DNA from: Stieleria maiorica
Lineage (GTDB): Bacteria; Planctomycetota; Planctomycetia; Pirellulales; Pirellulaceae
Assembly (NCBI RefSeq): GCF_008035925.1
Contig: NZ_CP036264.1
Span: forward strand, 6,109,641 to 6,173,640
DNA: 64,000 bases
Direction of reading: 5' to 3'
Under the pieces are notes generated by a model. It had not been told where the DNA came from. It searched no databases and worked only from the letters and a program-made list of their open reading frames with translations. The first letter of the stretch is position 1; the number at the start of each line of letters is the position of its first letter. A program made the position numbers and the translations under genes. Below, in pieces: positions 1 to 64,000 of this stretch.

Positions 1-1
1 T

Positions 2-2281
2 GTGGGCAGATCGTTCGTCGTCCTGGCATCAGTCTGCCTGTTCTGCCCCGTCGCACAGGCGGGGTACACGGTGCTCGATGGGGCCCCGGTCACGCAGGGC
101 CAAATGCGAGTCGCCGAAGATGACTTCGACGAATTGAAAGCGACGTTGCCGTCACCAAGCCAATGCTTCACTTTGAAAGAGACGCGTGTGGAGGCCGATG
201 TCTCAGGCGTCCTGGCACGGGTTCGAGTTTCCCAGGTTTTCAAAAACCCCTATTCCGAGCGACTGGAGGCCTTGTACGTCTTTCCGCTGCCTGAAAACTG
301 CGCCGTCGACGCCTATTCCTTTCAGATCGGAGAACGTCTGATTGTCGGAGAGGTCAAACGAAAGGAAGACGCACGTCGTGAATATGAGCAGGCCCGAGAC
401 GAGGGACGAAAGGCGGCGTTGTTGGAACAAGAACGGGCCAACGTGTTCTCTCAGGCGGTCGCCAACATCCCTCCCGACGGCGAAGTGACCGTGAACATCG
501 AGTACGTGCATCCGCTGGAGATCGACGAAGACCGCTACGTCTTTCGTTTTCCGATGGTTGTTGGGCCGCGCTATATCCCAGGAGAACCGTTGAGTCGTCC
601 CAGCGTCGGTCGCGGTTGGGCAGCCGACACCGACCAAGTCCCGGATGCGTCACGAATCACGCCGGACTTTCTACCCGAGGGGATGCGAAACGGCAACGAT
701 GTCTTTGTCACCGTGAATGTTGATGCGGCCATGCCGATTCAGGAAATCGTGCCGGTCACACACGAGCTGGACATCCAACGGACGTCGGAAACTCAAACGG
801 TCGCGACCTTGAAGAACCAGTCGACGATCGCCGACAAAGACTTTGTCATCGAGTACCGTTTGGCGGGTGAGCAAAGCACGTTGGCGTCGCTGGTACACCG
901 CCCGGCAGAATCCGAAGCAGGTTACGTCATGTTGGCGCTGCAACCGAAATGGTCCATCGAGCCGGCCGAGATCACGCCGCGCGAGGTGATTGTGGTCTTG
1001 GACACCAGCGGATCGATGAACGGGCCGGCGATCAGCCAATTGCGATTGTTTGCCCAACATGTGCTGGATCATTTGAATCCGCAGGATGAATTCCGGATGA
1101 TCGCGTTTAATAATCATGCCACGGCGTTTCGGCAGGATTCGGTTGTGGCAACTGACGCCAATGTCCAAGCCGCAAAACAATTCGTGCGTGGGTTGCGCGC
1201 CAGCGGCGGAACAAAACTGCTGCCGGCACTCCAGTTGGCGTTGGGGGGCAACGCTGATGAACAGGCTCGCCCCCGCTACATGATTCTGCTGACCGACGCC
1301 CTTGTTGGCAATGATCATTCCATTCTGCGCTATCTACAGAACCCGGAGTTTCAGGACGCTCGGGTGTTTCCGATCGGGTTCGGGGCTGCACCAAATGACT
1401 ACCTGATCAATCGCGCCGCGGAGATGGGACGGGGGTTCTCGATGCAAGTCAACAACCAGGACAACGCGGGCGAGATCGCTCGGCGTTTTAACGAACGCAC
1501 CAGCCAGCCCTACATGACGGACTTGCAAATCGACTGGGGAGGACTTGTCATCAAAGATCAGGTTCCTTCGCGACTTCCGGATCTGTATGCCGGAAAGCCG
1601 CTCGTCGTCTTGGGACGGTATGAAACATCGGCAATGGGGACCGTGCGATTGCAGGGCAACGTGCTGGGGCAAGCCGTTGAAATGGAACTCGAACTGGACC
1701 TGCCGACGCAAGAAGTCGCCCACGATTCCATCGGTCCGATTTGGGCCCGCCAGCGAATCCGACAGATCTGGAACCGCGACGTCGGACATGAAACCCCGCA
1801 GGGCCGCGAAGAAATCACCGCGCTGGGGCTGAGGCATCAACTGATGACTCAGTACACATCGTTCATTGCCGTCGAGAAAGAACTCTCCGAAACGCCACAG
1901 GGGTCACTGATCAGCGAGTCCGTCCCGGTGATGATGCCTGAGGGGATGACCGAAAAGTCTGTCGGTCGCTCTCGGGCCGTCGCGAGGAGTGCCCGGAGCA
2001 TTCCACCGGCAGCCTCAGCGGTCGCCGGGGGCACAGCGCCGCAACGGCCAGTTGCGGTCGACAATGCGGCTCCCAGCATGCCGCCTCCGTCGGGACCGTC
2101 GTCTTCCTCCTCACGGCCTCGCCAATCGCCCAGCGGCGGAAGCAACTTCTCAGGTGCTTCAGGCGGTGGCGGTGGCGGTCCGATCGGACCGGTCACCGCG
2201 ATCTTCTCGATCGGTGGTGCGGGCGCGGCCGCGATGATGCGGCGTCGAAAGGCACGCAACGCGACGGAGCGGACGCGATGA
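2..2281 (+). CDS. VIT and VWA domain protein with GlyGly-CTERM-like C-terminus
   Basis: Predicted exported protein of 759 residues. A hydrophobic signal peptide (about residues 4-20, ending AQA) precedes a VIT domain (about 50-185) and a von Willebrand A domain with an intact metal site (D334, S336, S338 in the motif DTSGSM). The last 110 residues are Ser/Pro-rich, then comes a Gly run (SGGGGGGP), a short hydrophobic segment and a basic end (MMRRRKARN). This tripartite tail resembles GlyGly-CTERM sorting signals, which rhombosortases process. The next gene, overlapping by ATGA, is a rhombosortase-like protease, so the two probably form an enzyme-substrate pair. The GTG start at base 2 sits on the window edge; the true start may lie upstream. 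The role is probably surface adhesion or protein interaction; the ligand is unknown. Confidence 0.85.
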   Translation: MGRSFVVLASVCLFCPVAQAGYTVLDGAPVTQGQMRVAEDDFDELKATLPSPSQCFTLKETRVEADVSGVLARVRVSQVFKNPYSERLEALYVFPLPENCAVDAYSFQIGERLIVGEVKRKEDARREYEQARDEGRKAALLEQERANVFSQAVANIPPDGEVTVNIEYVHPLEIDEDRYVFRFPMVVGPRYIPGEPLSRPSVGRGWAADTDQVPDASRITPDFLPEGMRNGNDVFVTVNVDAAMPIQEIVPVTHELDIQRTSETQTVATLKNQSTIADKDFVIEYRLAGEQSTLASLVHRPAESEAGYVMLALQPKWSIEPAEITPREVIVVLDTSGSMNGPAISQLRLFAQHVLDHLNPQDEFRMIAFNNHATAFRQDSVVATDANVQAAKQFVRGLRASGGTKLLPALQLALGGNADEQARPRYMILLTDALVGNDHSILRYLQNPEFQDARVFPIGFGAAPNDYLINRAAEMGRGFSMQVNNQDNAGEIARRFNERTSQPYMTDLQIDWGGLVIKDQVPSRLPDLYAGKPLVVLGRYETSAMGTVRLQGNVLGQAVEMELELDLPTQEVAHDSIGPIWARQRIRQIWNRDVGHETPQGREEITALGLRHQLMTQYTSFIAVEKELSETPQGSLISESVPVMMPEGMTEKSVGRSRAVARSARSIPPAASAVAGGTAPQRPVAVDNAAPSMPPPSGPSSSSSRPRQSPSGGSNFSGASGGGGGGPIGPVTAIFSIGGAGAAAMMRRRKARNATERTR

Positions 2282-2976
2282 GCGCAGGCGAATCACTGTT
2301 TCCGACGCTTCGCCGGCGACGCGAGATCGGATATCAACGCATCTGCCGCAGGTGCCGTTCATGGTGCATGGACCATCGCGTGACCCTGGCCGTTTCGGCG
2401 ATCGCGATTCTGGCGCATGTCGTCCCCAACCTGGCCGCCGTGTTGCAGTTGGATTTTGCGTCCGCCGCCGCCGGACAATGGTGGCGTCTCCTGTCCGGTC
2501 ACCTCACGCATTATGACAGCCAACATTTGTTTTGGGACGTGTTGATGTTTGTCGTGTTGGGCGCGGCCTGTGAACGACAGCACCCCAAGCTTTTCGGGGT
2601 CTCGCTGCTGGTGATGGCGCTGGGGATCTCGGCGACGGTCGCCTTGGTGTGCAAGGATGTTTCGGGATATCGTGGCCTGAGCGGGATCGACACCGGGCTG
2701 TTCGTTTGGTTCATCGGCGATCAGATTCGACACTGTCTTGCCGGTCGCGATCGTCTGTTCGCCGGCTTTTGGATCTCGATGGCAACGTTGCTGGTCGCGA
2801 AGCTGCTGTATGAATTCGTGACCGGCGCGGTGCTCTTTGTGGATGCCGATGGATTCAAGCCCTTGATCGAATCCCATCTGGCGGGCGCCGTCTTCGGTGG
2901 CTTGTTGGTGGGGATAGGTTGGTGTCTAGCCTGTAGGCGATTCCCCTCGCTGCAACGCAGCGACTCCGGCGGCTAA
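2278..2976 (+). CDS. rrtA: Rhombosortase-like rhomboid family intramembrane serine protease
   Basis: Membrane protease of 232 residues. After a basic N-terminus there are about six hydrophobic segments. The rhomboid catalytic pair is visible: Ser135 in YRGLSG (GxSG motif) and His200 in ESHLAGAVFGG. The motif HLTHYDSQHLFWDVLMF, with D where classical rhomboids have N, fits the rhombosortase subgroup. Rhombosortases cleave GlyGly-CTERM tails and help anchor proteins at the cell surface. The ATG overlaps the stop of the VIT/VWA gene (ATGA), which suggests translational coupling. The last 17 or so codons and the stop lie inside a palindromic intergenic repeat, so the natural C-terminus was probably altered by repeat insertion. 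A plain rhomboid protease is the alternative. Confidence 0.75.
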   Translation: MSAGESLFPTLRRRREIGYQRICRRCRSWCMDHRVTLAVSAIAILAHVVPNLAAVLQLDFASAAAGQWWRLLSGHLTHYDSQHLFWDVLMFVVLGAACERQHPKLFGVSLLVMALGISATVALVCKDVSGYRGLSGIDTGLFVWFIGDQIRHCLAGRDRLFAGFWISMATLLVAKLLYEFVTGAVLFVDADGFKPLIESHLAGAVFGGLLVGIGWCLACRRFPSLQRSDSGG

Positions 2977-3118
2977 AGCCCAATGCCACTTAGTTTCGAT
3001 CACAAACTGAGCCGTAGGCGCTAGCCTCGGGCCCTACAAGTCTCGAAGGGCAATCCAAGGCCCGCGGCTAGCGCCGTCGGCTCATAAAGTAAGTGGTATT
3101 GGGCTAAAGCCTGAACAC
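2922..3118. repeat. Palindromic repeat family A, copy 1, interrupted by a small element
   Basis: Arms GTGTCTAGCC at the left and GCTAAAGCCTGAACAC at the right, with a central GCTGC/GCAGC hairpin. The same arms occur at 20094-20162 and 51806-51981. In this copy the right arm is split by a 123 bp insertion (see 2980-3102). The left part overlaps the 3' end of the rhombosortase gene and supplies its stop codon. Confidence 0.75.
2980..3102. mobile_element. MITE-like 123 bp element nested in repeat A
   Basis: Terminal inverted repeats CCAATGCCACTTA and TAAGTGGTATTGG match at 12 of 13 positions. The element is flanked by the 8 bp direct repeat GCTAAAGC (2972-2979 and 3103-3110). Joining the flanks over one copy of the duplication restores the uninterrupted arm seen at 20094-20162. 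A second, longer inverted repeat (GAGCCGTAGGCGCTAGCC against GGCTAGCGCCGTCGGCTC) fills the middle, so the transcript would fold into one long hairpin. It has no coding capacity and would need a transposase in trans. Confidence 0.65.
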
Positions 3119-3138
3119 TGCCGCTATCGCCCCGACTT

Positions 3139-4143
3139 TCAATCCCCGAATCGGTATTCGACCCATCCGGAAAGGCTTTGGCCGGGTTGGCAGATTTGCA
3201 GGTGCGACTCGGCCGTCTTGCCGGCGGCATGCAGGTTGTGGGCGTCGGTGCTGCAGGTCTGGCTTTCGATGCCAAAGTACGGCCGGTCCGGTGTCCAGAC
3301 CACCAGGTGCGTGAATGCCTCGGAAGCCTTGATCGTGATTCGACGATTCACGTCGCGGTACTCGATGACGGTGGGCTGGTCCGGCGTCAGGCCCCAGAAC
3401 ACGTCGTCAAATGAAGTTCCCTCTAGCGACATAAATTCGCCAAGCGGATAGTCTAACGCTTCCTTCGGAACCAGCGCTCCCGATGGCAACTGGTTTTCGG
3501 ATTCCATCCAATGCGTTGCCGGGATCTTCAGGTACGTGTTCTCGCGGCGGCCTTGGTAGACGAAGTACGGATGCAAGGCAAATCCGAACGGCACGGCGGT
3601 CTTCCCTTCGCTATTGTCCACCGTGTAAGTCCAGCGGACCGCAGCGTCGGTCACCGTGACGGTCAAGAACAACTGATGTGGAAAGGGGAACTGCGAATGT
3701 AACTCGGTGCCGTCGCGAAAATCGGCCACACACGTGACCGAGGCGCTGTCGGAATCGGATCCGGACCGCACGAATTTCCAAGTGTGTCGATTGACCAGAC
3801 CGTGAATGAAGTTCGCGCCCGCGTTGGGTTGAAAGCGAACCGTTTTGCCGTCGAATTCGAACGCGGCGTTCTTGACGCGATTCGGCGTCGGATACAAAAC
3901 GGGGTTTCCGAAGCCGACGCCGGGCAGCTTGTCCAGCGATTCGGGTTGCCGCAGGTATTCGACGTCGTCGACACGAATCGAATACGCGTTGGCGCCGGCA
4001 GCCGGAGCGAATTTGACGACGGTCGTTCCCTGCCGCAACGTGAACACCTGGGTTCCGGAGTCGTTGCCGATCGAGATTCCGCCTGCCAATGCGGAGGGTG
4101 CCATTGCCAAGAAGGTGAAACAACAAAGGAGTGATCGGATCAT
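3139..4143 (-). CDS. Secreted aldose 1-epimerase family protein
   Basis: 334 residues from the ATG at 4143, chosen because MIRSLLCCFTFLAMAPSALA is a good signal peptide; a longer reading to 4191 only adds non-hydrophobic sequence. The rest fits the galactose mutarotase-like beta-sandwich: GFGNPVLYPTPNR near the N-terminus, FIHGLVNRHTW and FGFALHPYF with the expected catalytic-type histidines, and WTPDRPYFGIESQTCSTDAHN near the C-terminus. Such enzymes interconvert alpha and beta anomers of aldoses; here it would act in the periplasm, perhaps on sugars freed by secreted hydrolases. It lies 145 bp downstream of PKS-A on the same strand, but nothing ties it to that pathway. The sugar is unknown. 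Confidence 0.82.
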   Translation of the reverse strand: MIRSLLCCFTFLAMAPSALAGGISIGNDSGTQVFTLRQGTTVVKFAPAAGANAYSIRVDDVEYLRQPESLDKLPGVGFGNPVLYPTPNRVKNAAFEFDGKTVRFQPNAGANFIHGLVNRHTWKFVRSGSDSDSASVTCVADFRDGTELHSQFPFPHQLFLTVTVTDAAVRWTYTVDNSEGKTAVPFGFALHPYFVYQGRRENTYLKIPATHWMESENQLPSGALVPKEALDYPLGEFMSLEGTSFDDVFWGLTPDQPTVIEYRDVNRRITIKASEAFTHLVVWTPDRPYFGIESQTCSTDAHNLHAAGKTAESHLQICQPGQSLSGWVEYRFGD

Positions 4144-4288
4144 CGGGTTTATACTCAAACGGCGAGAAGGCTCATGCGTGGTCAACACCAACTCCTAGGG
4201 TAGCGGAACCCGTCGACAGCCTGTTGACCTGTCCTTAGTCGAGTCATCCAAGTCGGTGTTGCAAGATTGGATGGTGCATCGTTCTACC

Positions 4289-7200
4289 TTAATGCGTCGA
4301 TTGCGCCCGATCCAGCGGGATGGTCGCGACGAGGACGTTGGCGCGATAGTTCTCGATCTGCAGCACCGGACGTCTGTGCTGGTCCCAGACATCGATGTTG
4401 AACGTCGCATATTTGTCGGTCGATTCGAGCGGCGTGATGCGGGCGGTGACCTGCTGGCCGACGACGGGGGGCGAGAACGTCCGCAATCGTCGAATCGAAT
4501 GTGGCAAGGCGATCGACGTCCGGTCGATCGTCCATTCATGGACCCCCGCCGAAAACACGCAGGTGTCGATCAACACACAGGGCAGCAAGACCGAATCGCC
4601 GCTTTCGGCCGATAGAAACTCCGCCGGGTCGGCGATCCTGATTTTCGCCCACGATTCCTGCCGGGAATAGTAGAACTGTTCCAACTGGCGATAGATCGGG
4701 CCGTGATACACCGACAATTTGTGATCCAAGTAATGGACCGGGACATAGGGCACATCGGGAAATTCAACCGTGTCGATCGCAGCGCCATCGGGCTGGTCGG
4801 ATCGGATGACACATTCGGCATGCACGCGGTCCTTGCGAAGCACTTGGCCTTTGCGGTTTTTGAAATCGCTGAGCATGGAACATCGGATCTGGTCGCCCGA
4901 TCGCTCGGCGCGGACCCGAATCTCCTGCGGTTGATCGGTAAAGAAACGCATCGATTCGACAATGCGAAAGTTCTCGATCGTTGTCACCGCCAGCCCGTTG
5001 ACTGCCAGCCCACCGGTCAGCAGGCTGGCCGTCTCGGCACAGGCTTCCGCGGCAGCGACGAAGGGCAAGATCGGTCGGCCGCGCAGCAGGTGCTGGGATA
5101 AGAAGTTGTCGTTGACCGGATCGACGTCGCGCGCGGTCGTGATGCCGTGGCCGTTTGCACCATCCAGGTCCTGGACGCGATCGATCATCGGATAGGGACT
5201 TAGGGAAGAGACGTAATGGTCGGTGTAGTAGCGTTTGTAGCGTTCCCAATCGGTGACCAAGACCTCGCCTTCGGGACAGCCGCGCTGCAGTTCGTCGATG
5301 AAGTGCGCGACGCCTTCATCGACGGGCATGTACTTGGCGTCGACGAGTGTCTTGGCGAGTCGCGACTCGGGGCGGACGGCCATCCCGACTTCGTCCCACG
5401 ACGGCCAGTCAAAGGCAACCGCATGAACCTCGGGGCGAGTCTTGCGAAACCAACTGACGAGCTTGCACAGCAGTTCGTTGGCCAAGCAGTAATCGGTTTG
5501 GCCGACACCGCCGAAGCGCCCCGAGATGGATGCAAACGCGGCGAAGACCTTCAAGTCGTCTTGTCGGGTTAATTCCATCAGCGAGACGGCACCGTCGACT
5601 TTTGATGCGATCGTACGCTCGACCGACGCGAGTTTCTTCTTGGCGAAACTGCTCGCCTTTTCATAACCCGCACCGTGGATGATGCCGTCGATGCGGCCGT
5701 CGGTCTGTCGGATTCGGTCCAACAAGCGTGCCAGTGCCCGGTGGTCGCTGACGTCGCATGCGTGGTAGGTGACATCCAAACCCGATTTGGCAAAGGCACG
5801 CAGGTTTTCGTCGATTTCCAAGGCCTTTTCCACACGCGACCAGGCATCGATCGGGACCTCGCCCGCCTGGAGGGCTTTGCGAACGACTTCGGCACGGAGT
5901 TGCTTTCGCTGATCGGAACTCAAGTTTCGCCAACCGTCTTCGATTTCCGGCAGGGGACTCGATCCGATCAGGTGCAGTTTGACGCCGAATTGCTCGCCGA
6001 TCGCTTTGGCAATTTTGGCGGTGACCCCGCGGGCGCCGCCGGTGATGATCCAAACCTCACCGAAGTCAGGGTTGACGCTGGGGAGCTGATCGGCCGGTTG
6101 ATGGAGGGGCGCGACGACGTGACGTTTCCCGCCACGATAGGAGACTTCCGCTGTTCGTCCGGCCGACGATGCGGCTTCGTCGATCAATCGAGCCGCGATA
6201 AAATGCGGATCAGCATCCTGGTCAAAATCGACGACGCGGGCGCGGAACGATGTTTGTGCGGCGAACCCAAGTTCGATCAACAAACCCTTGACCAGTCCGG
6301 TCGCAAATCCACCCTCGGGGGAGATCAGGGAATCATCAAAGCCCAGCAACCCGCCCAGGCGGACGCCGCCGACGATTCTGCCTTCACCGACGAGCCCGTT
6401 TTCAGCGAGCAGCGTCATCCAGCGTTGGCAGAGTTGATACGGCACCAACAGGCCGCTCTGACGGCGTCGTTGCCAATCGTCCACCGAGGCGCCCAAGGCG
6501 GCGTCTTTGTCCCACGCGGTCAACAAGAAGACATTGGTCGGCACACCGGTTCGGCAAAAGTCGTCCAGAAAGGAAGTGGCGGCGTCGACATCGTCCAACC
6601 GCCGCAGATGAAGACAACGCACGCCAGCACGTTGCAGCGATTCGGCAAACGCGTCGGCGGCGGCGTTGTCGCCCAACAGCAAAACACCACCTTGCAGCGT
6701 CGCAGCGACGTCGGCTTGTGGTGCAGGCGGCGTTTGGATGCATCGCAGGACGAATCGGTCGCAGACCTTCCCGGCACCAACATTCGCCGCTCGCCCGCCG
6801 AACGCGTGCGAACGTTGTGAGAATTCTTGCCAGGTGATCACTCGGTCGCTTGCCCGCGCGGGGGCGTTCTCCGTTGCTCTCGTTGCGGTGACGCGAGGTC
6901 GGGTTTGCGGGGCCGGCTGGAACCCGATCAATGTCTCCAGGTCGAGTTCGAAAAACTGGTTCGCGTCCGCCGAGGGTTCATGATTGCCCGGCGTCGTCCA
7001 AGCCCGTCCCGATCGCACGTCAAAGAGAACGCTGACTTGGTTGTCGACACGGCGGATGGTGTTCATGGTCGCAAAACGGACTTCCCTGCCGCGGCCTTCG
7101 TCGTATTGATCCCTCATCCATCGTTGCAGCATTGCGGTTGACGGATCCTGGTCGTCTTTCAGCCGCCACAATGACTCAAGCCGTTGTTGGCGCAGGAGCG

Positions 7201-10200
7201 AGTGCCGCGGAGTTTTAGCGACCGCGGGCAGCAACTGGGCATGATTGCTGACCAGATGACGGTCATGAATCCGCTTGGATTGAAACGTTCCGCAATCGTA
7301 TTCGACATAGGCCGGTTCGGTACCAATGGCGTCGGAGATGCAGATGCCCCAGCCGCCGGTGGTCCGTTCGCGGCGCAGCAGACTAACGGCGTCGTCGACC
7401 GACTTGCAGGATTCCAGGACGCGACGGATGACGATCGAGTGGAGTAGTCCGTCGGCCGTTTCGGCGCGGCGGGGACGGTCCAACAGCATCGAGCTGGTGA
7501 CGACCACTCCGGCCGCGTTAACGCCATTGATCCCCAAAACATGACCGGCGGCGGAAAACAGCAAGTGCGGAAACCCAGCGGTCGGTCGCCGGATTTGAAC
7601 GCAGCGTCGCATCGTGTCACGAAGAAACAATCCCAGCGGCATGTCTTCGTTGGCCGCGTGCAGCCACTGTGTCTCTGTCGGTCGGGCGGCGGGATGCGAT
7701 GTGGATGATGGCCGGCCGGCGAGTACTTGCGTGCAACCGGCACCGATTTCTGGATAGGCGTACAGATTGTGTTCCAGCAACGCTTCGACGGGGACACCCG
7801 CCCCGTCGGCCATCCCACGCACTTCCTGCAACGCCGAGTCGTCGACCAGCGTGTCCAGCATCGATTTCGCCCGTGACAATTCGGGCAGGGTTCGACCGAA
7901 CTTGCCGGCGGCGATTTCCTTGTAACGATCCAGCATCCGATGAATCGCTGATGTCATGGATTGACCGTGCGCGGCGCCCATCTGGCGGGGTGAACCTTCC
8001 AGGAACAACAGCGGAAGTCCCGCCTCGGCATTCGCCGCCGATTCTTGGACGTTGATGCTGGAGCCCGGACGCTGGCGCGAGCCGGCTGATGTCGTTTGCA
8101 GATCAGTCGTTTGGCGCGAGCCTACGGGCGTGTCGGGAGTCGGCTCCGCTTGCTCGATGCCACTGGTGCTGCCCGGACGCTGGCGCGAACCGGCTGATGT
8201 GGTTTGCAGATCAGCCGTTTGGCGCGAGCCTACGGGCGTGTCGGGAGTCGGCTCCGCTTGCTCGATGCCACTGGTGCTGCCCGGACGCTGGCGCGAACCG
8301 GCTGATGTGGTTTGCAGATCAGCCGTTTGGCGCGAGCCTACGGGCGTGTCGGGAGTCGGCTCCGCTTGCTCGATGCCACTGGTGCTGCCCGGACGCTGGC
8401 GCGAACCGGCTGATGTGGTTTGCAGATCAGCCGTTTGGCGCGAGCCTACGGGCGTGTCGGGAGTCGGCTCCGCTTGCTGGCCGCCACTGGTGCTGCCCGG
8501 ACGCTGGCGCGAGCCGGCTGATGTGGTTTGCAGATCAGCCGTTTGGCGCGAGCCTACGGGCATGTCGGGAGTCGGCTCCGCTTGCTCGATGTCACTGGTG
8601 CTGCCCGGACGCTGGCGCGAACCGGCTGATGTCGTTTGCAAATCAGCCGTTTGGCGCGAGCCTACGGGCGTCGCTGTATCCGATACGGTCAGCCTCAACC
8701 GCGTTTCCATGTCGTCCGATTGACCGATCGGGACACCGGCGGCGCGCAATGCGGCATCCAGCCGGGCCAGGGATTCGTCGTGGTGTCGCTTCTTATTGTC
8801 CGTTGCGATCCACAACAATTCATCACCAACGATCTGCTCGTGCAACCGAGTCAGGACGGGGCTAGGTCCAATTTCCACCAGCACATTGACGCCCTCGTCG
8901 ACCAGCCGTCGAATCTGATCGGTGTACAGCACCGGTTGCACCAGTTGCCGGACCAGGTTTTCACGGATCGAGTCGGGTTCAGCGACGTAGCGGTTGTCGA
9001 CACTGCTGAGCAACGGGGTGCGCGGCGGGGCGATTCCTAAACGGTCGAGTTGTTGTCGAAACGCCGTTTGGATCGGCGCCATCAGCGGCGTGTGATAGGG
9101 GCGGGGCACGTTCAGGATTCTGGCGTGGACCCCGGCGTCGACCATCCGCGATTTCAGATTCTCAATCGCGGTGCGGCTGCCGGCGATGACGGTTTGTCGG
9201 TCACTGTTGCAATTGGCGACAAAGGCTTCGCCCGGAGTAGCGTTGCAGTAGGTCTGCGCGCCGTGTCGATCGAGGTCGACCGCCAGCATCGCGCCATCGA
9301 TTTCCTTGGACTCGGTGATCAACCGACAACGATGGTACGTTGCCACAGCCGCGGTGGTGAAATCCCATGCGCCGGCTGCGACCAAGGCCGGAAACTCCCC
9401 ATAACTGTGGGCCGAGATCCGGTCTGGACGGATCCCCATCGCATCGACCACTTCCATCAAGATCGAATCGGCGACCAACAAGGAAAGTTGCGTGCGCCAG
9501 ACGTCTTGACCGAGAAGATCCGCTTGGTCGACGACTAGATCTCGGTAGCTGGGAAACTGCAGTGATTTCAGGATCGCATCGATTCGTTCAGCGGCCGCGG
9601 AGGCGACGGGATGCGTTTGGACCAATTCGGTCAGCATGGACGGGTACTGTGACCCTTGTCCGGGAAACAAAAACGCCACCTTCGGCCACCGCGATCGCTC
9701 GACGCAGTAAATGCCTTGGCTTTGGAACAGTGCCTTGCGTTTGGGATGCGCGTGTGATGAAACAAACAGTTCCGCTTTCGTGCGAAGCTCGTCGTCGGTG
9801 CGGTAGACGATCGCCAGTGAATGTCGTTGATCGCTGGGAGGGCCGATGTCGCGCGATGGGTGGATCGGGTCGATTGCCCCGCCCGCGGCAACCTGTGTCG
9901 CGATGTCGATCAGACCGGACGGTGAGTCGGCTTGGCAAATCCAGCTTCGATAAGCGTGATCGCGATCGACCGCAGGGCGAGCCGTTTGGTCGCGACCGGG
10001 TTGTGCGGTCGCCGCTGGGACGGGTTGCCCACGCTCGATCACGACATGAGACGCCATTCCCCTGGCGTGGCAATGGAGGGTGGAATAGACGCGGCCGGAG
10101 GGATCAACGACCGGCAGGTCCCGGCTTGTCGCGGGGAACTCACACCAGGATTGATTAGACACGCAATCGATCGGCAGTTCTGGTGGCCGACCGACCGGCG

Positions 10201-12862
10201 ATTGAAGGTGCGAGAGTGCCAACGACGATTTGACCAACGCGATCATTCCCGCCGCGCTGCCGGTGTGCCCGAGTTGTCCGGCGAGCGAACGCAGATGCAA
10301 CGGTTGCTCCCGCTCTGCCGCGTACGCTTGGGCGATCGCTTGGAATTCGTCACGGTCGTCGCCGGCAACGCCACCGGCCGACAACTCGACGGCCGAGATT
10401 TGATCGGCAGTCACGCCGGCTCCTGCGAGGGCCCGGCCGATGGCGATTCGTTGCGAGGTTTGTTGATCGTCGTGACGTGCGACACCGATTTCACGGATCA
10501 CCGACAGGATTTCGTCGCCGTCGGCTTTCGCGTCACGGAGTTTTTTCAGCAGCACGACCGCGACTCCTTCGGCCGGGGCCATGCCGTCTGAATTCTGATC
10601 CAACGATCGGACACGACCCGACGGACTCAACCGCCCGGACAAGCGGAGACATTCAAACGCGTGGGGGCCGAGGTCGCGTTGGGCTCCGGCGGCGATGACC
10701 ATCTTGCAGTCACCACGCAGCAGGAATCCACGCGCCGTGTTGACCGCCATGATGGAGGAGTTGTCGCTGCTATCCAAAGCGAACGCACCGCCCATCAGGT
10801 CATAGGTCTTGGTGATCCGCGAGGCCAGTGAGCTGTTGCTGAAGCCGCCCGTTTCGTCCAACAAGGCCGGCATTCGTTCGAGCAGCACCTCGGCGAATCG
10901 CCGAGAGGTCCGGGCGATCTCTGCCGCGGGGATGCCTTTCTCTCGCAAGACCGTTTCGATGACTTCACGCAGCACCGGCAATCGCAGCCCGACCAGGAGC
11001 TGGGAACTGGCTTCGCCGCCGACGAGATTGCCGACGATGACCGCGGTGTGCTCGCGGTCCAGCTTGGACTCGTATCCGGATGCCTGGAGCGCCTCGGCGA
11101 CCGTGTCCAGGATCATGAACTGGAGCGGATCGGCGTTGGCGACTTGTTTCGGCGGAACGCGATGCCGTCGCCAATCGTATTGGTAATCGCGGATAAACCC
11201 GCCGACCCAATGTTTGGCGTCGTCCCCATGATCCAGCGTGACATCCCAGCGGTCGGCCGGGACGGGGATCTTGGGATCTCGACCCGATGACATCAGGTCC
11301 CAAAACTGATCGATCGTCCGTGCTCCGGGCACCAGCAGTGCGGCACCGACCACGGCAATCGATCGGTCCTCGGGCGCCGTGTCGCGGCGAGATCGTAAAC
11401 GGATGGACGTGTCCGGCAAATATTCCTCCAACACGACATGCACATTCAAGCCGCCGATTCCGAACGCGTTGACGCCGGCCCGCCGTGGTCCGTCCGGCGG
11501 CGGATCCGGCCAGGGGATCGCGGTGGTCGGCAATTGAAAGGGCGCGGCCGCCCAATCCACGTTGGGGCTCGGCCGGCGCAGATTGATCAGCGGCGGGATC
11601 ATGCGGTGCTGCATCGCCAGCACCGTTTTGACCAGCCCGGCCAGTCCGGCGGCTTCCAGCGTGTGGCCGATGTTGGCTTTGACGCTGCCGAGGGGAATCT
11701 TGCGATCCGGCGGTCGCCCGAACGATTCGTTGAAGGCCTCGGCCAAGCTATTGATCTCCGTCGAATCACCGACCGGCGTCGACGTCGCGTGGGCTTCGAC
11801 ATACTGAACCGAGCTCGGCGTCACGTCGGCCGAATAGGCGCGGCGGACGGCAGCGATTTGACCTTCACGTCGCGGCGCCCACAGGCTTTTCCCTTTGCCG
11901 TCGGAGGAAACGCCGATGCCGCGGATCACCGCGCGGATCGGATCCTTGTCCGCCAGGGCGCGCTCGAGTGTTTTCACAACCGCGACGACGTAGCCTTCTG
12001 CGGCGACCAGCCCGTCGGCGTCGGCATCAAAGGGACGTGAACCGGTGGCACTGACGGTTTGCGCCTGCGAAAACAGAATCAAAGCGTCCAGCTTGCAATA
12101 GGACAGGCCGCCGATCACGGCCAAGTCGATGTCGCCCGTTTGCAGCGCGTGGGCGCCGGCGGCCAACGCGACCAGCGAAGAACTGCACGCGGCGTTGATC
12201 GACAGACAAGGGCCGTCCAGCCCGAAGGCTTTGGAGATCAGCCGCGCCGCTTCGGAGCTTTCCAGCAACGGCCCGCCGCCGGGATTCCGCTTCGGTAGAT
12301 CACGACGCACCCGAGCGGTCGTCTCGGCGACCAACGCTGCTTGCTCACGAGGAGCCAGCCTGGAAACGTGGTCCGTTTGACGAAGACAATCCATCGCCTG
12401 GGCAGCCATGACGCCGAGCGTCAATTCGCCGATCAAGTTGGAACCGCGCTGATGGCCGACGAACACACCGCCTCGTGTCGACTCGGTAGCGTGCGGATCC
12501 AGTCCGGCATCGCGAATCGCTTGACCGGCGACCTGGCACAAGTCCAAATGCGAGTGATCGGCGTTTTCGATGTCGTGATCGGTCAGACGAAACGGTTCGA
12601 TGGGTGCCGTGCGGTCGCCGACAATCCCGCCGATCTTGGAATAGGTCTTTCCGAATTGTCCCGGTTCGGGATCGTAATACCGCCGCTGGTCCAGTCGCTC
12701 GGCGGGAAGTTCCGCGATCGCGCTGCGGCCTTCGATCATCAGCGACCAGTATTCGTCCAAATCGCTCGCGCCGGGCAAACGGCAGGCCATCCCGATCACG
12801 GCCAAGGGCGTGTCAGCGGATCGGTTTTCCGAGGGTGGATGGTTGGGGGCGGAATTCATCAT
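4289..12862 (-). CDS. PKS-A: KS / KS-like / AT / repeat linker / C45-AAT acyltransferase / KR / DH megasynthase
   Basis: 2857-residue multidomain synthase. KS about 20-445 with the full triad Cys226 (NAACSSS), His358 (EAHATST), His400 (NIGH). KS-like about 475-930: the Cys position is Asp700 (DSSDNSS) and the HATGT His is lost, so it resembles a chain-length factor. AT about 1065-1360 with Ser1153 (AHSYGE) and PYH. Then six tandem 36-residue repeats (1388-1603) where PUFA-type synthases carry ACPs; I see no ACP motif anywhere. Residues about 1615-1960 match the acyl-CoA:6-aminopenicillanate acyltransferase/C45 Ntn family, with the GCT motif at Cys1710. KR Rossmann motif ITGGARG near 2272, followed by ASISGRFGG...Y. 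DH hot-dog domain about 2560-2857 (FLSQHLLRGRPILPF). It needs the ACPs of PKS-B. Last gene of the operon, 68 bp after the FabL-like gene. Confidence 0.88.
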   Translation of the reverse strand: MMNSAPNHPPSENRSADTPLAVIGMACRLPGASDLDEYWSLMIEGRSAIAELPAERLDQRRYYDPEPGQFGKTYSKIGGIVGDRTAPIEPFRLTDHDIENADHSHLDLCQVAGQAIRDAGLDPHATESTRGGVFVGHQRGSNLIGELTLGVMAAQAMDCLRQTDHVSRLAPREQAALVAETTARVRRDLPKRNPGGGPLLESSEAARLISKAFGLDGPCLSINAACSSSLVALAAGAHALQTGDIDLAVIGGLSYCKLDALILFSQAQTVSATGSRPFDADADGLVAAEGYVVAVVKTLERALADKDPIRAVIRGIGVSSDGKGKSLWAPRREGQIAAVRRAYSADVTPSSVQYVEAHATSTPVGDSTEINSLAEAFNESFGRPPDRKIPLGSVKANIGHTLEAAGLAGLVKTVLAMQHRMIPPLINLRRPSPNVDWAAAPFQLPTTAIPWPDPPPDGPRRAGVNAFGIGGLNVHVVLEEYLPDTSIRLRSRRDTAPEDRSIAVVGAALLVPGARTIDQFWDLMSSGRDPKIPVPADRWDVTLDHGDDAKHWVGGFIRDYQYDWRRHRVPPKQVANADPLQFMILDTVAEALQASGYESKLDREHTAVIVGNLVGGEASSQLLVGLRLPVLREVIETVLREKGIPAAEIARTSRRFAEVLLERMPALLDETGGFSNSSLASRITKTYDLMGGAFALDSSDNSSIMAVNTARGFLLRGDCKMVIAAGAQRDLGPHAFECLRLSGRLSPSGRVRSLDQNSDGMAPAEGVAVVLLKKLRDAKADGDEILSVIREIGVARHDDQQTSQRIAIGRALAGAGVTADQISAVELSAGGVAGDDRDEFQAIAQAYAAEREQPLHLRSLAGQLGHTGSAAGMIALVKSSLALSHLQSPVGRPPELPIDCVSNQSWCEFPATSRDLPVVDPSGRVYSTLHCHARGMASHVVIERGQPVPAATAQPGRDQTARPAVDRDHAYRSWICQADSPSGLIDIATQVAAGGAIDPIHPSRDIGPPSDQRHSLAIVYRTDDELRTKAELFVSSHAHPKRKALFQSQGIYCVERSRWPKVAFLFPGQGSQYPSMLTELVQTHPVASAAAERIDAILKSLQFPSYRDLVVDQADLLGQDVWRTQLSLLVADSILMEVVDAMGIRPDRISAHSYGEFPALVAAGAWDFTTAAVATYHRCRLITESKEIDGAMLAVDLDRHGAQTYCNATPGEAFVANCNSDRQTVIAGSRTAIENLKSRMVDAGVHARILNVPRPYHTPLMAPIQTAFRQQLDRLGIAPPRTPLLSSVDNRYVAEPDSIRENLVRQLVQPVLYTDQIRRLVDEGVNVLVEIGPSPVLTRLHEQIVGDELLWIATDNKKRHHDESLARLDAALRAAGVPIGQSDDMETRLRLTVSDTATPVGSRQTADLQTTSAGSRQRPGSTSDIEQAEPTPDMPVGSRQTADLQTTSAGSRQRPGSTSGGQQAEPTPDTPVGSRQTADLQTTSAGSRQRPGSTSGIEQAEPTPDTPVGSRQTADLQTTSAGSRQRPGSTSGIEQAEPTPDTPVGSRQTADLQTTSAGSRQRPGSTSGIEQAEPTPDTPVGSRQTTDLQTTSAGSRQRPGSSINVQESAANAEAGLPLLFLEGSPRQMGAAHGQSMTSAIHRMLDRYKEIAAGKFGRTLPELSRAKSMLDTLVDDSALQEVRGMADGAGVPVEALLEHNLYAYPEIGAGCTQVLAGRPSSTSHPAARPTETQWLHAANEDMPLGLFLRDTMRRCVQIRRPTAGFPHLLFSAAGHVLGINGVNAAGVVVTSSMLLDRPRRAETADGLLHSIVIRRVLESCKSVDDAVSLLRRERTTGGWGICISDAIGTEPAYVEYDCGTFQSKRIHDRHLVSNHAQLLPAVAKTPRHSLLRQQRLESLWRLKDDQDPSTAMLQRWMRDQYDEGRGREVRFATMNTIRRVDNQVSVLFDVRSGRAWTTPGNHEPSADANQFFELDLETLIGFQPAPQTRPRVTATRATENAPARASDRVITWQEFSQRSHAFGGRAANVGAGKVCDRFVLRCIQTPPAPQADVAATLQGGVLLLGDNAAADAFAESLQRAGVRCLHLRRLDDVDAATSFLDDFCRTGVPTNVFLLTAWDKDAALGASVDDWQRRRQSGLLVPYQLCQRWMTLLAENGLVGEGRIVGGVRLGGLLGFDDSLISPEGGFATGLVKGLLIELGFAAQTSFRARVVDFDQDADPHFIAARLIDEAASSAGRTAEVSYRGGKRHVVAPLHQPADQLPSVNPDFGEVWIITGGARGVTAKIAKAIGEQFGVKLHLIGSSPLPEIEDGWRNLSSDQRKQLRAEVVRKALQAGEVPIDAWSRVEKALEIDENLRAFAKSGLDVTYHACDVSDHRALARLLDRIRQTDGRIDGIIHGAGYEKASSFAKKKLASVERTIASKVDGAVSLMELTRQDDLKVFAAFASISGRFGGVGQTDYCLANELLCKLVSWFRKTRPEVHAVAFDWPSWDEVGMAVRPESRLAKTLVDAKYMPVDEGVAHFIDELQRGCPEGEVLVTDWERYKRYYTDHYVSSLSPYPMIDRVQDLDGANGHGITTARDVDPVNDNFLSQHLLRGRPILPFVAAAEACAETASLLTGGLAVNGLAVTTIENFRIVESMRFFTDQPQEIRVRAERSGDQIRCSMLSDFKNRKGQVLRKDRVHAECVIRSDQPDGAAIDTVEFPDVPYVPVHYLDHKLSVYHGPIYRQLEQFYYSRQESWAKIRIADPAEFLSAESGDSVLLPCVLIDTCVFSAGVHEWTIDRTSIALPHSIRRLRTFSPPVVGQQVTARITPLESTDKYATFNIDVWDQHRRPVLQIENYRANVLVATIPLDRAQSTH
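8055..8702 (-). repeat. Six tandem 108 bp in-frame repeats inside PKS-A
   Basis: Exact 108 bp period (landmark CTGGTGCTGCCCGG at 8163, 8271, 8379, 8487 and 8595, with a diverged first copy at 8055). Each unit encodes 36 residues rich in Ser, Arg, Gln, Pro and Thr (for example PVGSRQTADLQTTSAGSR). Copies are nearly identical in all codon positions, which points to recent expansion or gene conversion. Each unit holds the inverted pair CGGCTGAT/ATCAGCCG. The encoded stretch looks like a flexible linker between AT and the C45 domain. It has no Ser-bearing ACP motif. Confidence 0.9.
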
Positions 12863-12930
12863 TCGGTTCTGCTGCGACAGGCACGCGGCGGTGCGTGTTT
12901 GGCTACTCGTGCGCAGCTACACGTGTGCGG

Positions 12931-13695
12931 CTACACGTGTGCAGCGGCTCCCCCATCGACGGTGAGGGTCGTCGCTTGAATCAGATCACTGATCGGGCTG
13001 GACAAAAACGCGACGGCGTTGGCGACGTCGGACGCTTCCAATTGCCGTTGTCCCATCATCGTCTTGGCCGTTCGGGCGGCAAACATCTTTTCCGCATCCG
13101 GAATGCGACGCGTCGAATCGGTTTCGACCAGACCGGATTTGACCACGTTGACGTTGATGCGACGATCCCCCAGTTCCAAGGCCAAGTGTCGCGTGATGCT
13201 TTCCAAGGCCGCCTTTGAGCCGCCGATCAAGCCGTACATCGGCAGTGCCAGGTGTGACCCGTGGCTGGAAATCGCGATCACTTTGCCACGGTCGCGCGCG
13301 TTTTCCAGCAGCGGCACGGCGGCTTTGACCAGATGGACCAGCGCGAGCACGTTGGTGTTCATCGCCGCGGCGAAGTGTCTGGGGTTGGAGGCCAGCAGCG
13401 GGCGGAATCCGCCGGTCGCGGCGTTGCTGACCAGGATGTCCAGTTGCCCGATTTCTTGCTCGATGAATTCGAACATCGACTGCACATCGTCTTCTTCGCT
13501 GACGTCGGCGCGGATGATCCAACAGCGTCGCCCCAGCGACTGAATCTCTTTGGCGGTCGCCAACGCTTCATTCTGGGACGTGACATAGTTGACGATCACG
13601 TCACACCCCGCTTCGGCCAACGTGATCGCCACCGCGCGACCGATCCCCCGCGAGCTTCCGGTGACGAGGGCGACTTTCTCTTTCAGATCAATCAT
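12931..13695 (-). CDS. FabL-type enoyl-ACP reductase (SDR family)
   Basis: 254-residue short-chain dehydrogenase. N-terminal cofactor motif TGSSRGIGRA, then NAA and a catalytic Tyr and Lys spaced Y-x6-K (PMYGLIGGSK). The x6 spacing is typical of enoyl-ACP reductases rather than the Y-x3-K of ketoreductases, and the flanking SKAALESITRHLALEL strongly recalls Bacillus FabL. It would reduce the enoyl intermediate, supplying in trans the ER activity that neither PKS protein carries. The ATG overlaps the phosphopantetheinyl transferase stop (ATGA), so it is translationally coupled within the PKS operon. Alternative: another SDR that reduces a keto product, for example a 3-ketosphinganine-type reductase. 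Confidence 0.75.
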   Translation of the reverse strand: MIDLKEKVALVTGSSRGIGRAVAITLAEAGCDVIVNYVTSQNEALATAKEIQSLGRRCWIIRADVSEEDDVQSMFEFIEQEIGQLDILVSNAATGGFRPLLASNPRHFAAAMNTNVLALVHLVKAAVPLLENARDRGKVIAISSHGSHLALPMYGLIGGSKAALESITRHLALELGDRRINVNVVKSGLVETDSTRRIPDAEKMFAARTAKTMMGQRQLEASDVANAVAFLSSPISDLIQATTLTVDGGAAAHV

Positions 13696-14564
13696 GATGG
13701 ATTCTTAGTGTGGTGCTCGGTGTTCTCAACCTTGTAGCAGACATTGGCGGCTGCCCGTTTCACACTGGCTCCCTTCTCCCCCGGCCTTGCGGGGGAGAAG
13801 GGCTGGAGATGAGAGGGCCAGCACTGTGATTTGTGTGGACGCTGAGGCCCGACGGACACGCTGCCAACGAGCGAGCTCGTTCGTGCGATCGCGATGATCG
13901 CGTCATCGTAAACCCTCAATCGCACGTCCGCCGTGCGTCGGGTTTCGTAGTCAACGGTGCAGCCCTCGGCAGTGACTCGGGCAATCTGAACGTGGCGGGG
14001 GCGAAACGGTTCGCCGTCATTGCATGCTTTGAACGCTGCCTCCTTCGCCGCCCATCCCGCGGCGATCGTCCATCGGCGGTTCTCCAATCGGTGACGTTCC
14101 GCGGTCGAGAACCAGGCTTGCGCGAAACTGTCGGGCAAGGCGGTGCGATCGATCGCATCGACGCCGATTCGACACCCCTCGGGGGGATCGAGGTCATGAT
14201 GGTTGTGGCCTACCGCGGCAACCGTGATCGACGCACAGTGGGCGAGCGACAGATCGATCGGTTGCCGGACGTCATTTCGATAGACGACCGGACGGCGACC
14301 GCGTCGCGCCGATGCGCGTGAAAGGATCTGCCACTTCAGCGGCGAGTCATCGGCATCGGAGAACATCTCAACGAGCAGTTGTTTCGCGCACCACCGTCCG
14401 CCGATCCAGTCCCGGCGTCGATTCGGCGCCCGAAAGCAATCCAGTTCGTCGATCTCGGGCGGTGTCAGCCACGACCGGAGCGTCATCGGCCAAGGGGGAG
14501 TGGACGCGGTCGTGCCCCGTCGCGCGGTCACCGTCATCCACGATTCGCTGCAAGAGATCCTCAT
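13692..14564 (-). CDS. Sfp-type 4'-phosphopantetheinyl transferase
   Basis: 290 residues from the ATG at 14564, which overlaps the PKS-B stop by ATGA; the open frame runs further upstream but only inside PKS-B. Family signatures are IGVDAIDR (magnesium and CoA binding) and WAAKEAAFK. It transfers phosphopantetheine from CoA to the Ser of ACPs, here most plausibly Ser1110 and Ser1750 of PKS-B. Position between PKS-B and the enoyl reductase supports a dedicated activator. The C-terminal 45 or so residues are low-complexity and run through a hairpin repeat (13771-13802), so the tail was probably added by a repeat insertion. Confidence 0.85.
   Translation of the reverse strand: MRISCSESWMTVTARRGTTASTPPWPMTLRSWLTPPEIDELDCFRAPNRRRDWIGGRWCAKQLLVEMFSDADDSPLKWQILSRASARRGRRPVVYRNDVRQPIDLSLAHCASITVAAVGHNHHDLDPPEGCRIGVDAIDRTALPDSFAQAWFSTAERHRLENRRWTIAAGWAAKEAAFKACNDGEPFRPRHVQIARVTAEGCTVDYETRRTADVRLRVYDDAIIAIARTSSLVGSVSVGPQRPHKSQCWPSHLQPFSPARPGEKGASVKRAAANVCYKVENTEHHTKNPS
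13771..13802. repeat. Hairpin repeat within the 3' end of the PPTase gene
   Basis: Perfect 12 bp inverted repeat CCCTTCTCCCCC/GGGGGAGAAGGG with an 8 bp loop, followed by GCTGGAGATGAGAGGG. It is translated as SPARPGEKG in the PPTase tail. Confidence 0.75.
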
Positions 14565-17500
14565 ACGCCGATTCCTATTGCATCGGCGATGTAGTCGAAG
14601 ACGTCCTGCAAGGTCGGGAAATCGTCCAGCGTTAATGATTCGTCCGGCGTGATCTGAAAGTGCTGTCCGAGTTCGCCGAACAGTTGTGCCTTCTTGATCG
14701 AATCGATCCCCAGGTCGGCTTCCATGTCGGCGTCCATCTCGACAAACTCCGGCGGGTACCCGGTCTGTTCGACGATGAAATTGACCAGGTACTCCTGCAA
14801 GTCCGTTGTCGTCCAATCCTGTGGCCCGTTCGATTCAGATGGTGATGGAACGCTTGCCTCGATCGGTTGAGATTCGTTTGATATCGGCCGGATCATGCCA
14901 GCGTCCGCGATTCCAGCTGGATTTGCGTCCGATGGCATGGGGCTTTTGCCAGACAACACCGATTGCCACTGGGCGATCGGAACGCTCTCGGCTTGGACGG
15001 CGTGCAGGTCTTCGGCCAGGGCATCGATCGTCGTGCGGATTTGTTCTTCGCTGTGCCGTGCGGTGATCATGAAACGCAGTCGTGCCGCGTCGTTTTCCAC
15101 CGCCGGATAAACGATCGGTTGAATGTCGATGCCGCGGTCAAGCAGTCGACGAGACAGCAGCAACGCAGTGTGCGAGTTGCCGACCATGATCGGGACGACC
15201 GGCGTGTCGCGGGCCGGACCGGTATCGAGCCCACGCTGTCTGGCCAGTTCCAGTAGCAGCCGGGCGTTATTTTGCAGCTTGGCAACCCGCTGGGGTTGTT
15301 GTTGCAGCAGTCGCAGCGACGCCAGGGCGGCGCCGGCACTGCCCGGTGACAGGGCGACCGTGTAAATGAATCCCGGCGTGCTGTACTTCAGGTATTCGAT
15401 CAGCTCGCGGCTGCCGGCGACAAATCCTCCACCGCTGCCGAACGCTTTGCTGAGCGTTCCGACCCACAAGTCGATTTCGCCGGAATCGAGACCAAAGAAC
15501 TCGGGGCTGCCGCGGCCGGTGGTTCCCATCGTGCCGATGGCGTGGGCGTCATCGACCAACAGAAACGCGTCGTGTCGCCGTTTGATGTCCAGAAATGCCG
15601 GCAGGTCCGGGTGATCGCCGTCCATGCTGTAGGCACCTTCGATGGCGATCAACGTGCGCCCGTACTTGTGCCGGATTTTTTGCAGTTGGCGATCCAAAGC
15701 CACGCTGTCGTTGTGCGGAAAACTCAGTCGCTGTGCCCCCGACAGCTCGGCGCCTTGGATGATGCAGTTGTGGGCGAGCGAGTCGTGAATGACCAGATCA
15801 CCGGGGCCGAACAGATGCCCGATGATCGATTCGTTGGCGGCGTAGCCCGACGAGAAGACCAACGTCGCTTCGACGCCCAAGAACCTGGCCAATTCGTCTT
15901 CGAGTTCGCGGTGCAGCGGTTTGCCCGCGATCAGACGGCTGGCGGAAACACTGGTGCCGTAGCGATCGATCGCCTCTTTGGCGGCAGCCGAGACGATCGG
16001 GTCACCGGACATGCCCAGGTAGTTCGAACTGCAGAACGTGACGACCTGTTTGCCGTCGACGCGCGTGGTGTCTTGGGTGACGCTTTCGTGTTCGGCGAAA
16101 TACGGAATCGACAACCCCGCAAAATCGAGCAAGTCTTTCGTGCGGTTGATCCGCTTGGCGTCGGGGATCAGATCGAGGTTTCGATCCGGGCGATCTGCGG
16201 TCGTCGTGATTGAATCGCCCGCGCGGCGGTCGTGGGGGGATGGGGTGTTGTGATGGAGCGGTTGGTTGGGTTCCGGCACGTCGGGAAACCGCAGGCTAGC
16301 GCCATGCGGCTGATCGGGTGCCCGCACGCTGGCGGCATGCGGCTGATCGGGTGCCCGCAGGCTGGCGTCATGCGGCTGATCGGGTGCCCGCAGGCTGGCG
16401 CCATGCGGCTGATCGGGGGCATGCAGGCTGGCGCCGTGCGGCTGATCGGGGGCTGGTGTTCGGCGGCTGGGTTCGACCGGCGGAGCGGATGTAGCGTCCG
16501 ATGCGGCAAGGTAATCGAAGATATGTTGCAGGGTGGGGAAATCGTCCAGCGTGAGCGTTTCGTCGGGCGTGATCGCGAAGTGTTCGCCGAGCTCGCCGAA
16601 CATCTGCGCTTTCTTGATCGAATCGATTCCCAGGTCTGCTTCCAGGTCAGCGTCCATCTCGACGAACTCCGGCGGATAACCGGTTTGTTCGACGACAAAC
16701 CGGTTCAGGAACTCTTTCAGTTGGTCGTCGGACAAACCGGTCGAGACGGAGTCAGTCGGGGCGGCATGGAGGTGGTTGCTGCGAGTCGGGGCGGGCGTTT
16801 GTGTCGGCGCAGGCGTGTTTGTCGGGAGGGTCAGGCTCTCTCGGGCGTCGCTGGCCGCAGCGGGAACTTGCGACGGCGATTGGGCAACCTGCGACGGCAA
16901 TTCCGTCGCGGAGCGTGACTGACGCATCGCCTTGTCCCGCATCGCTTCCTTTCGCCGTCGCGTGGCGTCGACGACCTGGATGCCGTCGACGAGGCTGGAA
17001 TCGTAGGAGGCCTTGGCGGTCACGGGAGCGGTCACTGGGGCCTTGGGTTTGCTGGGAGCATGCACTTTTGCATCTCGCTGGAGAAGAATGTGATAGGCGG
17101 TTTGACGTTCGCAATTGTGGACGGCGGTGACAAGGCGTCCGCTGCGGTCGGCCGCTTCCAGCGGCTGGGGCTGGGGGGCGACATCAAACAACGGGTTGGA
17201 TTCGATCAACGGCAACGGGCGGGTCAGCCCGAACGTGGCCGTTGTTTTCAAGTGCTCGAGCTCGAGCGTCGACTTGATCAACGCGGCGACCGCCGACGCG
17301 GCGCCCAGGTGACCAGTTTGGGTCATCAGGCAATCGAGGGAAATGGGACGTTGCCGGGTGCGCTGGGCGTAGGCATGGTAGATCCCATCGAGTTCTTCGG
17401 CGGTCCGCCGCTGGCAGGCGACCGAGGTGGTTTCGATCCGAGCGACGTCGCCCGCGGCGAGCGGCCAGTCCTGGCGGGCGGTCCGCCGGAGCGCATCGTC

Positions 17501-19948
17501 GACGGCGCGCTGGGAGGCTTCGGATTGGCTGTCGGCGGTGGCGACCCCCACACCTTGGATGATACCCCAAATTTTGCGTTTTTGTTGTTTCGCGTCGGCC
17601 AGCCGCATCAACAGCAACGCCCCACAGCCCTCCGCCGGGACGATCCCGCCGGCCGCGGCGTCCAACGGCGATCTTGGCGTCCCCTGGGTGAGCAGACCGG
17701 CCAACCCCATCCGCTCCAGAAACGTCGCGCTCAGGTCTTCTTGGCCGCCAACGCAAACCATCATGTCGCAGGCAGCGGTGGCCAATTGGTCGACGCAGCA
17801 CATCAAGGCGGCCGCCGAGGAGCAGTTGCCGGCGTCAACCGCGACACCCCCGCCCATCAGGTCGAACGATTTGGTGATCCGCGACGCCAGGCTGCTGCTG
17901 GTGAAGCTGCCGGTTTCATCCAACAACGCGGGCATCGCCTGGATCAACGCCTGGGCGTACTGTCGGCTAACCTCATCGCACTCTCGGGGGTCACAGCCGA
18001 GCCGATCGAGCAGCCCAACAAGACGCCGTTGAAATTCGGGCAATCGCAATCCCATCAGCAATTGGGTTGCAAACTCACCGCCGAACGGCGAACCGACCAC
18101 CACGCCGATGCGGCTGGTCGACTCGCGGTCCAAACCGGCTTCGCGGAACGCCTGGTCGACCGCATCCAGAATCATGAACTGCAACGGGTTGGCGTTGGCG
18201 ATCTGCTTGGGCGGAATCTTGTGCGTCCGCCAATCGTATTGAAATCCCTTGACCACCCCCGCAAGATTGTTGACGCAGTGCCAAGGTCTCGGCCCGGAGG
18301 GATCCAGGTAGATGTCGGGATTGGTGCGATGCGCGGGAATCGGCCCTTTCGGATCGTCTCCGCTGATCAGCAACTGGGCGAATGCGTCGACGTTCAAGGC
18401 GCCCGGCAAAACCGTCCCCCGTCCGATCACGGCGACGGCGTCGGCAGGGGAACGGTCGGTCAATTGAACTTGGCCGACACGTTGCCGATGGCCCTTGGTT
18501 TGTACCACGTCGACGCCGGCATGCACTGCCGTTGGGTCGGTGCCGGCGGGGAACTCTTCCAGCACCACGTGGACATTCAATCCGCCGATGCCGAACGCAT
18601 TGACGGCCGCGCGGCGCGGCGATCCGCCGGCAGGCTCGGGCCAGTGCTCGGCTTGCAAGGGGACGTAGAACGGCAGCGAGTCCCAGTCGATCGACGTGTT
18701 CAAGCGATTGACATTGACGGCCGGGGCGATGGTCTGGTGACGCATGCAGAGCACGGCTTTGACCAGCCCGGCCAGCCCCGCGGTCTCCAGCGTGTGGCCG
18801 ATATTCGCTTTGACGCTGCCGATCGGAATCCGACGGCCGGGCGGCAGTTTTAATGCTTCGGCCAGCGCCACAACTTCGGTGGCGTCACCGAGTTGGGTGG
18901 AGGTGGCGTGCGCTTCGATGTATTGCAGGTTCGCTGACTTTAGATCTTCGCCATAGGCACGACCGATGGCCACCATTTGTCCTTGCTTTCGCGGTGCCCA
19001 CAGGCTCTTGCCCTTGCCGTCAGAGGAGACCCCGATGCCACGAATTACCCCGTGAATCCTGTCTCCGTCGCGGAGTGCTTGCTCGAGTGTTTTGAGAATC
19101 ACGACGACGTATCCTTCACCGACGACCAAGCCATCGGCATCGTCGTCGAAGGGCCGCGACATCACACTGCTGAGCGACTGGGCCTGGGAAAACATCACCA
19201 GGGTTTCGAAGTGACAGACCGACGCTCCGGCGACCATCGCCATGTCGATGCGGCCTTGCTGCAATGCCAACACCGCTTGGTGCAGGGCGCTCAATGACGA
19301 CGCACAGGCGGAATTGAACGTCATCGCCGGACCGCCCATGGCGAACGTCTGGGCCAGCATCGCGGAGGCCACGTGCGGCCCCAAAGCGGGGCGTCCCTGT
19401 TGGTCTCGATGCGGCATTTCCGATCGCACCTGGGAGACGAGTTCGTCGATCACCCCTTGATGATCAACGTCCAACTCTCGAAAGCCCTGCACCTCGCCTA
19501 GCAGCCGCGCCGATTGTGCGATGCAGGTTCCGTAGGCCAAGTCGCCGGCTAAGCCGCTGCTGCGGGAGTGTCCCAGGTAGACCCCGCCGGATCGCCGCCG
19601 GGCGGGATACAGCTCGACTCCGGCATCGTCCAATGCCTCCGCGGCCACATCGCACAAGTTGCGGTAGGCCGCTTCGGGGCACTCGTGAACCGCGGCGGGA
19701 AGCGAATCAAAGTGCCGCCCCCGGGCGCGTTGATTGACCAGGCAACCGATGTCGCAATAGGAACGGTTGGGGATCCCCTGGCGCGGGTCAAAGTACAGGG
19801 ACCGGTCGAAGCGTGATTCCGGCAGCAGCCCGGCCGTCGCGACGCCATCGCGAATGATCTTCCAATAACCCTGCAAGTCATCGGCCCCGGGCAGGCGGCA
19901 GGCCATGCCGACCAGCGCGATCTGCTTGTTTGGCGACGAGGTCTGCAT
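14561..19948 (-). CDS. PKS-B: KS / KS-like / ACP / alpha-oxoamine synthase / ACP
   Basis: 1795-residue synthase. KS about 1-435 with Cys215 (NSACASS), His347 (EAHATST), His385 (NIGH). KS-like about 465-930: the Cys position reads Asn708 with a shifted Cys709 (DAGNCSS) and the HATGT His is missing. ACP1 about 1070-1145 (LGIDSIKKAQ, Ser1110), then Pro/His-rich repeats (1165-1220). Residues about 1285-1690 form a complete fold-type I PLP alpha-oxoamine synthase (AONS/KBL/SPT family): TFCSSNYLGMSG, FSSGYAAN, LVDDAHAIG and Schiff-base Lys1501 in TLSKAFGSGGG. ACP2 about 1715-1795 (Ser1750). There is no AT, so loading must use PKS-A. The AOS domain should join an ACP-bound acyl chain to an amino acid with loss of CO2, releasing an amino ketone. 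First gene of the operon. Confidence 0.88.
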   Translation of the reverse strand: MQTSSPNKQIALVGMACRLPGADDLQGYWKIIRDGVATAGLLPESRFDRSLYFDPRQGIPNRSYCDIGCLVNQRARGRHFDSLPAAVHECPEAAYRNLCDVAAEALDDAGVELYPARRRSGGVYLGHSRSSGLAGDLAYGTCIAQSARLLGEVQGFRELDVDHQGVIDELVSQVRSEMPHRDQQGRPALGPHVASAMLAQTFAMGGPAMTFNSACASSLSALHQAVLALQQGRIDMAMVAGASVCHFETLVMFSQAQSLSSVMSRPFDDDADGLVVGEGYVVVILKTLEQALRDGDRIHGVIRGIGVSSDGKGKSLWAPRKQGQMVAIGRAYGEDLKSANLQYIEAHATSTQLGDATEVVALAEALKLPPGRRIPIGSVKANIGHTLETAGLAGLVKAVLCMRHQTIAPAVNVNRLNTSIDWDSLPFYVPLQAEHWPEPAGGSPRRAAVNAFGIGGLNVHVVLEEFPAGTDPTAVHAGVDVVQTKGHRQRVGQVQLTDRSPADAVAVIGRGTVLPGALNVDAFAQLLISGDDPKGPIPAHRTNPDIYLDPSGPRPWHCVNNLAGVVKGFQYDWRTHKIPPKQIANANPLQFMILDAVDQAFREAGLDRESTSRIGVVVGSPFGGEFATQLLMGLRLPEFQRRLVGLLDRLGCDPRECDEVSRQYAQALIQAMPALLDETGSFTSSSLASRITKSFDLMGGGVAVDAGNCSSAAALMCCVDQLATAACDMMVCVGGQEDLSATFLERMGLAGLLTQGTPRSPLDAAAGGIVPAEGCGALLLMRLADAKQQKRKIWGIIQGVGVATADSQSEASQRAVDDALRRTARQDWPLAAGDVARIETTSVACQRRTAEELDGIYHAYAQRTRQRPISLDCLMTQTGHLGAASAVAALIKSTLELEHLKTTATFGLTRPLPLIESNPLFDVAPQPQPLEAADRSGRLVTAVHNCERQTAYHILLQRDAKVHAPSKPKAPVTAPVTAKASYDSSLVDGIQVVDATRRRKEAMRDKAMRQSRSATELPSQVAQSPSQVPAAASDARESLTLPTNTPAPTQTPAPTRSNHLHAAPTDSVSTGLSDDQLKEFLNRFVVEQTGYPPEFVEMDADLEADLGIDSIKKAQMFGELGEHFAITPDETLTLDDFPTLQHIFDYLAASDATSAPPVEPSRRTPAPDQPHGASLHAPDQPHGASLRAPDQPHDASLRAPDQPHAASVRAPDQPHGASLRFPDVPEPNQPLHHNTPSPHDRRAGDSITTTADRPDRNLDLIPDAKRINRTKDLLDFAGLSIPYFAEHESVTQDTTRVDGKQVVTFCSSNYLGMSGDPIVSAAAKEAIDRYGTSVSASRLIAGKPLHRELEDELARFLGVEATLVFSSGYAANESIIGHLFGPGDLVIHDSLAHNCIIQGAELSGAQRLSFPHNDSVALDRQLQKIRHKYGRTLIAIEGAYSMDGDHPDLPAFLDIKRRHDAFLLVDDAHAIGTMGTTGRGSPEFFGLDSGEIDLWVGTLSKAFGSGGGFVAGSRELIEYLKYSTPGFIYTVALSPGSAGAALASLRLLQQQPQRVAKLQNNARLLLELARQRGLDTGPARDTPVVPIMVGNSHTALLLSRRLLDRGIDIQPIVYPAVENDAARLRFMITARHSEEQIRTTIDALAEDLHAVQAESVPIAQWQSVLSGKSPMPSDANPAGIADAGMIRPISNESQPIEASVPSPSESNGPQDWTTTDLQEYLVNFIVEQTGYPPEFVEMDADMEADLGIDSIKKAQLFGELGQHFQITPDESLTLDDFPTLQDVFDYIADAIGIGV
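16291..16455 (-). repeat. Five tandem 33 bp in-frame repeats inside PKS-B
   Basis: 33 bp period (landmarks at 16291, 16324, 16357, 16390 and 16423), encoding an 11-residue unit APDQPHGASLR. It links ACP1 to the alpha-oxoamine synthase domain. Near-identity at the nucleotide level implies recent expansion. It shares the CGGCTGAT core with the 108 bp repeats of PKS-A. Confidence 0.9.
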
Positions 19949-20093
19949 GGGCTCTCGATGGGGCTGCGAGCAATCTTGGCCTCCATAATAATGGGGGGGC
20001 AGGTCGCGTCAATCAAAAATGCAGGTGCGCGCCCGCTGGTCACATCTCGCTCCCTGCCGAGTCTGCGACGTTAGAATCACGGGCGAGCGCGCT

Positions 20094-20162
20094 GGTGTTC
20101 AGGCTTTAGCCGCCTCTTGTCGCTGCTTCGCAGCGAGGGGAATCGCCTCATGGCTAAACACC
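20094..20162. repeat. Palindromic repeat family A, copy 2 (uninterrupted)
   Basis: Ends GGTGTT and AACACC, arms CAGGCTTTAGCCGCC and GGCGATTCCCC (opposite strand), central hairpin CGCTGCTTCGCAGCG. It is the uninterrupted form of the copies at 2922-3118 and 51806-51981. It occupies the divergent intergenic region between PKS-B and the exporter, and the first ATG of the exporter (20150) falls inside it. Confidence 0.8.
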
Positions 20163-22426
20163 AGCTGTGGTACCGTCTCGTCGAGCCCCTTCCTGCCCCC
20201 GCAATGCGTTTGACCCTTTTTCATCGCAGTCTGATCGCGCTGGCATGCATCCTGGTCGCCGCACCACTGGTCGTCGTGGGAGCCGGCCGCAGCTTGGAAT
20301 CGATGTACAACTCGCCGGTGATGTGGATCCCGCCGGAGAGCGAGGAGCGACGCCAGTTTTTCGACTTCGTCAACGACTTCCGTACGCCCGATGTGATTTT
20401 GGTTTCCTGGCAGGGGTGTACGGTCGATGACGAGCGGTTGGATCGGTTTGCTGTGACGCTCGCTCGCGCCGACGGCGGGCACGCCGGTGTCCATTCGGAA
20501 GCCCTGTTTGACCGAGTGTTGACCGGCCGGTCGTCTCTCGAGTCGCTTCAGTCGCCGCCGTTGGAACTGAGTCGTCGACAAGCGATCGAGCGACTCCGCG
20601 GATCGCTGATCGGCCCCGGCGATGTCAGTTGCGCGATCGCGGTGCTGACGGTCAAGGGGGCGGTCCGCCGCGACGAGGCCATTGCGATGATCCGGTCCGT
20701 GTTGCAGGACGAACTCGGACTCTCTGCCCAGCAGTCCCACATCGGGGGGGCGCCGGTGATCGGCAAAGCGATTGACGATGCGAGCGTGCATTCGATGCTT
20801 TGGCTTTCGCTTCCGTCGACCGCCGTGATCGTGCTGCTGTGCTGTCTGTTCCTCCGCTCGTGGCGGATGATTTTGCTGGTCTTGGGCGTCGGGTTCTTTG
20901 GGGAGCAGCTGGCGATCTCGCTGGTCGACCTGACCGGCAACACCATGAACGCCGTGTTCGTGGTGATGTCGCCGCTGGTGTTCGTCTTGTCCGCGTCGAC
21001 GGGCATTCATCTGTGCAATTATTACCGCGACGAAGTCGACGCGCGCGGGCGCGCGGGGGCGTCCGAGCGGATGTTGCGCATCGGCTGGAAACCGTGCCTG
21101 TTGTCGGCGACGACGACGGCCGCCGGGCTGCTTTCGTTGTTGGTCAGCGAGATCACGGCGGTGCGGCAATTTGCGATGATCTCAGCCGGTTGTGTGTTGC
21201 TGACCACCTTGTTGATGTTGCTGACGCTTCCCGGCGTGCTGCAACGTTGGCCGCCTGGAACGCGTGTCCGGTCCGGATGGACGGGGAATTGGCTTTCCCG
21301 GTTGGCGTCGGTGGTGAACCGTCGCCGGTCGCTGATTGCCTTCGTCGGCCTGTCGCTCATGACCGTCGCGGCGCTCGGTCTTGGTCGATTGAGAACCACG
21401 GTCCAGGTGTTCGATTTGCTGACGGCCGACCATCCGGTCATCCAAGACCATCGCTGGCTGGAATCACAGGTGGTCCCGTTGGTCCCGGTGGAAACGGTCG
21501 TGCGATTTGACGCCGCGTCGCCGTTGACGCTGTTTGATCGACTGCGGTTGGTCCGCCAGATCCATGCCTCCGCGGCCAGCCAACCGCCGGCTCGTGGCGC
21601 GACGTCGGCGCTGACGTTTCTACCATCGTTGCCGACCTCCAACAGCGTGCGTGCTTCGATGCAGCGGAGTGTGATCGCCGAGCGGTTCCAGAGGGACCGT
21701 GTTTCCCTGGCAGAACTAGGGTACTTGCGTGAAACGCCCGAGACGCAATCGTGGCGGATCACCACGCGTGTGCCCGCGTTTGAACAGGTCGACGCTTCGG
21801 CCTACCTGTCTGATTTGACCGCCGCCCACGAAGCGGTCATTGATCGGGGATTGGCCCGCCGGGACGATGTCTCAGTGACGGTGACGGGCGTGATGCCGGT
21901 CATCGAAGGGGCTCAGCAGATGTTGCTCAAGGATCTGATCGGCAGCTTTTTCACCGCGATGTTGGTCATCGCCGCGGTCATCATCATCGCGCTTCGCAGT
22001 ATTCGTCTGGGGCTACTTGCCATGATTCCCAACGTGTTCCCGATTTTCGTGCTGTTCGGAGGGATGGGATGGATGGACCGGCCGCTGGATATCGGCGTGA
22101 TGATGACGGCCAGCGTGGCGTTGGGGATCGCGGTGGATGACACGGTCCATTTCCTGCTTTATTGGCGCCGAGAGCTTTCCGGCGACACCGCACCGGCCGT
22201 TGCGGTCGCCAGGACGATGACGCACTGTGGAAACGCGATCACACAAACCACGGTCGTTTGTGGCTTGGGGTTGCTGGTATTCGCGTGGAGCGATTTTGAA
22301 CCGACGCGTCGATTCGCTTGGATGATGTTCTTGCTGCTGTCGGCGGCGCTGGTTGCCGACCTGGTGTTGTTGCCGGCGCTGCTTTGCGGGCGGCAGGCGA
22401 AAACGGGGAAAAGGATGGCAGAATGA
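20150..22426 (+). CDS. MMPL/RND-family lipid transporter
   Basis: 758 residues from the ATG at 20150; another ATG at 20204, immediately before the first membrane helix, is equally plausible, and the longer TTG reading at 20117 lies in a palindromic repeat. Architecture: one helix (RSLIALACILVAAPLVVVG), a periplasmic domain, a five- to six-helix bundle, then the same order repeated, as in MMPL/HpnN/SSD proteins. The second bundle has the typical ALGIAVDDTVHFLLYW. At about 760 residues it is shorter than AcrB-type pumps and in the range of lipid-moving MMPL proteins. It is divergent from PKS-B with about 200 bp between starts, which suggests it exports the PKS product; this is inference from position. 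No outer-membrane or adaptor partner is adjacent. Confidence 0.8.
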   Translation: MAKHQLWYRLVEPLPAPAMRLTLFHRSLIALACILVAAPLVVVGAGRSLESMYNSPVMWIPPESEERRQFFDFVNDFRTPDVILVSWQGCTVDDERLDRFAVTLARADGGHAGVHSEALFDRVLTGRSSLESLQSPPLELSRRQAIERLRGSLIGPGDVSCAIAVLTVKGAVRRDEAIAMIRSVLQDELGLSAQQSHIGGAPVIGKAIDDASVHSMLWLSLPSTAVIVLLCCLFLRSWRMILLVLGVGFFGEQLAISLVDLTGNTMNAVFVVMSPLVFVLSASTGIHLCNYYRDEVDARGRAGASERMLRIGWKPCLLSATTTAAGLLSLLVSEITAVRQFAMISAGCVLLTTLLMLLTLPGVLQRWPPGTRVRSGWTGNWLSRLASVVNRRRSLIAFVGLSLMTVAALGLGRLRTTVQVFDLLTADHPVIQDHRWLESQVVPLVPVETVVRFDAASPLTLFDRLRLVRQIHASAASQPPARGATSALTFLPSLPTSNSVRASMQRSVIAERFQRDRVSLAELGYLRETPETQSWRITTRVPAFEQVDASAYLSDLTAAHEAVIDRGLARRDDVSVTVTGVMPVIEGAQQMLLKDLIGSFFTAMLVIAAVIIIALRSIRLGLLAMIPNVFPIFVLFGGMGWMDRPLDIGVMMTASVALGIAVDDTVHFLLYWRRELSGDTAPAVAVARTMTHCGNAITQTTVVCGLGLLVFAWSDFEPTRRFAWMMFLLLSAALVADLVLLPALLCGRQAKTGKRMAE

Positions 22427-22540
22427 TGCGGGCCAGAATGATGGTACGATGCAGTCAGGCAGCGGATCTCATGAGAGTTCCGCGGCATCGAAACCGTCAG
22501 AATTCCGTGAGCAAAAAGACGGACGTCTTGGAACGCCCCC

Positions 22541-23608
22541 CTAGGCGTTTCGTCGTGCGACGACGGCGTCGCTGAGGTCTTGCAGCAGGGTCACACTTTC
22601 GTCCCAGCCGATGCAGGCATCGGTGATGCTCAATCCCGGCACCAGCTCGCCGTCGGTCAGGCTCTGTTTGCCTTCGAGCAAGTTACTTTCGATCATCACG
22701 CCCATGATCCGCAGATCGCCGTCACTGAGCTGGCTGCACACGTCACGACAGACATAGCGTTGGCGTTTGGTGATCTTGCGGCTGTTGGCGTGGCTGCAAT
22801 CGATCATGATCCGTGCCGGCAGCCCGGCTTGAGTCAACAAGGCGGATGCCTCGTCCACGCTGGCCGCGTCGTAGTTGGTGTGGATGCCGCCACGCATGAT
22901 GATGTGACAATCGCTGTTACCCGCGGTTGCGAAAATGGCCGACGTGCCCTCTTTGGTCACCGACAGGAAGTGGTGCGGTTGTCGGGCACTGCAAATCGCA
23001 TCGACGGCGATCTGGACGTTGCCCGAGGTGCCGTTTTTGAACCCGACCGGACAGGACAAGCCGGAGGCGAGTTCGCGATGCCCTTGGCTTTCGGTTGTGC
23101 GGGCACCGATCGCTCCCCAGCCCACCAGGTCGGCCACGTACTGCGGGCTGATCAGGTCCAGGAATTCGGTTCCCGTCGGCAGCCCCATCGCATTGATGTC
23201 GCGAAGCAGTCCCCGTGCGGTCCGCAGCCCGCGATTGATCTCAAAACTGTCGTCCAGCCCCGGGTCGTTGATCAGTCCTTTCCAGCCGACCGTCGTGCGT
23301 GGTTTTTCGAAGTACACCCGCATCACGATCAGCAACTGGTCTTCGTGCTTTTTCTGTTCGACGGCCAGACGCCGCGCGTATTCCAGTGCCGCGTCGGGAT
23401 CATGGATCGAACAGGGGCCGATCACGACCACCAGGCGATCGTCTTGTTCGGCCAGGATCCGCTGGATACCGGTTCGGGCATTGAACACCGTTTCCGCGAT
23501 GTTTTCGTCCGCCGGGATCTCCTGCATCAATTCCTGCGGCGGCATCAGTTGCTTGATCGCGCCGATCCGTAAGTCGTCAACGGCGAACGCTTGGGTGTTT
23601 TGTGTCAT
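22541..23608 (-). CDS. aroG: 3-deoxy-7-phosphoheptulonate (DAHP) synthase, AroG-like
   Basis: 355 residues, the usual length of E. coli-type class I DAHP synthases. Highly conserved blocks: VVIGPCSIHDP, MRVYFEKPRTTVGWKGL, GAIGARTTESQ, HRELASGLSCPVGFKNGT, IDCSHANS and SITDACIGW. It condenses phosphoenolpyruvate with erythrose 4-phosphate in the first step of the shikimate pathway. The N-terminal DDLRIGAIKQLMPP segment, which in the E. coli enzymes takes part in feedback control by aromatic amino acids, is present; which amino acid acts here cannot be told. Monocistronic, convergent with the exporter gene; no other aro gene is nearby. Confidence 0.93.
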   Translation of the reverse strand: MTQNTQAFAVDDLRIGAIKQLMPPQELMQEIPADENIAETVFNARTGIQRILAEQDDRLVVVIGPCSIHDPDAALEYARRLAVEQKKHEDQLLIVMRVYFEKPRTTVGWKGLINDPGLDDSFEINRGLRTARGLLRDINAMGLPTGTEFLDLISPQYVADLVGWGAIGARTTESQGHRELASGLSCPVGFKNGTSGNVQIAVDAICSARQPHHFLSVTKEGTSAIFATAGNSDCHIIMRGGIHTNYDAASVDEASALLTQAGLPARIMIDCSHANSRKITKRQRYVCRDVCSQLSDGDLRIMGVMIESNLLEGKQSLTDGELVPGLSITDACIGWDESVTLLQDLSDAVVARRNA

Positions 23609-23882
23609 CGAGCGGTTTGCGGGGGGAATTCAGGGTTGTCGCTTACCAAACCGGTTGTCGGTTTGAACCATTGACCATAATTAAAAACATCGGGTTCGGT
23701 AGGGACAAATCGGCCGCCGGATGATTGGGAGACGCCCCGATCGAAGGAGACGCGACGAGGAATCGGAGTCGGCCTAGAGGAAGAATTGCACCCCAAGCCG
23801 CCGGACCCGTCAACCCCCGGCGCTGGTGCCTGTGCGGCGGCTGATCTCCGTGTGGTCTCGGCCCAGCTGGTCTGCTCGACCT

Positions 23883-23948
23883 CGACGTAGCTACGCTCGC
23901 CAGAGCGTGGTCCCCCCCGGGATCCACCTTCTGGCGAGGGTAGCTAAC
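23883..23948. repeat. Palindromic repeat family C, copy 1
   Basis: GTAGCTACGCTCGCCAGAG followed by CACCTTCTGGCGAGGGTAGC. Related copies are at 30864-30928 and, inverted, at 45272-45341. Apart from this repeat, I see no gene in the 23609-23964 intergenic stretch. Confidence 0.8.
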
Positions 23949-23964
23949 TTTGCACGACGATCCA

Positions 23965-24459
23965 CTACCAGACGTTGCCCGCGCCGGGATCGTACGATTC
24001 GGCGTCAATGAAATCCGTTTCGATTTCATCGGCATAGAAGTTCCCGAACAATTTCAGGTCCGAATCGACTTGAACCATCCCGGCATCGATTGACAGAGCG
24101 TCCGTGCTGATCGCGATGGCTTCAAAGTTGATGGTCAGTGTTGTGCCGGAAAACGTGAACACCTGCTCGAACGCGGCCACGCGGTCGGAGACCGATTCGG
24201 TGTCGGTGGTTAACATTTCGATCGCATTGGCCTGGTCGGTCAGCTGTTGCCGCAGGGCGTCGATTTGCGATTGTTGCTGGGTGACCAGTTCCGTCAACGC
24301 GGCGATTTTTTGCTCCAGCGTGGGTGGTGGTGGTAGCTTGATCTCCGCCGTCGGAACCTTTGTTCCCACCGAATCCAGCCGACGGATCGGTTCCGCAGCC
24401 GGAGCGGTCACAACAGCAAACGCGAGCAGCAGGAGTGCGAGAAGGGGGCGTCGTTTCAT
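23965..24459 (-). CDS. Secreted coiled-coil hypothetical protein
   Basis: 164 residues from the ATG at 24459, chosen because MKRRPLLALLLLAFAVVTAPAA is a clear signal peptide; the frame extends to 24507. After a Pro-rich stretch (KLPPPP), residues about 48-95 form a heptad-like Gln/Leu-rich segment (LEQKIAALTELVTQQQ) consistent with a trimeric or dimeric coiled coil. The C-terminal 70 residues alternate hydrophobic and polar residues (TLTINFEAIAIST, DADLKLFG-like), suggesting a short beta structure. I do not recognise a family. Its neighbours give no functional clue. Confidence 0.6.
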   Translation of the reverse strand: MKRRPLLALLLLAFAVVTAPAAEPIRRLDSVGTKVPTAEIKLPPPPTLEQKIAALTELVTQQQSQIDALRQQLTDQANAIEMLTTDTESVSDRVAAFEQVFTFSGTTLTINFEAIAISTDALSIDAGMVQVDSDLKLFGNFYADEIETDFIDAESYDPGAGNVW

Positions 24460-24749
24460 CGGATCGAATGGGGTGTGGAGGAAAAGTATCATGCGGCGGG
24501 CATGCATTGCCGTGGATCCAAGCGGACGTTGGTCGCCATTGTTACCGGCGAATCCGGCGAATCCGGCGCTCTCGGCGAATCGGTATGCCGATGGTTGGTT
24601 GTAAATTGACGGGGGAACGCCGGCCGCCTCTGTGGACGGCTAACGTGCCCCTGAGAGACCTTGTTGGCGGCAAACCTTGACGGGGACGTTTCAGGCGACA
24701 AGGCTCAGGCAACCACTTCGTTCCTTGACGCGAACCGGCCGGGCGTTTC

Positions 24750-25814
24750 ATGAATGGGTCCACCTCGATCAACAAGATGCGACTGGGCATGGCTGTCCTG
24801 GCCGGCACCTGTCTGATCGCGGTGACGGGCTATGTGATCGCCGGTTGGTCGCTGTTGGACGCGGTGTACATGGTGGCGATCACCATCTTTGGCGTCGGCT
24901 ATGGCGAAGTCCGCCCGGTCGTTGATCCGGGGTTGAAACTGTTTACGCTGGTGGTCGTGGTGGCCGGGTGCAGCAGCGGCATCTATGTCCTGGGCGGATT
25001 CGTTCAGATGATTGCCGAGGGGGAGATCCAACGTGCTTTGGGAGCGAGACGAATGAGCCGTGGTATCGAACAGACCCGGGATCATGCCATCATCTGCGGA
25101 TACGGACGCGTCGGACGCAGTCTGGTCGCCGAGCTGCGCGAGGCCGGCATCGATCTGGTCGTCGTCGACCGCGACAGCGAACGGCTGGCCGAGGCGGAGC
25201 GAGACGGCATCCTGGTCGTCTCCGGCGATGCGTCCGAGGAAGATATCTTGCGACGCGCAGGGATCAGCCGTGCCAGCGTGCTCGCCTCGGTGCTGCCCGG
25301 TGACGCGGAGAACGTGTTCGTCACGTTGACCGCGCGCGAGCTGAACGAAACGATCCAAATCATCGCGCGTGGGGAATCCGAAGCGACCGAACGCAAGTTG
25401 ATCCGCAGCGGTGCCGATCGGGTCGTCCTGCCGACGATGATCGGGGCCTCCAAAATCGCACAGCTGATCTCGTGCCCGACGGTCGAGACGCTCGTCAGCG
25501 ATGCCAAAGCGTTTTCGCGGATGAACCAGGACCTGGAAGCCTTCGGGTTGGGGATGATGGAGATCCCGATCGGCGCCCAGTCGGTGTTGGTCGGTTGCAC
25601 CATCAAAGACATCGAACTGACCGGCGATGGCGGGAACGTCGTCGTCGCGATCAATCGCGCCGAAGGCGAAGTGATCCGCAACCCGAAAATGGAAGACGTC
25701 GTCGGCGCCGGCGACCGGCTGATTGTGCTGTCGCACAAAGAAGATCTTCCCGCCGTCACCCGTCGCGCTGCTCAGAAAACCGAGCAGATGTCGTATCGCG
25801 GCAGCAAATATTGA
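24750..25814 (+). CDS. Two-TM potassium channel with RCK (TrkA-N/TrkA-C) domains
   Basis: 354 residues. Two membrane helices (about 11-30 and 62-85) flank a pore loop with the filter TIFGVGYGE (45-53), a variant of the MthK TVGYGD. Then comes an RCK Rossmann domain starting at HAIICGYGRVG (about 113) with the acidic end of beta-2 at VVVDRD, and a TrkA-C domain (about 265-340). Channels of this type are gated by ligands bound to the RCK ring, often calcium or nucleotides. The N-terminal helix is preceded by only ten residues, so the protein has the minimal MthK plan. The Glu in place of the filter Asp is a common variant. It ends 49 bp before the Gfo/Idh gene. Confidence 0.88.
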   Translation: MNGSTSINKMRLGMAVLAGTCLIAVTGYVIAGWSLLDAVYMVAITIFGVGYGEVRPVVDPGLKLFTLVVVVAGCSSGIYVLGGFVQMIAEGEIQRALGARRMSRGIEQTRDHAIICGYGRVGRSLVAELREAGIDLVVVDRDSERLAEAERDGILVVSGDASEEDILRRAGISRASVLASVLPGDAENVFVTLTARELNETIQIIARGESEATERKLIRSGADRVVLPTMIGASKIAQLISCPTVETLVSDAKAFSRMNQDLEAFGLGMMEIPIGAQSVLVGCTIKDIELTGDGGNVVVAINRAEGEVIRNPKMEDVVGAGDRLIVLSHKEDLPAVTRRAAQKTEQMSYRGSKY

Positions 25815-25863
25815 AGACGGGCTGAGCTACAATCCAGCTGTTCTTTACCTCAGGAGTACAGTT

Positions 25864-27060
25864 ATGGATCGTCGTCAGTTTGCCGTCACCTCCGCCTCGC
25901 TGTTGGCCGCCGCGTCAGCGCAGTCAGCAACCGCCCAGGATTCGCCTGTGTCATTCCCGGTCGCGGTCATCGGACACACCGGTCGCGGCGACTACGGGCA
26001 CGGCCTGGACACCGTTTGGAAACGCATTCCGGAAACCCCGATTCTTGCGGTGGCCGATGCGAATGCGAGCGGGCGAGCCAAAGCGCTGAAAAAACTCGCC
26101 CTGGACGATCACGCCGGCTACGCCGACTACCGAGAGATGTTGGCCAAGGTGTCACCGTCGATCGTTGCCGTCTGTCCACGTCACGTCGACCAGCACCGTG
26201 ACATGATCCTGGCGTCGATCGAAGCAGGGGCGAAAGGCATCTACGTGGAAAAGCCCTTTGTCCGAACGCCACGCGAAGCCGACGAGATCTTGGCCGCCTG
26301 TGCCAAACACGGTGCGAAAGTGGCCGTCGCGCATCGCAATCGATACCACCCGGTGCTGGACGTGATCGCCGACTTGATCCGGCAGGAACAGATCGGTCGT
26401 GTGTTGGAGATCCGCGGCAGGGGCAAAGGTGACCGTCGCGGCGGTGGCGAAGACCTGTGGGTGCTCGGATCACACGTGCTGAACATGATCACCGCCCTGG
26501 CCGGAAAACCGCAATCGTGCTCTGCGGTTTTGCTGCAAGACGGTCGCCGGGTGACGAAGCAGGATGTCCGCGAGGGCGCCGAGGGCCTGGGGCCGCTGGC
26601 GGGCAATGAACTGCACGCCCGGTTTCTGTTTGATCATGGGGTGACCGTTTATTTCGATTCCATTGCCAACGACGGGACCGCCAATCATGGGTTTGGGTTG
26701 CAGATCATCGGCAGCAAGGGGACGATCGCCATCTACGCCGATCGCACTCCCCTGGCGTACCTGGTCCCGGGCAATCCCTTCGAGCGTCATGATTCGCCCT
26801 CGCGCTGGTTGCCGATCACCAGCGGTGGCGTCGATGTCCCGGAACCGAACCCGGCATTGATCCACCGCGTTCAGCATCATGACGTCGCAGCGTCGGATCT
26901 GATTCAAGCGATCCGAGAAGATCGGGAGCCCCTGTGCAATGCCGCCGAAGCCGCATGGACCGTCGAAATGATCTGCGGCGTGTTCGAATCACACCGCCAG
27001 CACGGCGCCGCGGTGACGTTTCCGCTTCAACAGCGGGACCATCCGTTGTTGCGGCTGTGA
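25864..27060 (+). CDS. Gfo/Idh/MocA family oxidoreductase, Tat-type signal
   Basis: 398 residues from the ATG at 25864, which follows a good ribosome site (CAGGAG, 25851-25856); the frame is open further upstream inside the channel gene. The N-terminus MDRRQFAVTSASLLAAASAQ is a Tat-like signal, so the enzyme may be exported with its cofactor bound. The Rossmann start is PVAVIGHTGRGDYG, the EKP motif is present (YVEKPF), and the C-terminal beta-sheet domain is of normal size. Members oxidise or reduce sugars and inositols with NAD(P). Planctomycetes carry many such Tat-exported paralogues; substrate unknown. Ends before a strong hairpin (27133-27195). Confidence 0.88.
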   Translation: MDRRQFAVTSASLLAAASAQSATAQDSPVSFPVAVIGHTGRGDYGHGLDTVWKRIPETPILAVADANASGRAKALKKLALDDHAGYADYREMLAKVSPSIVAVCPRHVDQHRDMILASIEAGAKGIYVEKPFVRTPREADEILAACAKHGAKVAVAHRNRYHPVLDVIADLIRQEQIGRVLEIRGRGKGDRRGGGEDLWVLGSHVLNMITALAGKPQSCSAVLLQDGRRVTKQDVREGAEGLGPLAGNELHARFLFDHGVTVYFDSIANDGTANHGFGLQIIGSKGTIAIYADRTPLAYLVPGNPFERHDSPSRWLPITSGGVDVPEPNPALIHRVQHHDVAASDLIQAIREDREPLCNAAEAAWTVEMICGVFESHRQHGAAVTFPLQQRDHPLLRL

Positions 27061-27132
27061 ATGGGGCGCCGAGCGTGTGACCGCGGGGCCGCTCGCTGAC
27101 CGAGCTGTTGATTTAGCCTGATCAGGGTACCT

Positions 27133-27195
27133 ATGCCAGCCCGACGCGTGAGCGAGGGGCAATGCGGGCCCCTCGCTCACGCTTCGGGCTGGCAT
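27133..27195. repeat. Long perfect-type hairpin between convergent genes
   Basis: Inverted repeat of about 27 bp: ATGCCAGCCCGA plus GCGTGAGCGAGGGG on the left, CCCCTCGCTCACGC plus CGGGCTGGCAT on the right, around the loop CAATGCGGG. It lies between the convergent Gfo/Idh and RNase H genes and may act as a bidirectional transcription barrier. There is no T-run, so it is not a classical terminator. Confidence 0.8.
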
Positions 27196-27281
27196 TAATG
27201 CGCGAGGTACGGTTTGTCGACTAACTCAACAGGCCGTGACGCTTCCCGCTGGCATGGGCTGGCAGGCGCGCCGCGAGGGAA

Positions 27282-28511
27282 TCATAGCGTTTTGTGGCCT
27301 TCGCCGGCCGCGATCTTCGCCTCTTCGACGTGGTAAAAACGCTTGCAGTTGGTGCAGAACAGATACCAGGCGAAGTGGTACGCCGCGTTCGCTTTGTGTT
27401 TCTTTGGGATGCGTTTTTCCAACGGGTGCCCGCAGGCTCGGCAGGGATCGCCAGACTTTTTGGGCTTACCGACCGACGTCGCAACAGCGTTCGTCGGAGG
27501 CGGGGCGACGCGGGCGGTGGCCACGACGGGTTCGGTTTTCCGTTGGGCTTGTTGGGACCGGGGTTGCTGCGATCGGGCCTGTTGTGATCGCGCCTGTTGC
27601 GATCGAAATCCGTCGTCGATCGCCAGTGAGGTCGATTGTCGCGCTTCACCGGCCAGCTGATCACAGCGGTCGTTGTCTTTGATCCCCGAATGTCCCTTGA
27701 TCCAAATCACCTCGATGTCGTGCTTGAGGTATTGTTTGAGAAACCGTTCCCACAGATCGACGGCACGTGATCGTTTTCCTTTCCATTTCGCCGAGGCGCG
27801 GCGGAACAACAGTCCGGTGTTGACGGTGTCGACCAGGTAGCGTGAATCGCTATGCAGCCGAACGCGACAGGGGCGCTTGAGTGCTTCGAGCCCGACGACA
27901 GCGGCCATCAATTCCATCCGATCGACAGTCGTTTGCTGAAACCCGCCGCTGAGTTCTTTGTGGTGGTCGCCGAATCGCAGCACGACGCCGTAGCCCCCCT
28001 TTCCGCCTTCCTTTTCCGCACCGCCATCGGTAAAGATCGACACGCGGCCGGTCGGGTCGCTGTCGTTGTTTTGGGGCAGGTAGATGAGTTCCAGTTCGGG
28101 GGACCGCGCGAACGAGTAAAGCAACTCGCGGCGGATCTCGATCGCATCCATGCCGCGGCCGACTTCAAACGGCAAAAAGGCCAACGAATGAAATCCGCGC
28201 CGCAGCGTTTCGTCCAGAATGGCCTTGGAGAGCGTCTTGAAGTCTCGGGTCCGCAGCTCGCTCTGGGGATGGACCCGCGAGGGGGCCAGGAACAGGGCCG
28301 TGGGACGCTCGGTCGTCGGCGGCACGACCAAGACCTCGCCCGGACGAATGTCGCCGGAATCGAAAAAATGCTGGTAGGCCGGCATCAGATCCGCGAATGC
28401 CGCCGCACACCGACGCATCGCCTCGGTCGGTTCCCCGGCGATGCAATGGATGTCCACCACCAACGCGTCCGTCGGCAGTTGCGTCAATGCAGTGCTGGAG
28501 AATCGGAGCAT
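27282..28511 (-). CDS. Degenerate macro domain - RNase HI - zinc-ribbon fusion protein
   Basis: 409 residues from the ATG at 28511, the last start before a folded domain; the open frame upstream is Arg/Ser-rich and probably untranslated. Residues 1-148 follow the pattern of DarG-like macro domains (TDALVVDIHC, AYQHFFDSGDIRPGEVLVV, FHSLAFLPFEVG), but the Gly-rich ADP-ribose loop is replaced by EPTEAM. Residues 155-290 are RNase HI with all catalytic residues: D162 (FTDGG), E200 (MEL), D222 (SDSRY), H274 (GHSG), D284. A short (RSQQA)n repeat (301-323) leads to a CxxC...CxxC zinc ribbon (C357, C360, C386, C389). It should cut RNA in RNA-DNA hybrids. The role of the macro-like domain is unknown. 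Confidence 0.82.
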   Translation of the reverse strand: MLRFSSTALTQLPTDALVVDIHCIAGEPTEAMRRCAAAFADLMPAYQHFFDSGDIRPGEVLVVPPTTERPTALFLAPSRVHPQSELRTRDFKTLSKAILDETLRRGFHSLAFLPFEVGRGMDAIEIRRELLYSFARSPELELIYLPQNNDSDPTGRVSIFTDGGAEKEGGKGGYGVVLRFGDHHKELSGGFQQTTVDRMELMAAVVGLEALKRPCRVRLHSDSRYLVDTVNTGLLFRRASAKWKGKRSRAVDLWERFLKQYLKHDIEVIWIKGHSGIKDNDRCDQLAGEARQSTSLAIDDGFRSQQARSQQARSQQPRSQQAQRKTEPVVATARVAPPPTNAVATSVGKPKKSGDPCRACGHPLEKRIPKKHKANAAYHFAWYLFCTNCKRFYHVEEAKIAAGEGHKTL

Positions 28512-28745
28512 CGGCGAGGGCGGACGTGGAAGACGTCGGCAACAAAGTGATCGGGGAAAAGAAGAGACGTGTATTGTTCGGCGCCGGCGAGGCGATGTCC
28601 AGGCGGATCGGATTGATGGGGCCGCGGATGTGGCAGAAAGTTCGCCGGCAGGGCGTCGAGAGGATCGTGGTTCGCTTGCCGCCGTGGATCTGGTTATGTT
28701 GTAGTGCCAAGCCGCGGGGAATGAATCAATACGCTCGAATCGACC

Positions 28746-29978
28746 ATGCACGTTCTATTCGTCCATCAGAACTTTCCCGCCCAATTCGGTCAAATCGCGA
28801 ACCATTTGGTGCAGCGGCACGGCTGGCAATGCACGTTCGCATCGCGGCACGGAGGCGAAATCGAAGGCATCGGCCGGGTGCTGTACGAGCCGCAGAGCGG
28901 GGCTCGTGCGGAGACGAATTATTGCAGTCGGACCTTCGAGAATCAGGTCTGGGATTCGACGGCCCTGTATGACGCGCTGCGCCGCCGCCCCGATGTTAAA
29001 CCCGATCTGATTGTCGGGCACAGCGGAATGGTGTCCACACTGTACCTGCGTGAGCTGTATGACGTGCCGATCATCAACTACTTTGAATTCTTCTATCGCA
29101 CGCACAACAGTGACATCGACTTTCGAGTGGATCTTCCGCCCTGCGACACACGCACGCTGCTGAGGGCGCGCACGCGAAATGCGATGCTGTTGCTGGACCT
29201 GGAAAACTGTGACGCCGGATATGCGCCCACCGCGTTTCAAAAGGCTCAATTGCCGGCGGAGTTTCAGCCCAAGGTGCGAACGATCTTTGACGGGATCGAT
29301 ACAGATTTCTGGAAACCTGTGGAAAATCCGTCACGGCGGATCGGCGGGGTCGAGATTCCGCCGGACCATCACGTGTTGACCTACGTCAGTCGCGGTATGG
29401 AGTCGATGCGTGGGTTCGACATCATGATGCGAATCGCCGACCGAGTGTGCCAGACGCGATCGGATGTGACCGTGCTGGTCGTCGGCGAGGACCGCATCGC
29501 CTACGGGGGAGACGCCAGATTCACCGGCGGCAAGACATTCAAACAATGGTTTCTCGACCGGCATGCGATCGACCTGTCACGCATTCATTTCCTCGGGCGT
29601 GTTCGTCCGTCCGATCTGGTGCAGGTGTTTTCCCTCTCGGATGTTCATTTGTACCTGACGGTGCCGTTTACATTGAGCTGGTCGTTGCTCAACGCGATGA
29701 GTTGTGGGGCGCTGGCGATCGGTAGCGAGACGGCACCGGTCCAAGAGTTGATCGAGGAGGGGAAGAACGGACTGTTGGTCGACTTTTTCGCGATCGACCG
29801 CTGGGTGGAACGTGTGCTGGAAGTGCTGGAGGATCCGTCCGCATTTGATCCGCTGCGCCGAGCGGCTCGGCAAACCATTTTGGATTCCTACACGTTACCC
29901 AGGTGTTTGGACAAGATGCTGGATCTCTATCGCCAGGTTGGGGTGGGCGTCGACGCGAACCCGGGTGCGCGCCCATGA
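28746..29978 (+). CDS. GT4-type glycosyltransferase
   Basis: 410 residues with two Rossmann-like halves. The N-terminus MHVLFVHQNFPAQFGQ, the central DGIDTDFWKP hinge and the C-terminal donor site (LTYVSRGMESMRGFDI; LSWSLLNAMSCGALAIGSETAPVQE; NGLLVDFF) are typical of GT-B family 4 transferases. It would move a sugar from a nucleotide donor to a glycan or lipid acceptor on the cytoplasmic side. Its stop overlaps the start of the RmlD-like gene (ATGA), so the two act together, probably in surface polysaccharide synthesis. Donor and acceptor unknown. Confidence 0.87.
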   Translation: MHVLFVHQNFPAQFGQIANHLVQRHGWQCTFASRHGGEIEGIGRVLYEPQSGARAETNYCSRTFENQVWDSTALYDALRRRPDVKPDLIVGHSGMVSTLYLRELYDVPIINYFEFFYRTHNSDIDFRVDLPPCDTRTLLRARTRNAMLLLDLENCDAGYAPTAFQKAQLPAEFQPKVRTIFDGIDTDFWKPVENPSRRIGGVEIPPDHHVLTYVSRGMESMRGFDIMMRIADRVCQTRSDVTVLVVGEDRIAYGGDARFTGGKTFKQWFLDRHAIDLSRIHFLGRVRPSDLVQVFSLSDVHLYLTVPFTLSWSLLNAMSCGALAIGSETAPVQELIEEGKNGLLVDFFAIDRWVERVLEVLEDPSAFDPLRRAARQTILDSYTLPRCLDKMLDLYRQVGVGVDANPGARP

Positions 29979-30847
29979 TTCTCTTGCTCGGTGGCAGCGG
30001 GTACGTGGGATCGGTGTTTGCCAAAGGATTGACGCAGCGGGGCATGGCTTACCGCGTGGTGTCGCGGCGACAGTGCGACTACACGCGGCGCGATCAGCTG
30101 GTCGCATTGATTGATGACACCCGACCGTCGTTTTTGATCAATGCCGCCGGCTACACGGGCAAGCCGAATGTGGAAGCCTGCGAACAGCACAAGGCGGAAT
30201 GTTTGCTCGGAAACGCCGTCCTTCCGGGAATCGTCCGCGAGGCCTGCCAGATCCGAGGGCTCCCGTGGGGGCACGTCTCGTCGGGATGCATTTACAACGG
30301 CGTGCGCGCTGACGAATCCGGTTTTTGCGAAACCGATCCGCCCAACTTTTGCTTTCGCGGGCCGCCGTGCAGTTTTTATTCTGGCAGCAAGGCACTCGGT
30401 GAGGAACGTCTGGCCGGTGCGGAGGACGTGTTCGTGTGGCGGTTGCGAATCCCGTTCAGCCACCGCGACGGCCCACGCAACTACCTGTCAAAGTTGATGC
30501 GGTACGATCGCTTGCTCGACGTGACCAACTCGCTTGCCGATATCGATGAATTCGTCGACGCGTGTTTGCATTGCTGGCTCGATCGCGTCCCCTTCGGAAT
30601 CTACAACATCGTCAACTCTGGCAGCGTCTCGACCCGCGACGTCGTCGATCTGATCCGCCAGCGACGAATCACCGATCGGCGATTTTGTTTCTTTCGTGAC
30701 GAAGCCGAGTTCATGGAGGCGACGACGGGTGTCCCGCGGTCCAGTTGCGTGCTGGACAACTCAAAACTGGTGGCGACCGGTTTTCCGATGCGAGAGGTTG
30801 GCCAGGCGATCGATGCGGCGCTGGAACGCTGGCAGCCGGCCGCCTAA
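29975..30847 (+). CDS. RmlD-like NAD(P)-dependent sugar nucleotide reductase/epimerase
   Basis: 290 residues from the ATG at 29975, overlapping the glycosyltransferase stop. Extended SDR: cofactor motif LGGSGYVG, then FLINAAGYTGKPNVEACE, HVSSGCIYNG (catalytic Ser/Thr region), and Y-SGSK (YxxxK). The layout resembles dTDP-4-dehydrorhamnose reductases and the epimerase/reductase half of plant rhamnose synthases. It probably makes a deoxysugar nucleotide used by the adjacent transferase. No rmlA, rmlB or rmlC is next to it. Confidence 0.82.
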   Translation: MILLLGGSGYVGSVFAKGLTQRGMAYRVVSRRQCDYTRRDQLVALIDDTRPSFLINAAGYTGKPNVEACEQHKAECLLGNAVLPGIVREACQIRGLPWGHVSSGCIYNGVRADESGFCETDPPNFCFRGPPCSFYSGSKALGEERLAGAEDVFVWRLRIPFSHRDGPRNYLSKLMRYDRLLDVTNSLADIDEFVDACLHCWLDRVPFGIYNIVNSGSVSTRDVVDLIRQRRITDRRFCFFRDEAEFMEATTGVPRSSCVLDNSKLVATGFPMREVGQAIDAALERWQPAA

Positions 30848-30863
30848 CTGGACCGCGTCACTT

Positions 30864-30928
30864 TGACGTGGCAACGCTCGTCAGAGCGTGGAACCCCCGG
30901 CATTCACCTTCTGGCGAAGGTAGCGACG
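30864..30928. repeat. Palindromic repeat family C, copy 2
   Basis: TGACGTGGCAACGCTCG, CAGAGCGTGG, then CACCTTCTGGCGAAGGTAGC. Same family as 23883-23948 and 45272-45341; it lies between two convergent genes. Confidence 0.8.
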
Positions 30929-30954
30929 ATTGACCGTTGTAAATCGCCTGTCGA

Positions 30955-31659
30955 TCAGTATCCCCACTCTTCCGCAGGTCCCGCTCCCCAGGGCGTGATG
31001 GTGACGCAATTCTGCACCGTGTGGACACCACCGGCGGACCACGCCGTCCGCTCGACTTCCGCAAGTTCGCTCAGGGAGTGGACGTCGCCGGTGATGGTCA
31101 CGGTCGAATCTTCGACTTCCACCGTCAAGGCTCGGGCGTTCAGCATGGCGCTGCGGCGGAAGGCCGATTCGATAGTTTCTTTGATCCCGCTGGTCGCTTG
31201 AGGCGGGGCGACACCAACATCATTGGTGATCCGCTGAACGCCACGGAGGTGTCGCAGGACACGATCGACGGCTGCTTTTTGGTAGCGATGCTCGACCGCC
31301 CCGGAGACCTTGATCCAGCCGTCTTCGACGGACAGTCGGAGCCCCGATTCGGGCACTTCGCTGTCCCACTGCAGGGCATGAACCGCCGCGGCGGCGATCT
31401 CCGCGTCATCGCGAACCTGCGTGTCCGACGGCCGCACTTCGATTTCGTTGGCAACCGCCCGCACGCCGTGGACCCGTTTGGCGACTTCTTCGGCGGTATG
31501 TTTCAACGAGTACACCGGGACGTGACCGGTCAACGTCACCACTGAGTCCCGTGCGGTCACACCGATCTGTGCGGCATCGACACTCGGTTCCCATTCCAGT
31601 TCGTCCAACACGTCACGCTGCAGATGCGCGTCCGTTTTCACTTCGATGGTCTTTTTCAT
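30955..31659 (-). CDS. Triple BON domain protein
   Basis: 234 residues from the ATG at 31659, which has the ribosome site AGAGGAA eight bases upstream. Three BON (OsmY-type) repeats of about 65 residues can be seen, each ending in a V-x-N-x-(I/V) pattern (VRAVANEIEV, VQRITNDVGV, VHTVQNCVTI). The start MKKTIEVKTDAHLQRDVLDEL is characteristic of soluble multi-BON proteins in planctomycetes and proteobacteria. No signal peptide is visible, so it is probably cytoplasmic. BON domains bind phospholipid or large hydrophobic ligands; stress-related expression is common in the family. Function here unknown. Confidence 0.88.
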   Translation of the reverse strand: MKKTIEVKTDAHLQRDVLDELEWEPSVDAAQIGVTARDSVVTLTGHVPVYSLKHTAEEVAKRVHGVRAVANEIEVRPSDTQVRDDAEIAAAAVHALQWDSEVPESGLRLSVEDGWIKVSGAVEHRYQKAAVDRVLRHLRGVQRITNDVGVAPPQATSGIKETIESAFRRSAMLNARALTVEVEDSTVTITGDVHSLSELAEVERTAWSAGGVHTVQNCVTITPWGAGPAEEWGY

Positions 31660-31853
31660 GGCACGTTCCTCTCGTTCGGGCAATGAATCTTCGCAAGCCA
31701 CTGACGCAACGAAATGTCCGGGAGTGGGACTTTCGTATCCTGAATCGGCATAGCGATGATCAACACGCTGATCGGCAGACTGAAACGCCGCAAGTCGTGT
31801 GCCAACCGCAATCGTCGTCGAGCATTTCGACGCTGCGGAGCAGGATCTCTGAC

Positions 31854-32534
31854 CTAACCGTCGAGGCCGTTGCTGTGTGGCGGTTCTGATTGCAGCAGGT
31901 TCGCCAACGCATCGAGTCGGTGCTGAGATTCGTTGGTCCTACGATCAAAATCGTTTAAATAACGATATTCATCAAGAAGCACGTCACGGAATTGAGGCTC
32001 CCAGCGCCGGATCAACAGCGGCCCAAACAGCAGTGCTGCGTCGCGGTCGACCGATGCGTAGGCCGGGTCGGGGCAGGCATGGTTGCGTTGAAACCGCAGG
32101 ATCTGGTAGCGGAGGCGTCCGATCACCAATTGCTCGTCGACCAGATGATACCCGCTACCCAGGGCCCACCGTCGGACCGCCTCGGGACATCGATTGGGTT
32201 GCAAGACCAGGTCCGGCGGAACCCGGTCGGGATACGATTGCAGGATTCGTGCGATCAGTTCCCCGCCCATGCCGCAGATGCTCAAGCTGTCCGCTTCACC
32301 CGGATTCAAACCGGCCAGTCCGTCGGCCAGGCGAACGTCGGCGTTTAATCCGGTCAGCGTCGACCGCGAATTCTCAAAGGGACGTTGATTCACTTCGATC
32401 GCGATGCCCCGCTGGATCCGTCCCGCGGTGAGCAACGCTTTGATCAGATGCCCGTGGTCGGATCCGATGTCGGCGTGCACTGAGCTGCGAATCTGCACCG
32501 CCACCGCTTTCAGACGGTCATCCAATTTCGGCAT
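31854..32534 (-). CDS. trmK: tRNA (adenine22-N1)-methyltransferase TrmK-like
   Basis: 226 residues. The SAM-binding motif DIGSDHGHLIKALL and the downstream SICGMGGELIARIL are the hallmark of the TrmK/YqfN family, which methylates N1 of A22 in certain tRNAs. GIAIEVNQRPFENS is the second motif. Begins 4 nt after the stop of the esterase gene on the same strand, so both are probably co-transcribed, although no shared function is apparent. Target tRNA not deducible. Confidence 0.85.
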   Translation of the reverse strand: MPKLDDRLKAVAVQIRSSVHADIGSDHGHLIKALLTAGRIQRGIAIEVNQRPFENSRSTLTGLNADVRLADGLAGLNPGEADSLSICGMGGELIARILQSYPDRVPPDLVLQPNRCPEAVRRWALGSGYHLVDEQLVIGRLRYQILRFQRNHACPDPAYASVDRDAALLFGPLLIRRWEPQFRDVLLDEYRYLNDFDRRTNESQHRLDALANLLQSEPPHSNGLDG

Positions 32535-32538
32535 CGCG

Positions 32539-33597
32539 TCACTTTCCGCTCTGCTGGTCGGCGGGAATCACGGTGATCGAATTCGACTGGACAGGATTCC
32601 AATTGACGGAGCGGCCCTTTTGCTGCGCGGCTAGCCAATTCAGTGCGGCCTGATGAACGATTTCGTGTCCGCCATCAAAGATCGTCAGTCGCGTTGTTCC
32701 AGCAGTTCGCCGGAAAATCGGAGCATGGTCGCCGTACAACGGATCCGGCATCGCCTCGTTGATCGGGCGGAGCGATTCGGGCACGGAGCGTGTTTGATAC
32801 ATCGCGTCGATCGCGTCAACGGTGATCCTGGCCTCGGCTAGAACGGCGGCATTGAAGGCGTGCATCGAATGCGTGAAAGGCACGCTGCCCTCGCGTCCAT
32901 CATGGATGCCGTGGTTCAAGTCCAGCGGAGGAAGACGTTTCGCTTTGCCGATCCAGTTCAACGGAGATCGATGCCAGGCGGCATCGCGAGACTCCTCGGA
33001 AACATCCGGTGCGCTACCGAGCACGGATTCGATCATCGTGGCGTAGCGATCAAACGGTGTACCCTTGCATTGGCTGTGCCAAGCCGCGATATCCGAGATG
33101 CCGCACCAGGCCGACACCCCCGCCCACAGCTCCGGCTCACGTGCCGCCATCAGCATCGATGCGTGGCCGCCACCAGAAACACCGACACAATAGATTCGGC
33201 TGGCGTCGATCGATGTCTCGGATTGAGCGAATTTGACAGCGCTGCGGATATCGGCGACGACAAGGTCCGACCCCATCGCCGGCGGCGTTTTATTGATGCC
33301 GCGAAAATTGGGATGGATGAAGGCCCAGCCGGCTTGCTGGCACCATTTCGCATACTGAGCTTCACCGCCAGCTTGACGGTAGTCACTGGACCAAGTGTGC
33401 AATGCGACCAGCAGAGGGACCGGCTGATCGGACCGGGGAGTCCAAATCAACGTCGGCTGCATCGAATCATCGCCATCGGATCGATAGGTCGTTTCGCGGA
33501 CCCCCTCGGGATATCCCGGGACCTGCGCGGCGGCGTGCAAACCAAAAGGAACCATCGCGACGGCGATCAGGATGGCAGCGTATTTCGAAATCAACAT
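32539..33597 (-). CDS. Secreted alpha/beta hydrolase (prolyl oligopeptidase-like)
   Basis: 352 residues with a signal peptide (about 1-25, ending HAAAQ). Nucleophile elbow GVSGGG (Ser in YCVGVSGGGHASML), an oxyanion-type HTWSSDY loop, and the catalytic His in DGGHEIVHQAALNWL. Repeated sequence features (QPTLIWTPRSDQPVPLLVALH) match prolyl oligopeptidase-type esterases found in planctomycetes. It probably removes ester groups from polysaccharides outside the cytoplasm. Upstream of trmK with a 4 nt gap. Confidence 0.82.
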   Translation of the reverse strand: MLISKYAAILIAVAMVPFGLHAAAQVPGYPEGVRETTYRSDGDDSMQPTLIWTPRSDQPVPLLVALHTWSSDYRQAGGEAQYAKWCQQAGWAFIHPNFRGINKTPPAMGSDLVVADIRSAVKFAQSETSIDASRIYCVGVSGGGHASMLMAAREPELWAGVSAWCGISDIAAWHSQCKGTPFDRYATMIESVLGSAPDVSEESRDAAWHRSPLNWIGKAKRLPPLDLNHGIHDGREGSVPFTHSMHAFNAAVLAEARITVDAIDAMYQTRSVPESLRPINEAMPDPLYGDHAPIFRRTAGTTRLTIFDGGHEIVHQAALNWLAAQQKGRSVNWNPVQSNSITVIPADQQSGK

Positions 33598-33694
33598 TGA
33601 AACGGTGGGGCTCCGGGCCGTGTAAACTGCAGGTCACGCCATGATGTCGGCTTGCGATTGCCGCCAGAATCACTTTTAAGTTCAAGGTTTGGAT

Positions 33695-33844
33695 ATGCTA
33701 CACCGTCCAGCCCGATTCATGTCCCTGGCATTGATTTTTCTGGGCTCGATTTCGTTTGCAAACGATCCGATCGACGTCTGGCCCGGACCGGAGGAAAGCC
33801 ACGCGAAAACGCAAGGCGGCCAAGCCGCAAAGAGGTCAGGTTGA
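33695..33844 (+). pseudogene. Truncated secreted protein, broken by repeat DNA
   Basis: An ATG at 33695 opens a 49-codon frame. The first 22 residues are a good signal peptide (FMSLALIFLGSISFA), followed by NDPIDVWPGPEE, which resembles the mature start of planctomycete secreted esterases. The frame then enters repeat-like sequence (CGCGAAAACGCAAGGCGG) and stops at 33842. The repeat runs on to about 33990 (CCTTTGCGCCGTTGCGTGAG). The rest of the gene is absent. I read it as a 5' remnant after deletion or repeat insertion. Confidence 0.6.
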
Positions 33845-34061
33845 ATCGAGTCTTGACCCAAAAGCCATTTGCACGCGCGGCTTCGAGTCTTTCTTCTTTC
33901 CTGCCCATCCTTTGCGCCGTTGCGTGAGACCTGCTCCCGTGCCATCCATCCGGAGAGTGCCTGTTTCGCGGTTTTGGTTTCGGGGCACTCACCGGCGGTC
34001 GTCGGGGCTAGAATGAAACGCAGCAATGCACCCCGAGCATCTCGATTTTTCTTGAAATAGC

Positions 34062-36152
34062 ATGCCATTCAAGCTGCGACGACCTCTCCCACTTGTCATC
34101 CATTGTCTCCTCTTATTCGCTTCGGTTTCGTCGTTGATGACCACGGTTGCAACGGGCGAAGACAGGCGTCCCAACGTTGTGATGATCATCGTCGATGACT
34201 TGAACGACTTGCCGCTGTCTCCGGACGGAAAGCCGCGGATCGAGACGCCGAACATCGACCGGATCGCCCGGCGCGGTGTCACGTTCACCAACGCCCACTG
34301 CAACGATCCGATCTGCGCACCGTCACGGGCCAGCATGCTGCTGGGGCTGTATCCGCAAACCAGCGCACTGTACTGGTTTGAGGACTGGAGAAAAAATGGT
34401 GTGCTCAATCAATGTGTCTCAGTCAATCGACACTTGCAAAACCACGGGTACTCGGTCTTCGGAACCGGCAAGATCTATCACGGCGGTCAGTCCGACGGGG
34501 CTTTCGATCGCCGAGGCCCCGGTCCCGATGTCGGCCCCTGGCCGTGGGACGGAAAGTCAAAGCAAAGTCATCTTCCGCACCCGGCAATGATGTACCTGTA
34601 TGACACCGATGGTGATATGGATTACAAGTGGGAACACCACTTCGGTCCGCTATCGATGGTGCCCGATTGGAAACCCGACCCGCAAGCCGGCATCCCCGGA
34701 TACAAGGGCTGGCGATTAGGCGGAAAACCGTTTCGATACAACGGTAATGATGACCGGGACAAGTTGGCGGATGAATTGTGCGCCGAGTGGTCGGCCGACA
34801 TGATCACCAAAGATCATGACCGGCCGTTCGCCATCTTCACCGGATTGGTGCGGACCCACACGCCGCTGTACGCGCCCCAGGAATACTTCGATCGCTTTCC
34901 GCTCGATTCGATCGAATTGCCTGAAACGATCGACGGAGACCTGGACGATTGCGCAACGGCCCTGGCGGATCGATCACTGTACGGCTTTCGTCGCTACAAC
35001 ATGTTGGTCCGCCACAAAGACCGCCAATTGTACCGGCAGTGGTTGCAAGCCTATCTGGCATGTGTCTCCTTCGTCGATGATCAAGTCGGCAAGATCCTGG
35101 ACGCAATTGACGCGAGCCCCCAGCGGGACAACACGATCGTGATCTTCACCAGTGATCACGGTTTCCACATGGGTGAGAAGGAGTTTCTGTACAAGCAGAG
35201 TTTGTGGGACGGCGCGACACGCGTTCCGTTGATCATCGCCGGTGTCGACGGAATGCCCAAGGGAGTGACCTGTGATCGGCCGGTTTCCTGGATCGACCTG
35301 TATCCGACCTTAAACCAGTTGTGCGGACTGCCGCCACAGCCCAACGCGGCCTCAGGCGGTTACAATTTGGAAGGGCACAGCCTGGTTCCCCTGTTGATGT
35401 CTCCCGAAGGTGATTGGAACGGTCCCGATGTCGCGATCACGGCATTGCCGGGCAAGGACCACAGCCAGCACGAACGACACGGCGGCACGTGGTTCCCGCA
35501 TTTTTCGGTCCGCAGCAAACAGTACCGTTACACTCTTTGCTCCAGTGGCGACGAAGAACTCTACGATTTTGAATCCGATCCACGCGAGTGGAAGAACCTC
35601 GCTGACGATCCGGCATACGCTTCGGTCAAAGCGAATTTGAAGGAACAATTGATCGCGTTGCGTGACGGTTCGGCTTGGCAATCGCTCGACGATCTCCATC
35701 GCTGGACCTACGGGGCACAAAAGGGAGGCGTTGTTTCCGACGATGGAACGTTGACGTTCAGCGGTCATTCGTCGTCCTACTTGGCAACGATCGCCAAGTA
35801 CAAGGACTTTGAATGGGAATTTGAGGCAAAGTCGCCGAACACGCAACGCATGCGGGTCAGCTATCACGCCCGCGTGCAAGGCAACCGCGTCGTCGGGACG
35901 GTCGCCAATGTTCCGCCGACGCAATCCAATTTGGAAGGCACTGCGGTCCCGTTTGATTCCGGGCAGTGGCATCGTTATCGCATCCGCGTGGTCGATGGGC
36001 GTTGCCGCGTCTGGATCAATAGCAAATTGCACAGTGACGTGGTCAATGCCTCCGATACAGACGTCGGGGTGATCGGTTTTGATTTCCCCGGAGTTGACGA
36101 GCCCACGCTAAGTGTGCGAGCGTCGCGCGTGCGAAGGCTGACGTCCAATTGA
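34062..36152 (+). CDS. Secreted sulfatase with C-terminal beta-sandwich domain
   Basis: 696 residues with an N-terminal signal. Sulfatase domain about 35-500: metal residues in VVMIIVDDLND, the formylglycine signature C-x-P-S-R at Cys85 (ICAPSRASML), GTGKIYHGG, and FTSDHGFHMGEKEF. The pattern (long insert with PHPAMMYLYD, SDHGFHMGE) resembles iduronate-2-sulfatase/choline-sulfatase-type members. The extra C-terminal domain (about 535-690; YKDFEWEFEAKS, GQWHRYRIRVVDGRCRVWINS) resembles the DUF1080/3-keto-disaccharide hydrolase beta-jelly roll. It should desulfate algal polysaccharides and needs a formylglycine-generating system elsewhere. Confidence 0.9.
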   Translation: MPFKLRRPLPLVIHCLLLFASVSSLMTTVATGEDRRPNVVMIIVDDLNDLPLSPDGKPRIETPNIDRIARRGVTFTNAHCNDPICAPSRASMLLGLYPQTSALYWFEDWRKNGVLNQCVSVNRHLQNHGYSVFGTGKIYHGGQSDGAFDRRGPGPDVGPWPWDGKSKQSHLPHPAMMYLYDTDGDMDYKWEHHFGPLSMVPDWKPDPQAGIPGYKGWRLGGKPFRYNGNDDRDKLADELCAEWSADMITKDHDRPFAIFTGLVRTHTPLYAPQEYFDRFPLDSIELPETIDGDLDDCATALADRSLYGFRRYNMLVRHKDRQLYRQWLQAYLACVSFVDDQVGKILDAIDASPQRDNTIVIFTSDHGFHMGEKEFLYKQSLWDGATRVPLIIAGVDGMPKGVTCDRPVSWIDLYPTLNQLCGLPPQPNAASGGYNLEGHSLVPLLMSPEGDWNGPDVAITALPGKDHSQHERHGGTWFPHFSVRSKQYRYTLCSSGDEELYDFESDPREWKNLADDPAYASVKANLKEQLIALRDGSAWQSLDDLHRWTYGAQKGGVVSDDGTLTFSGHSSSYLATIAKYKDFEWEFEAKSPNTQRMRVSYHARVQGNRVVGTVANVPPTQSNLEGTAVPFDSGQWHRYRIRVVDGRCRVWINSKLHSDVVNASDTDVGVIGFDFPGVDEPTLSVRASRVRRLTSN

Positions 36153-36327
36153 CGCTCGCTTTGTGCGGCCGGGGTGATCAGCGACGTGAGATGAAAGCGG
36201 ACGGCAATCCGTTCCGGGTTCCAGGTCCGTTGGTAGAGCTTGGGGGACAGAAGAAGGGGGGCAGGAAAATGGAGGCTAAGGCAGGAGACACCGACAAGAA
36301 AATGGGAGATAAGAAACTGTCGGGCAG

Positions 36328-37578
36328 CTAACGTGGCAAGTCTCTCGCTTCGGCGTAGGGGCGTCGTGAGAGCGCTGCTTCACCGACGCGTTGGATGGCC
36401 AAGACGAACGCGGCGGTGCGCAGGTCGACGTCGCGTTGCTTTGCTACTTCGGCGACCGATTCGCAGGCCTTCCGCATGTGGGTGGACAGCTCGTGGCGGA
36501 TCCGCCCCAGTTCCCATTGGAACTGTTGAATGTTTTGCGCCCATTCGAAATAGCTGACCGTCACCCCGCCGGCGTTGGCCAAGATATCGGGGACAACCAG
36601 GATGCCACGTCGGCGAAAGATCTCGTCGGCTTCCGGCGTGGTCGGTGAATTGGCCGCTTCGATAATGATCTTTGCCCGCACGTCTTCGGCGTTGTCTTTG
36701 GTCAGCACGTCACCGAGTGCGGCGGGGACCAACACGTCCGCCTCCCAGGTCAGCACGTCGTCGCTCTTGAAGGCGTCGCCGCCGGGAAACCCAGCGACGC
36801 TGCCGTGTTGGGCGGTCCATGCGGCCAACTGGTCGACGTCCAGCCCTTCTTTGTTACCGACCCCGCCGGCGTGATCCCCGACCGCGACAATCTTGGCGCC
36901 CAGTTCGGCCATCGTCCGGGCCGCGTGACTGCCGACGTTCCCGAAGCCTTGCAGCGCGACGGTCACCTCCGAGATCGAATTGTCTTGCCAGCGGAGCACT
37001 TCCTCCAGCACGATCGTCACGCCGCGGCCGGTCGCCTCTTCGCGGCCTTCGGATCCGAACAAATGCAACGGTTTGCCGGTCACGACTCCGGGCGAGAATC
37101 CGGCGTACTTCGAATACTCGTCCATGATCCAGCCCATGATCTTGGCGTTCGTGTTGACGTCCGGGGCGGGGATGTCGATGGTCGGACCGATAACCTCCTT
37201 GATTTGGCCGACGAAGGTCCGCGTGATCTCATTCAGCTCGCGCTCACTCAAGTCGCTCGGGTCACAATTGATGCCGCCTTTGGCGCCGCCATACGGAACA
37301 CCCACCACCGCCGTTTTCCAGGTCATCAGATTCGCCAGCGCCGTCGCTTCGTCTTCATCGACCGACGGATGGTAGCGCAGCCCGCCCTTCATCGGCCCGC
37401 GGACCCGACTGTGTTGGACACGGTAGCCGGTGTGTTTGATCAGCTTGCCTTCGTCACTCTCGGTGACCAGGCCGACTTTGACGATCCGCAGCGGGCAAAG
37501 CAGGATGTCACGCACCCGGTCGGAAAGTCCCAAGACATTGGCGGCATGGCGAAAATAGGCGCGGCTTTCTTCTAACAT
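36328..37578 (-). CDS. gdhA: Glutamate dehydrogenase (Glu/Leu/Phe/Val family)
   Basis: 416 residues from the ATG at 37578 (the frame also has a TTG at 37581). Core motifs: MKGGLRYHP, the catalytic Lys in VPYGGAKGGI, DIPAPDVNT, the Rossmann VALQGFGNVGSHAA, and IIEAANSPTTPEA. Size and motifs fit the small hexameric NAD-type enzymes such as Bacillus RocG. It interconverts glutamate and 2-oxoglutarate plus ammonia. Monocistronic. Cofactor preference is not certain from sequence. Confidence 0.92.
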   Translation of the reverse strand: MLEESRAYFRHAANVLGLSDRVRDILLCPLRIVKVGLVTESDEGKLIKHTGYRVQHSRVRGPMKGGLRYHPSVDEDEATALANLMTWKTAVVGVPYGGAKGGINCDPSDLSERELNEITRTFVGQIKEVIGPTIDIPAPDVNTNAKIMGWIMDEYSKYAGFSPGVVTGKPLHLFGSEGREEATGRGVTIVLEEVLRWQDNSISEVTVALQGFGNVGSHAARTMAELGAKIVAVGDHAGGVGNKEGLDVDQLAAWTAQHGSVAGFPGGDAFKSDDVLTWEADVLVPAALGDVLTKDNAEDVRAKIIIEAANSPTTPEADEIFRRRGILVVPDILANAGGVTVSYFEWAQNIQQFQWELGRIRHELSTHMRKACESVAEVAKQRDVDLRTAAFVLAIQRVGEAALSRRPYAEARDLPR

Positions 37579-37759
37579 CAAAACGGTCCCGGGGAGTGAT
37601 ACACGGTGGTTGCCCTCTTAGTCTATTCACTTTGGGCGAGCGAAAATGGCATTTCGGTACCCCACTGGGCCAAGCAAATCAAACAACTGGCCGTTTCCGT
37701 CCGCGGTAGTACCGCCACAGTTTCGAGTTACAATCGAGTCATTCCCTGGAACCGATTTG

Positions 37760-38290
37760 ATGAGCACAGCCCCCCGTTACGTTCCGCACTACACGATCGA
37801 CGACTACCGTCGCTGGGAAGGCGATTGGGAGTTGATCGACGGTGTGCCGGTGTCGATGAGTCCGTCCCCGTTAGGGCCGCACGAGCGCATTGTCGCCGAA
37901 CTGTCGCGACAAATGCTTAATCAGCTAATCGAGAACGAGTGCGACTGCCGCGTTTACACCAATCTCGATTGGATCGTGAGCGATGATACAGTGGTTCGAC
38001 CGGATTTAATGGTCGTTTGTGGCATTCAGCCCGACCGGCATCTGGAGCGGCCACCCGCCGTCGTAGTGGAAGTGCTTTCCGCAGCAACGCGGCAGCGCGA
38101 CTTGACCGCGAAGCGAGCCATCTACCTGGAACGCGACGTCACACGCTATTTGATTGTCGACCCGGACGACCAAACGGTGCGAGTTGTGATGAAGCATGGA
38201 GAACAATCGTTCGGGGCCGGCGAATCGATGGTTTTCGACGTTGATGCTGGCTGTCGGGTCGAGATCCAGTGCGGGCGATTGTTTGCTTGA
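37760..38290 (+). CDS. Uma2 family (DUF820) putative endonuclease
   Basis: 176 residues from the ATG at 37760. Typical Uma2 start YTIDDYRRWEGDWELIDG, core PD-(D/E)xK elements RPDLMVV and AVVVEVLS, and the C-terminal YLIVDPDDQTVRV. The family is abundant in cyanobacteria and planctomycetes; a nuclease fold is established but the biological role is not. Solitary gene, divergent from gdhA. Confidence 0.85.
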   Translation: MSTAPRYVPHYTIDDYRRWEGDWELIDGVPVSMSPSPLGPHERIVAELSRQMLNQLIENECDCRVYTNLDWIVSDDTVVRPDLMVVCGIQPDRHLERPPAVVVEVLSAATRQRDLTAKRAIYLERDVTRYLIVDPDDQTVRVVMKHGEQSFGAGESMVFDVDAGCRVEIQCGRLFA

Positions 38291-38380
38291 GGCTGTGTCG
38301 GGGGAAGGAAGGCAGAACGATTCGGGGCAGAATGATGCCAGTGGAGGATTGCCGCCGGCGGCGATGCATGGGTGAACTGG

Positions 38381-38433
38381 CAAAACGATGGGGGCAAAAC
38401 GATGGGGGCAAAACGATGGGGGCAAAACGATTG
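38381..38433. repeat. 14 bp tandem repeat, about four copies
   Basis: Unit CAAAACGATGGGGG starts at 38381, 38395, 38409 and 38423. It lies in the convergent gap between the Uma2 and NagB-LmbE genes. A CTCCCAA/CTCCCAC-rich stretch (38454-38500) follows. Confidence 0.85.
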
Positions 38434-38484
38434 AGATCAATGCCCCATCTTACTCCCAACTCCCAACTCCCAGCTCCCACCTCT

Positions 38485-40410
38485 CTACTCCCCCCCATCA
38501 AACCCTTTCCAACGGACGAAGCCTTCGATGGCTTGGTACTGGGCCAATCCCAGTCGGTCATAGATCTGTGCCGTTTGCGCGTTACGCGCTTCGGCACGTT
38601 GCCAGAACTCGCGCGCGTCGGACCCCGGGAACAGGGCGCGGTCTTTTTGCGATTCATGTTTGAAGATCGCATCGCGTTTGCGGTCGACCTCTTGGGGGCT
38701 GAGCGGCACGGCCATTTCGATTTCGTGCGGCGCCCATTCCTGCCAGGCACCGCGGTAGAGCCAGACGGCGGTTGAGGCGAACCAGTCATCGTGGCGGCAT
38801 TCTTCGCAGGCGGCAAAGATGACGTCCAGGCAGGTGCGGTGGGTACCGTGCGGATCGCTCAGGTCACCGGCGGCATAAATCTGGTGCGGCTGCACGTGTC
38901 GCAACAGGTCAACGGTGATTTCAATGTCTCGCTGGCCGATCGGCTTTTTACGCACCGTTCCGGTTTCGTAAAACGGCAGATCGAGGTAATGCAGGTGTTC
39001 GTCTCGAACGCCACAAACGCGCGCCCCTGCGGTCGCTTCGCCGCGTCGGATCAGTCCTTTCAGTCGCTGGACTTCGTTGATGTCGATGCTTCCGGACGCC
39101 TTGTCGCGGATGGCGTGAATCATCATGTCGGTCAGCCGTTGAATGTCGTCGTTGAACACGTCGAATTCGCGGCAGAAGTCGGCGGCGAATTCCGCGAACC
39201 GCAGCGCATCTCCGTCGAAAACGGCCAGATTACCGGAGGTCTGGTAGGCGACGTGGATTTCATGGCCCTGGCCGGCCAACCGCGTCAGCGTGCCTCCCAT
39301 CGAGATCACGTCGTCGTCCGGGTGCGGCGAAAACAGGATGATGCGTTTGGGGAACACCGTCTCGGGGCGATCCGGTTTGCCGGCCGGCCAGCCCGTGATC
39401 GTGTTTTGCAAATGACGAAAGACGCTCAGGTTGATTTCGTAGGCCGTTCCGTATTCGGCCAGCAGTCCCTGTAATCCGTTGGCGTTGTAATCGGCGTCGG
39501 TCAACATCAGCACGGGCTTTTGGACCGATTGTGAAAGCGCGATCACGGCGCGGCGGACCATCACGTCGTCCCAGCAGACTTCGCCGACCAACCACGGCGA
39601 CCGGATTTCGGTCAGATTCGCCGCGGCGGCCGAATCCAGAAAGAACTCGACGTCGTCGTGTTGTTGAAGAAACGTTGCCGGAACGGCAGGTGCGACTTCG
39701 CCTTCGACCGATCGGGCGACGATCGACGCTTTGCCTTCGCCGAAGGCCAGCAAGATGATCCGTCGCGCATCCAAGATGGTCCCGACGCCCATCGTGATCG
39801 CACGTCGCGGCACGTTTTCGACGCCAAAGAAGTTGCTGGCCGCATCGATCCGCGTCATCGCATCGAGTGTGATCGGCCGGGTGCGCGAATCCGTGCCCGA
39901 ACCGGGTTCGTTGAAACCGATATGACCGGTGCGTCCGATGCCCAGGATCAACATGTCGATGCCGCCCAATTCGGCGATCTCGTTTTCGAACTTCAGGCAA
40001 TACTCTGACAGATCATCCTGGGGCGTCAGGCCGTCGGGGATATGGATCTGGTCGCGTGGCAGGTCGATGTGATCGAACAGGTGTTCGTTCATGAATCGCA
40101 CATGGCTCTGCAGCGATTCCGGCCCCATCGGCAGGAACTCGTCGAGTACAAAGACGGCCACGTTGGCAAACGAGAGGCCTTGTTCGCGGTGCATCCGGAC
40201 CATCGCGGAGTAGACGTTCACGACGCTCGATCCGGTCGCCAGCCCGAGCACGCACGTGCGTCCCTCGGCGGCACGGCTGCGAACGAGCGTGGCGATTTCG
40301 AGCGCCGCCGCTTCGCTGGCGTTGCTCGCTTCGGGGAAGACTCGATAGGGAATCGATGATGCGGGGGCCGCGTGTGAATACGCTTTCAATCTGCGTCTAT
40401 CTCTTCTCAT
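38485..40410 (-). CDS. nagB: Glucosamine-6-phosphate deaminase - LmbE/PIG-L deacetylase fusion
   Basis: 641 residues. N-terminal NagB-like isomerase/deaminase domain (about 20-300): GLATGSS phosphate loop, Asp90 in VLDEF, GIGRTGHIGFNEPGSG. C-terminal LmbE/PIG-L N-deacetylase domain (about 360-600): zinc motif FSPHPDDDVISMGGT and DPHGTHR. Joined, the two steps would convert N-acetylglucosamine 6-phosphate (or a related compound) to fructose 6-phosphate. Similar fusions are known in Bacteroidetes-type genomes. The start overlaps the ROK kinase stop by 14 nt, so this is the third gene of a PQQ-propeller/ROK/NagB-LmbE operon. Preferred deacetylase substrate not provable. Confidence 0.88.
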   Translation of the reverse strand: MRRDRRRLKAYSHAAPASSIPYRVFPEASNASEAAALEIATLVRSRAAEGRTCVLGLATGSSVVNVYSAMVRMHREQGLSFANVAVFVLDEFLPMGPESLQSHVRFMNEHLFDHIDLPRDQIHIPDGLTPQDDLSEYCLKFENEIAELGGIDMLILGIGRTGHIGFNEPGSGTDSRTRPITLDAMTRIDAASNFFGVENVPRRAITMGVGTILDARRIILLAFGEGKASIVARSVEGEVAPAVPATFLQQHDDVEFFLDSAAAANLTEIRSPWLVGEVCWDDVMVRRAVIALSQSVQKPVLMLTDADYNANGLQGLLAEYGTAYEINLSVFRHLQNTITGWPAGKPDRPETVFPKRIILFSPHPDDDVISMGGTLTRLAGQGHEIHVAYQTSGNLAVFDGDALRFAEFAADFCREFDVFNDDIQRLTDMMIHAIRDKASGSIDINEVQRLKGLIRRGEATAGARVCGVRDEHLHYLDLPFYETGTVRKKPIGQRDIEITVDLLRHVQPHQIYAAGDLSDPHGTHRTCLDVIFAACEECRHDDWFASTAVWLYRGAWQEWAPHEIEMAVPLSPQEVDRKRDAIFKHESQKDRALFPGSDAREFWQRAEARNAQTAQIYDRLGLAQYQAIEGFVRWKGFDGGE

Positions 40411-41491
40411 GCTGTCGTACTTTGATGCAGTTCAGTGTTCGTTGCCGTGCCAGTTGTCTTGCATGTTGGGCCGCGCCGAGCATCCCGGCGTCGTTGCCCA
40501 GGGAGGCAAAGTCGATTTTTACGGTCGATCCGGTTTGGACCAGTGACAAACGTGCCATTTCGTCATGGATCGTTTTGAGAAATCGCCTACCGGTACGTGA
40601 TCGGTTGCCGCCAAAGTTGACCGCGCCGCCGAGCAACACGACCGAGGGGTCGGCGATGTGGGCCAGCATGGCGATCGCCCGACCCAAATGCACGCCGGTC
40701 CGGCGAACGGTTTCGATCGCGATCGCGTCGCCGGCTTCGGCCGCATCCGAGATGCATTCCGGCGTCAGGACTGCGGCACTACGGCTCGCACTGCGGCTCG
40801 CACTGCGGCTCGCACTGCGGCGCGCCTCGCGAAGCGACGACGGTTGGTCGGATTGTTCGAGCAGCTCGACTGCGGTTTGGACGATGCCCGCGGCGCCGGC
40901 ATAGGCTTCCAGGTGTCCGTCGCGTCCGCACCCACATCGCCGCGCGTCGGGACCATGATCGATGGTGACGTGTCCGATTTCGCCGCCACAGCCGTGGCTG
41001 CCGTTGATCGGCCGCCCGGAAACGATGATGCCACCGCCGATCCCTGTTCCCAGCGTCAAAAATGACAAAGAATCCGTCCGGTGCTGGCCGAAGCTGGATT
41101 CACCGAGTGCCGCGGCGTTGGCATCGTTGATCACGGCCACCGGTTTTTCAAACACGCGCGCCAATTCCTGATGGAAACCGATACCGTGCCAAGAATGCAA
41201 GTTGGCCGTTTCCATCAACGTTGCCGTCGCTTCGTCGATCACCCCGGCCATGGCCAGCCCGACCGACTCCAAATCGTCAAACGTCGCATCGTTCTGCCGC
41301 AACGCGTCGATCGCAAACTCACGCGCCTGGCGAAAAGCGTCCGACGGTTCTTCGCAATGAGCGGTGGAAATCTGGTCGCGCGCGACCACTTCGTCTCCGT
41401 ACAGCAACCCCAGCTTGACGGAGGTGCCACCGAGATCGATCCCCATGACGAACGATGGGGGAATGAAGGGAGTGTTTTCGTCTGGATTCAT
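40397..41491 (-). CDS. ROK family sugar kinase
   Basis: 364 residues from the ATG at 41491. ATP site VMGIDLGGTSVKLG, catalytic Asp in VINDANAAALGE, the ROK zinc motif CGCGRDGHLEAYAG, and LGTGIGGGII. It phosphorylates a hexose, probably glucose, N-acetylglucosamine or N-acetylmannosamine, judged by the adjoining NagB-LmbE gene. An in-frame repeat (SASR)n encoded by a 12 bp tandem repeat (40771-40825) inserts extra Ser/Arg residues between conserved parts, which is unusual. The end overlaps nagB-lmbE by 14 nt; the PQQ-propeller gene ends 58 bp upstream. Confidence 0.87.
   Translation of the reverse strand: MNPDENTPFIPPSFVMGIDLGGTSVKLGLLYGDEVVARDQISTAHCEEPSDAFRQAREFAIDALRQNDATFDDLESVGLAMAGVIDEATATLMETANLHSWHGIGFHQELARVFEKPVAVINDANAAALGESSFGQHRTDSLSFLTLGTGIGGGIIVSGRPINGSHGCGGEIGHVTIDHGPDARRCGCGRDGHLEAYAGAAGIVQTAVELLEQSDQPSSLREARRSASRSASRSASRSAAVLTPECISDAAEAGDAIAIETVRRTGVHLGRAIAMLAHIADPSVVLLGGAVNFGGNRSRTGRRFLKTIHDEMARLSLVQTGSTVKIDFASLGNDAGMLGAAQHARQLARQRTLNCIKVRQHEKR
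40771..40825 (-). repeat. 12 bp in-frame tandem repeat in the ROK gene
   Basis: About four copies of CTGCGGCTCGCA, translated as SASR units. Near-identical copies suggest recent slippage expansion within an external loop. Confidence 0.85.
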
Positions 41492-41549
41492 CTTCGGTTG
41501 CGATCGACTTGGCAAAGATTTTCGCGTTCGGGGCTCACCGGGCTTCCGT

Positions 41550-42878
41550 TCAATTGGCGATGCAAAACAAGTGGTTTTCTCCGCGGATGAACAATTCATC
41601 GCCGGACGGAGCGGGAGTCGCATCGACCGTTTCGCCGAGCGAATTGGACGCCACGATCTGCAGCGTCGGATCGTCTTTGATCACGACCGTGGTACCGCTG
41701 CGGCCGGTCAAATAAACGTGCCCGCCGGCGGCCATCGGTGACGCATAGGTTCGGCTGATTCCAGGCAACCGGACCGCTTGGTAATACGGTTTTCCCGTTG
41801 CCGCATCCAGGCAGGTCAGGTTGGCCGATTTACCCTTGTGAAAATACAGGCGGCCGCCGCTCAGCAGCGGTGACGCGATATCCGGCGTGTCGCGGTTGGT
41901 CGTCCACACGACGCGATCGGTGCCTTCGATGTCGCCTCGGCCGTCGGGCCGGAACGCGCCCAGGAACGAACCCTGGTAGCCGCTGCCGACGAACACCAAC
42001 CCATCGCCGGCGACCGCCGAAGCGACCGGACGCGTCGTCTGGCCGCCGCAACGCCAAAGCTCTTCACCTGATTTCAGATCATAACTACGCGCGCAGGTTT
42101 GGCCATTCATGACGACTTGTTTTTGGCCATCGACGTCGATCACCAGCGGCGTGGCCCAGCAGGACGGTTCGTCACGTTCGGTCTTCCAAATCGTCTCGCC
42201 GGTCGATTTGGCGAGTGCATAGAGCGCCGAATCACCCTCATGATCCCACGGCACCAGGATCATATCCCCGTGCAGCGTCGGCGAACTGCCTTCGCCGAAC
42301 CCGCTCCGCGTGATCATCTTTCCGAAATCGTCGCGTTTCCATTTCAGTTCCCCGTCCATCGTGTAGCAATACAGGCCCCGGGATCCGAAGTGTGCGTAGA
42401 CGTGGCTGCTATCGGTGCAGGGGGACGCCGAGGCGAATCCGTTGGTCGCATGGGTTTCTTGGTGCGGGATTGCCGTGACGGCCGTCTGTTTCCAAAGTTG
42501 CTGGCCGGTTTGCCGGTCGAAGCAAAGGACTTGAAAGTCCAGGTTGGGGATTCCGGGCGCCGAACCGCGTTGAAACTGATTGCGATTCTGGGGGGCCGGC
42601 GGCGCTGGCGGCGTCCCCGCACCAACCGTGACGGCGGTGACCACGAACACGCGGTCGTCCCAGATCACGGGCGATCCGGATCCACGTCCGGGAATCGGCA
42701 CCTTCCATTTGACGTTCTCCGTGTCCGACCAGTGCGTCGGCGGATTGCCGCTGGTCGCCGCGCCGTTGCCTGTCGGACCGCGCCAATGAGCCCAATTGTC
42801 CGCACCAGCGAGATTCCCGGGGGTGGTCAATGCCAACGCGACCACCAGTGAGAGGGTGGGCGAAAGTTTGCAAAACAT
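41550..42878 (-). CDS. Secreted PQQ-like beta-propeller repeat protein
   Basis: 442 residues with a signal peptide (SLVVALALTTPGNLAGA). About seven W-docking blades, each with a pattern such as GSPVIWDDRVFVVT, FASASPCTDSSHVYAHFG or IASPLLSGGRLYFHKG, and the start NWAHWRGPTGNGAA that is common to planctomycete outer-membrane-biogenesis-like propellers. A Pro/Asn-rich loop (PPAPPAPQNRNQFQRG) interrupts an early blade. Family members are scaffolds and many are not PQQ enzymes. First gene of an apparent operon with ROK and NagB-LmbE. Confidence 0.85.
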   Translation of the reverse strand: MFCKLSPTLSLVVALALTTPGNLAGADNWAHWRGPTGNGAATSGNPPTHWSDTENVKWKVPIPGRGSGSPVIWDDRVFVVTAVTVGAGTPPAPPAPQNRNQFQRGSAPGIPNLDFQVLCFDRQTGQQLWKQTAVTAIPHQETHATNGFASASPCTDSSHVYAHFGSRGLYCYTMDGELKWKRDDFGKMITRSGFGEGSSPTLHGDMILVPWDHEGDSALYALAKSTGETIWKTERDEPSCWATPLVIDVDGQKQVVMNGQTCARSYDLKSGEELWRCGGQTTRPVASAVAGDGLVFVGSGYQGSFLGAFRPDGRGDIEGTDRVVWTTNRDTPDIASPLLSGGRLYFHKGKSANLTCLDAATGKPYYQAVRLPGISRTYASPMAAGGHVYLTGRSGTTVVIKDDPTLQIVASNSLGETVDATPAPSGDELFIRGENHLFCIAN

Positions 42879-43177
42879 GCGACGTCGTTTGTGAAGGGGG
42901 GAAGGGGAATGTGGACGGCCCGACGCAACTTTGAGGGGAATTCATTGGTCGGTGGCGTACCGGCTTCGCCCTATTGTAGCTCGTCCATCCCGAACGCGCC
43001 TCTGGACGTCGACGTGACCGGACAACGTGCGGAAAAACTTTGACAGCGTCCCGCCCATGCGACATCTTGGGGGGCCGGACGCGACGTTCGGGGCCGTTCG
43101 TTGTTCTCAAATCGTTGTTCTCAAATCTCGGCACGGCAGATGTCGGCACCAAGACTTCGGCAGACAAGGTCTTTGGC

Positions 43178-43675
43178 ATGTTAATCGATCAGACAGAACT
43201 CATCCAAAAAACTCCGGTTTGCGGTGGCCTCCGCCGGGAGACGCTGCGATTGATCCTCGGCCAATCGGAAGAGTTGGACGTTCCCGCGGGGGAATTCTTT
43301 TTCCGCGAAGGCGACGCCGGGGACTGCCTGTACGTGATCAAATCCGGAACCGCCGTTGTCCAACGAATCTGGCAGGGTAAACCGATCGTGCTGGCGCGGA
43401 TTGGGCCCGGTGACTGCTTTGGCGAGATGTCGCTGATCGATCTGCAACGCCGCTTCGCCGCCGTCAAAGCGGAAACCGATTGCAGCGTGATCCGCGTTCC
43501 CTACACCGCACTGATGAAATTGTGCCAAGTCGACATGGAACAATATGCCATGGTAATGATGAACCTGGGACGTGAGGTCAGCCGCCGGCTGCGGATCGCC
43601 GGAGAGAGATTGTTTCGCTATCAACAAGAACTCGGCCAGCAGGCGTTTGATGAGGAATTGGCATTTGATGCCTAG
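43178..43675 (+). CDS. Cyclic nucleotide-binding domain protein
   Basis: 165 residues from the ATG at 43178 (AAGG 10 bases upstream); the frame opens further upstream without folded sequence. One cNMP-binding beta-roll (about 15-125): GEFFFREGDAGDCLYVIKSG and the phosphate-binding cassette PGDCFGEMSLID, where the usual Arg-Ala/Ser after the cassette reads RRFAAVKA. No DNA-binding or catalytic domain follows; the C-terminal helix is short and Gln-rich. It may be a stand-alone ligand sensor or regulatory subunit. Ligand unknown. Confidence 0.82.
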   Translation: MLIDQTELIQKTPVCGGLRRETLRLILGQSEELDVPAGEFFFREGDAGDCLYVIKSGTAVVQRIWQGKPIVLARIGPGDCFGEMSLIDLQRRFAAVKAETDCSVIRVPYTALMKLCQVDMEQYAMVMMNLGREVSRRLRIAGERLFRYQQELGQQAFDEELAFDA

Positions 43676-43768
43676 CGGTCGGCTCGGCAAGCGAAACCCA
43701 ATTGATTCAACAGGCTGTCAACGGTCGTCGGCGAGACGCTGTTCGATGACCACCCCCGAACCCCGTCC

Positions 43769-43773
43769 AGGAG
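43769..43773 (+). promoter_or_regulatory. Ribosome binding site fixing the TTG start of the sulfatase
   Basis: AGGAG seven bases upstream of the TTG at 43781; no in-frame ATG or GTG is placed as well. Confidence 0.65.
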
Positions 43774-43780
43774 AAAACTC

Positions 43781-45253
43781 TTGAACTGCCGCGTTGCTTT
43801 TGCCGTCTTCGCCCTTGCGGCCCTGTCGGTTTACTCCCAGCCGTTGACCGCCGACGACCTGCCCGAACAGCCGAACTTCATCGTCGTCTTTTGTGATAAT
43901 TTGGGCTACGGCGACATCCAGCCCTTCGGGTCCACGCTGCACCGCACGCCGCATCTGAATCGTATGGCAACCCAGGGGCGAAAGTTCACACACTTTTGTG
44001 TCACCGCCGGTGTCTGCACGCCGTCGCGCGCCAGCCTGATCACCGGATGCTACTCCCAGCGCGTCGGCATGCATCAAAACCCACGCGACGGGCACGTGCT
44101 GCGTCCGATTTCACCTTATGGATTGAGCCCCGATGAAATTACGATCGCCGAATCGCTGAAAGCCCAAGGCTACGCGACGGCGATCATCGGCAAGTGGCAC
44201 CTGGGCGACCAAACTGAATTCCTGCCGACACGCCAGGGATTCGACTACTTTTTCGGTGTGCCCTACAGCGACGACATGACGCAAGCGGTCGGCAGGCGTC
44301 TGGGCGACCGACTGGACGGAAACGACTGGCCGCCGCTGCCGTTGATGGAAAACGAGGTCGTTGTCGAAGCCCCCTGCGATCGAAACGGACTGACCAAACG
44401 CTACACCGAGCAGGCGATGCGGTGGATTGACGAACATCGCGATGAACCGTTCTTTCTGTATTTTCCCCAAGCGATGCCCGGCAGCACCCGGGCGCCGTTC
44501 TCCAGCGACGCCTTTCGCGGCAAAAGCGAAAATGGGCCTTGGGGCGATTCGATCGAAGAGCTTGACTGGTCGATCGGACAACTGATGGAACAATTGATGA
44601 AATTGGGCTTGGCCAGCAAGACGCTCGTGATTTGGACCAGCGACAATGGGGCTCCGATCAATCGCGATTTGAATGACCTGTCGCGTGGTTCGAATCGGCC
44701 GCTGCACGGACGCGGCTACACGACCAGCGAAGGGGCGTTTCGAGTTCCTACGCTGATGTGGCAACCGGGGCACGTGCGGGCGGGAACGGTCTGCGATGAA
44801 CTCGTCACGACGATGGATCTGTTGCCGACGCTGACCAAACTGGCCGGCGGTGAGGTTCCGGACGACCGAACGATCGATGGACATGATATAGCGCCGCTGA
44901 TCTACAGTCGCCCCGATGCGACGTCACCGTACGAAGCGTTTTACTACTATCATCGGGACCAATTGCAAGCGGTTCGCTCCGGCCCGTGGAAGTTGTTCCT
45001 GCCCATCGACACTTCCGGCGGGCATCCGCATCTTGCCAAGTCTGACCCGCCGCAGACGCTGTTGTTTCATCTGTATGATGACGTGTCTTGTCAACGTAAC
45101 GTTGCCGTCCGGCATCCCGATGTGGTGCAGCGATTGATGCAGATCGCCGATCAGGCTCGCGAAGACCTGGGCGATCAAGGACGCCCCGGCAAGGGGCAAC
45201 GAGCGATCGGTAAGATTGAGGGCCAGCCCCAGCCACAGGCGATGGCACGTTAG
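43781..45253 (+). CDS. Secreted arylsulfatase
   Basis: 490 residues. The start is TTG at 43781, chosen because AGGAG (43769-43773) stands seven bases before it and the signal peptide (AFAVFALAALSVYSQ) follows at once. Sulfatase motifs: FCDNLGYGDIQ (metal), Cys79 in CTPSRASL (formylglycine), IIGKWHLGD, and WTSDNGAPINRD. Compact, with no accessory domain, in the arylsulfatase A-like group. It would desulfate extracellular glycans. A 12-codon ATG frame (43746-43784) overlaps the start as TTGA and may be a leader. Confidence 0.88.
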   Translation: MNCRVAFAVFALAALSVYSQPLTADDLPEQPNFIVVFCDNLGYGDIQPFGSTLHRTPHLNRMATQGRKFTHFCVTAGVCTPSRASLITGCYSQRVGMHQNPRDGHVLRPISPYGLSPDEITIAESLKAQGYATAIIGKWHLGDQTEFLPTRQGFDYFFGVPYSDDMTQAVGRRLGDRLDGNDWPPLPLMENEVVVEAPCDRNGLTKRYTEQAMRWIDEHRDEPFFLYFPQAMPGSTRAPFSSDAFRGKSENGPWGDSIEELDWSIGQLMEQLMKLGLASKTLVIWTSDNGAPINRDLNDLSRGSNRPLHGRGYTTSEGAFRVPTLMWQPGHVRAGTVCDELVTTMDLLPTLTKLAGGEVPDDRTIDGHDIAPLIYSRPDATSPYEAFYYYHRDQLQAVRSGPWKLFLPIDTSGGHPHLAKSDPPQTLLFHLYDDVSCQRNVAVRHPDVVQRLMQIADQAREDLGDQGRPGKGQRAIGKIEGQPQPQAMAR

Positions 45254-45271
45254 CCAGCGTGAACTGTCGGT

Positions 45272-45341
45272 CGAACGTAGCTACCTTCGCCAGAAGGTGG
45301 ATTCCAGTGTTTCCACGCCCTGGCGAGCGTAGCTACGTCAA
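45272..45341. repeat. Palindromic repeat family C, copy 3 (inverted)
   Basis: GTAGCTACCTTCGCCAGAAG then CCTGGCGAGCGTAGCTACG, the opposite orientation to the copies at 23883 and 30864. It lies between convergent sulfatase and DUF1501 genes. Confidence 0.8.
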
Positions 45342-45356
45342 CGTGGCGGTGGCCCG

Positions 45357-46811
45357 CTAAACCAAAATTTCCTTGATCACATGCCCGTAATCTTGCTCCA
45401 GGCGTTGATGTCCCGGGACATTCAAACGGTGCGAATGCAGCCCCAATTGGTGCAACAGAGTCGCATGAACATCGGTCACATAGTGCGGATGTTCGACGGC
45501 ATGGAATCCGATTTCGTCGGTGGCGCCATGCACGATGCCGCCCTTGATGCCGCCGCCGGCCATCAAGACACTGAAGCCGAAGGGATGATGATCGCGTCCG
45601 TCGGAATTCTGTGACCCCGGCGTGCGTCCGAATTCGGTCGCGAACACGACCAGCGTTTCGTCCAACATGCCGCGTTGTTTCAAATCCTGGATCAACCCCG
45701 CGACGGGCCGGTCGACCTGCATTGCCAGCTTGGAATGATTCGCCTTTAGTTTCGAATGTTGATCCCAAGCCCCCGCGGCGCCGTCGCCATGCATGATTTG
45801 GATGAAACGCACGCCCTGCTCGGCAAATCGGCGCGCCGCCAGCAATTGCTCGCCGAATGGGCGTGTCTCCTTTTGGTCAAATCCATACAGTTTTTTGGTC
45901 GCTGCAGTTTCGGTATCGAATCGAATCACGTCCGGCACGGCCGTTTGCATGCGATAAGCCAGTTCGTAGGACTTGATCCGCGCTTCCAATTCCGGGTCAT
46001 GTGGGTATTGCTCGGCCGCCAAATGGTTCAAGCGACGGACCAGATCGAATCCCAGACGTTGTTGAACGCCCGAAACATCACCTTCGGGGCTTGCGTAATC
46101 GAGCGGGTTTTCGGGATCGACCTTCAACGCGACGCTATCGTAGGCCGGCCCCAAGTAGTGCCCGTCGCGTTTGTCAAAAAAACGCGGCCCCATACCGATG
46201 AATTGCGGCAGGTTTTCGTTCAGCGTTCCCAGACCATAGTTGACCCAGGCACCGATCGTCGGCACCCGCGGGTCCAACATGTGGCGACCGGAGTGAAATT
46301 GGACTTGAGCGCCGTGATTGTCGTCGGTCGTCCACATCGATCGGATCACGGCCAAGTCATCGGCACAGGATCCCAGGTGTGGAAACCAGTCGCTGAATTC
46401 GATCCCGCTTTGGCCATGTTTTCGATAGCCGACTTGCAGGGGATAGATCTTGTTGCGTTGTTGTCCGTTGGCATCGTTGACGACGACGACCCGAACGCGT
46501 TTCAGTTTTTCGGGGTCTTGGACATCCGCGAACGGGGTTTCGTTGATCGTTTTGCCCGCGTACTTCGTCAGCGCCGGCTTGGGATCAAAGCTCTCCATGT
46601 GGCTGACACCGCCGCGCATGAACAACCAGATCACGCTTTTGGCTTTGGGGGCGAAGTGCGGCAATCCGTTCGGCGGCGACCAGGTTGTGCTGCCCACGGT
46701 GTCACCCGGTGTGGCGGCGAAGCCGTCACGGCTGAGCATTGCGCCAAGTGCCAGACTGCCAAAGCCCAGTCCGCCCGACAGCATCGCTCGACGATTGACG
46801 GTGCGATTCAT
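45357..46811 (-). CDS. DUF1501 family protein, Tat signal
   Basis: 484 residues from the ATG at 46811, preceded by AGGAGGAA; a GTG three bases upstream is also open. The N-terminus has a twin-arginine signal ([19 protein letters not shown]). Conserved DUF1501 blocks: [56 protein letters not shown], and [20 protein letters not shown]. The family has a sulfatase-like fold and is secreted in planctomycetes, typically next to DUF1549/DUF1553 genes as here; its biochemical role is unknown. Last gene of the set with the sialate esterase; the starts and stops overlap. Confidence 0.9.
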
Positions 46812-48403
46812 CACTTCCTCCTCGAAAGGACTTGCGGATTCGCCTCGACATCATCCCAGGTGTCAGTACGAAACACCGACGCGGGCAATCCTTCGCTGTT
46901 GACCAGATTGGCGCCCTCGGGATTGGACGCCCAGGCGTAACGCACCGCGACCGGATCGGGCACTTCAGTGCTGCCGACCAGGACGCTCTGTTTGCCATCG
47001 GTCTTGGCGTCGGCCCAGTGCCATTGCCGGTCCTTTCCTGCGATCTCGAATCGTTGCAGCGGTTCGCCGTCGCGTGACGCCAGCCCATCACCGGCCTGAT
47101 CAAAGGTCACGCGGATCGCGTCGACTTCGACCTTGCTGCTGCGATACAGCGGTCCCGAATAGACGATGTCGCGTCCGTAATCCTTGGCCAGTGCCCAGCG
47201 GGCCAAACGCTCGCCGGGATCCTTCTTGTTTTTGGGGTGGATGTCATTGGCGGCGCCGACGTCATTGATGATCGCCATTCCGGTTTTTGGCGTGGTGTCC
47301 AGGATCAATCGCATTCGATCTTGAAGCAAAGCCCAGGGATCCGGGGTTCCGGGTTGCGTCGACGGGGCGCGAAAGTTTGCCAGTTGGACGAAGTAGAATG
47401 AAAAATCGTCGTTCCAACGTTGACGCCAATCGCGAATCATCAACGGCAGCGTCTGGTCGTACGGAACGTGTCCCGGTTTCGCGTTCGCTTCGCCCTGGTA
47501 CCAAATCGCCCCGCGCATCGCATAACCGACGAAGGGGTGAATCATGGCGTTGTACAGCACGCCGGGTTTGCCTTCGGTGTTCAAGGGGCGTTTGGGCGAG
47601 GCGGGTTTTCGCGGCGCACGGCCACGTTCGTCTGCCGGCTTCTTTCGCCAATCGGCCATCGCGGCTTCCCACTGGTCCAGCCGTGCCCGATATGCCAGCT
47701 TGGCTTTTGCGGGATCATACGCCTTGTCCGCTTCGATCGCGGCATCGACCAGCTTTTGGGTTCCCGGTAATGTGGCGAGTGCTTCGCGGCTGGTGAAGGT
47801 TTCGACGGGTTTTCCGCCCCAAGCCGACTTGATCACGCCGACCGGTACGCCGAGTTCCTGATGCAGCTTTCGAGCAAAAAAGAACGCGACGGCGGAGTAA
47901 CTGGACAGTGTTTCGGGCGAACAGACGCTCCATTGTCCGGCGATGTCGTCTTGGGGATCGACCGCCGTCGTCGACGCGGCATTGAACATTCGGATCGCGG
48001 GCACGTCCGACCGGGCGACTGCGGCGTCGTAGCTGGCCGCACCGCGCATCGTGAACGCCATGTTGGATTGTCCCGACGCAAACCAGACTTCACCAATCAG
48101 CACATCGTCGATCGAGATCGTTTCACCACCGCTGCGGATGGTCAGTGTCGCGCCTGACGCGTTCGCTTGTCCCGTCTCGATCCCGACACGCCATTTCCCA
48201 TCGGCATCCGCTTTGGTCGACGCCGATGTACCGTTCAATTCGACTGCGATGTCGGCGCCGGGCGTTGCCGTGCCCCAGATCGGCGCCGATCGTTCGCGTT
48301 GCAGCACCATGTGGTCACTGAAGAAACGGGGGACCGATAGTTCGGCGTGGGCGGTGATCGGGGTGGCCAGGCCGAACGCGAGAAGCAGTAAAAAACGATG
48401 CAT
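46811..48403 (-). CDS. Sialate O-acetylesterase family (SGNH) protein
   Basis: 530 residues with a signal peptide ([16 protein letters not shown]). An N-terminal beta domain ([20 protein letters not shown]) is followed by an SGNH hydrolase domain starting at [12 protein letters not shown] (catalytic Ser) with [14 protein letters not shown]. The family removes O-acetyl groups from sialic acids and, in planctomycetes, probably from plant or algal glycans. Its stop overlaps the DUF1501 start (TGATG), so the two are translationally coupled. Starts 91 bp after the DUF1549/DUF1553 gene. Confidence 0.87.
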
Positions 48404-48494
48404 GGTCGATTGAGGTGAAGGAAGGGATCGGTCGTGGTGTCGTCGTCCTGCCGACAGGTCACTCTATCGCAAGCAGGATTCGCACGCCACAGAT

Positions 48495-51400
48495 TTATCG
48501 GATGGTGACGAAGTCATTGTGGTTGACAATGGCCTGGGTCAGACGCGCGCGGATGGCGGTTGCCCGCGCTGCGGCGTCCTGTGTTTGGAACTCGGGGAGG
48601 TTCGCCATGGCATCCCAAAAAGCGTGGCATTCGGCCCGCTCGGCTTCGGTCGGTTCACGACAGAGCAGGCGAAAGAACAGTTCGTTGATGAAGTTCGTCG
48701 GCGAATCGTCTTCAAGTCCGGTCGTGATTTGTGATGCGATCTCAAACGCCATCTCGATCGCCAGCTTGCTGTTGGAAAGCGCGAGCGCCTGTTGGGGAAC
48801 GATGCTTTCGTTGCGCCGGTAACACTGCAAGATGTCCGCATCGTCGAACATCGACAGGAACTTGTCTTGCTGGTCGCGAGAGTGTTTTAAATAGACACTG
48901 CGGCGCGTCGCGCCCGGGCCCGGATCGACCGAGGGGCCAGCCATTTTCGGGTCCAGCTTTCCACCCAGCGAGAGCAGGCTGTCGCGGACGAGTTGTGATT
49001 CCATTCGCTTCGAATTGGCACGCCAGTAGTATCGGTTCGTCGGGTCGCTGGTTCGCGTTTGTTCCTCGGCCTTGGCTGTCGAGGACGACAACTGGTACGC
49101 ATCGGAGGTCACGATGATGCGGTGCAGGTGCTTGAAACTCCAGCCGGACTGGATGAACTCGGTGGCCAGAAAATCCAGCAAGTCCGCGTGCAGCGGTTTC
49201 TCGGCACGCAACCCGAAATCAAACACCGACTCGACCAGCGGGGTACCGAAGTGCCGCATCCAAACCTGGTTGACGGCGACGCGGGCCGTCAACGGATTCT
49301 GATCGGACGCAACCCATTTCGCCAGCGTGAGCCGTCGCCCGGTACTGGTCGACGGGTACACCGCCGGGTAATCGGGCCCCTTGTGTTCGGGTGTTTCGAG
49401 TGCCTTTTTCGATCCGCGCAGTGATGCATAGCTGGGCGGCTCATCCGGCGACGCTTTCTCCAGTTCTGAAAGGCGTTTCTCGGCGGCGGACTTTTGATCG
49501 TTTGCCGCTTTCAACTTCTTTTCATCAGCGGCGTCGGCGACCGCTCGGTATTGAGCATCGGCGATTTTCGCCAGCAGCTGTTTTCTCGCCGCGGCGCCGG
49601 CCAGTTCGCGAATTTCCGCAGTCGATCCGGAGCGGACGTATCGGGCGTTGTCGGCTGCGATGGTTGCCTTGACCGATTGCAGCGCGGCGGTTGCCGAGGC
49701 CAATCTGGTTTCGGCGACGATCACCGCGCGTTGCGGATCGACCGCGGGCGCGGACGGGGCGCCTGCGTCGGCCAGTTCGACCTCCGGCGGCAATGACTTG
49801 ATCGAGATCTCGTCAAAGGCGACCGTCGCATCGAATCCGCTCAAGCTGAAGAAGCCCTCGCGCCGATCGGGAAGCCGGTAGGCGACCACAAACTGGTCGT
49901 CCAACCACACGTTGACCAATGTGTCACGGACTGCGAACCGCAGGTGGTACCGCTGTGAGACATTGATCGGCATCGCCTTTCGGCCTTGGGCAGGGTACGT
50001 GTTGTTGCCTTCGCGTGTGAAAGCAACCTGGACCTTGGGCCCGGGAGCATGGGCACTGGTGTAGACGTAATTGGCGTACGCCGCATCTTCGGATTGGTCG
50101 AATCGGAATGTCACCGATTTGTACGTCGATCCGCCCGTCGTGGTGTAGAAACAGTCGACTTGAAAATCGCGTGGCAACGTTTCGGTCAAACGCGCCATCT
50201 GTGGCTCGCGGGTGGAACGCGTTTGATGCAGCGCGCCGTCGCGGTACTGCCAGCCGTCGCCGGTCAATTGCCAACGCTTGTCCGAAGGGGCGTCGAAGGT
50301 CTCGGTCAGCTCAAACGAAGCTGCGTCGGCGGAAGGGGCCGTCGGTTCGCTCGACGGCGATTCGGCCAGGCGCGTTTTTGCCGCGGCCAATTCCTGTTCG
50401 GCTTTCGCGACGGCTGATTCGGCATTGCGAATCGCTTGCTGCTGCACGTAAGAACGCGTGCCGGGGGCGAATGCGGACGGCGGCAACGGCACCGGCCGGA
50501 CCGGGTCTGCAAACTCGGCCAGGATCTCGGGCACGCCGGGGCTGACCGGATTGTCTTTGTCGGGGTTTGACGGGTCGCCTCGCAGGTGCACGAACGTCGG
50601 TCGGTCCACCGAATCGTCAAACACTCGTGGCAGCCCGTCTTGTTCGAAATCCGTCACGCCGGGGATCGGATCCAATCGAACCTGATGTGGTTCAAAGATC
50701 GCTCGAAAACGGTAGTAATCCAGCTGCGAGATCGGGTCGTACTTGTGGTCGTGGCACTTGGCGCAATTGAGCGTCAGCCCCAGAAACGCTTTGCCGGTGT
50801 GTTCGATCGTGCTGTCCAACCAGGTCGTTCGATTGAACAGGTAGTAGTTTCGTGCCAGATACCCCGTTCCGGCGATCGCATCGGGATCGGAGGGAGCCAA
50901 TTCATCACCGGCCAACATCTCCAAGATCATCCGGTCGTAGCCCTTGTCGTCGTTCAGCGACCGGATGATCCAATCGCGCCAGCGCCAGAGATGTTTTTGG
51001 CTGTAGCGAAGTTGTTGTCCTAATCCGTACCAATCGCTGTAACGCCAAACGTCCATCCAGTGCCGTGCCCAACGTTCGCCATGTTCGGAGCGGGCCAAGA
51101 GGTCGTCGACGATTTGTTCCCAGGGACGGTCGTCACGCAACTGGTCTGCCGTCGGCGGCAATCCGATCAAATCCAGGTACAGACGTCGAATGATGATCGA
51201 TCGCTCGGCCGGGCCGACGGGGTGAACGTTGCCATCAATGCGTTTGGCCGCCAAGAACGCGTCGACGGGATGATCCGGTTGGCCGGGCACCACAGGCAGC
51301 AGCGGCATGGTGATCGGCTGGAACGCCCAGTGCTGGGTCGGTGCCGGTGGCGGCGTTTCGTCGGGCGCCTCGGCTCCTTGACGGATCCAACGTCGCAGCA

Positions 51401-51749
51401 ATTCGATCTGGTCCGGTTGCAGTGGGGCGCCGTCTTCGGCCGGCGGCATCCGTTCGCCCGCATCCGCGGTGATTCGAGTCAACAACTCGCTGGCGTCCGG
51501 ATCACCGGGAATGATGACATCGCCCTGAATCATCAGCGTGCGTGTTTCCAGCCGCAGGTCGGCTTCTTGTTTCAGCACGCCGTGACAGGAGTAACACTTT
51601 TCTGCCAACAGCGGTTTGATCTGCGTCAGATAGTCGACGTCGTCATTGGCACCTGCCGAGGGCAAAGTCAACGCCGTGACAAATGCCAGTGTGATCGACA
51701 GCCGCGAAACGAAAGGAGGGTGGGGATTGGGGCGCACGGGGACACGCAT
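48495..51749 (-). CDS. PSCyt1 - DUF1549 - LamG-like - DUF1553 protein
   Basis: 1084 residues from the ATG at 51749, chosen for its signal peptide (LSITLAFVTALTLPSAGA); the frame extends upstream. A c-type haem motif CYSCH (Cys52, Cys55, His56) opens a planctomycete cytochrome C domain. DUF1549 lies at about 150-360 (RLYLDLIGLPPTADQL, WARHWMDVWRYSD, NCAKCHDHKYDPI). A coiled-coil-like helix and a concanavalin-like sandwich (about 480-690) interrupt before DUF1553 (about 800-1060; RRLTLAKWVAS, NQVWMRHFGTPL). The CHDHKYDP motif gives a second possible haem or metal site. Secreted, probable electron-transfer or polysaccharide-related role; unproven. Confidence 0.9.
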   Translation of the reverse strand: MRVPVRPNPHPPFVSRLSITLAFVTALTLPSAGANDDVDYLTQIKPLLAEKCYSCHGVLKQEADLRLETRTLMIQGDVIIPGDPDASELLTRITADAGERMPPAEDGAPLQPDQIELLRRWIRQGAEAPDETPPPAPTQHWAFQPITMPLLPVVPGQPDHPVDAFLAAKRIDGNVHPVGPAERSIIIRRLYLDLIGLPPTADQLRDDRPWEQIVDDLLARSEHGERWARHWMDVWRYSDWYGLGQQLRYSQKHLWRWRDWIIRSLNDDKGYDRMILEMLAGDELAPSDPDAIAGTGYLARNYYLFNRTTWLDSTIEHTGKAFLGLTLNCAKCHDHKYDPISQLDYYRFRAIFEPHQVRLDPIPGVTDFEQDGLPRVFDDSVDRPTFVHLRGDPSNPDKDNPVSPGVPEILAEFADPVRPVPLPPSAFAPGTRSYVQQQAIRNAESAVAKAEQELAAAKTRLAESPSSEPTAPSADAASFELTETFDAPSDKRWQLTGDGWQYRDGALHQTRSTREPQMARLTETLPRDFQVDCFYTTTGGSTYKSVTFRFDQSEDAAYANYVYTSAHAPGPKVQVAFTREGNNTYPAQGRKAMPINVSQRYHLRFAVRDTLVNVWLDDQFVVAYRLPDRREGFFSLSGFDATVAFDEISIKSLPPEVELADAGAPSAPAVDPQRAVIVAETRLASATAALQSVKATIAADNARYVRSGSTAEIRELAGAAARKQLLAKIADAQYRAVADAADEKKLKAANDQKSAAEKRLSELEKASPDEPPSYASLRGSKKALETPEHKGPDYPAVYPSTSTGRRLTLAKWVASDQNPLTARVAVNQVWMRHFGTPLVESVFDFGLRAEKPLHADLLDFLATEFIQSGWSFKHLHRIIVTSDAYQLSSSTAKAEEQTRTSDPTNRYYWRANSKRMESQLVRDSLLSLGGKLDPKMAGPSVDPGPGATRRSVYLKHSRDQQDKFLSMFDDADILQCYRRNESIVPQQALALSNSKLAIEMAFEIASQITTGLEDDSPTNFINELFFRLLCREPTEAERAECHAFWDAMANLPEFQTQDAAARATAIRARLTQAIVNHNDFVTIR

Positions 51750-51805
51750 CGGTAGGAGGTGGGACCCATTAGTGTAGCCGAACCGGCACGAGCGTGTGGT
51801 TGGTT

Positions 51806-51981
51806 GGTGTCTAGCCTTTAGGCGATTCCTCGTTCGCTGCTTCGCAGCGAGTCCGGGAGAGGTGGTCAGTGAAGCGCCCGTACGACGTCCATTGGAGGAG
51901 CGTCGCCGCAGAGCCCCCACGGTCGACGGCCCGGAAGGGCCATCGTACTTGTTAAAACAGGCGGCTAGAGCCTGGACACCG
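51806..51981. repeat. Palindromic repeat family A, copy 3, with internal element
   Basis: Outer arms GGTGTCTAGCCTTTAGGCG and GGCGGCTAGAGCCTGGACACC (opposite orientation) enclose a hairpin CGCTGCTTCGCAGCG plus about 100 bp that begins near GTACGACG and ends near ATCGTAC. The extra DNA is itself palindromic, so this copy is also interrupted. It sits in the divergent 284 bp gap between the two DUF1501/DUF1553 units. Confidence 0.7.
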
Positions 51982-52033
51982 ACGGGGGAACACAAATTAG
52001 CAACCGCCGGTGGCATCGGCTAAGATACCCCCC

Positions 52034-53464
52034 ATGAACCAATCTCCATCCAATCGATCGCGTCGTCGTGACTTCCTGCGATCTGCCGGCGGCGGTGCCG
52101 GGATGATCGCGCTGGCATCACTGCTTGCTGGGGACTCGCTGGCCGGGAACGCGGCCGGGTCGGGACAATCCGCTGCGATTCGCCAGCCCCACTTTCAACC
52201 GCGTGCCAAGCGGATGATCTGGCTGTTCATGCACGGCGGTCCCAGCCAAGTCGATTTGTTTGACCCGAAACCCGAACTGATCAAGTACGCCGGGAAACCG
52301 CTGCCGGAAAGTTTCGGATCGGTGATGACGCGTCGAAAGGTCGCTGACAATCCGCTACTCGGCCCGGTCCGCCGATTCCGCCCACGGGGCCAATCGGGAT
52401 TGCCGATCTCCGACTTTCTGCCGCACCTTTCCACCGTCGCCGATGACTTGTGCGTGATCCGCTCGTTGCACGGTGACAGCGTGAACCATCCACAGTCGGT
52501 GTACCAAATGAACACCGGCAGCATTCTGATGGGGCACCCCAGCTTTGGCAGTTGGCTGGCCTATGGACTGGGCAGCGAAAACGCCGACATGCCGGCCTTC
52601 GTCGTGTTGCCCGATCCCGGCGGTGGACTCAAGGGTGGACCTTCGGCTTGGGGCAACGGCTACTTGCCGGCGACCTACCAGGGAACGACGATGCGGCCGG
52701 GAAAAACGCCGATCCTGAACCTGGCCCCGCCCCGTGGAATCTCGGACGTTCGGCAACGCGAAACGTTGGATTTCGTTCAGCGACTGAACCAAAACCACCT
52801 GGTCGGTCGTGAAGACGATGACGACTTGGCGGCCAGAATCGATGCCTATGAACTGGCGTTTCGCATGCAGTCGGCGGCGCCCGAAGCGGTGGATTTTTCG
52901 CAGGAGTCTGCCGCGACGCTTTCGATGTACGGGATCGATGACAAGACCACACGCGATTTCGGCGAGCGTTGTTTGTTGGCCCGGCGGATGATCGAACGCG
53001 GTGTCCGCATGGTTCAAGTCTATTCGGGGGACACCAATGGTTGGGACGCCCATCAAGACGTCGACAAGAACCACAGCGAATACTGTGCAAAGACCGACAA
53101 GCCGGTCACGGCGCTGTTGAACGATCTGAAGCGATCCGGTTTGCTCGATGAGACGCTGGTCGTGTGGTGCGGCGAATTCGGACGGATGCCGATGAGCGAA
53201 CAGGGCAAGGGCCGCGATCATAACCCGTGGGGATACTGCGGTTGGATCGCCGGAGCCGGGATCAGTGGCGGGCGGGCTTACGGATCGACCGACGAAGTCG
53301 GATTGCGAGCCGCCGAAGATCGGGTGCACGTCAACGAGTTCCACGCGACGCTGTTGCATCTGATGGGGCTCGACCACCGGGACCTGACGTACTTTCACAA
53401 CGGGCTGGACGAACGTTTGACCGGACCCAGCGAAGTCGACATCGTCGAGGGGCTGCTGACATGA
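52034..53464 (+). CDS. DUF1501 family protein, Tat signal (second copy)
   Basis: 476 residues from the ATG at 52034. Twin-arginine signal RSRRRDFLRSAGGGAGMIALASLLAG spanning about residues 7-32. Family blocks: MIWLFMHGGPSQVDLFDPKP, GLPISDFLPHLS, VIRSLHGDSVNHPQSV, and WCGEFGRMPMSEQGKGRDHNPWG. It is only distantly similar to the DUF1501 protein at 45357, so the two units are not a recent duplication. Stop overlaps the start of the next gene (ATGA). Confidence 0.9.
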   Translation: MNQSPSNRSRRRDFLRSAGGGAGMIALASLLAGDSLAGNAAGSGQSAAIRQPHFQPRAKRMIWLFMHGGPSQVDLFDPKPELIKYAGKPLPESFGSVMTRRKVADNPLLGPVRRFRPRGQSGLPISDFLPHLSTVADDLCVIRSLHGDSVNHPQSVYQMNTGSILMGHPSFGSWLAYGLGSENADMPAFVVLPDPGGGLKGGPSAWGNGYLPATYQGTTMRPGKTPILNLAPPRGISDVRQRETLDFVQRLNQNHLVGREDDDDLAARIDAYELAFRMQSAAPEAVDFSQESAATLSMYGIDDKTTRDFGERCLLARRMIERGVRMVQVYSGDTNGWDAHQDVDKNHSEYCAKTDKPVTALLNDLKRSGLLDETLVVWCGEFGRMPMSEQGKGRDHNPWGYCGWIAGAGISGGRAYGSTDEVGLRAAEDRVHVNEFHATLLHLMGLDHRDLTYFHNGLDERLTGPSEVDIVEGLLT

Positions 53465-55338
53465 TGTGTTTTCTTGCGAGATTCCCGTGGACCGCGCGGC
53501 TGCTGGTGCTCGGCTGGTTCGCCACGACGCTGACGGGCGCCGTCGCGGACGATCCCGGTCACGATGCAGTCACCGAGGTCGAAGAGGAAGAAATCTCGGA
53601 CTTTGATCGCAATCATTGGGCGTTCCAACCGATCGTGCGTCCCGCGTTGCCTGCGGTCAAACAGATCGATTGGCCGCAGACGGCGATCGATCGATTCATT
53701 CTGGCTCGCTTGGAAAAAGAATCGCTTGACCCGGCTCCGATGGCCGATCGCGCCACCTTGATCCGCCGACTCTGCTGGGACTTGACCGGTTTACCGCCGA
53801 CGGTGGACCAGGTGCAACGTTTCGTATCCGACCCGCGGCCCGGTGCCTACGCGCGGCTCGTCGATTCGCTATTGGCGTCTCCAGAATACGGAAAGCATTG
53901 GGGACAGTTCTGGTTGGATCTGGCACGTTATGCGGACACCGATGGATTTGAACACGACAAGATTCGTGAACAGGCGTGGAGGTACCGCGACTGGGTGATC
54001 GATGCGATCAATCGTGACTTGCCTTACGACACCTTTCTTCGTTGGCAGCTTGCCGGTGATCTGGATTCATCCGGCGGCGAAGACGCCACGACGGCCACGG
54101 CGTTTTGTTTGTCGGGGCCCGACATGCCCGACATCAATTCGATGGACCAGCGCCGCCATGTGCTGCTGAACGAAATCACGTCGACCGTCGGGTCGGTGAT
54201 TCTGGGGCTGCAATTCGGCTGTGCCCAATGCCATGACCATAAGTATGATGCGATCAGCCAGGCTGACTTTTACCGCTTGCGGGCGTTCTTCGATTCGTCG
54301 ATCCGGTTGCGTCAAAACCAGTCAGTCAGTGTCTTGGCCAGCTATGACGATTCGCCGCGAACCCACTTGATGATCCGCGGCGATTGGCGGCGCAAGGGCT
54401 CGGCATTAAACCCGGCGTTTCCGCGGATTGTGAACGAGCCCGACGCGACGCCCTCGTCGGACGCATCACCGCGCGGTGAACTGGCCGATTGGATCACCGA
54501 TCGATCCAACCCGCTGACGGCACGCGTGTTTGTCAATCGGATCTGGCAACAACACTTCGGAACGGGGCTGGTCGCAACGCCCAGCGACTTCGGTGTGATG
54601 GGGGATAGCCCGACGCATCCGCAGTTGCTCGATTATCTGTCGGACGAATTGATGCGCAGTGATTGGAGCATCAAACGGCTTCAGCGGATGATCGTGATGT
54701 CCGGCGTGTATCGGGTTTCCGGCTCACGCCCGACAGAAGGCCCGGAGCGAGGATTTTGGGATCGCTCCTTGGCGGCCGATCCGGATAACCGCTGGCTCAG
54801 CCGGTTTCCTCGCCGCCGATTGGACGCCGAAGCGATTCGGGACGGATTGTTGGCGGTCAGCGGTTCACTGAATCACGAAATGGGTGGCCCTGGGGTTCGG
54901 CCGACGTTGCCCGCGGAGATGATCAAAACGCTCAAGTCGGGACAGTGGAAAGTGACGCCCTCGGTGGACGACCATCACCGTCGCAGCATCTACATCTTCG
55001 CCCGGCGTAATTTGCGTTACCCGTTTTTCGCGACCTTCGATCGCCCCACGGCCGACCAGCCGTGTGCGCGAAGGAACCAATCCACCACCGCCATTCAGTC
55101 GCTGACGCTGCTCAATTCTGAATTAATGGTGAAGTCGTCCGAGCGGTTGGCGAGTGCGGTTTCTGCCGGAGATGCCGACGTCAACTCACAGATCGATTCG
55201 CTGTATCTGCGACTGTATTCGCGCAGCCCAGGCGCGGCGGAAGTGAAGGCGGCGACAGCCTTCTTGGCCGGCGGTGCATCGCTGAGAGACCTTTGCCGGG
55301 CAATGTTGAACTCGAACGAGTTTCTGTATGTGGATTGA
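53461..55338 (+). CDS. DUF1549/DUF1553 protein without cytochrome domain
   Basis: 625 residues from the ATG at 53461, overlapping the DUF1501 stop. Signal peptide (LLVLGWFATTLTGAVA), an acidic linker, then DUF1549 (RRLCWDLTGLPPTVDQV, QFWLDLARYADTDGF, GCAQCHDHKYDAIS) and DUF1553 (ADWITDRSNPLTARVFVNRIW, HFGTGLVATPSDFG, RRLDAEAIRDGLLAVSG). Unlike the 48495 protein it lacks the N-terminal PSCyt1 haem domain, so a separate electron carrier may be used. The DUF1501/DUF1553 pair is the usual planctomycete unit of unknown function. Confidence 0.9.
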   Translation: MMCFLARFPWTARLLVLGWFATTLTGAVADDPGHDAVTEVEEEEISDFDRNHWAFQPIVRPALPAVKQIDWPQTAIDRFILARLEKESLDPAPMADRATLIRRLCWDLTGLPPTVDQVQRFVSDPRPGAYARLVDSLLASPEYGKHWGQFWLDLARYADTDGFEHDKIREQAWRYRDWVIDAINRDLPYDTFLRWQLAGDLDSSGGEDATTATAFCLSGPDMPDINSMDQRRHVLLNEITSTVGSVILGLQFGCAQCHDHKYDAISQADFYRLRAFFDSSIRLRQNQSVSVLASYDDSPRTHLMIRGDWRRKGSALNPAFPRIVNEPDATPSSDASPRGELADWITDRSNPLTARVFVNRIWQQHFGTGLVATPSDFGVMGDSPTHPQLLDYLSDELMRSDWSIKRLQRMIVMSGVYRVSGSRPTEGPERGFWDRSLAADPDNRWLSRFPRRRLDAEAIRDGLLAVSGSLNHEMGGPGVRPTLPAEMIKTLKSGQWKVTPSVDDHHRRSIYIFARRNLRYPFFATFDRPTADQPCARRNQSTTAIQSLTLLNSELMVKSSERLASAVSAGDADVNSQIDSLYLRLYSRSPGAAEVKAATAFLAGGASLRDLCRAMLNSNEFLYVD

Positions 55339-55403
55339 AATGCACCCTCCCTTCTGATTGACACAATTTTCTTACCTCCAAAATCTTTTTCGCTCCCCAA
55401 TCA

Positions 55404-55527
55404 TGCCTCGTTCCCAGGCGGAGCCTGGGAACGGAGATTTCCAGAGGCTCCGCCTCTGGTTGCACGCAGTGTGTGGCGGGAGCCACACCTGCAGTGCGTT
55501 CCCAGGCGGAGCCTGGGAACGAGGCAT
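55404..55527. repeat. Four-hairpin compound inverted repeat
   Basis: Two identical 25 bp palindromes (55409-55433 and 55497-55521, arms CGTTCCCAGGC/GCCTGGGAACG) enclose two other palindromes (55441-55459, CCAGAGGC/GCCTCTGG; 55470-55487, GTGTGGC/GCCACAC). The outer edges TGCCTCG/CGAGGCA also pair. Each hairpin has the GGC-nnn-GCC core. No gene is present in 55339-55634. Confidence 0.85.
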
Positions 55528-55634
55528 CGCTTCCTCCCTCTCCGCCCAACCGTACACTGTTTATGCGGCGGAAATCAGAGGAGGGATGGCAGCATGATGG
55601 GACGCATCGACTGGACCGTAACCGCTGATCCGGT

Positions 55635-56291
55635 TCACGACTCGTCCGAGTCACCGGCGCGCAAGTAGGCCGAAATCGGCACGGCCAGCACGGCTCCGAT
55701 CACAGGCGCCGTCAGGTAGATCCACAACGATTCCAGCTGGTTTCCGACGAACGCCGGGGCGATCGAACGGGCGGGGTTCATCGACGCGCCGCTGATCGGT
55801 CCCCCGCACAGCACTTCGAACGAGATCACGCCGCCGATCGCCAGCCCCGCCGTGATGCCTTTTTCTTTCGCCCCCACGCTGACGTTCAGAACGACGAACA
55901 GCAAGATCAGCGTCAGCATGATTTCAAAGACGAATGATTGCCACCACGGACCTGCCGGCAGCGTCGGTCCCAAGCTGGATTGATCGGGAAACAGAACTCG
56001 CAGCAGCGCACTGGCCAGAATCGCCCCGATGCACTGGCTGGCGATGTAGGGGATCACGTGTTTGCCTTCGAAGCGTCGCCCGACCCAGAACGCGATGGTC
56101 ACGGCGGGATTGATGTGGGCCCCGGAAATGTCCCCGATCGAATAGATCATCGCCGAAACCACCAGCCCCCAGGCCAAAGCGATGCCGACCAGCGAGACGC
56201 CGCCTTCGGTGACATTGTTGACCACGACCGATCCGGTTCCGACAAATACCAACACGAAGGTGCCGATGACTTCGGCGATATATTTTTTCAT
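55635..56291 (-). CDS. MIP family aquaporin (AqpZ-like)
   Basis: 218 residues from the ATG at 56291, matching the usual MIP start MKKYIAEVIGTF; an upstream extension to 56471 is unsupported. Six membrane helices and both NPA boxes: GAHINPAVT and SGASMNPARS. The second box ends in Ser rather than the Asp typical of glycerol facilitators, which favours water selectivity. Monocistronic; the 267 bp upstream hold no gene. Confidence 0.88.
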   Translation of the reverse strand: MKKYIAEVIGTFVLVFVGTGSVVVNNVTEGGVSLVGIALAWGLVVSAMIYSIGDISGAHINPAVTIAFWVGRRFEGKHVIPYIASQCIGAILASALLRVLFPDQSSLGPTLPAGPWWQSFVFEIMLTLILLFVVLNVSVGAKEKGITAGLAIGGVISFEVLCGGPISGASMNPARSIAPAFVGNQLESLWIYLTAPVIGAVLAVPISAYLRAGDSDES

Positions 56292-56558
56292 CTTCCTGGA
56301 CGCTGACCTGACATGAGGGGATTCGGTAATGGGTTCGGCAGATGATAACAATCTGCCCGGGGAGATGCGCGGCCGGGTGGCCGTGTCGATCGACAGCGAG
56401 AGACACCGTTCAATCGCTACGACCGGAATATTCCCGTCGAAAGCGTGTGACAGATCCGTCAATCGGGGCATCGCAGTGGGGCGTGGAACACCACCACTGA
56501 CCTAGCTTTGCATCGAAGTTGAATCCCCCCCCTTTTGTCTTTCCCACCCGACATTGAC

Positions 56559-56981
56559 GTGAATCGTTGTCTTCGAACGCATCGCCGTGCCAACAGTCGT
56601 TCTCGAAAGGGCGCGGCGATGATCGAATTCGCCGTTTGTTTGCCGGTGTTCTTGCTGATCACAATGGGGACGATTGAAACCTGCCGGATGATTTATTTGC
56701 GACAGTCCCTGAAGATCGCCGCTTACGAGTGCGCACGACTTGCGGTTGTGCCGGGGATCACTCCGGCGGATTTGCAGGATCAGTGCGATGTGATCTTGCT
56801 GGGACGAAACATTAAGAATTACGCATTGAATTGCACGCCGTCGGACCCTTCGTCATTGGACTACGGGGAGATGTTTGTTTCAACGGTTGACGCACCGGCG
56901 TCGGAGAACGCTCTGCTCTCGACATGGATCTACGGCAGTGCATCGGTGTCTGAGTCTGTATCCATCATGATCGAGTATTAG
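56559..56981 (+). CDS. TadE-like pilus/surface assembly protein
   Basis: 140 residues from a GTG at 56559 (a TTG at 56535 is also open). A basic start with RRANSRSRKGAAMIEFA is the TadE-like signature; the single helix FAVCLPVFLLITMGTIETCRMIYLRQSLKIAAYECAR follows, as in class III-type pseudopilins. The periplasmic C-terminal domain holds a Cys pair. It begins a TadE-TadG-TadE cluster. Tad-type machinery (ATPase, secretin) is not in the window. Confidence 0.8.
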   Translation: MNRCLRTHRRANSRSRKGAAMIEFAVCLPVFLLITMGTIETCRMIYLRQSLKIAAYECARLAVVPGITPADLQDQCDVILLGRNIKNYALNCTPSDPSSLDYGEMFVSTVDAPASENALLSTWIYGSASVSESVSIMIEY

Positions 56982-56984
56982 CCA

Positions 56985-58106
56985 ATGGTCTGTCGGGCGA
57001 CGATTGCGAATCAAAAGACGTTTCCGGCGAATCGGCGTGGAGCGACGATGGCGATGCTGGCCGTGTTGATGCCCGTGATGATCGCGGTGGCTGCGTTTGC
57101 AATCAATGTCGCGCACATGGAGATGGCTCGTACCGAGTTGCAGATCTCAATGGATGTGGCGACTCGTGCGGCGGGCCGTGTGCTTGCTGTCACCGGCGAT
57201 CAGCAGCAAGCGGTTCAAATTGCCGAGCAGCTGCTCAATGCGAATCCCTATGCGAACCAAACATTGGCGTTGAGCGAGGCTGAGATCACTTTCGGTGTTT
57301 CAACACGGCTGTCTGAAGTTGAGCGTTATGATTTCGGAATGGGGAATAATCCGAACGCGGTGAAGATAGAATCCAACGGAACGAACCACGTCCCAACGCT
57401 TTTTCCGTCCATGGGCGTTCCCATTCAGATTCGACCGATAAAAACGTCCATCGCCACCAAGGTGGAGCTCGACATCGCGCTTGTAATCGACCGCTCCGGG
57501 TCGATGGCGTATTCGACGTCCGAAGAAGCCGACGGGAGCGGTCCGGACGCCGCAGATGATGATTGGGAATGGGGGGATCCGGTGCCTCCGAATTCACGCT
57601 GGCTCGATACCGTCGCGGCGGTGGATACGTTTTTGCAGGTGATGGAACAGTCGCACCATGACGAGAGAGTGACGCTGACCACGTATGCATCCAAGGCACA
57701 CGTTGATCTTGATCTGACCAATGACTACAACGCCGTCCGCCACGTGCTGGATGGTTACAGCGCGGCGTTCGGTGGCGGAGGCACGAATACAGGGGAAGGG
57801 ATTACCAAGGGCAGCGCCGCGGTACAGAAAAAGAACCACGCTCGCCCATGGGCGGCGAAAGTGTTGATCGTCATGAGCGACGGGCTTTCCACGACGGGGA
57901 CCGAGCCCGTTTCTGCGGCACAGATGGCTGCCGAGGATCAGGTCATGGTGTACTCCGTCAGCTTTTCCGACGAAGCGGACACGGTCACCATGGGCGAGAT
58001 TGCCGAAGCGGGATCGGGGAAACACTACCACGCCACCGACGGTACGCAGCTCATTCAGGTTTTCGAAGACATCGCCCGCGGGCTTCCCACACTCATCACG
58101 TTCTAG
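56985..58106 (+). CDS. TadG-like protein with von Willebrand A domain
   Basis: 373 residues. An N-terminal RRGATMAMLAVLMPVMIAVAAFAINVAHMEMAR matches the TadG/TadE_like membrane segment. The VWA domain starts at about 158 with an intact MIDAS Asp169-x-Ser171-x-Ser173 (VIDRSGSM), plus GGGTNTGEG and VLIVMSDG. An acidic loop (EEADGSGPDAADDDWEWGD) is inserted after the MIDAS. Probably an adhesion or assembly factor at the cell surface. Four bases after the upstream TadE-like gene and 12 bases before the next, so one operon. Confidence 0.85.
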   Translation: MVCRATIANQKTFPANRRGATMAMLAVLMPVMIAVAAFAINVAHMEMARTELQISMDVATRAAGRVLAVTGDQQQAVQIAEQLLNANPYANQTLALSEAEITFGVSTRLSEVERYDFGMGNNPNAVKIESNGTNHVPTLFPSMGVPIQIRPIKTSIATKVELDIALVIDRSGSMAYSTSEEADGSGPDAADDDWEWGDPVPPNSRWLDTVAAVDTFLQVMEQSHHDERVTLTTYASKAHVDLDLTNDYNAVRHVLDGYSAAFGGGGTNTGEGITKGSAAVQKKNHARPWAAKVLIVMSDGLSTTGTEPVSAAQMAAEDQVMVYSVSFSDEADTVTMGEIAEAGSGKHYHATDGTQLIQVFEDIARGLPTLITF

Positions 58107-58118
58107 TTCGAGTATTCG

Positions 58119-58604
58119 ATGAATCTGGATCGATCTTTCCGTCGCAGAAAAGCCGCTCGAGGAGCGACGACGGTCGAGTTCGCACTCGTCTTCCCGCTGA
58201 TCATTCTGTTTTTCACGTTCACCTTCGAGGTCTGTCGCGTGTTGATGTTGCAACACACCGCCGATACCGCCGCCTATGAAGCGGCTCGGTCGGCGATGGT
58301 CCCCGGTGCGACGGCCGCCGAAGCGGAGCAGGTCGCACAACTACTGCTCGACAACGCGGGGCTGACACTCGCAGACATCCACGTCACTCCTGTCGACATT
58401 ACGGACGAAACCGCATTGATAACGGTCGAAGTTTCGATTCCGGTGAACGAGAATTCGTGGATCGCACCTTCGCAATTTGCCAACTTTGTGGTCTCCAGTG
58501 AGGTGACGTTGATGTGCGAGCGACCGCCATTGGTGAAACTTGCCGCAATGACAGACTTGAGTGCAAAAAAAGACCGGATGAAGAACAACACCGCTGGGCT
58601 TTAG
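58119..58604 (+). CDS. TadE-like protein (second)
   Basis: 161 residues. Signature RRRKAARGATTVEFALVFPLIILFFTFTFEVCRVLMLQHTADTAAYEAAR, split here only for description: the basic start, the TTVEFA box and one helix are all TadE-like. The rest is beta-rich with no Cys pair. It is distinct from the first TadE-like gene but organised the same way. Third gene of the operon. Confidence 0.82.
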   Translation: MNLDRSFRRRKAARGATTVEFALVFPLIILFFTFTFEVCRVLMLQHTADTAAYEAARSAMVPGATAAEAEQVAQLLLDNAGLTLADIHVTPVDITDETALITVEVSIPVNENSWIAPSQFANFVVSSEVTLMCERPPLVKLAAMTDLSAKKDRMKNNTAGL

Positions 58605-58789
58605 TCGGGCAATTGTTGGGGATGGTGGTCGTGCCCTTCACCAAGCGACTCGCAAACAACCACCGATGATTCCCTGTGATCGACCCGCCCGCGCCCCCTC
58701 GGACGCTTGACCCCACCCTTCGCGACGTCGCTCGATTGCAAGGTCGCTCAGCGCGACGCATCTTCGACGGAGATGTCATCGGAAGTAAG

Positions 58790-58826
58790 CCCACGGATGG
58801 CAGCGCGAACCCACGGATGGCAGTGG
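58790..58826. repeat. Left inverted repeat flanking the GxxExxY gene
   Basis: CCCACGGATGGCAGCGCGAA followed by a second CCCACGGATGGCAGTGG. The reverse complement, with about four mismatches, recurs at 59730-59770. Confidence 0.8.
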
Positions 58827-58860
58827 AGTAGTTGTGTACGTCGATTGCGGACAGTCAGCC

Positions 58861-59655
58861 CTACTGGCGTCTCAATCCCACAATTTCCACCAGCGACTTT
58901 CCAAAATTGGCTGCAATTCCCCACCGAGAGCCCAACGCCTTCATGTACGACCGACAGCGATTCATGTTGAAGCTGTTGTCTTCAAACAGCGCAGTTTGAC
59001 ACAAGACGACTTCGTCTTCGATCAAGAAACAACGCAATGAAGACTTCCGCAGTTGGGTGTCCGTGTACCGTGCTTCGGCAGTCGGATTCACGGTTACTTT
59101 CATTCCCTGGTGCCTGAGCCCAAACAGCAACAGCTTTTCAAAGACCTCTTCGCCATAGCCGGTTCCGTGCTCTCGATAAACATCTCGTAAAACGTTGCGT
59201 ACTGATCGACCGATGTCCCGAGTTGCGCCAGAAACACTTCCTTTCCAGTATTTCCAATCTTCAACGAGTCGTGGCGGCGTTGGAGTGTATGCCACGCGTT
59301 CGACAATGACGCGGTCAAGTCCCATGTTGACCAATAGCCCCAGCGAATCCCTTCGGCATTTTAAATAGTCAAATAGCTGGACGAACTCTGCGGGCGAGGG
59401 ATGACGTGGAACAGCTTTTAGTTCGATCGTGATCTTGCCCCAAACAACGAAATCTGGGATCAACCGGTAGACTTGTTCACCGTATAAAAACAATGGGTGA
59501 ATCGGTTTGCTAACAAACGGGACGTCATTGTTTCTAAAGCAGACGACTAATGCCTGGTGATAATCTTCTTCGTCACGCCCTACTCCGACGTTATTCTGAA
59601 CATCAAAAAAGCAATGACGAATTGCGTGCGTGCGGTCTTCGTAAAGAATTGCCAT
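58861..59655 (-). CDS. Tandem GxxExxY protein (PD-(D/E)xK-like)
   Basis: 264 residues containing two GxxExxY units. The first (1-118) has GRDEEDYHQAL, then LIPDFVVWGKITIELKAVP, which matches a PD-(D/E)xK-type core, and a Leu-rich YLKCRRDSLGLLVNMG end. The second (about 125-255) has GTGYGEEVFEKLL, where Tyr is replaced by Phe, and a degenerate core RCFLIEDEVVLCQTALFEDN. A tandem form with a worn second copy is unusual, since most family members are single units of about 125 residues. Function of the family is unknown. The gene is bracketed by 37-41 bp inverted repeats and is AT-richer than its neighbours. Confidence 0.75.
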   Translation of the reverse strand: MAILYEDRTHAIRHCFFDVQNNVGVGRDEEDYHQALVVCFRNNDVPFVSKPIHPLFLYGEQVYRLIPDFVVWGKITIELKAVPRHPSPAEFVQLFDYLKCRRDSLGLLVNMGLDRVIVERVAYTPTPPRLVEDWKYWKGSVSGATRDIGRSVRNVLRDVYREHGTGYGEEVFEKLLLFGLRHQGMKVTVNPTAEARYTDTQLRKSSLRCFLIEDEVVLCQTALFEDNSFNMNRCRSYMKALGSRWGIAANFGKSLVEIVGLRRQ

Positions 59656-59729
59656 GAATAGCCACCCCCAGATGAGAGCAGCGAGGGTACTTCCCGCAGG
59701 TAGCTGCGCGAACCCTCGAATCTAACATT

Positions 59730-59770
59730 CCACTGTTATCCGTGGGTTCGCGCTGCTATCCGTGGGTTCA
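59730..59770. repeat. Right inverted repeat flanking the GxxExxY gene
   Basis: Contains TATCCGTGGGTTCGCGCTGC, the inverse of the repeat at 58790-58826, over about 38 bp with four mismatches. Confidence 0.8.
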
Positions 59771-59831
59771 ACACTCTTACACGCATTCGGCTACTTTGAA
59801 TTGTGCTAGCAAAGACAAAGGAAAACCTTGT

Positions 59832-60449
59832 ATGACACCCGAGCTGATTGTCTGTGTCGAAACGATTGTCCGTGGGCGGATGGAGGGTCAGGGGGCGGGG
59901 CATGGGTTTGATCATGTCGGGCGTGTGCTTCGTTCGGCGAGGCACATCCGGGCGGAAGTCGGGGGTGACCGGTCGATCGTCGATCTCGCCGCGCTGTTGC
60001 ATGACGTCGGCGACGCGAAGTTTCATGACGGGATCGAAAAGAGCGCGGAGCTGAGTCGCGAAATCCTGGGTGAACTCGGCGTCGATGCGCCGGTCATCGA
60101 TCATGTCGCACACATCGTCGACAACCTGTCCTTTCGCAAAGGCGATGCTGCGGCGCCGTTGTCGATCGAAGGGCAGATCGTGCAGGACGCGGACCGACTG
60201 GATGCGTTGGGGGCGATCGGAATCGTACGGACGATCGAGTATGGCGCGGTGTTCGGTCAACCCTTTCATGTCTCGGGCAATGGCGACGGGGCGGAAAAAA
60301 CCGGCCTGCGCCATTTCGACGACAAGTTGTTTAAACTGCACGCCCTGCTCAACACCGAACCGGCTCGCCGCATGGCCCGACAACGTGAGGCGTTCATGAG
60401 ACAATTCGTCGATCAGTTTTTGGACGAATGGGGCGAGGGTGACGGTTGA
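59832..60449 (+). CDS. HD domain phosphohydrolase
   Basis: 205 residues from the ATG at 59832. HD signatures H-x3-H (HGFDHVGRVLRSARHI), LLHDVGDAK (the HD pair), and a later Asp in VQDADRLDALG. The layout is like E. coli YedJ, a metal-dependent phosphohydrolase family with uncertain natural substrate. The frame begins upstream near the inverted repeat, but the first codons there look non-coding. Next gene starts 96 bp away. Confidence 0.85.
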   Translation: MTPELIVCVETIVRGRMEGQGAGHGFDHVGRVLRSARHIRAEVGGDRSIVDLAALLHDVGDAKFHDGIEKSAELSREILGELGVDAPVIDHVAHIVDNLSFRKGDAAAPLSIEGQIVQDADRLDALGAIGIVRTIEYGAVFGQPFHVSGNGDGAEKTGLRHFDDKLFKLHALLNTEPARRMARQREAFMRQFVDQFLDEWGEGDG

Positions 60450-60545
60450 GCGACGACTGAATCCCCACCGATGGCAAAGCGTACCGACGGATGTCATAGT
60501 GGTGATCGTAGTTTTCGGCCACGAACCCTTCGCCCATGAGTTTTC

Positions 60546-61835
60546 ATGAATCATTCGCGAAACGTGATCCACCCGCGTGACGAGATCATGCAGACGATGG
60601 ATCGGATCTATCGGTATCGGATGACGACCACGTCCGGCGGCAACCTTTCGATCCGCGATGCGTCGGGCGACATTTGGATTTCACCGGCACGCGTCGACAA
60701 GGGGAACTTGACGCGGCGGGACATCATTCGTGTGCGCGGCGATGGCAGCGTCGACGGTCCGCATCCGCCGTCTTCGGAGTTTCCGTTTCACAAAGCGATC
60801 TACGATGCCCGTCCGGATGTTCGATCGGTCGTCCACGCGCATCCGGTCGCCCTGGTGGCGTTCAGCATCTGCCGCCAGACGCCCGACACGCGACTGTTCC
60901 ATCAAGCGTATTCGGTCTGTGGCAAACTCGGTTTTGCGCCCTATGCCTGCCCCGGCAGCAAGCAGCTGGGCGCGAACATCGCGGCCTCGTTTGCCGAAGG
61001 GGCTGACAGTGTCATCTTGGAAAACCACGGCGTCGTCGTCGCCGGCGATTCGCTCTCCGACGCCTTCAAGCGATTCGAGGCGTTCGAGTTTGCCGGCAAG
61101 ACGCTGATCAAGGCTGCGGCATTGGGGAACGTCAATTTGCTGGACGATCGTCAATTGGCACAGGCCGCCGGTCGCAGTGTGGATTTCGAGAGCTTTGATC
61201 CACCGACTGCGGGCGCCAGCGAGTGTGAGTTGCGGCGACAACTCTGTGACTTTGTTCGCCGCGGATGCCGCCAGCGTCTGTTGATCAGCACCGAAGGCAG
61301 TTTTTCCGCTCGGGTCGATGGCGAGGCGTTTTTGATCACGCCGACTCAACAGGACCGCGAGCAACTGGGGGTCGACGATTTCGTCTTGATCGATGGCGAC
61401 CGACGCGAGGCGGGAAAACTGGCCAGCCGTGCCGCCAAGGCGCATCAAGCGATCTATCGCAAGCATCCGCACGTCCAGGCGATCGTGTTTGCACATCCGG
61501 TCAACGCGACGGCGTTCAGTGTCACCGACAGTGACTTTGATGTTCGGACGATCCCCGAAAGCTATGTGTTCCTGCGCGACGTCCGCCGGGTCCCGTACGG
61601 CGTCCAGTTCGGCGACGGCGATCAGATCGTCGACTATGTCAATGAGAAAACGCCGGCCGCGATCCTGGAAAACGACGGCGTGGTCGTGACCGGACGCAGT
61701 GTCTTGGACGCGTTTGATCGTTTGGAAGTGCTGGAGTCGACTGCTGAAGCGGTGATCAACGCCCGATCGATCGGTTCGGTCCAGGCCATGTCCGACGACG
61801 TGATTGATGAACTGTGCCGCGAATTTGACCTCTGA
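60546..61835 (+). CDS. Duplicated class II aldolase/adducin domain protein
   Basis: 429 residues with two class II aldolase domains. The first (about 10-205) has [11 protein letters not shown], the zinc motif VVHAHPVAL and ILENHGVVV. The second (about 225-425) has [10 protein letters not shown], a partial motif IVFAHPVNA and ILENDGVVV, in which one His of HxH is Phe and the NHG His is Asp, so this copy probably cannot bind zinc. Such enzymes cleave or epimerise sugar phosphates. A tandem duplication with one pseudo-domain may give a regulatory or structural role. Substrate unknown. Confidence 0.86.
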
Positions 61836-61861
61836 CCGGTGCCAGTCGGTAAAATGTCGTC

Positions 61862-62857
61862 ATGGTCACCAAGATTCTTTCCTTTGCGTTTTTGTGTGTC
61901 GCGTGTCTTCTGACGTCGGTTGTCGCGGCGGATTCGCCTTCAGCGACAGTCGACGCAGGCAAGCCGATCGCTCAGGACAAAGCAATCGATTACCTGAAGC
62001 GAGAAGGCCAGCGGTGGATCGACAAACAAGGCTGTGTGTCATGCCATCAAATTCCCGCGATGCTGTGGAGTTTGCATGCGGCCCAATCGCGGGGGCTGGG
62101 GGAGTCCGAGAGGCCGGGCGTGCCCGATCAGGATTTGAAGCGATGGACACAGTGGTCCACCGACGCCGTCAACTTCGTCAAACCACACCAGAGGAAAGAC
62201 GTCGACGTCGAGAAGACGTTGGCGGGGAACATCGACACGATGGCGGCGTTGATGTTGGCGATTCCCGACGACGCTGAGACAAGTTGGCGGGATCAGTTTG
62301 CGGCCAAGCTCTGTAGCGAGCAGGCCGACGACGGATCATGGAAAGCCTGTGGTCAGCTGCCCGCTCAGAAGCGGCCGAAGTTGGAAACCGCCCAGGCGAC
62401 GACGCTGTGGGTCACTTTGGCACTGCTGCGACATGGCAGCGAGGCGTTTGATCTCGCGTCGGCGATCCGGTTCGCCGACTCCGGCCCCGAGGCGGTGTCG
62501 ACCGAGTGGTATGCGGTGCGGATGATGGTCGCCGCGGAGCAGGATCCAGAATCGACCGACGGGTTCCGTGACAAGCTTCTGTCACGCCAGCGCAGCGACG
62601 GTGGCTGGGGGTGGATCACCAGTGAGTCCAGCGATGCGTTGGCGACGGGGCTCGCGCTCTATGCGCTCGCAGAGAGCGGAGAAACCGAGTCGCGGGAAAT
62701 CACACATGCCCGCCGATTCCTGCGTGATTCCCAAGGTCCATTGGGGGAGTGGCAGGTCCCTGGAACCAAGGCGTCGGCTAAGGGAAAGCCGACACCGACG
62801 TCCACCTATTGGGGAACCGCCTGGGCGTTGGTTGGGTTGCTCAGCACCCGCTCGTAG
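61862..62857 (+). CDS. Secreted alpha/alpha-toroid (squalene cyclase-like) protein with c-type haem motif
   Basis: 331 residues, signal peptide (ILSFAFLCVACLLTSVVAA). A single CxxCH (Cys58, Cys61, His62) sits in the first helix pair. The rest has repeated QW-like units (LCSEQADDGSWKACG, LLSRQRSDGGWGWIT, RFLRDSQGPLGEWQVPG, STYWGTAWALVGLLS) typical of prenyltransferase/squalene-oxidase repeats, but no DxDD cyclase acid motif. It is likely a haem-bearing scaffold rather than a terpene cyclase. Starts 27 bp after the aldolase gene. Confidence 0.82.
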   Translation: MVTKILSFAFLCVACLLTSVVAADSPSATVDAGKPIAQDKAIDYLKREGQRWIDKQGCVSCHQIPAMLWSLHAAQSRGLGESERPGVPDQDLKRWTQWSTDAVNFVKPHQRKDVDVEKTLAGNIDTMAALMLAIPDDAETSWRDQFAAKLCSEQADDGSWKACGQLPAQKRPKLETAQATTLWVTLALLRHGSEAFDLASAIRFADSGPEAVSTEWYAVRMMVAAEQDPESTDGFRDKLLSRQRSDGGWGWITSESSDALATGLALYALAESGETESREITHARRFLRDSQGPLGEWQVPGTKASAKGKPTPTSTYWGTAWALVGLLSTRS

Positions 62858-63492
62858 TCTGCCGCAGCTTCATTTTCGATTGGGCTGGACAGTCGCCGTC
62901 CTCTCCGAGGTCGGCGCAGGGCAACGCGTCGCTGTTTCGCGCACGCCGAGTTCGGAGAACACGGCGACTCTCGTTGCCAAGCGAAAAGGGGGCATGTCCC
63001 AACAACCAAATGGCTCGCAGGGTGCTGCGTTTTTTTGGGTGCCTGCCCCCCTTTTTCGCGAACCACAACAACAGATCGTCATCCGTCTCCCGCGCGGCCG
63101 GCTTCTCAGATGTCCACTGTCGCGATCGACGGATCGAAAAAAACCGCTGGGGGTGATTTCCGCATCGTTTGGGGCGGCGATTTCGCTGGAAAACGCCTCC
63201 GAACCGCCTAGATCCGCCGTCACAAGCCGTTTCAGCCGCAGAACGGCCGTAAGTCACGTTTTTTCAATGGCTTGCATGCATTGGATGTCCGGGCAAATCC
63301 GGCGGAAAATCGTAGTTTTTAACGACGTGACGATACAATAGAGCACACACGCGCAATCCTCTTTCTTTCTCGGGGATGTCCGCTTACGGGCCCCCCAGCA
63401 CTCGAAGAAACGCGATCGCATGCGACTCCGATCGATTCCTGGGGATTTATCTTGTGCGTCCATTTTTCGGCTGAGTCGGCAGGCCCATTGCA
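62858..63492. other. Gene-free stretch with repeat DNA upstream of prkA
   Basis: 635 bp with no credible ORF. It contains hairpin-forming sequence at about 62985-63055 (GGGGGCATGTCCC ... GGGTGCCTGCCCCC) and a CCGAGTTCGG palindrome at 62947. An AT-rich patch (63310-63340, TTTTTAACGACG and GATACAATA) could be part of the prkA promoter but cannot be assigned firmly. Confidence 0.5.
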
Positions 63493-64000
63493 ATGACGAA
63501 CACGCCCAATCTTCTGCAGCTATATTCGGAAACCTACGAACGCGAAAAACAGGTTCGTTACACGCTGAAGGAATATCTGGAAGCGGCGCGCGACGACCCG
63601 TCGCTCTACAGCAGTGTCGCCGAACGGATGGTACAAGCGATCGGACCACCCAAACAGATCGACACGTCCGGCGATTCGCGTCTCGGACGGATCTTCATGA
63701 ACCGCACGATCAAAGTGTATCCCGCCTTTGATCAGTTTTACGGTTTAGAAGAGACCATCGAACGGATCGTGGGTTACTTCCGGCATGCCGCCCAGGGACT
63801 CGAGGAACGCAAACAGATCCTTTATCTGCTCGGTCCGGTCGGCGGCGGAAAGAGTTCACTGGCTGATGCCTTAAAGCGTTTGGTCCAACGCCAGCCGGTT
63901 TATGTCCTCTGCGCCGGCGACGAGATGAGTCCGATCTTCGAGAGTCCGTTGGGGCTGTTCGATCCGAATTCGATGGGCTTCTTGCTGGAAGAAGAATACG
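63493..64000 (+). CDS. prkA: PrkA serine protein kinase, N-terminal part (cut by window end)
   Basis: The frame from the ATG at 63493 is still open at base 64000, giving the first 169 residues. The sequence MTNTPNLLQLYSETYEREKQ, the YLEAARDDPSLYSSVAERM segment, GRIFMNRTIKVYPAF and the Walker A GPVGGGKSS match PrkA/YeaG AAA-type kinases at the normal spacing. PrkA usually sits with yeaH/ycgB-like genes, not visible here. Role in stress or nutrient response is known in other bacteria. Confidence 0.9.
   Translation, partial: MTNTPNLLQLYSETYEREKQVRYTLKEYLEAARDDPSLYSSVAERMVQAIGPPKQIDTSGDSRLGRIFMNRTIKVYPAFDQFYGLEETIERIVGYFRHAAQGLEERKQILYLLGPVGGGKSSLADALKRLVQRQPVYVLCAGDEMSPIFESPLGLFDPNSMGFLLEEEY

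Follow-up and report, generated by a model that had tools for sequence, protein, structure and literature searches.

A PUFA synthase-type operon of Stieleria maiorica with an alpha-oxoamine synthase between tandem carrier domains and a C45 domain, a candidate source of long-chain amino lipids

Clusters in which a polyketide synthase (PKS) is joined to an alpha-oxoamine synthase (AOS) were known in rkpA/rkpG-type form before the Sga route was published. In Sinorhizobium, RkpA-RkpG-RkpH comprises a large SDR-annotated gene (which we take to be the rkpA PKS), an AOS gene of 1416 bases and an SDR gene, encoded separately and side by side on pSymB with capsule genes nearby. The Sinorhizobium cluster is cited as rkpABCDEFGHIJ (PMC7902896), and rkp and wcb clusters are described together with capsule genes in the available text of PMC3908369. 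In 2025, a PKS-derived sphinganine pathway, SgaAB, was published for Pseudomonas fluorescens MYb115, so that a polyketide route to sphingoid bases is not new as such (PMC12134224). According to the accessible part of that report, SgaA is a monomodular, iterative type I PKS, the separate protein SgaB joins serine and an acyl-CoA, a reductase gene (SgaC) completes the set, the products are C24-C28 sphinganines, and 6101 clusters are homologous to the pathway (PMC12134224).

A second group of relatives is formed by the PUFA synthases (Pfa) and Pfa-like secondary lipid synthases, which combine a KS and its chain-length-factor partner with AT, ACPs, KR, and DH (PMC3098273, PMC13291983). Among the latter, zeamine synthases have taken up aminotransferase domains (PMC13291983), and the main text of that paper on Pfa-like lipid synthases never mentions "oxoamine". 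From Planctomycetota, Spt-like proteins are reported in 138 metagenome-assembled genomes (MAGs) of the Black Sea (PMC11334938, as far as its available text goes). In the open-licence literature, neither AOS, polyketide synthases and planctomycetes nor oxoamine synthases and fatty acyl-AMP ligases were found treated together, which is weak evidence of absence.

The locus described here lies in a window of 64,000 nucleotides (the whole stretch of DNA analysed, 6.11-6.17 Mb of the 9.89 Mb single-contig genome of Stieleria maiorica). Four minus-strand genes form an operon in the order PKS-B, 4'-phosphopantetheinyl transferase (PPTase), SDR, and PKS-A (Table 1). This order is kept in six of six orthologous loci, and the catalytic motifs of KS1, AT, C45, KR, DH, ACP, AOS, and SDR are intact in all six. 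Domains were called with Pfam and NCBIfam profiles. The original prediction had placed KS, KS-like, ACP, AOS, and ACP domains in one PKS-B frame with an intact Lys1501 and the AOS between two ACPs, and this architecture is borne out by profiles, both ACPs carrying GIDS; domain order and active sites are kept in every orthologue. Two components passed its notice, the PPTase (matched in the five other loci as well) and the C45 domain, both of which score over the library cut-offs.

Table 1. Positions of the operon, its domains, and the neighbouring transporter frame, counted from the first letter of the window.
Feature	Position	Strand	Remarks
PKS-A, 2857 aa: KS1, KS2 (Cys lost), AT, repeat linker, C45, psi-KR, KR, DH	4289..12862	-	
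PKS-A dehydratase, H-G-P and Asp motifs	4292..5230	-	PF14765 over cut-off, PF21089 below
PKS-A region from C45 to DH: KR and upstream psi-KR	5243..6895	-	psi-KR assigned from position, without library match
PKS-A C45 Ntn acyltransferase/hydrolase, aa 1620-1970, nucleophile Cys1710 (GAGCTQ)	6953..8005	-	
Linker from AT to C45, encoded by 5.6 copies of a 108-bp tandem repeat	8063..8671	-	
PKS-A acyltransferase, Ser of AHSYG	8753..9697	-	
PKS-A KS2, chain-length-factor-like	9983..11362	-	
PKS-A KS1	11402..12820	-	
FabL-like SDR, motif YX6K	12931..13695	-	
4'-Phosphopantetheinyl transferase, open frame, start provisional	13692..14564	-	PF01648 42.5 bits, cut-off 25
PKS-B, 1795 aa: KS1, KS2 (Cys lost), ACP1, AOS, ACP2	14561..19948	-	one open frame, Pfam/NCBIfam, motifs
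PKS-B ACP2 (GIDS)	14573..14803	-	
PKS-B AOS domain; Lys1501 codon 15446-15448; motif HNC for HAS	14984..16117	-	
PKS-B ACP1 (GIDS)	16499..16741	-	
PKS-B KS2, chain-length-factor-like; Asn, Ser or Thr at Cys position	17009..18433	-	Cys lost in 6/6
PKS-B KS1, catalytic Cys and both His intact	18539..19933	-	
MMPL/RND-type transporter frame, divergent from operon, candidate product exporter	20117..22426	+	

With a KS and a Cys-less KS partner, an AT, more than one ACP, a KR, and a DH, the two PKS proteins present the part list of PUFA synthases (PfaA/PfaC), and a PPTase gene accompanies them in the operon. PfaA is the second-best NCBIfam match of PKS-A and the best of PKS-B, with scores (624 and 400 bits) below the subfamily cut-off of 1010. 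Unlike in Pfa, the parts are divided between the two subunits in another way, the ACPs are separated by the AOS, and the C45 and AOS domains are extra; a separate PfaB or PfaD gene is not found within the operon. KS1 of both subunits keeps Cys-His-His and KS2 of both lacks the catalytic Cys in all six orthologues, and a quick tree places active and Cys-less KS domains in separate clades. The stretch upstream of the KR is read as a structural KR half. In the same quick tree, KS1 of PKS-A and KS1 of PKS-B are not sisters (separating branch 92, not starred), which leaves an origin of PKS-B by KS duplication within the genus unsupported.

Seen against the Sga system, the operon again unites a PKS, an AOS, and a reductase gene; the coupling of PKS and AOS is given by the domain order, and the PKS is predicted to be iterative. 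It differs in that the AOS is placed between two ACPs of a PUFA-type pair, and in the C45 domain and the YX6K reductase. The PKS lineages differ likewise: four SgaA-like planctomycete KS domains, which stand in for SgaA of MYb115 in this comparison, form a clade of their own (100, quick tree) outside of which KS1 of both subunits falls. Compared with the Rkp system, it is the ACP-AOS-ACP fusion that sets PKS-B apart.

The AOS domain is the most constrained one measured (mean dN/dS 0.062 over 15 orthologue pairs), and at this value, about 0.06, the operon cannot be put down to chance. ACPs and SDR (0.07 each) are likewise under strong purifying selection, followed by C45 (0.17), and the linkers range from 0.46 to 0.67, the repeat linker between AT and C45 reaching about 0.67. 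Judged by its sequences, the locus is real, conserved, and under selection. Lys1501 lies within TLSKAFG, and the PLP-binding Lys as well as the active-site Asp, His, and Arg are conserved in six of six orthologues. The domain nevertheless stays below the cut-offs of all 12 AOS and related families compared, among them the bioF, KBL, SPT, and ALAS models; bioF scores best (365 bits against a cut-off of 426), and none of the curated SPT models was passed (313 of 640, 288 of 500, and 217 of 670 bits).

A His-Ala-Ser motif is termed strictly conserved in the AOS superfamily (PMC6148460, available text), and in all six orthologues HNC stands in its place. Since the His is kept, this is taken as the marker of a subclade and not as exclusion from the superfamily. 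HN[SC] is found in 51 of 52 carrier- or PKS-linked AOS rows (the remaining one has HSS) and HAS in 12 of the 13 others (one HRS); six added plasmid AOS sequences show HNS (five) or HDS (one), and the Sinorhizobium RkpG-type AOS has HNS. In a careful tree of 52 rows, the PKS-B AOS form one clade (100/100) inside a planctomycete group of 24 rows (96/89), which consists of 10 frames of FAAL-ACP size, seven of PKS-fusion size, the six PKS-B, and one separate gene beside a PKS; no supported single sister of the PKS-B clade emerges inside this group. The group in turn is nested in a larger clade (100/99), whose 39 rows are carrier- or PKS-linked and include AOS of Pseudomonas, Paraburkholderia, Sinorhizobium, Shinella, Planktothrix, and Streptomyces plasmids, the Pseudomonas and Paraburkholderia ones coming from loci similar to Sga in make-up. 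Nearest to this clade in the tree is a planctomycete AOS that stands alone (L059), followed by the clade of the SPT 3a2b, and ThAOS lies across a 99/93 branch from that part of the tree; with two solved AOS the reference set is small, and some of the rows form long branches. By sequence, the domain groups with planctomycete carrier- and PKS-linked AOS within a larger clade to which relatives of SgaB and RkpG also belong.

AOS are joined to other PKS backbones as well, as a KS-AT-DH-ER-KR-ACP-AOS fusion (Pfam), as further fusions of that size, or as separate adjoining genes, and the KS domains of these PKSs form a distinct clade in the quick tree. The architecture was searched for in planctomycete genomes, as the original prediction had proposed. 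Among 199 genomes of the family, 184 contain a match to the AOS (E<=1e-70), and the same query finds a match in 112 of 392 genomes of the phylum; beyond the phylum, plasmids were covered. Among the matches listed, the AOS resides in a PKS-B-sized frame (1771-1815 aa) in six of 14 same-genus (Stieleria-like) genomes, the own one included, with 93-95% identity to the query in the other five, and the exact PKS-B domain order was found only in this genus across both genome sets. The original prediction knew of no described cluster with this order; the PKS/AOS route as such was already in print. Most other matches listed in the family search are AOS in frames of about 1100-1250 aa, and the three such proteins inspected (P0004, encoded by S. 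maiorica itself, G032, and, from another family, G364) are FAAL-ACP-AOS. Their carrier-linked AOS fall into the 24-row group, that of P0004 with 54% identity to the PKS-B AOS (52-63% among the listed frames of similar size), and loading relies on a fatty acyl-AMP ligase in place of a PKS. The neighbours of the P0004 gene give no hint to its product.

The C45 domain sits between AT and KR of PKS-A and scores over the curated cut-offs (NF040521, 116.4 bits against 85; PF03417, 47.9 bits against 23.2). GAGCTQ is present in six of six orthologues, and the Gly-Cys site is nearly invariant in an alignment of 23 sequences, from which the C45 copy of the G349 synthase, having lost the site, was excluded. 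Sequence comparison with solved chains retrieves only isopenicillin N acyltransferase (two non-identical sequences, best E 7e-7). A model built from the 23 sequences (pLDDT 86, pTM 0.87), which supersedes one of pLDDT 63, is predicted to adopt the Ntn fold and resembles most closely isopenicillin N acyltransferase (2x1c/2x1d/2x1e, TM 0.72-0.74), with acid ceramidase (TM 0.67) and NAAA next. These enzymes, each of which forms or cleaves amides, have the fold and the Gly-Cys cleavage site in common with C45; they are free-standing and act on CoA thioesters or amides, whereas C45 is part of a synthase. No description of a C45 domain within a PKS, or of a ceramidase-fold acyltransferase inside a planctomycete synthase, was found among the titles and abstracts listed from the open-licence literature.

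Within the genus, C45 occurs in the same six of 14 members as the PKS-B-type AOS. When 84,980 species genomes were scanned with two short peptide patterns from the C45 alignment, at least 18 loci were retrieved, 16 titled planctomycetes and two titled "bacterium" MAG; this is not a full census, as the loci of G172, G478, and G486 are missed. Four of the 18 are Stieleria-like loci with AOS, and none of the other 14 has an AOS within up to 10 kb on each side (less on short contigs). Eleven of these 14 loci encode a long synthase frame in which C45 precedes KR and DH, next to an SDR that matches the FabL-like one (39-75% identity); nine of the 11 frames show ACP matches upstream of C45, and the other two are cut by the contig end. 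The remaining three are short frames of 517-541 aa. A search of the phylum (E<=1e-10) found C45 in 15 of 294 genomes, the own one included: G412 (same contig as L117), G478, G486, and G349 have long frames and represent C45 synthases of the same kind, and ten further genomes show weaker matches (E 6e-17 to 3e-11). AOS-free C45 synthases occur in other planctomycetes, so that, of the two candidate off-loading domains, C45 may have come first. Trees and distribution suggest that the C45 synthase is the more ancient planctomycete enzyme and that an AOS was added to it in this genus.

Among 235 families, the SDR scores best against FabL (267.9 bits, below the NCBIfam cut-off of 328), and its Y-x6-K spacing is that of FabL in six of six orthologues. 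Such spacing is a mark of enoyl reductases, and a ketosphinganine reductase would be expected to carry YX3K. A role of the SDR as ketosphinganine reductase was downgraded for this reason, and a separate YX3K-type reductase is not found within the operon, which, with an enoyl-reductase-like SDR, reveals no dedicated ketosphinganine reductase. The full reductive cycle of KR, DH, and FabL-like reductase claimed by the original prediction agrees with the intact motifs, and its statement that a thioesterase is missing holds for the Pfam matches of PKS-A, PKS-B, and SDR. A divergently oriented MMPL frame starts about 170 bases from PKS-B, and the gap holds one promoter-like site toward PKS-B (0.1 expected from shuffling). 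The frame is present in five of six loci, that of S. maiorica included; it is split over two frames in G197, and in G185 the contig ends before the position. A kinship of the MMPL frame with the Streptomyces locus was considered and gave no convincing match (E 0.01). The stieleriacine pathway was rejected as a role for the locus: its published candidate cluster consists of other, NAS-based genes (Mal15_37240-37430) in the available text of PMC7293339, the main text of which does not contain the word "polyketide".

The favoured reading, to which a probability of about 0.68 is assigned on sequence grounds, is that the operon encodes an iterative two-subunit megasynthase of the PUFA-synthase type whose embedded AOS releases the finished chain as an alpha-amino ketone. 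The PPTase would arm both ACPs of PKS-B, and the AT of PKS-A would load malonyl units. The intact KS domains would elongate the chain, each with its Cys-less partner as chain-length factor, and KR, DH, and FabL-like reductase, to judge from their intact active sites, would reduce it mostly to a saturated acyl. The AOS would form an aldimine with an amino acid, serine being the leading guess, take over the acyl from a neighbouring ACP (acyl-ACP would be its natural donor, given the position between tandem ACPs), and yield a long-chain amino ketone with loss of CO2 and without free acyl-CoA. AOS off-loading is preferred because of the tethering, the constraint, and the published SgaAB precedent, and it is the most economical reading as an intact AOS lies on a chain with two ACPs, next to a full reductive cycle and without a thioesterase. 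The AOS scores, the HNC motif, and the enoyl-reductase-like SDR speak against it. The operon probably makes long-chain amino lipids, and the MMPL protein, by its position in five of six loci, may move them outward.

More tentatively, the C45 domain, self-cleaved at Cys1710, might move an acyl from ACP to an amine. The simplest acceptor would be the newly formed amine, and the resulting N-acyl amino ketone would resemble 3-ketoceramide; such an N-acylation is a less likely extension of the favoured reading. Equally doubtful is the wider idea that one synthase could build the whole ceramide-like skeleton (chains, the C-C bond by AOS, the amide bond by C45) from ACP thioesters, without an acyl-CoA pool or a separate ceramide synthase. 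C45 may also be a plain chain-releasing hydrolase.

The lack of a thioesterase leaves AOS, C45, or an unlinked enzyme for chain exit, and because PKS-A also has C45, the AOS is not the sole possible off-loader. The original prediction had overlooked this domain; its AOS-dependent release to an amino ketone otherwise fits the intact AOS, the two ACPs, the missing thioesterase, and the SgaAB precedent. C45 could be the true off-loader, as a thioesterase or by passing the chain to a free amine (an amino acid or a polyamine, for example), with the AOS as a second exit for a minor or separate product. The long AOS-free frames with C45 ahead of KR and ACPs upstream, the Gly-Cys site (lost in the G349 copy), and a GH3 amide synthetase downstream at one AOS-free locus agree with this, and the job of C45 cannot depend on the AOS amine in synthases where no AOS was found nearby (0 of 14 loci). 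At two AOS-free loci, however, a fatty acyl reductase is encoded nearby, so C45 need not release the chain there, and in the Stieleria-like synthase it is the AOS, fused between the two chain-holding ACPs, that is most constrained; C45 as the main exit is considered improbable. Inactivity of the AOS or of the whole locus, for which nothing more than the altered HAS motif could be brought forward, is very hard to reconcile with intact residues in six of six orthologues and strong purifying selection.

A stronger contender, at somewhat less than even odds, concerns the substrate: glycine, alanine, cysteate, or another amino acid might replace serine, in which case the product would be a long-chain amino ketone, a lipid of deoxysphingoid or capnine-like type, or the precursor of a heterocycle, and no sphingoid base. 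The scores below the SPT cut-offs with bioF as best match and HNC instead of HAS point in this direction, but HN[SC] also occurs in Pseudomonas and Paraburkholderia AOS encoded beside type I PKSs, and SgaB, a published relative of these AOS, has a preference for serine (PMC12134224, available text). Family scores and motif do not establish serine use, and the polyketide route to sphingoid-like lipids of the original prediction has a precedent in SgaAB and by the same token was already in print (PMC12134224). The product might also anchor or carry a surface polysaccharide as its lipid part, a role that could be supposed for RkpA/RkpG-type clusters, and not be a free membrane amino lipid. Capsule genes do adjoin related PKS and AOS pairs in Pseudomonas, Sinorhizobium, and Shinella, and a Paraburkholderia pair lies near a mannose-1-phosphate guanylyltransferase; around the operon (span 2-28751), by contrast, no capsule or glycosyltransferase family is among the Pfam matches of eight of the 10 frames scanned (those of PPTase and MMPL among the 10), two having no match, and this role is judged quite improbable.

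Compared with these systems, the general chemistry of PKS/AOS amino lipids is known in other bacteria, and this machine looks like a new design. What is new is the PUFA-type two-subunit scaffold, the AOS between tandem ACPs, and the C45 domain. Gene deletion mutants have been made in Stieleria maiorica (PMC10896814, available text), and since they are feasible there, a planctomycete route to sphingolipid-like lipids is directly testable. The operon would extend PKS-linked sphingolipid-type chemistry to a PUFA-synthase scaffold, and it brings to light planctomycete synthases that, as a family, contain an acyltransferase domain predicted to have a ceramidase-like fold.

Fusion of an alpha-oxoamine synthase (AOS) to a polyketide synthase (PKS) is found on backbones other than that of the Stieleria operon. 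Five further planctomycete genomes (loci L078, L079, L081, L082 and L086) each encode a single protein of 2541-2632 aa that carries KS, AT, and KR domains with a C-terminal AOS, and the L078 protein resembles the Pseudomonas sphinganine enzymes SgaA (PKS) and SgaB (separate AOS) joined in one chain. Plasmids harbor AOS fusions as well. On that of Streptomyces anthocyanicus, the synthase and a divergent MMPL transporter gene are arranged as in the Stieleria window; a comparison of the two transporters revealed no clear kinship. The fusion on the Planktothrix agardhii plasmid is adjoined by glycosyltransferase genes.

The C45 domain, in turn, is embedded in further planctomycete synthases (L106, L108, L118, L124, L129, L130, and others), around which no AOS was found in the locus DNA (up to 10 kb on each side). 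A GH3 amide synthetase is encoded downstream of one AOS-free C45 synthase (L105), and a fatty acyl reductase near two (L108 and L111). The synthase of the planctomycete G349 has lost the nucleophile Cys of its C45 domain, whereas a short, separate C45 protein from another locus of this genome retains it.

Across the orthologues of the operon, conservation is lowest in the linkers, two of which contain coding tandem repeats in the window. The adjoining MMPL gene is divided into two overlapping frames in one Stieleria-like genome, G197, reflecting either a frameshift or a sequencing error.

Feature coordinates
Feature	Location	Remarks
AOS domain	window 14984-16117	
Linker repeat	window 8063-8671	108 bp x 5.6, 96% match
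Linker repeat	window 16289-16450	33 bp x 4.9
FAAL-ACP-AOS	L009:7560-11162	1200 aa; own genome, C1 ~3.43 Mb
KS-AT-DH-ER-KR-ACP-AOS	L078:961-8718	domain order by Pfam
KS-AT-DH-ER-KR-ACP-AOS	L132:2515-10113	P. agardhii plasmid p3
KS-AT-ACP-AOS	L134:5296-10119	S. anthocyanicus plasmid; 1607 aa
MMPL transporter	L134:2710-5007	divergent from KS-AT-ACP-AOS gene
Split MMPL gene, G197	L071/L072, joined coordinates 9502-10122 + 9972-11837	
C45 domain without Cys, G349	L111:12061-13143	
Separate C45 protein, G349	L110:9329-10831	

In the AOS alignments, His-Asn-Ser/Cys replaces His-Ala-Ser in 51 of the 52 carrier- or PKS-linked rows, and this motif could serve as a sequence signature of such enzymes. AOS matches in frames of any size occur in 184 of the 199 family genomes searched; the bulk of the matches listed are frames of about 1200 aa, the size of the FAAL-ACP-AOS protein in Stieleria's own genome. 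This distribution suggests that an uncharacterised, AOS-derived lipid is widespread across the family of Stieleria.
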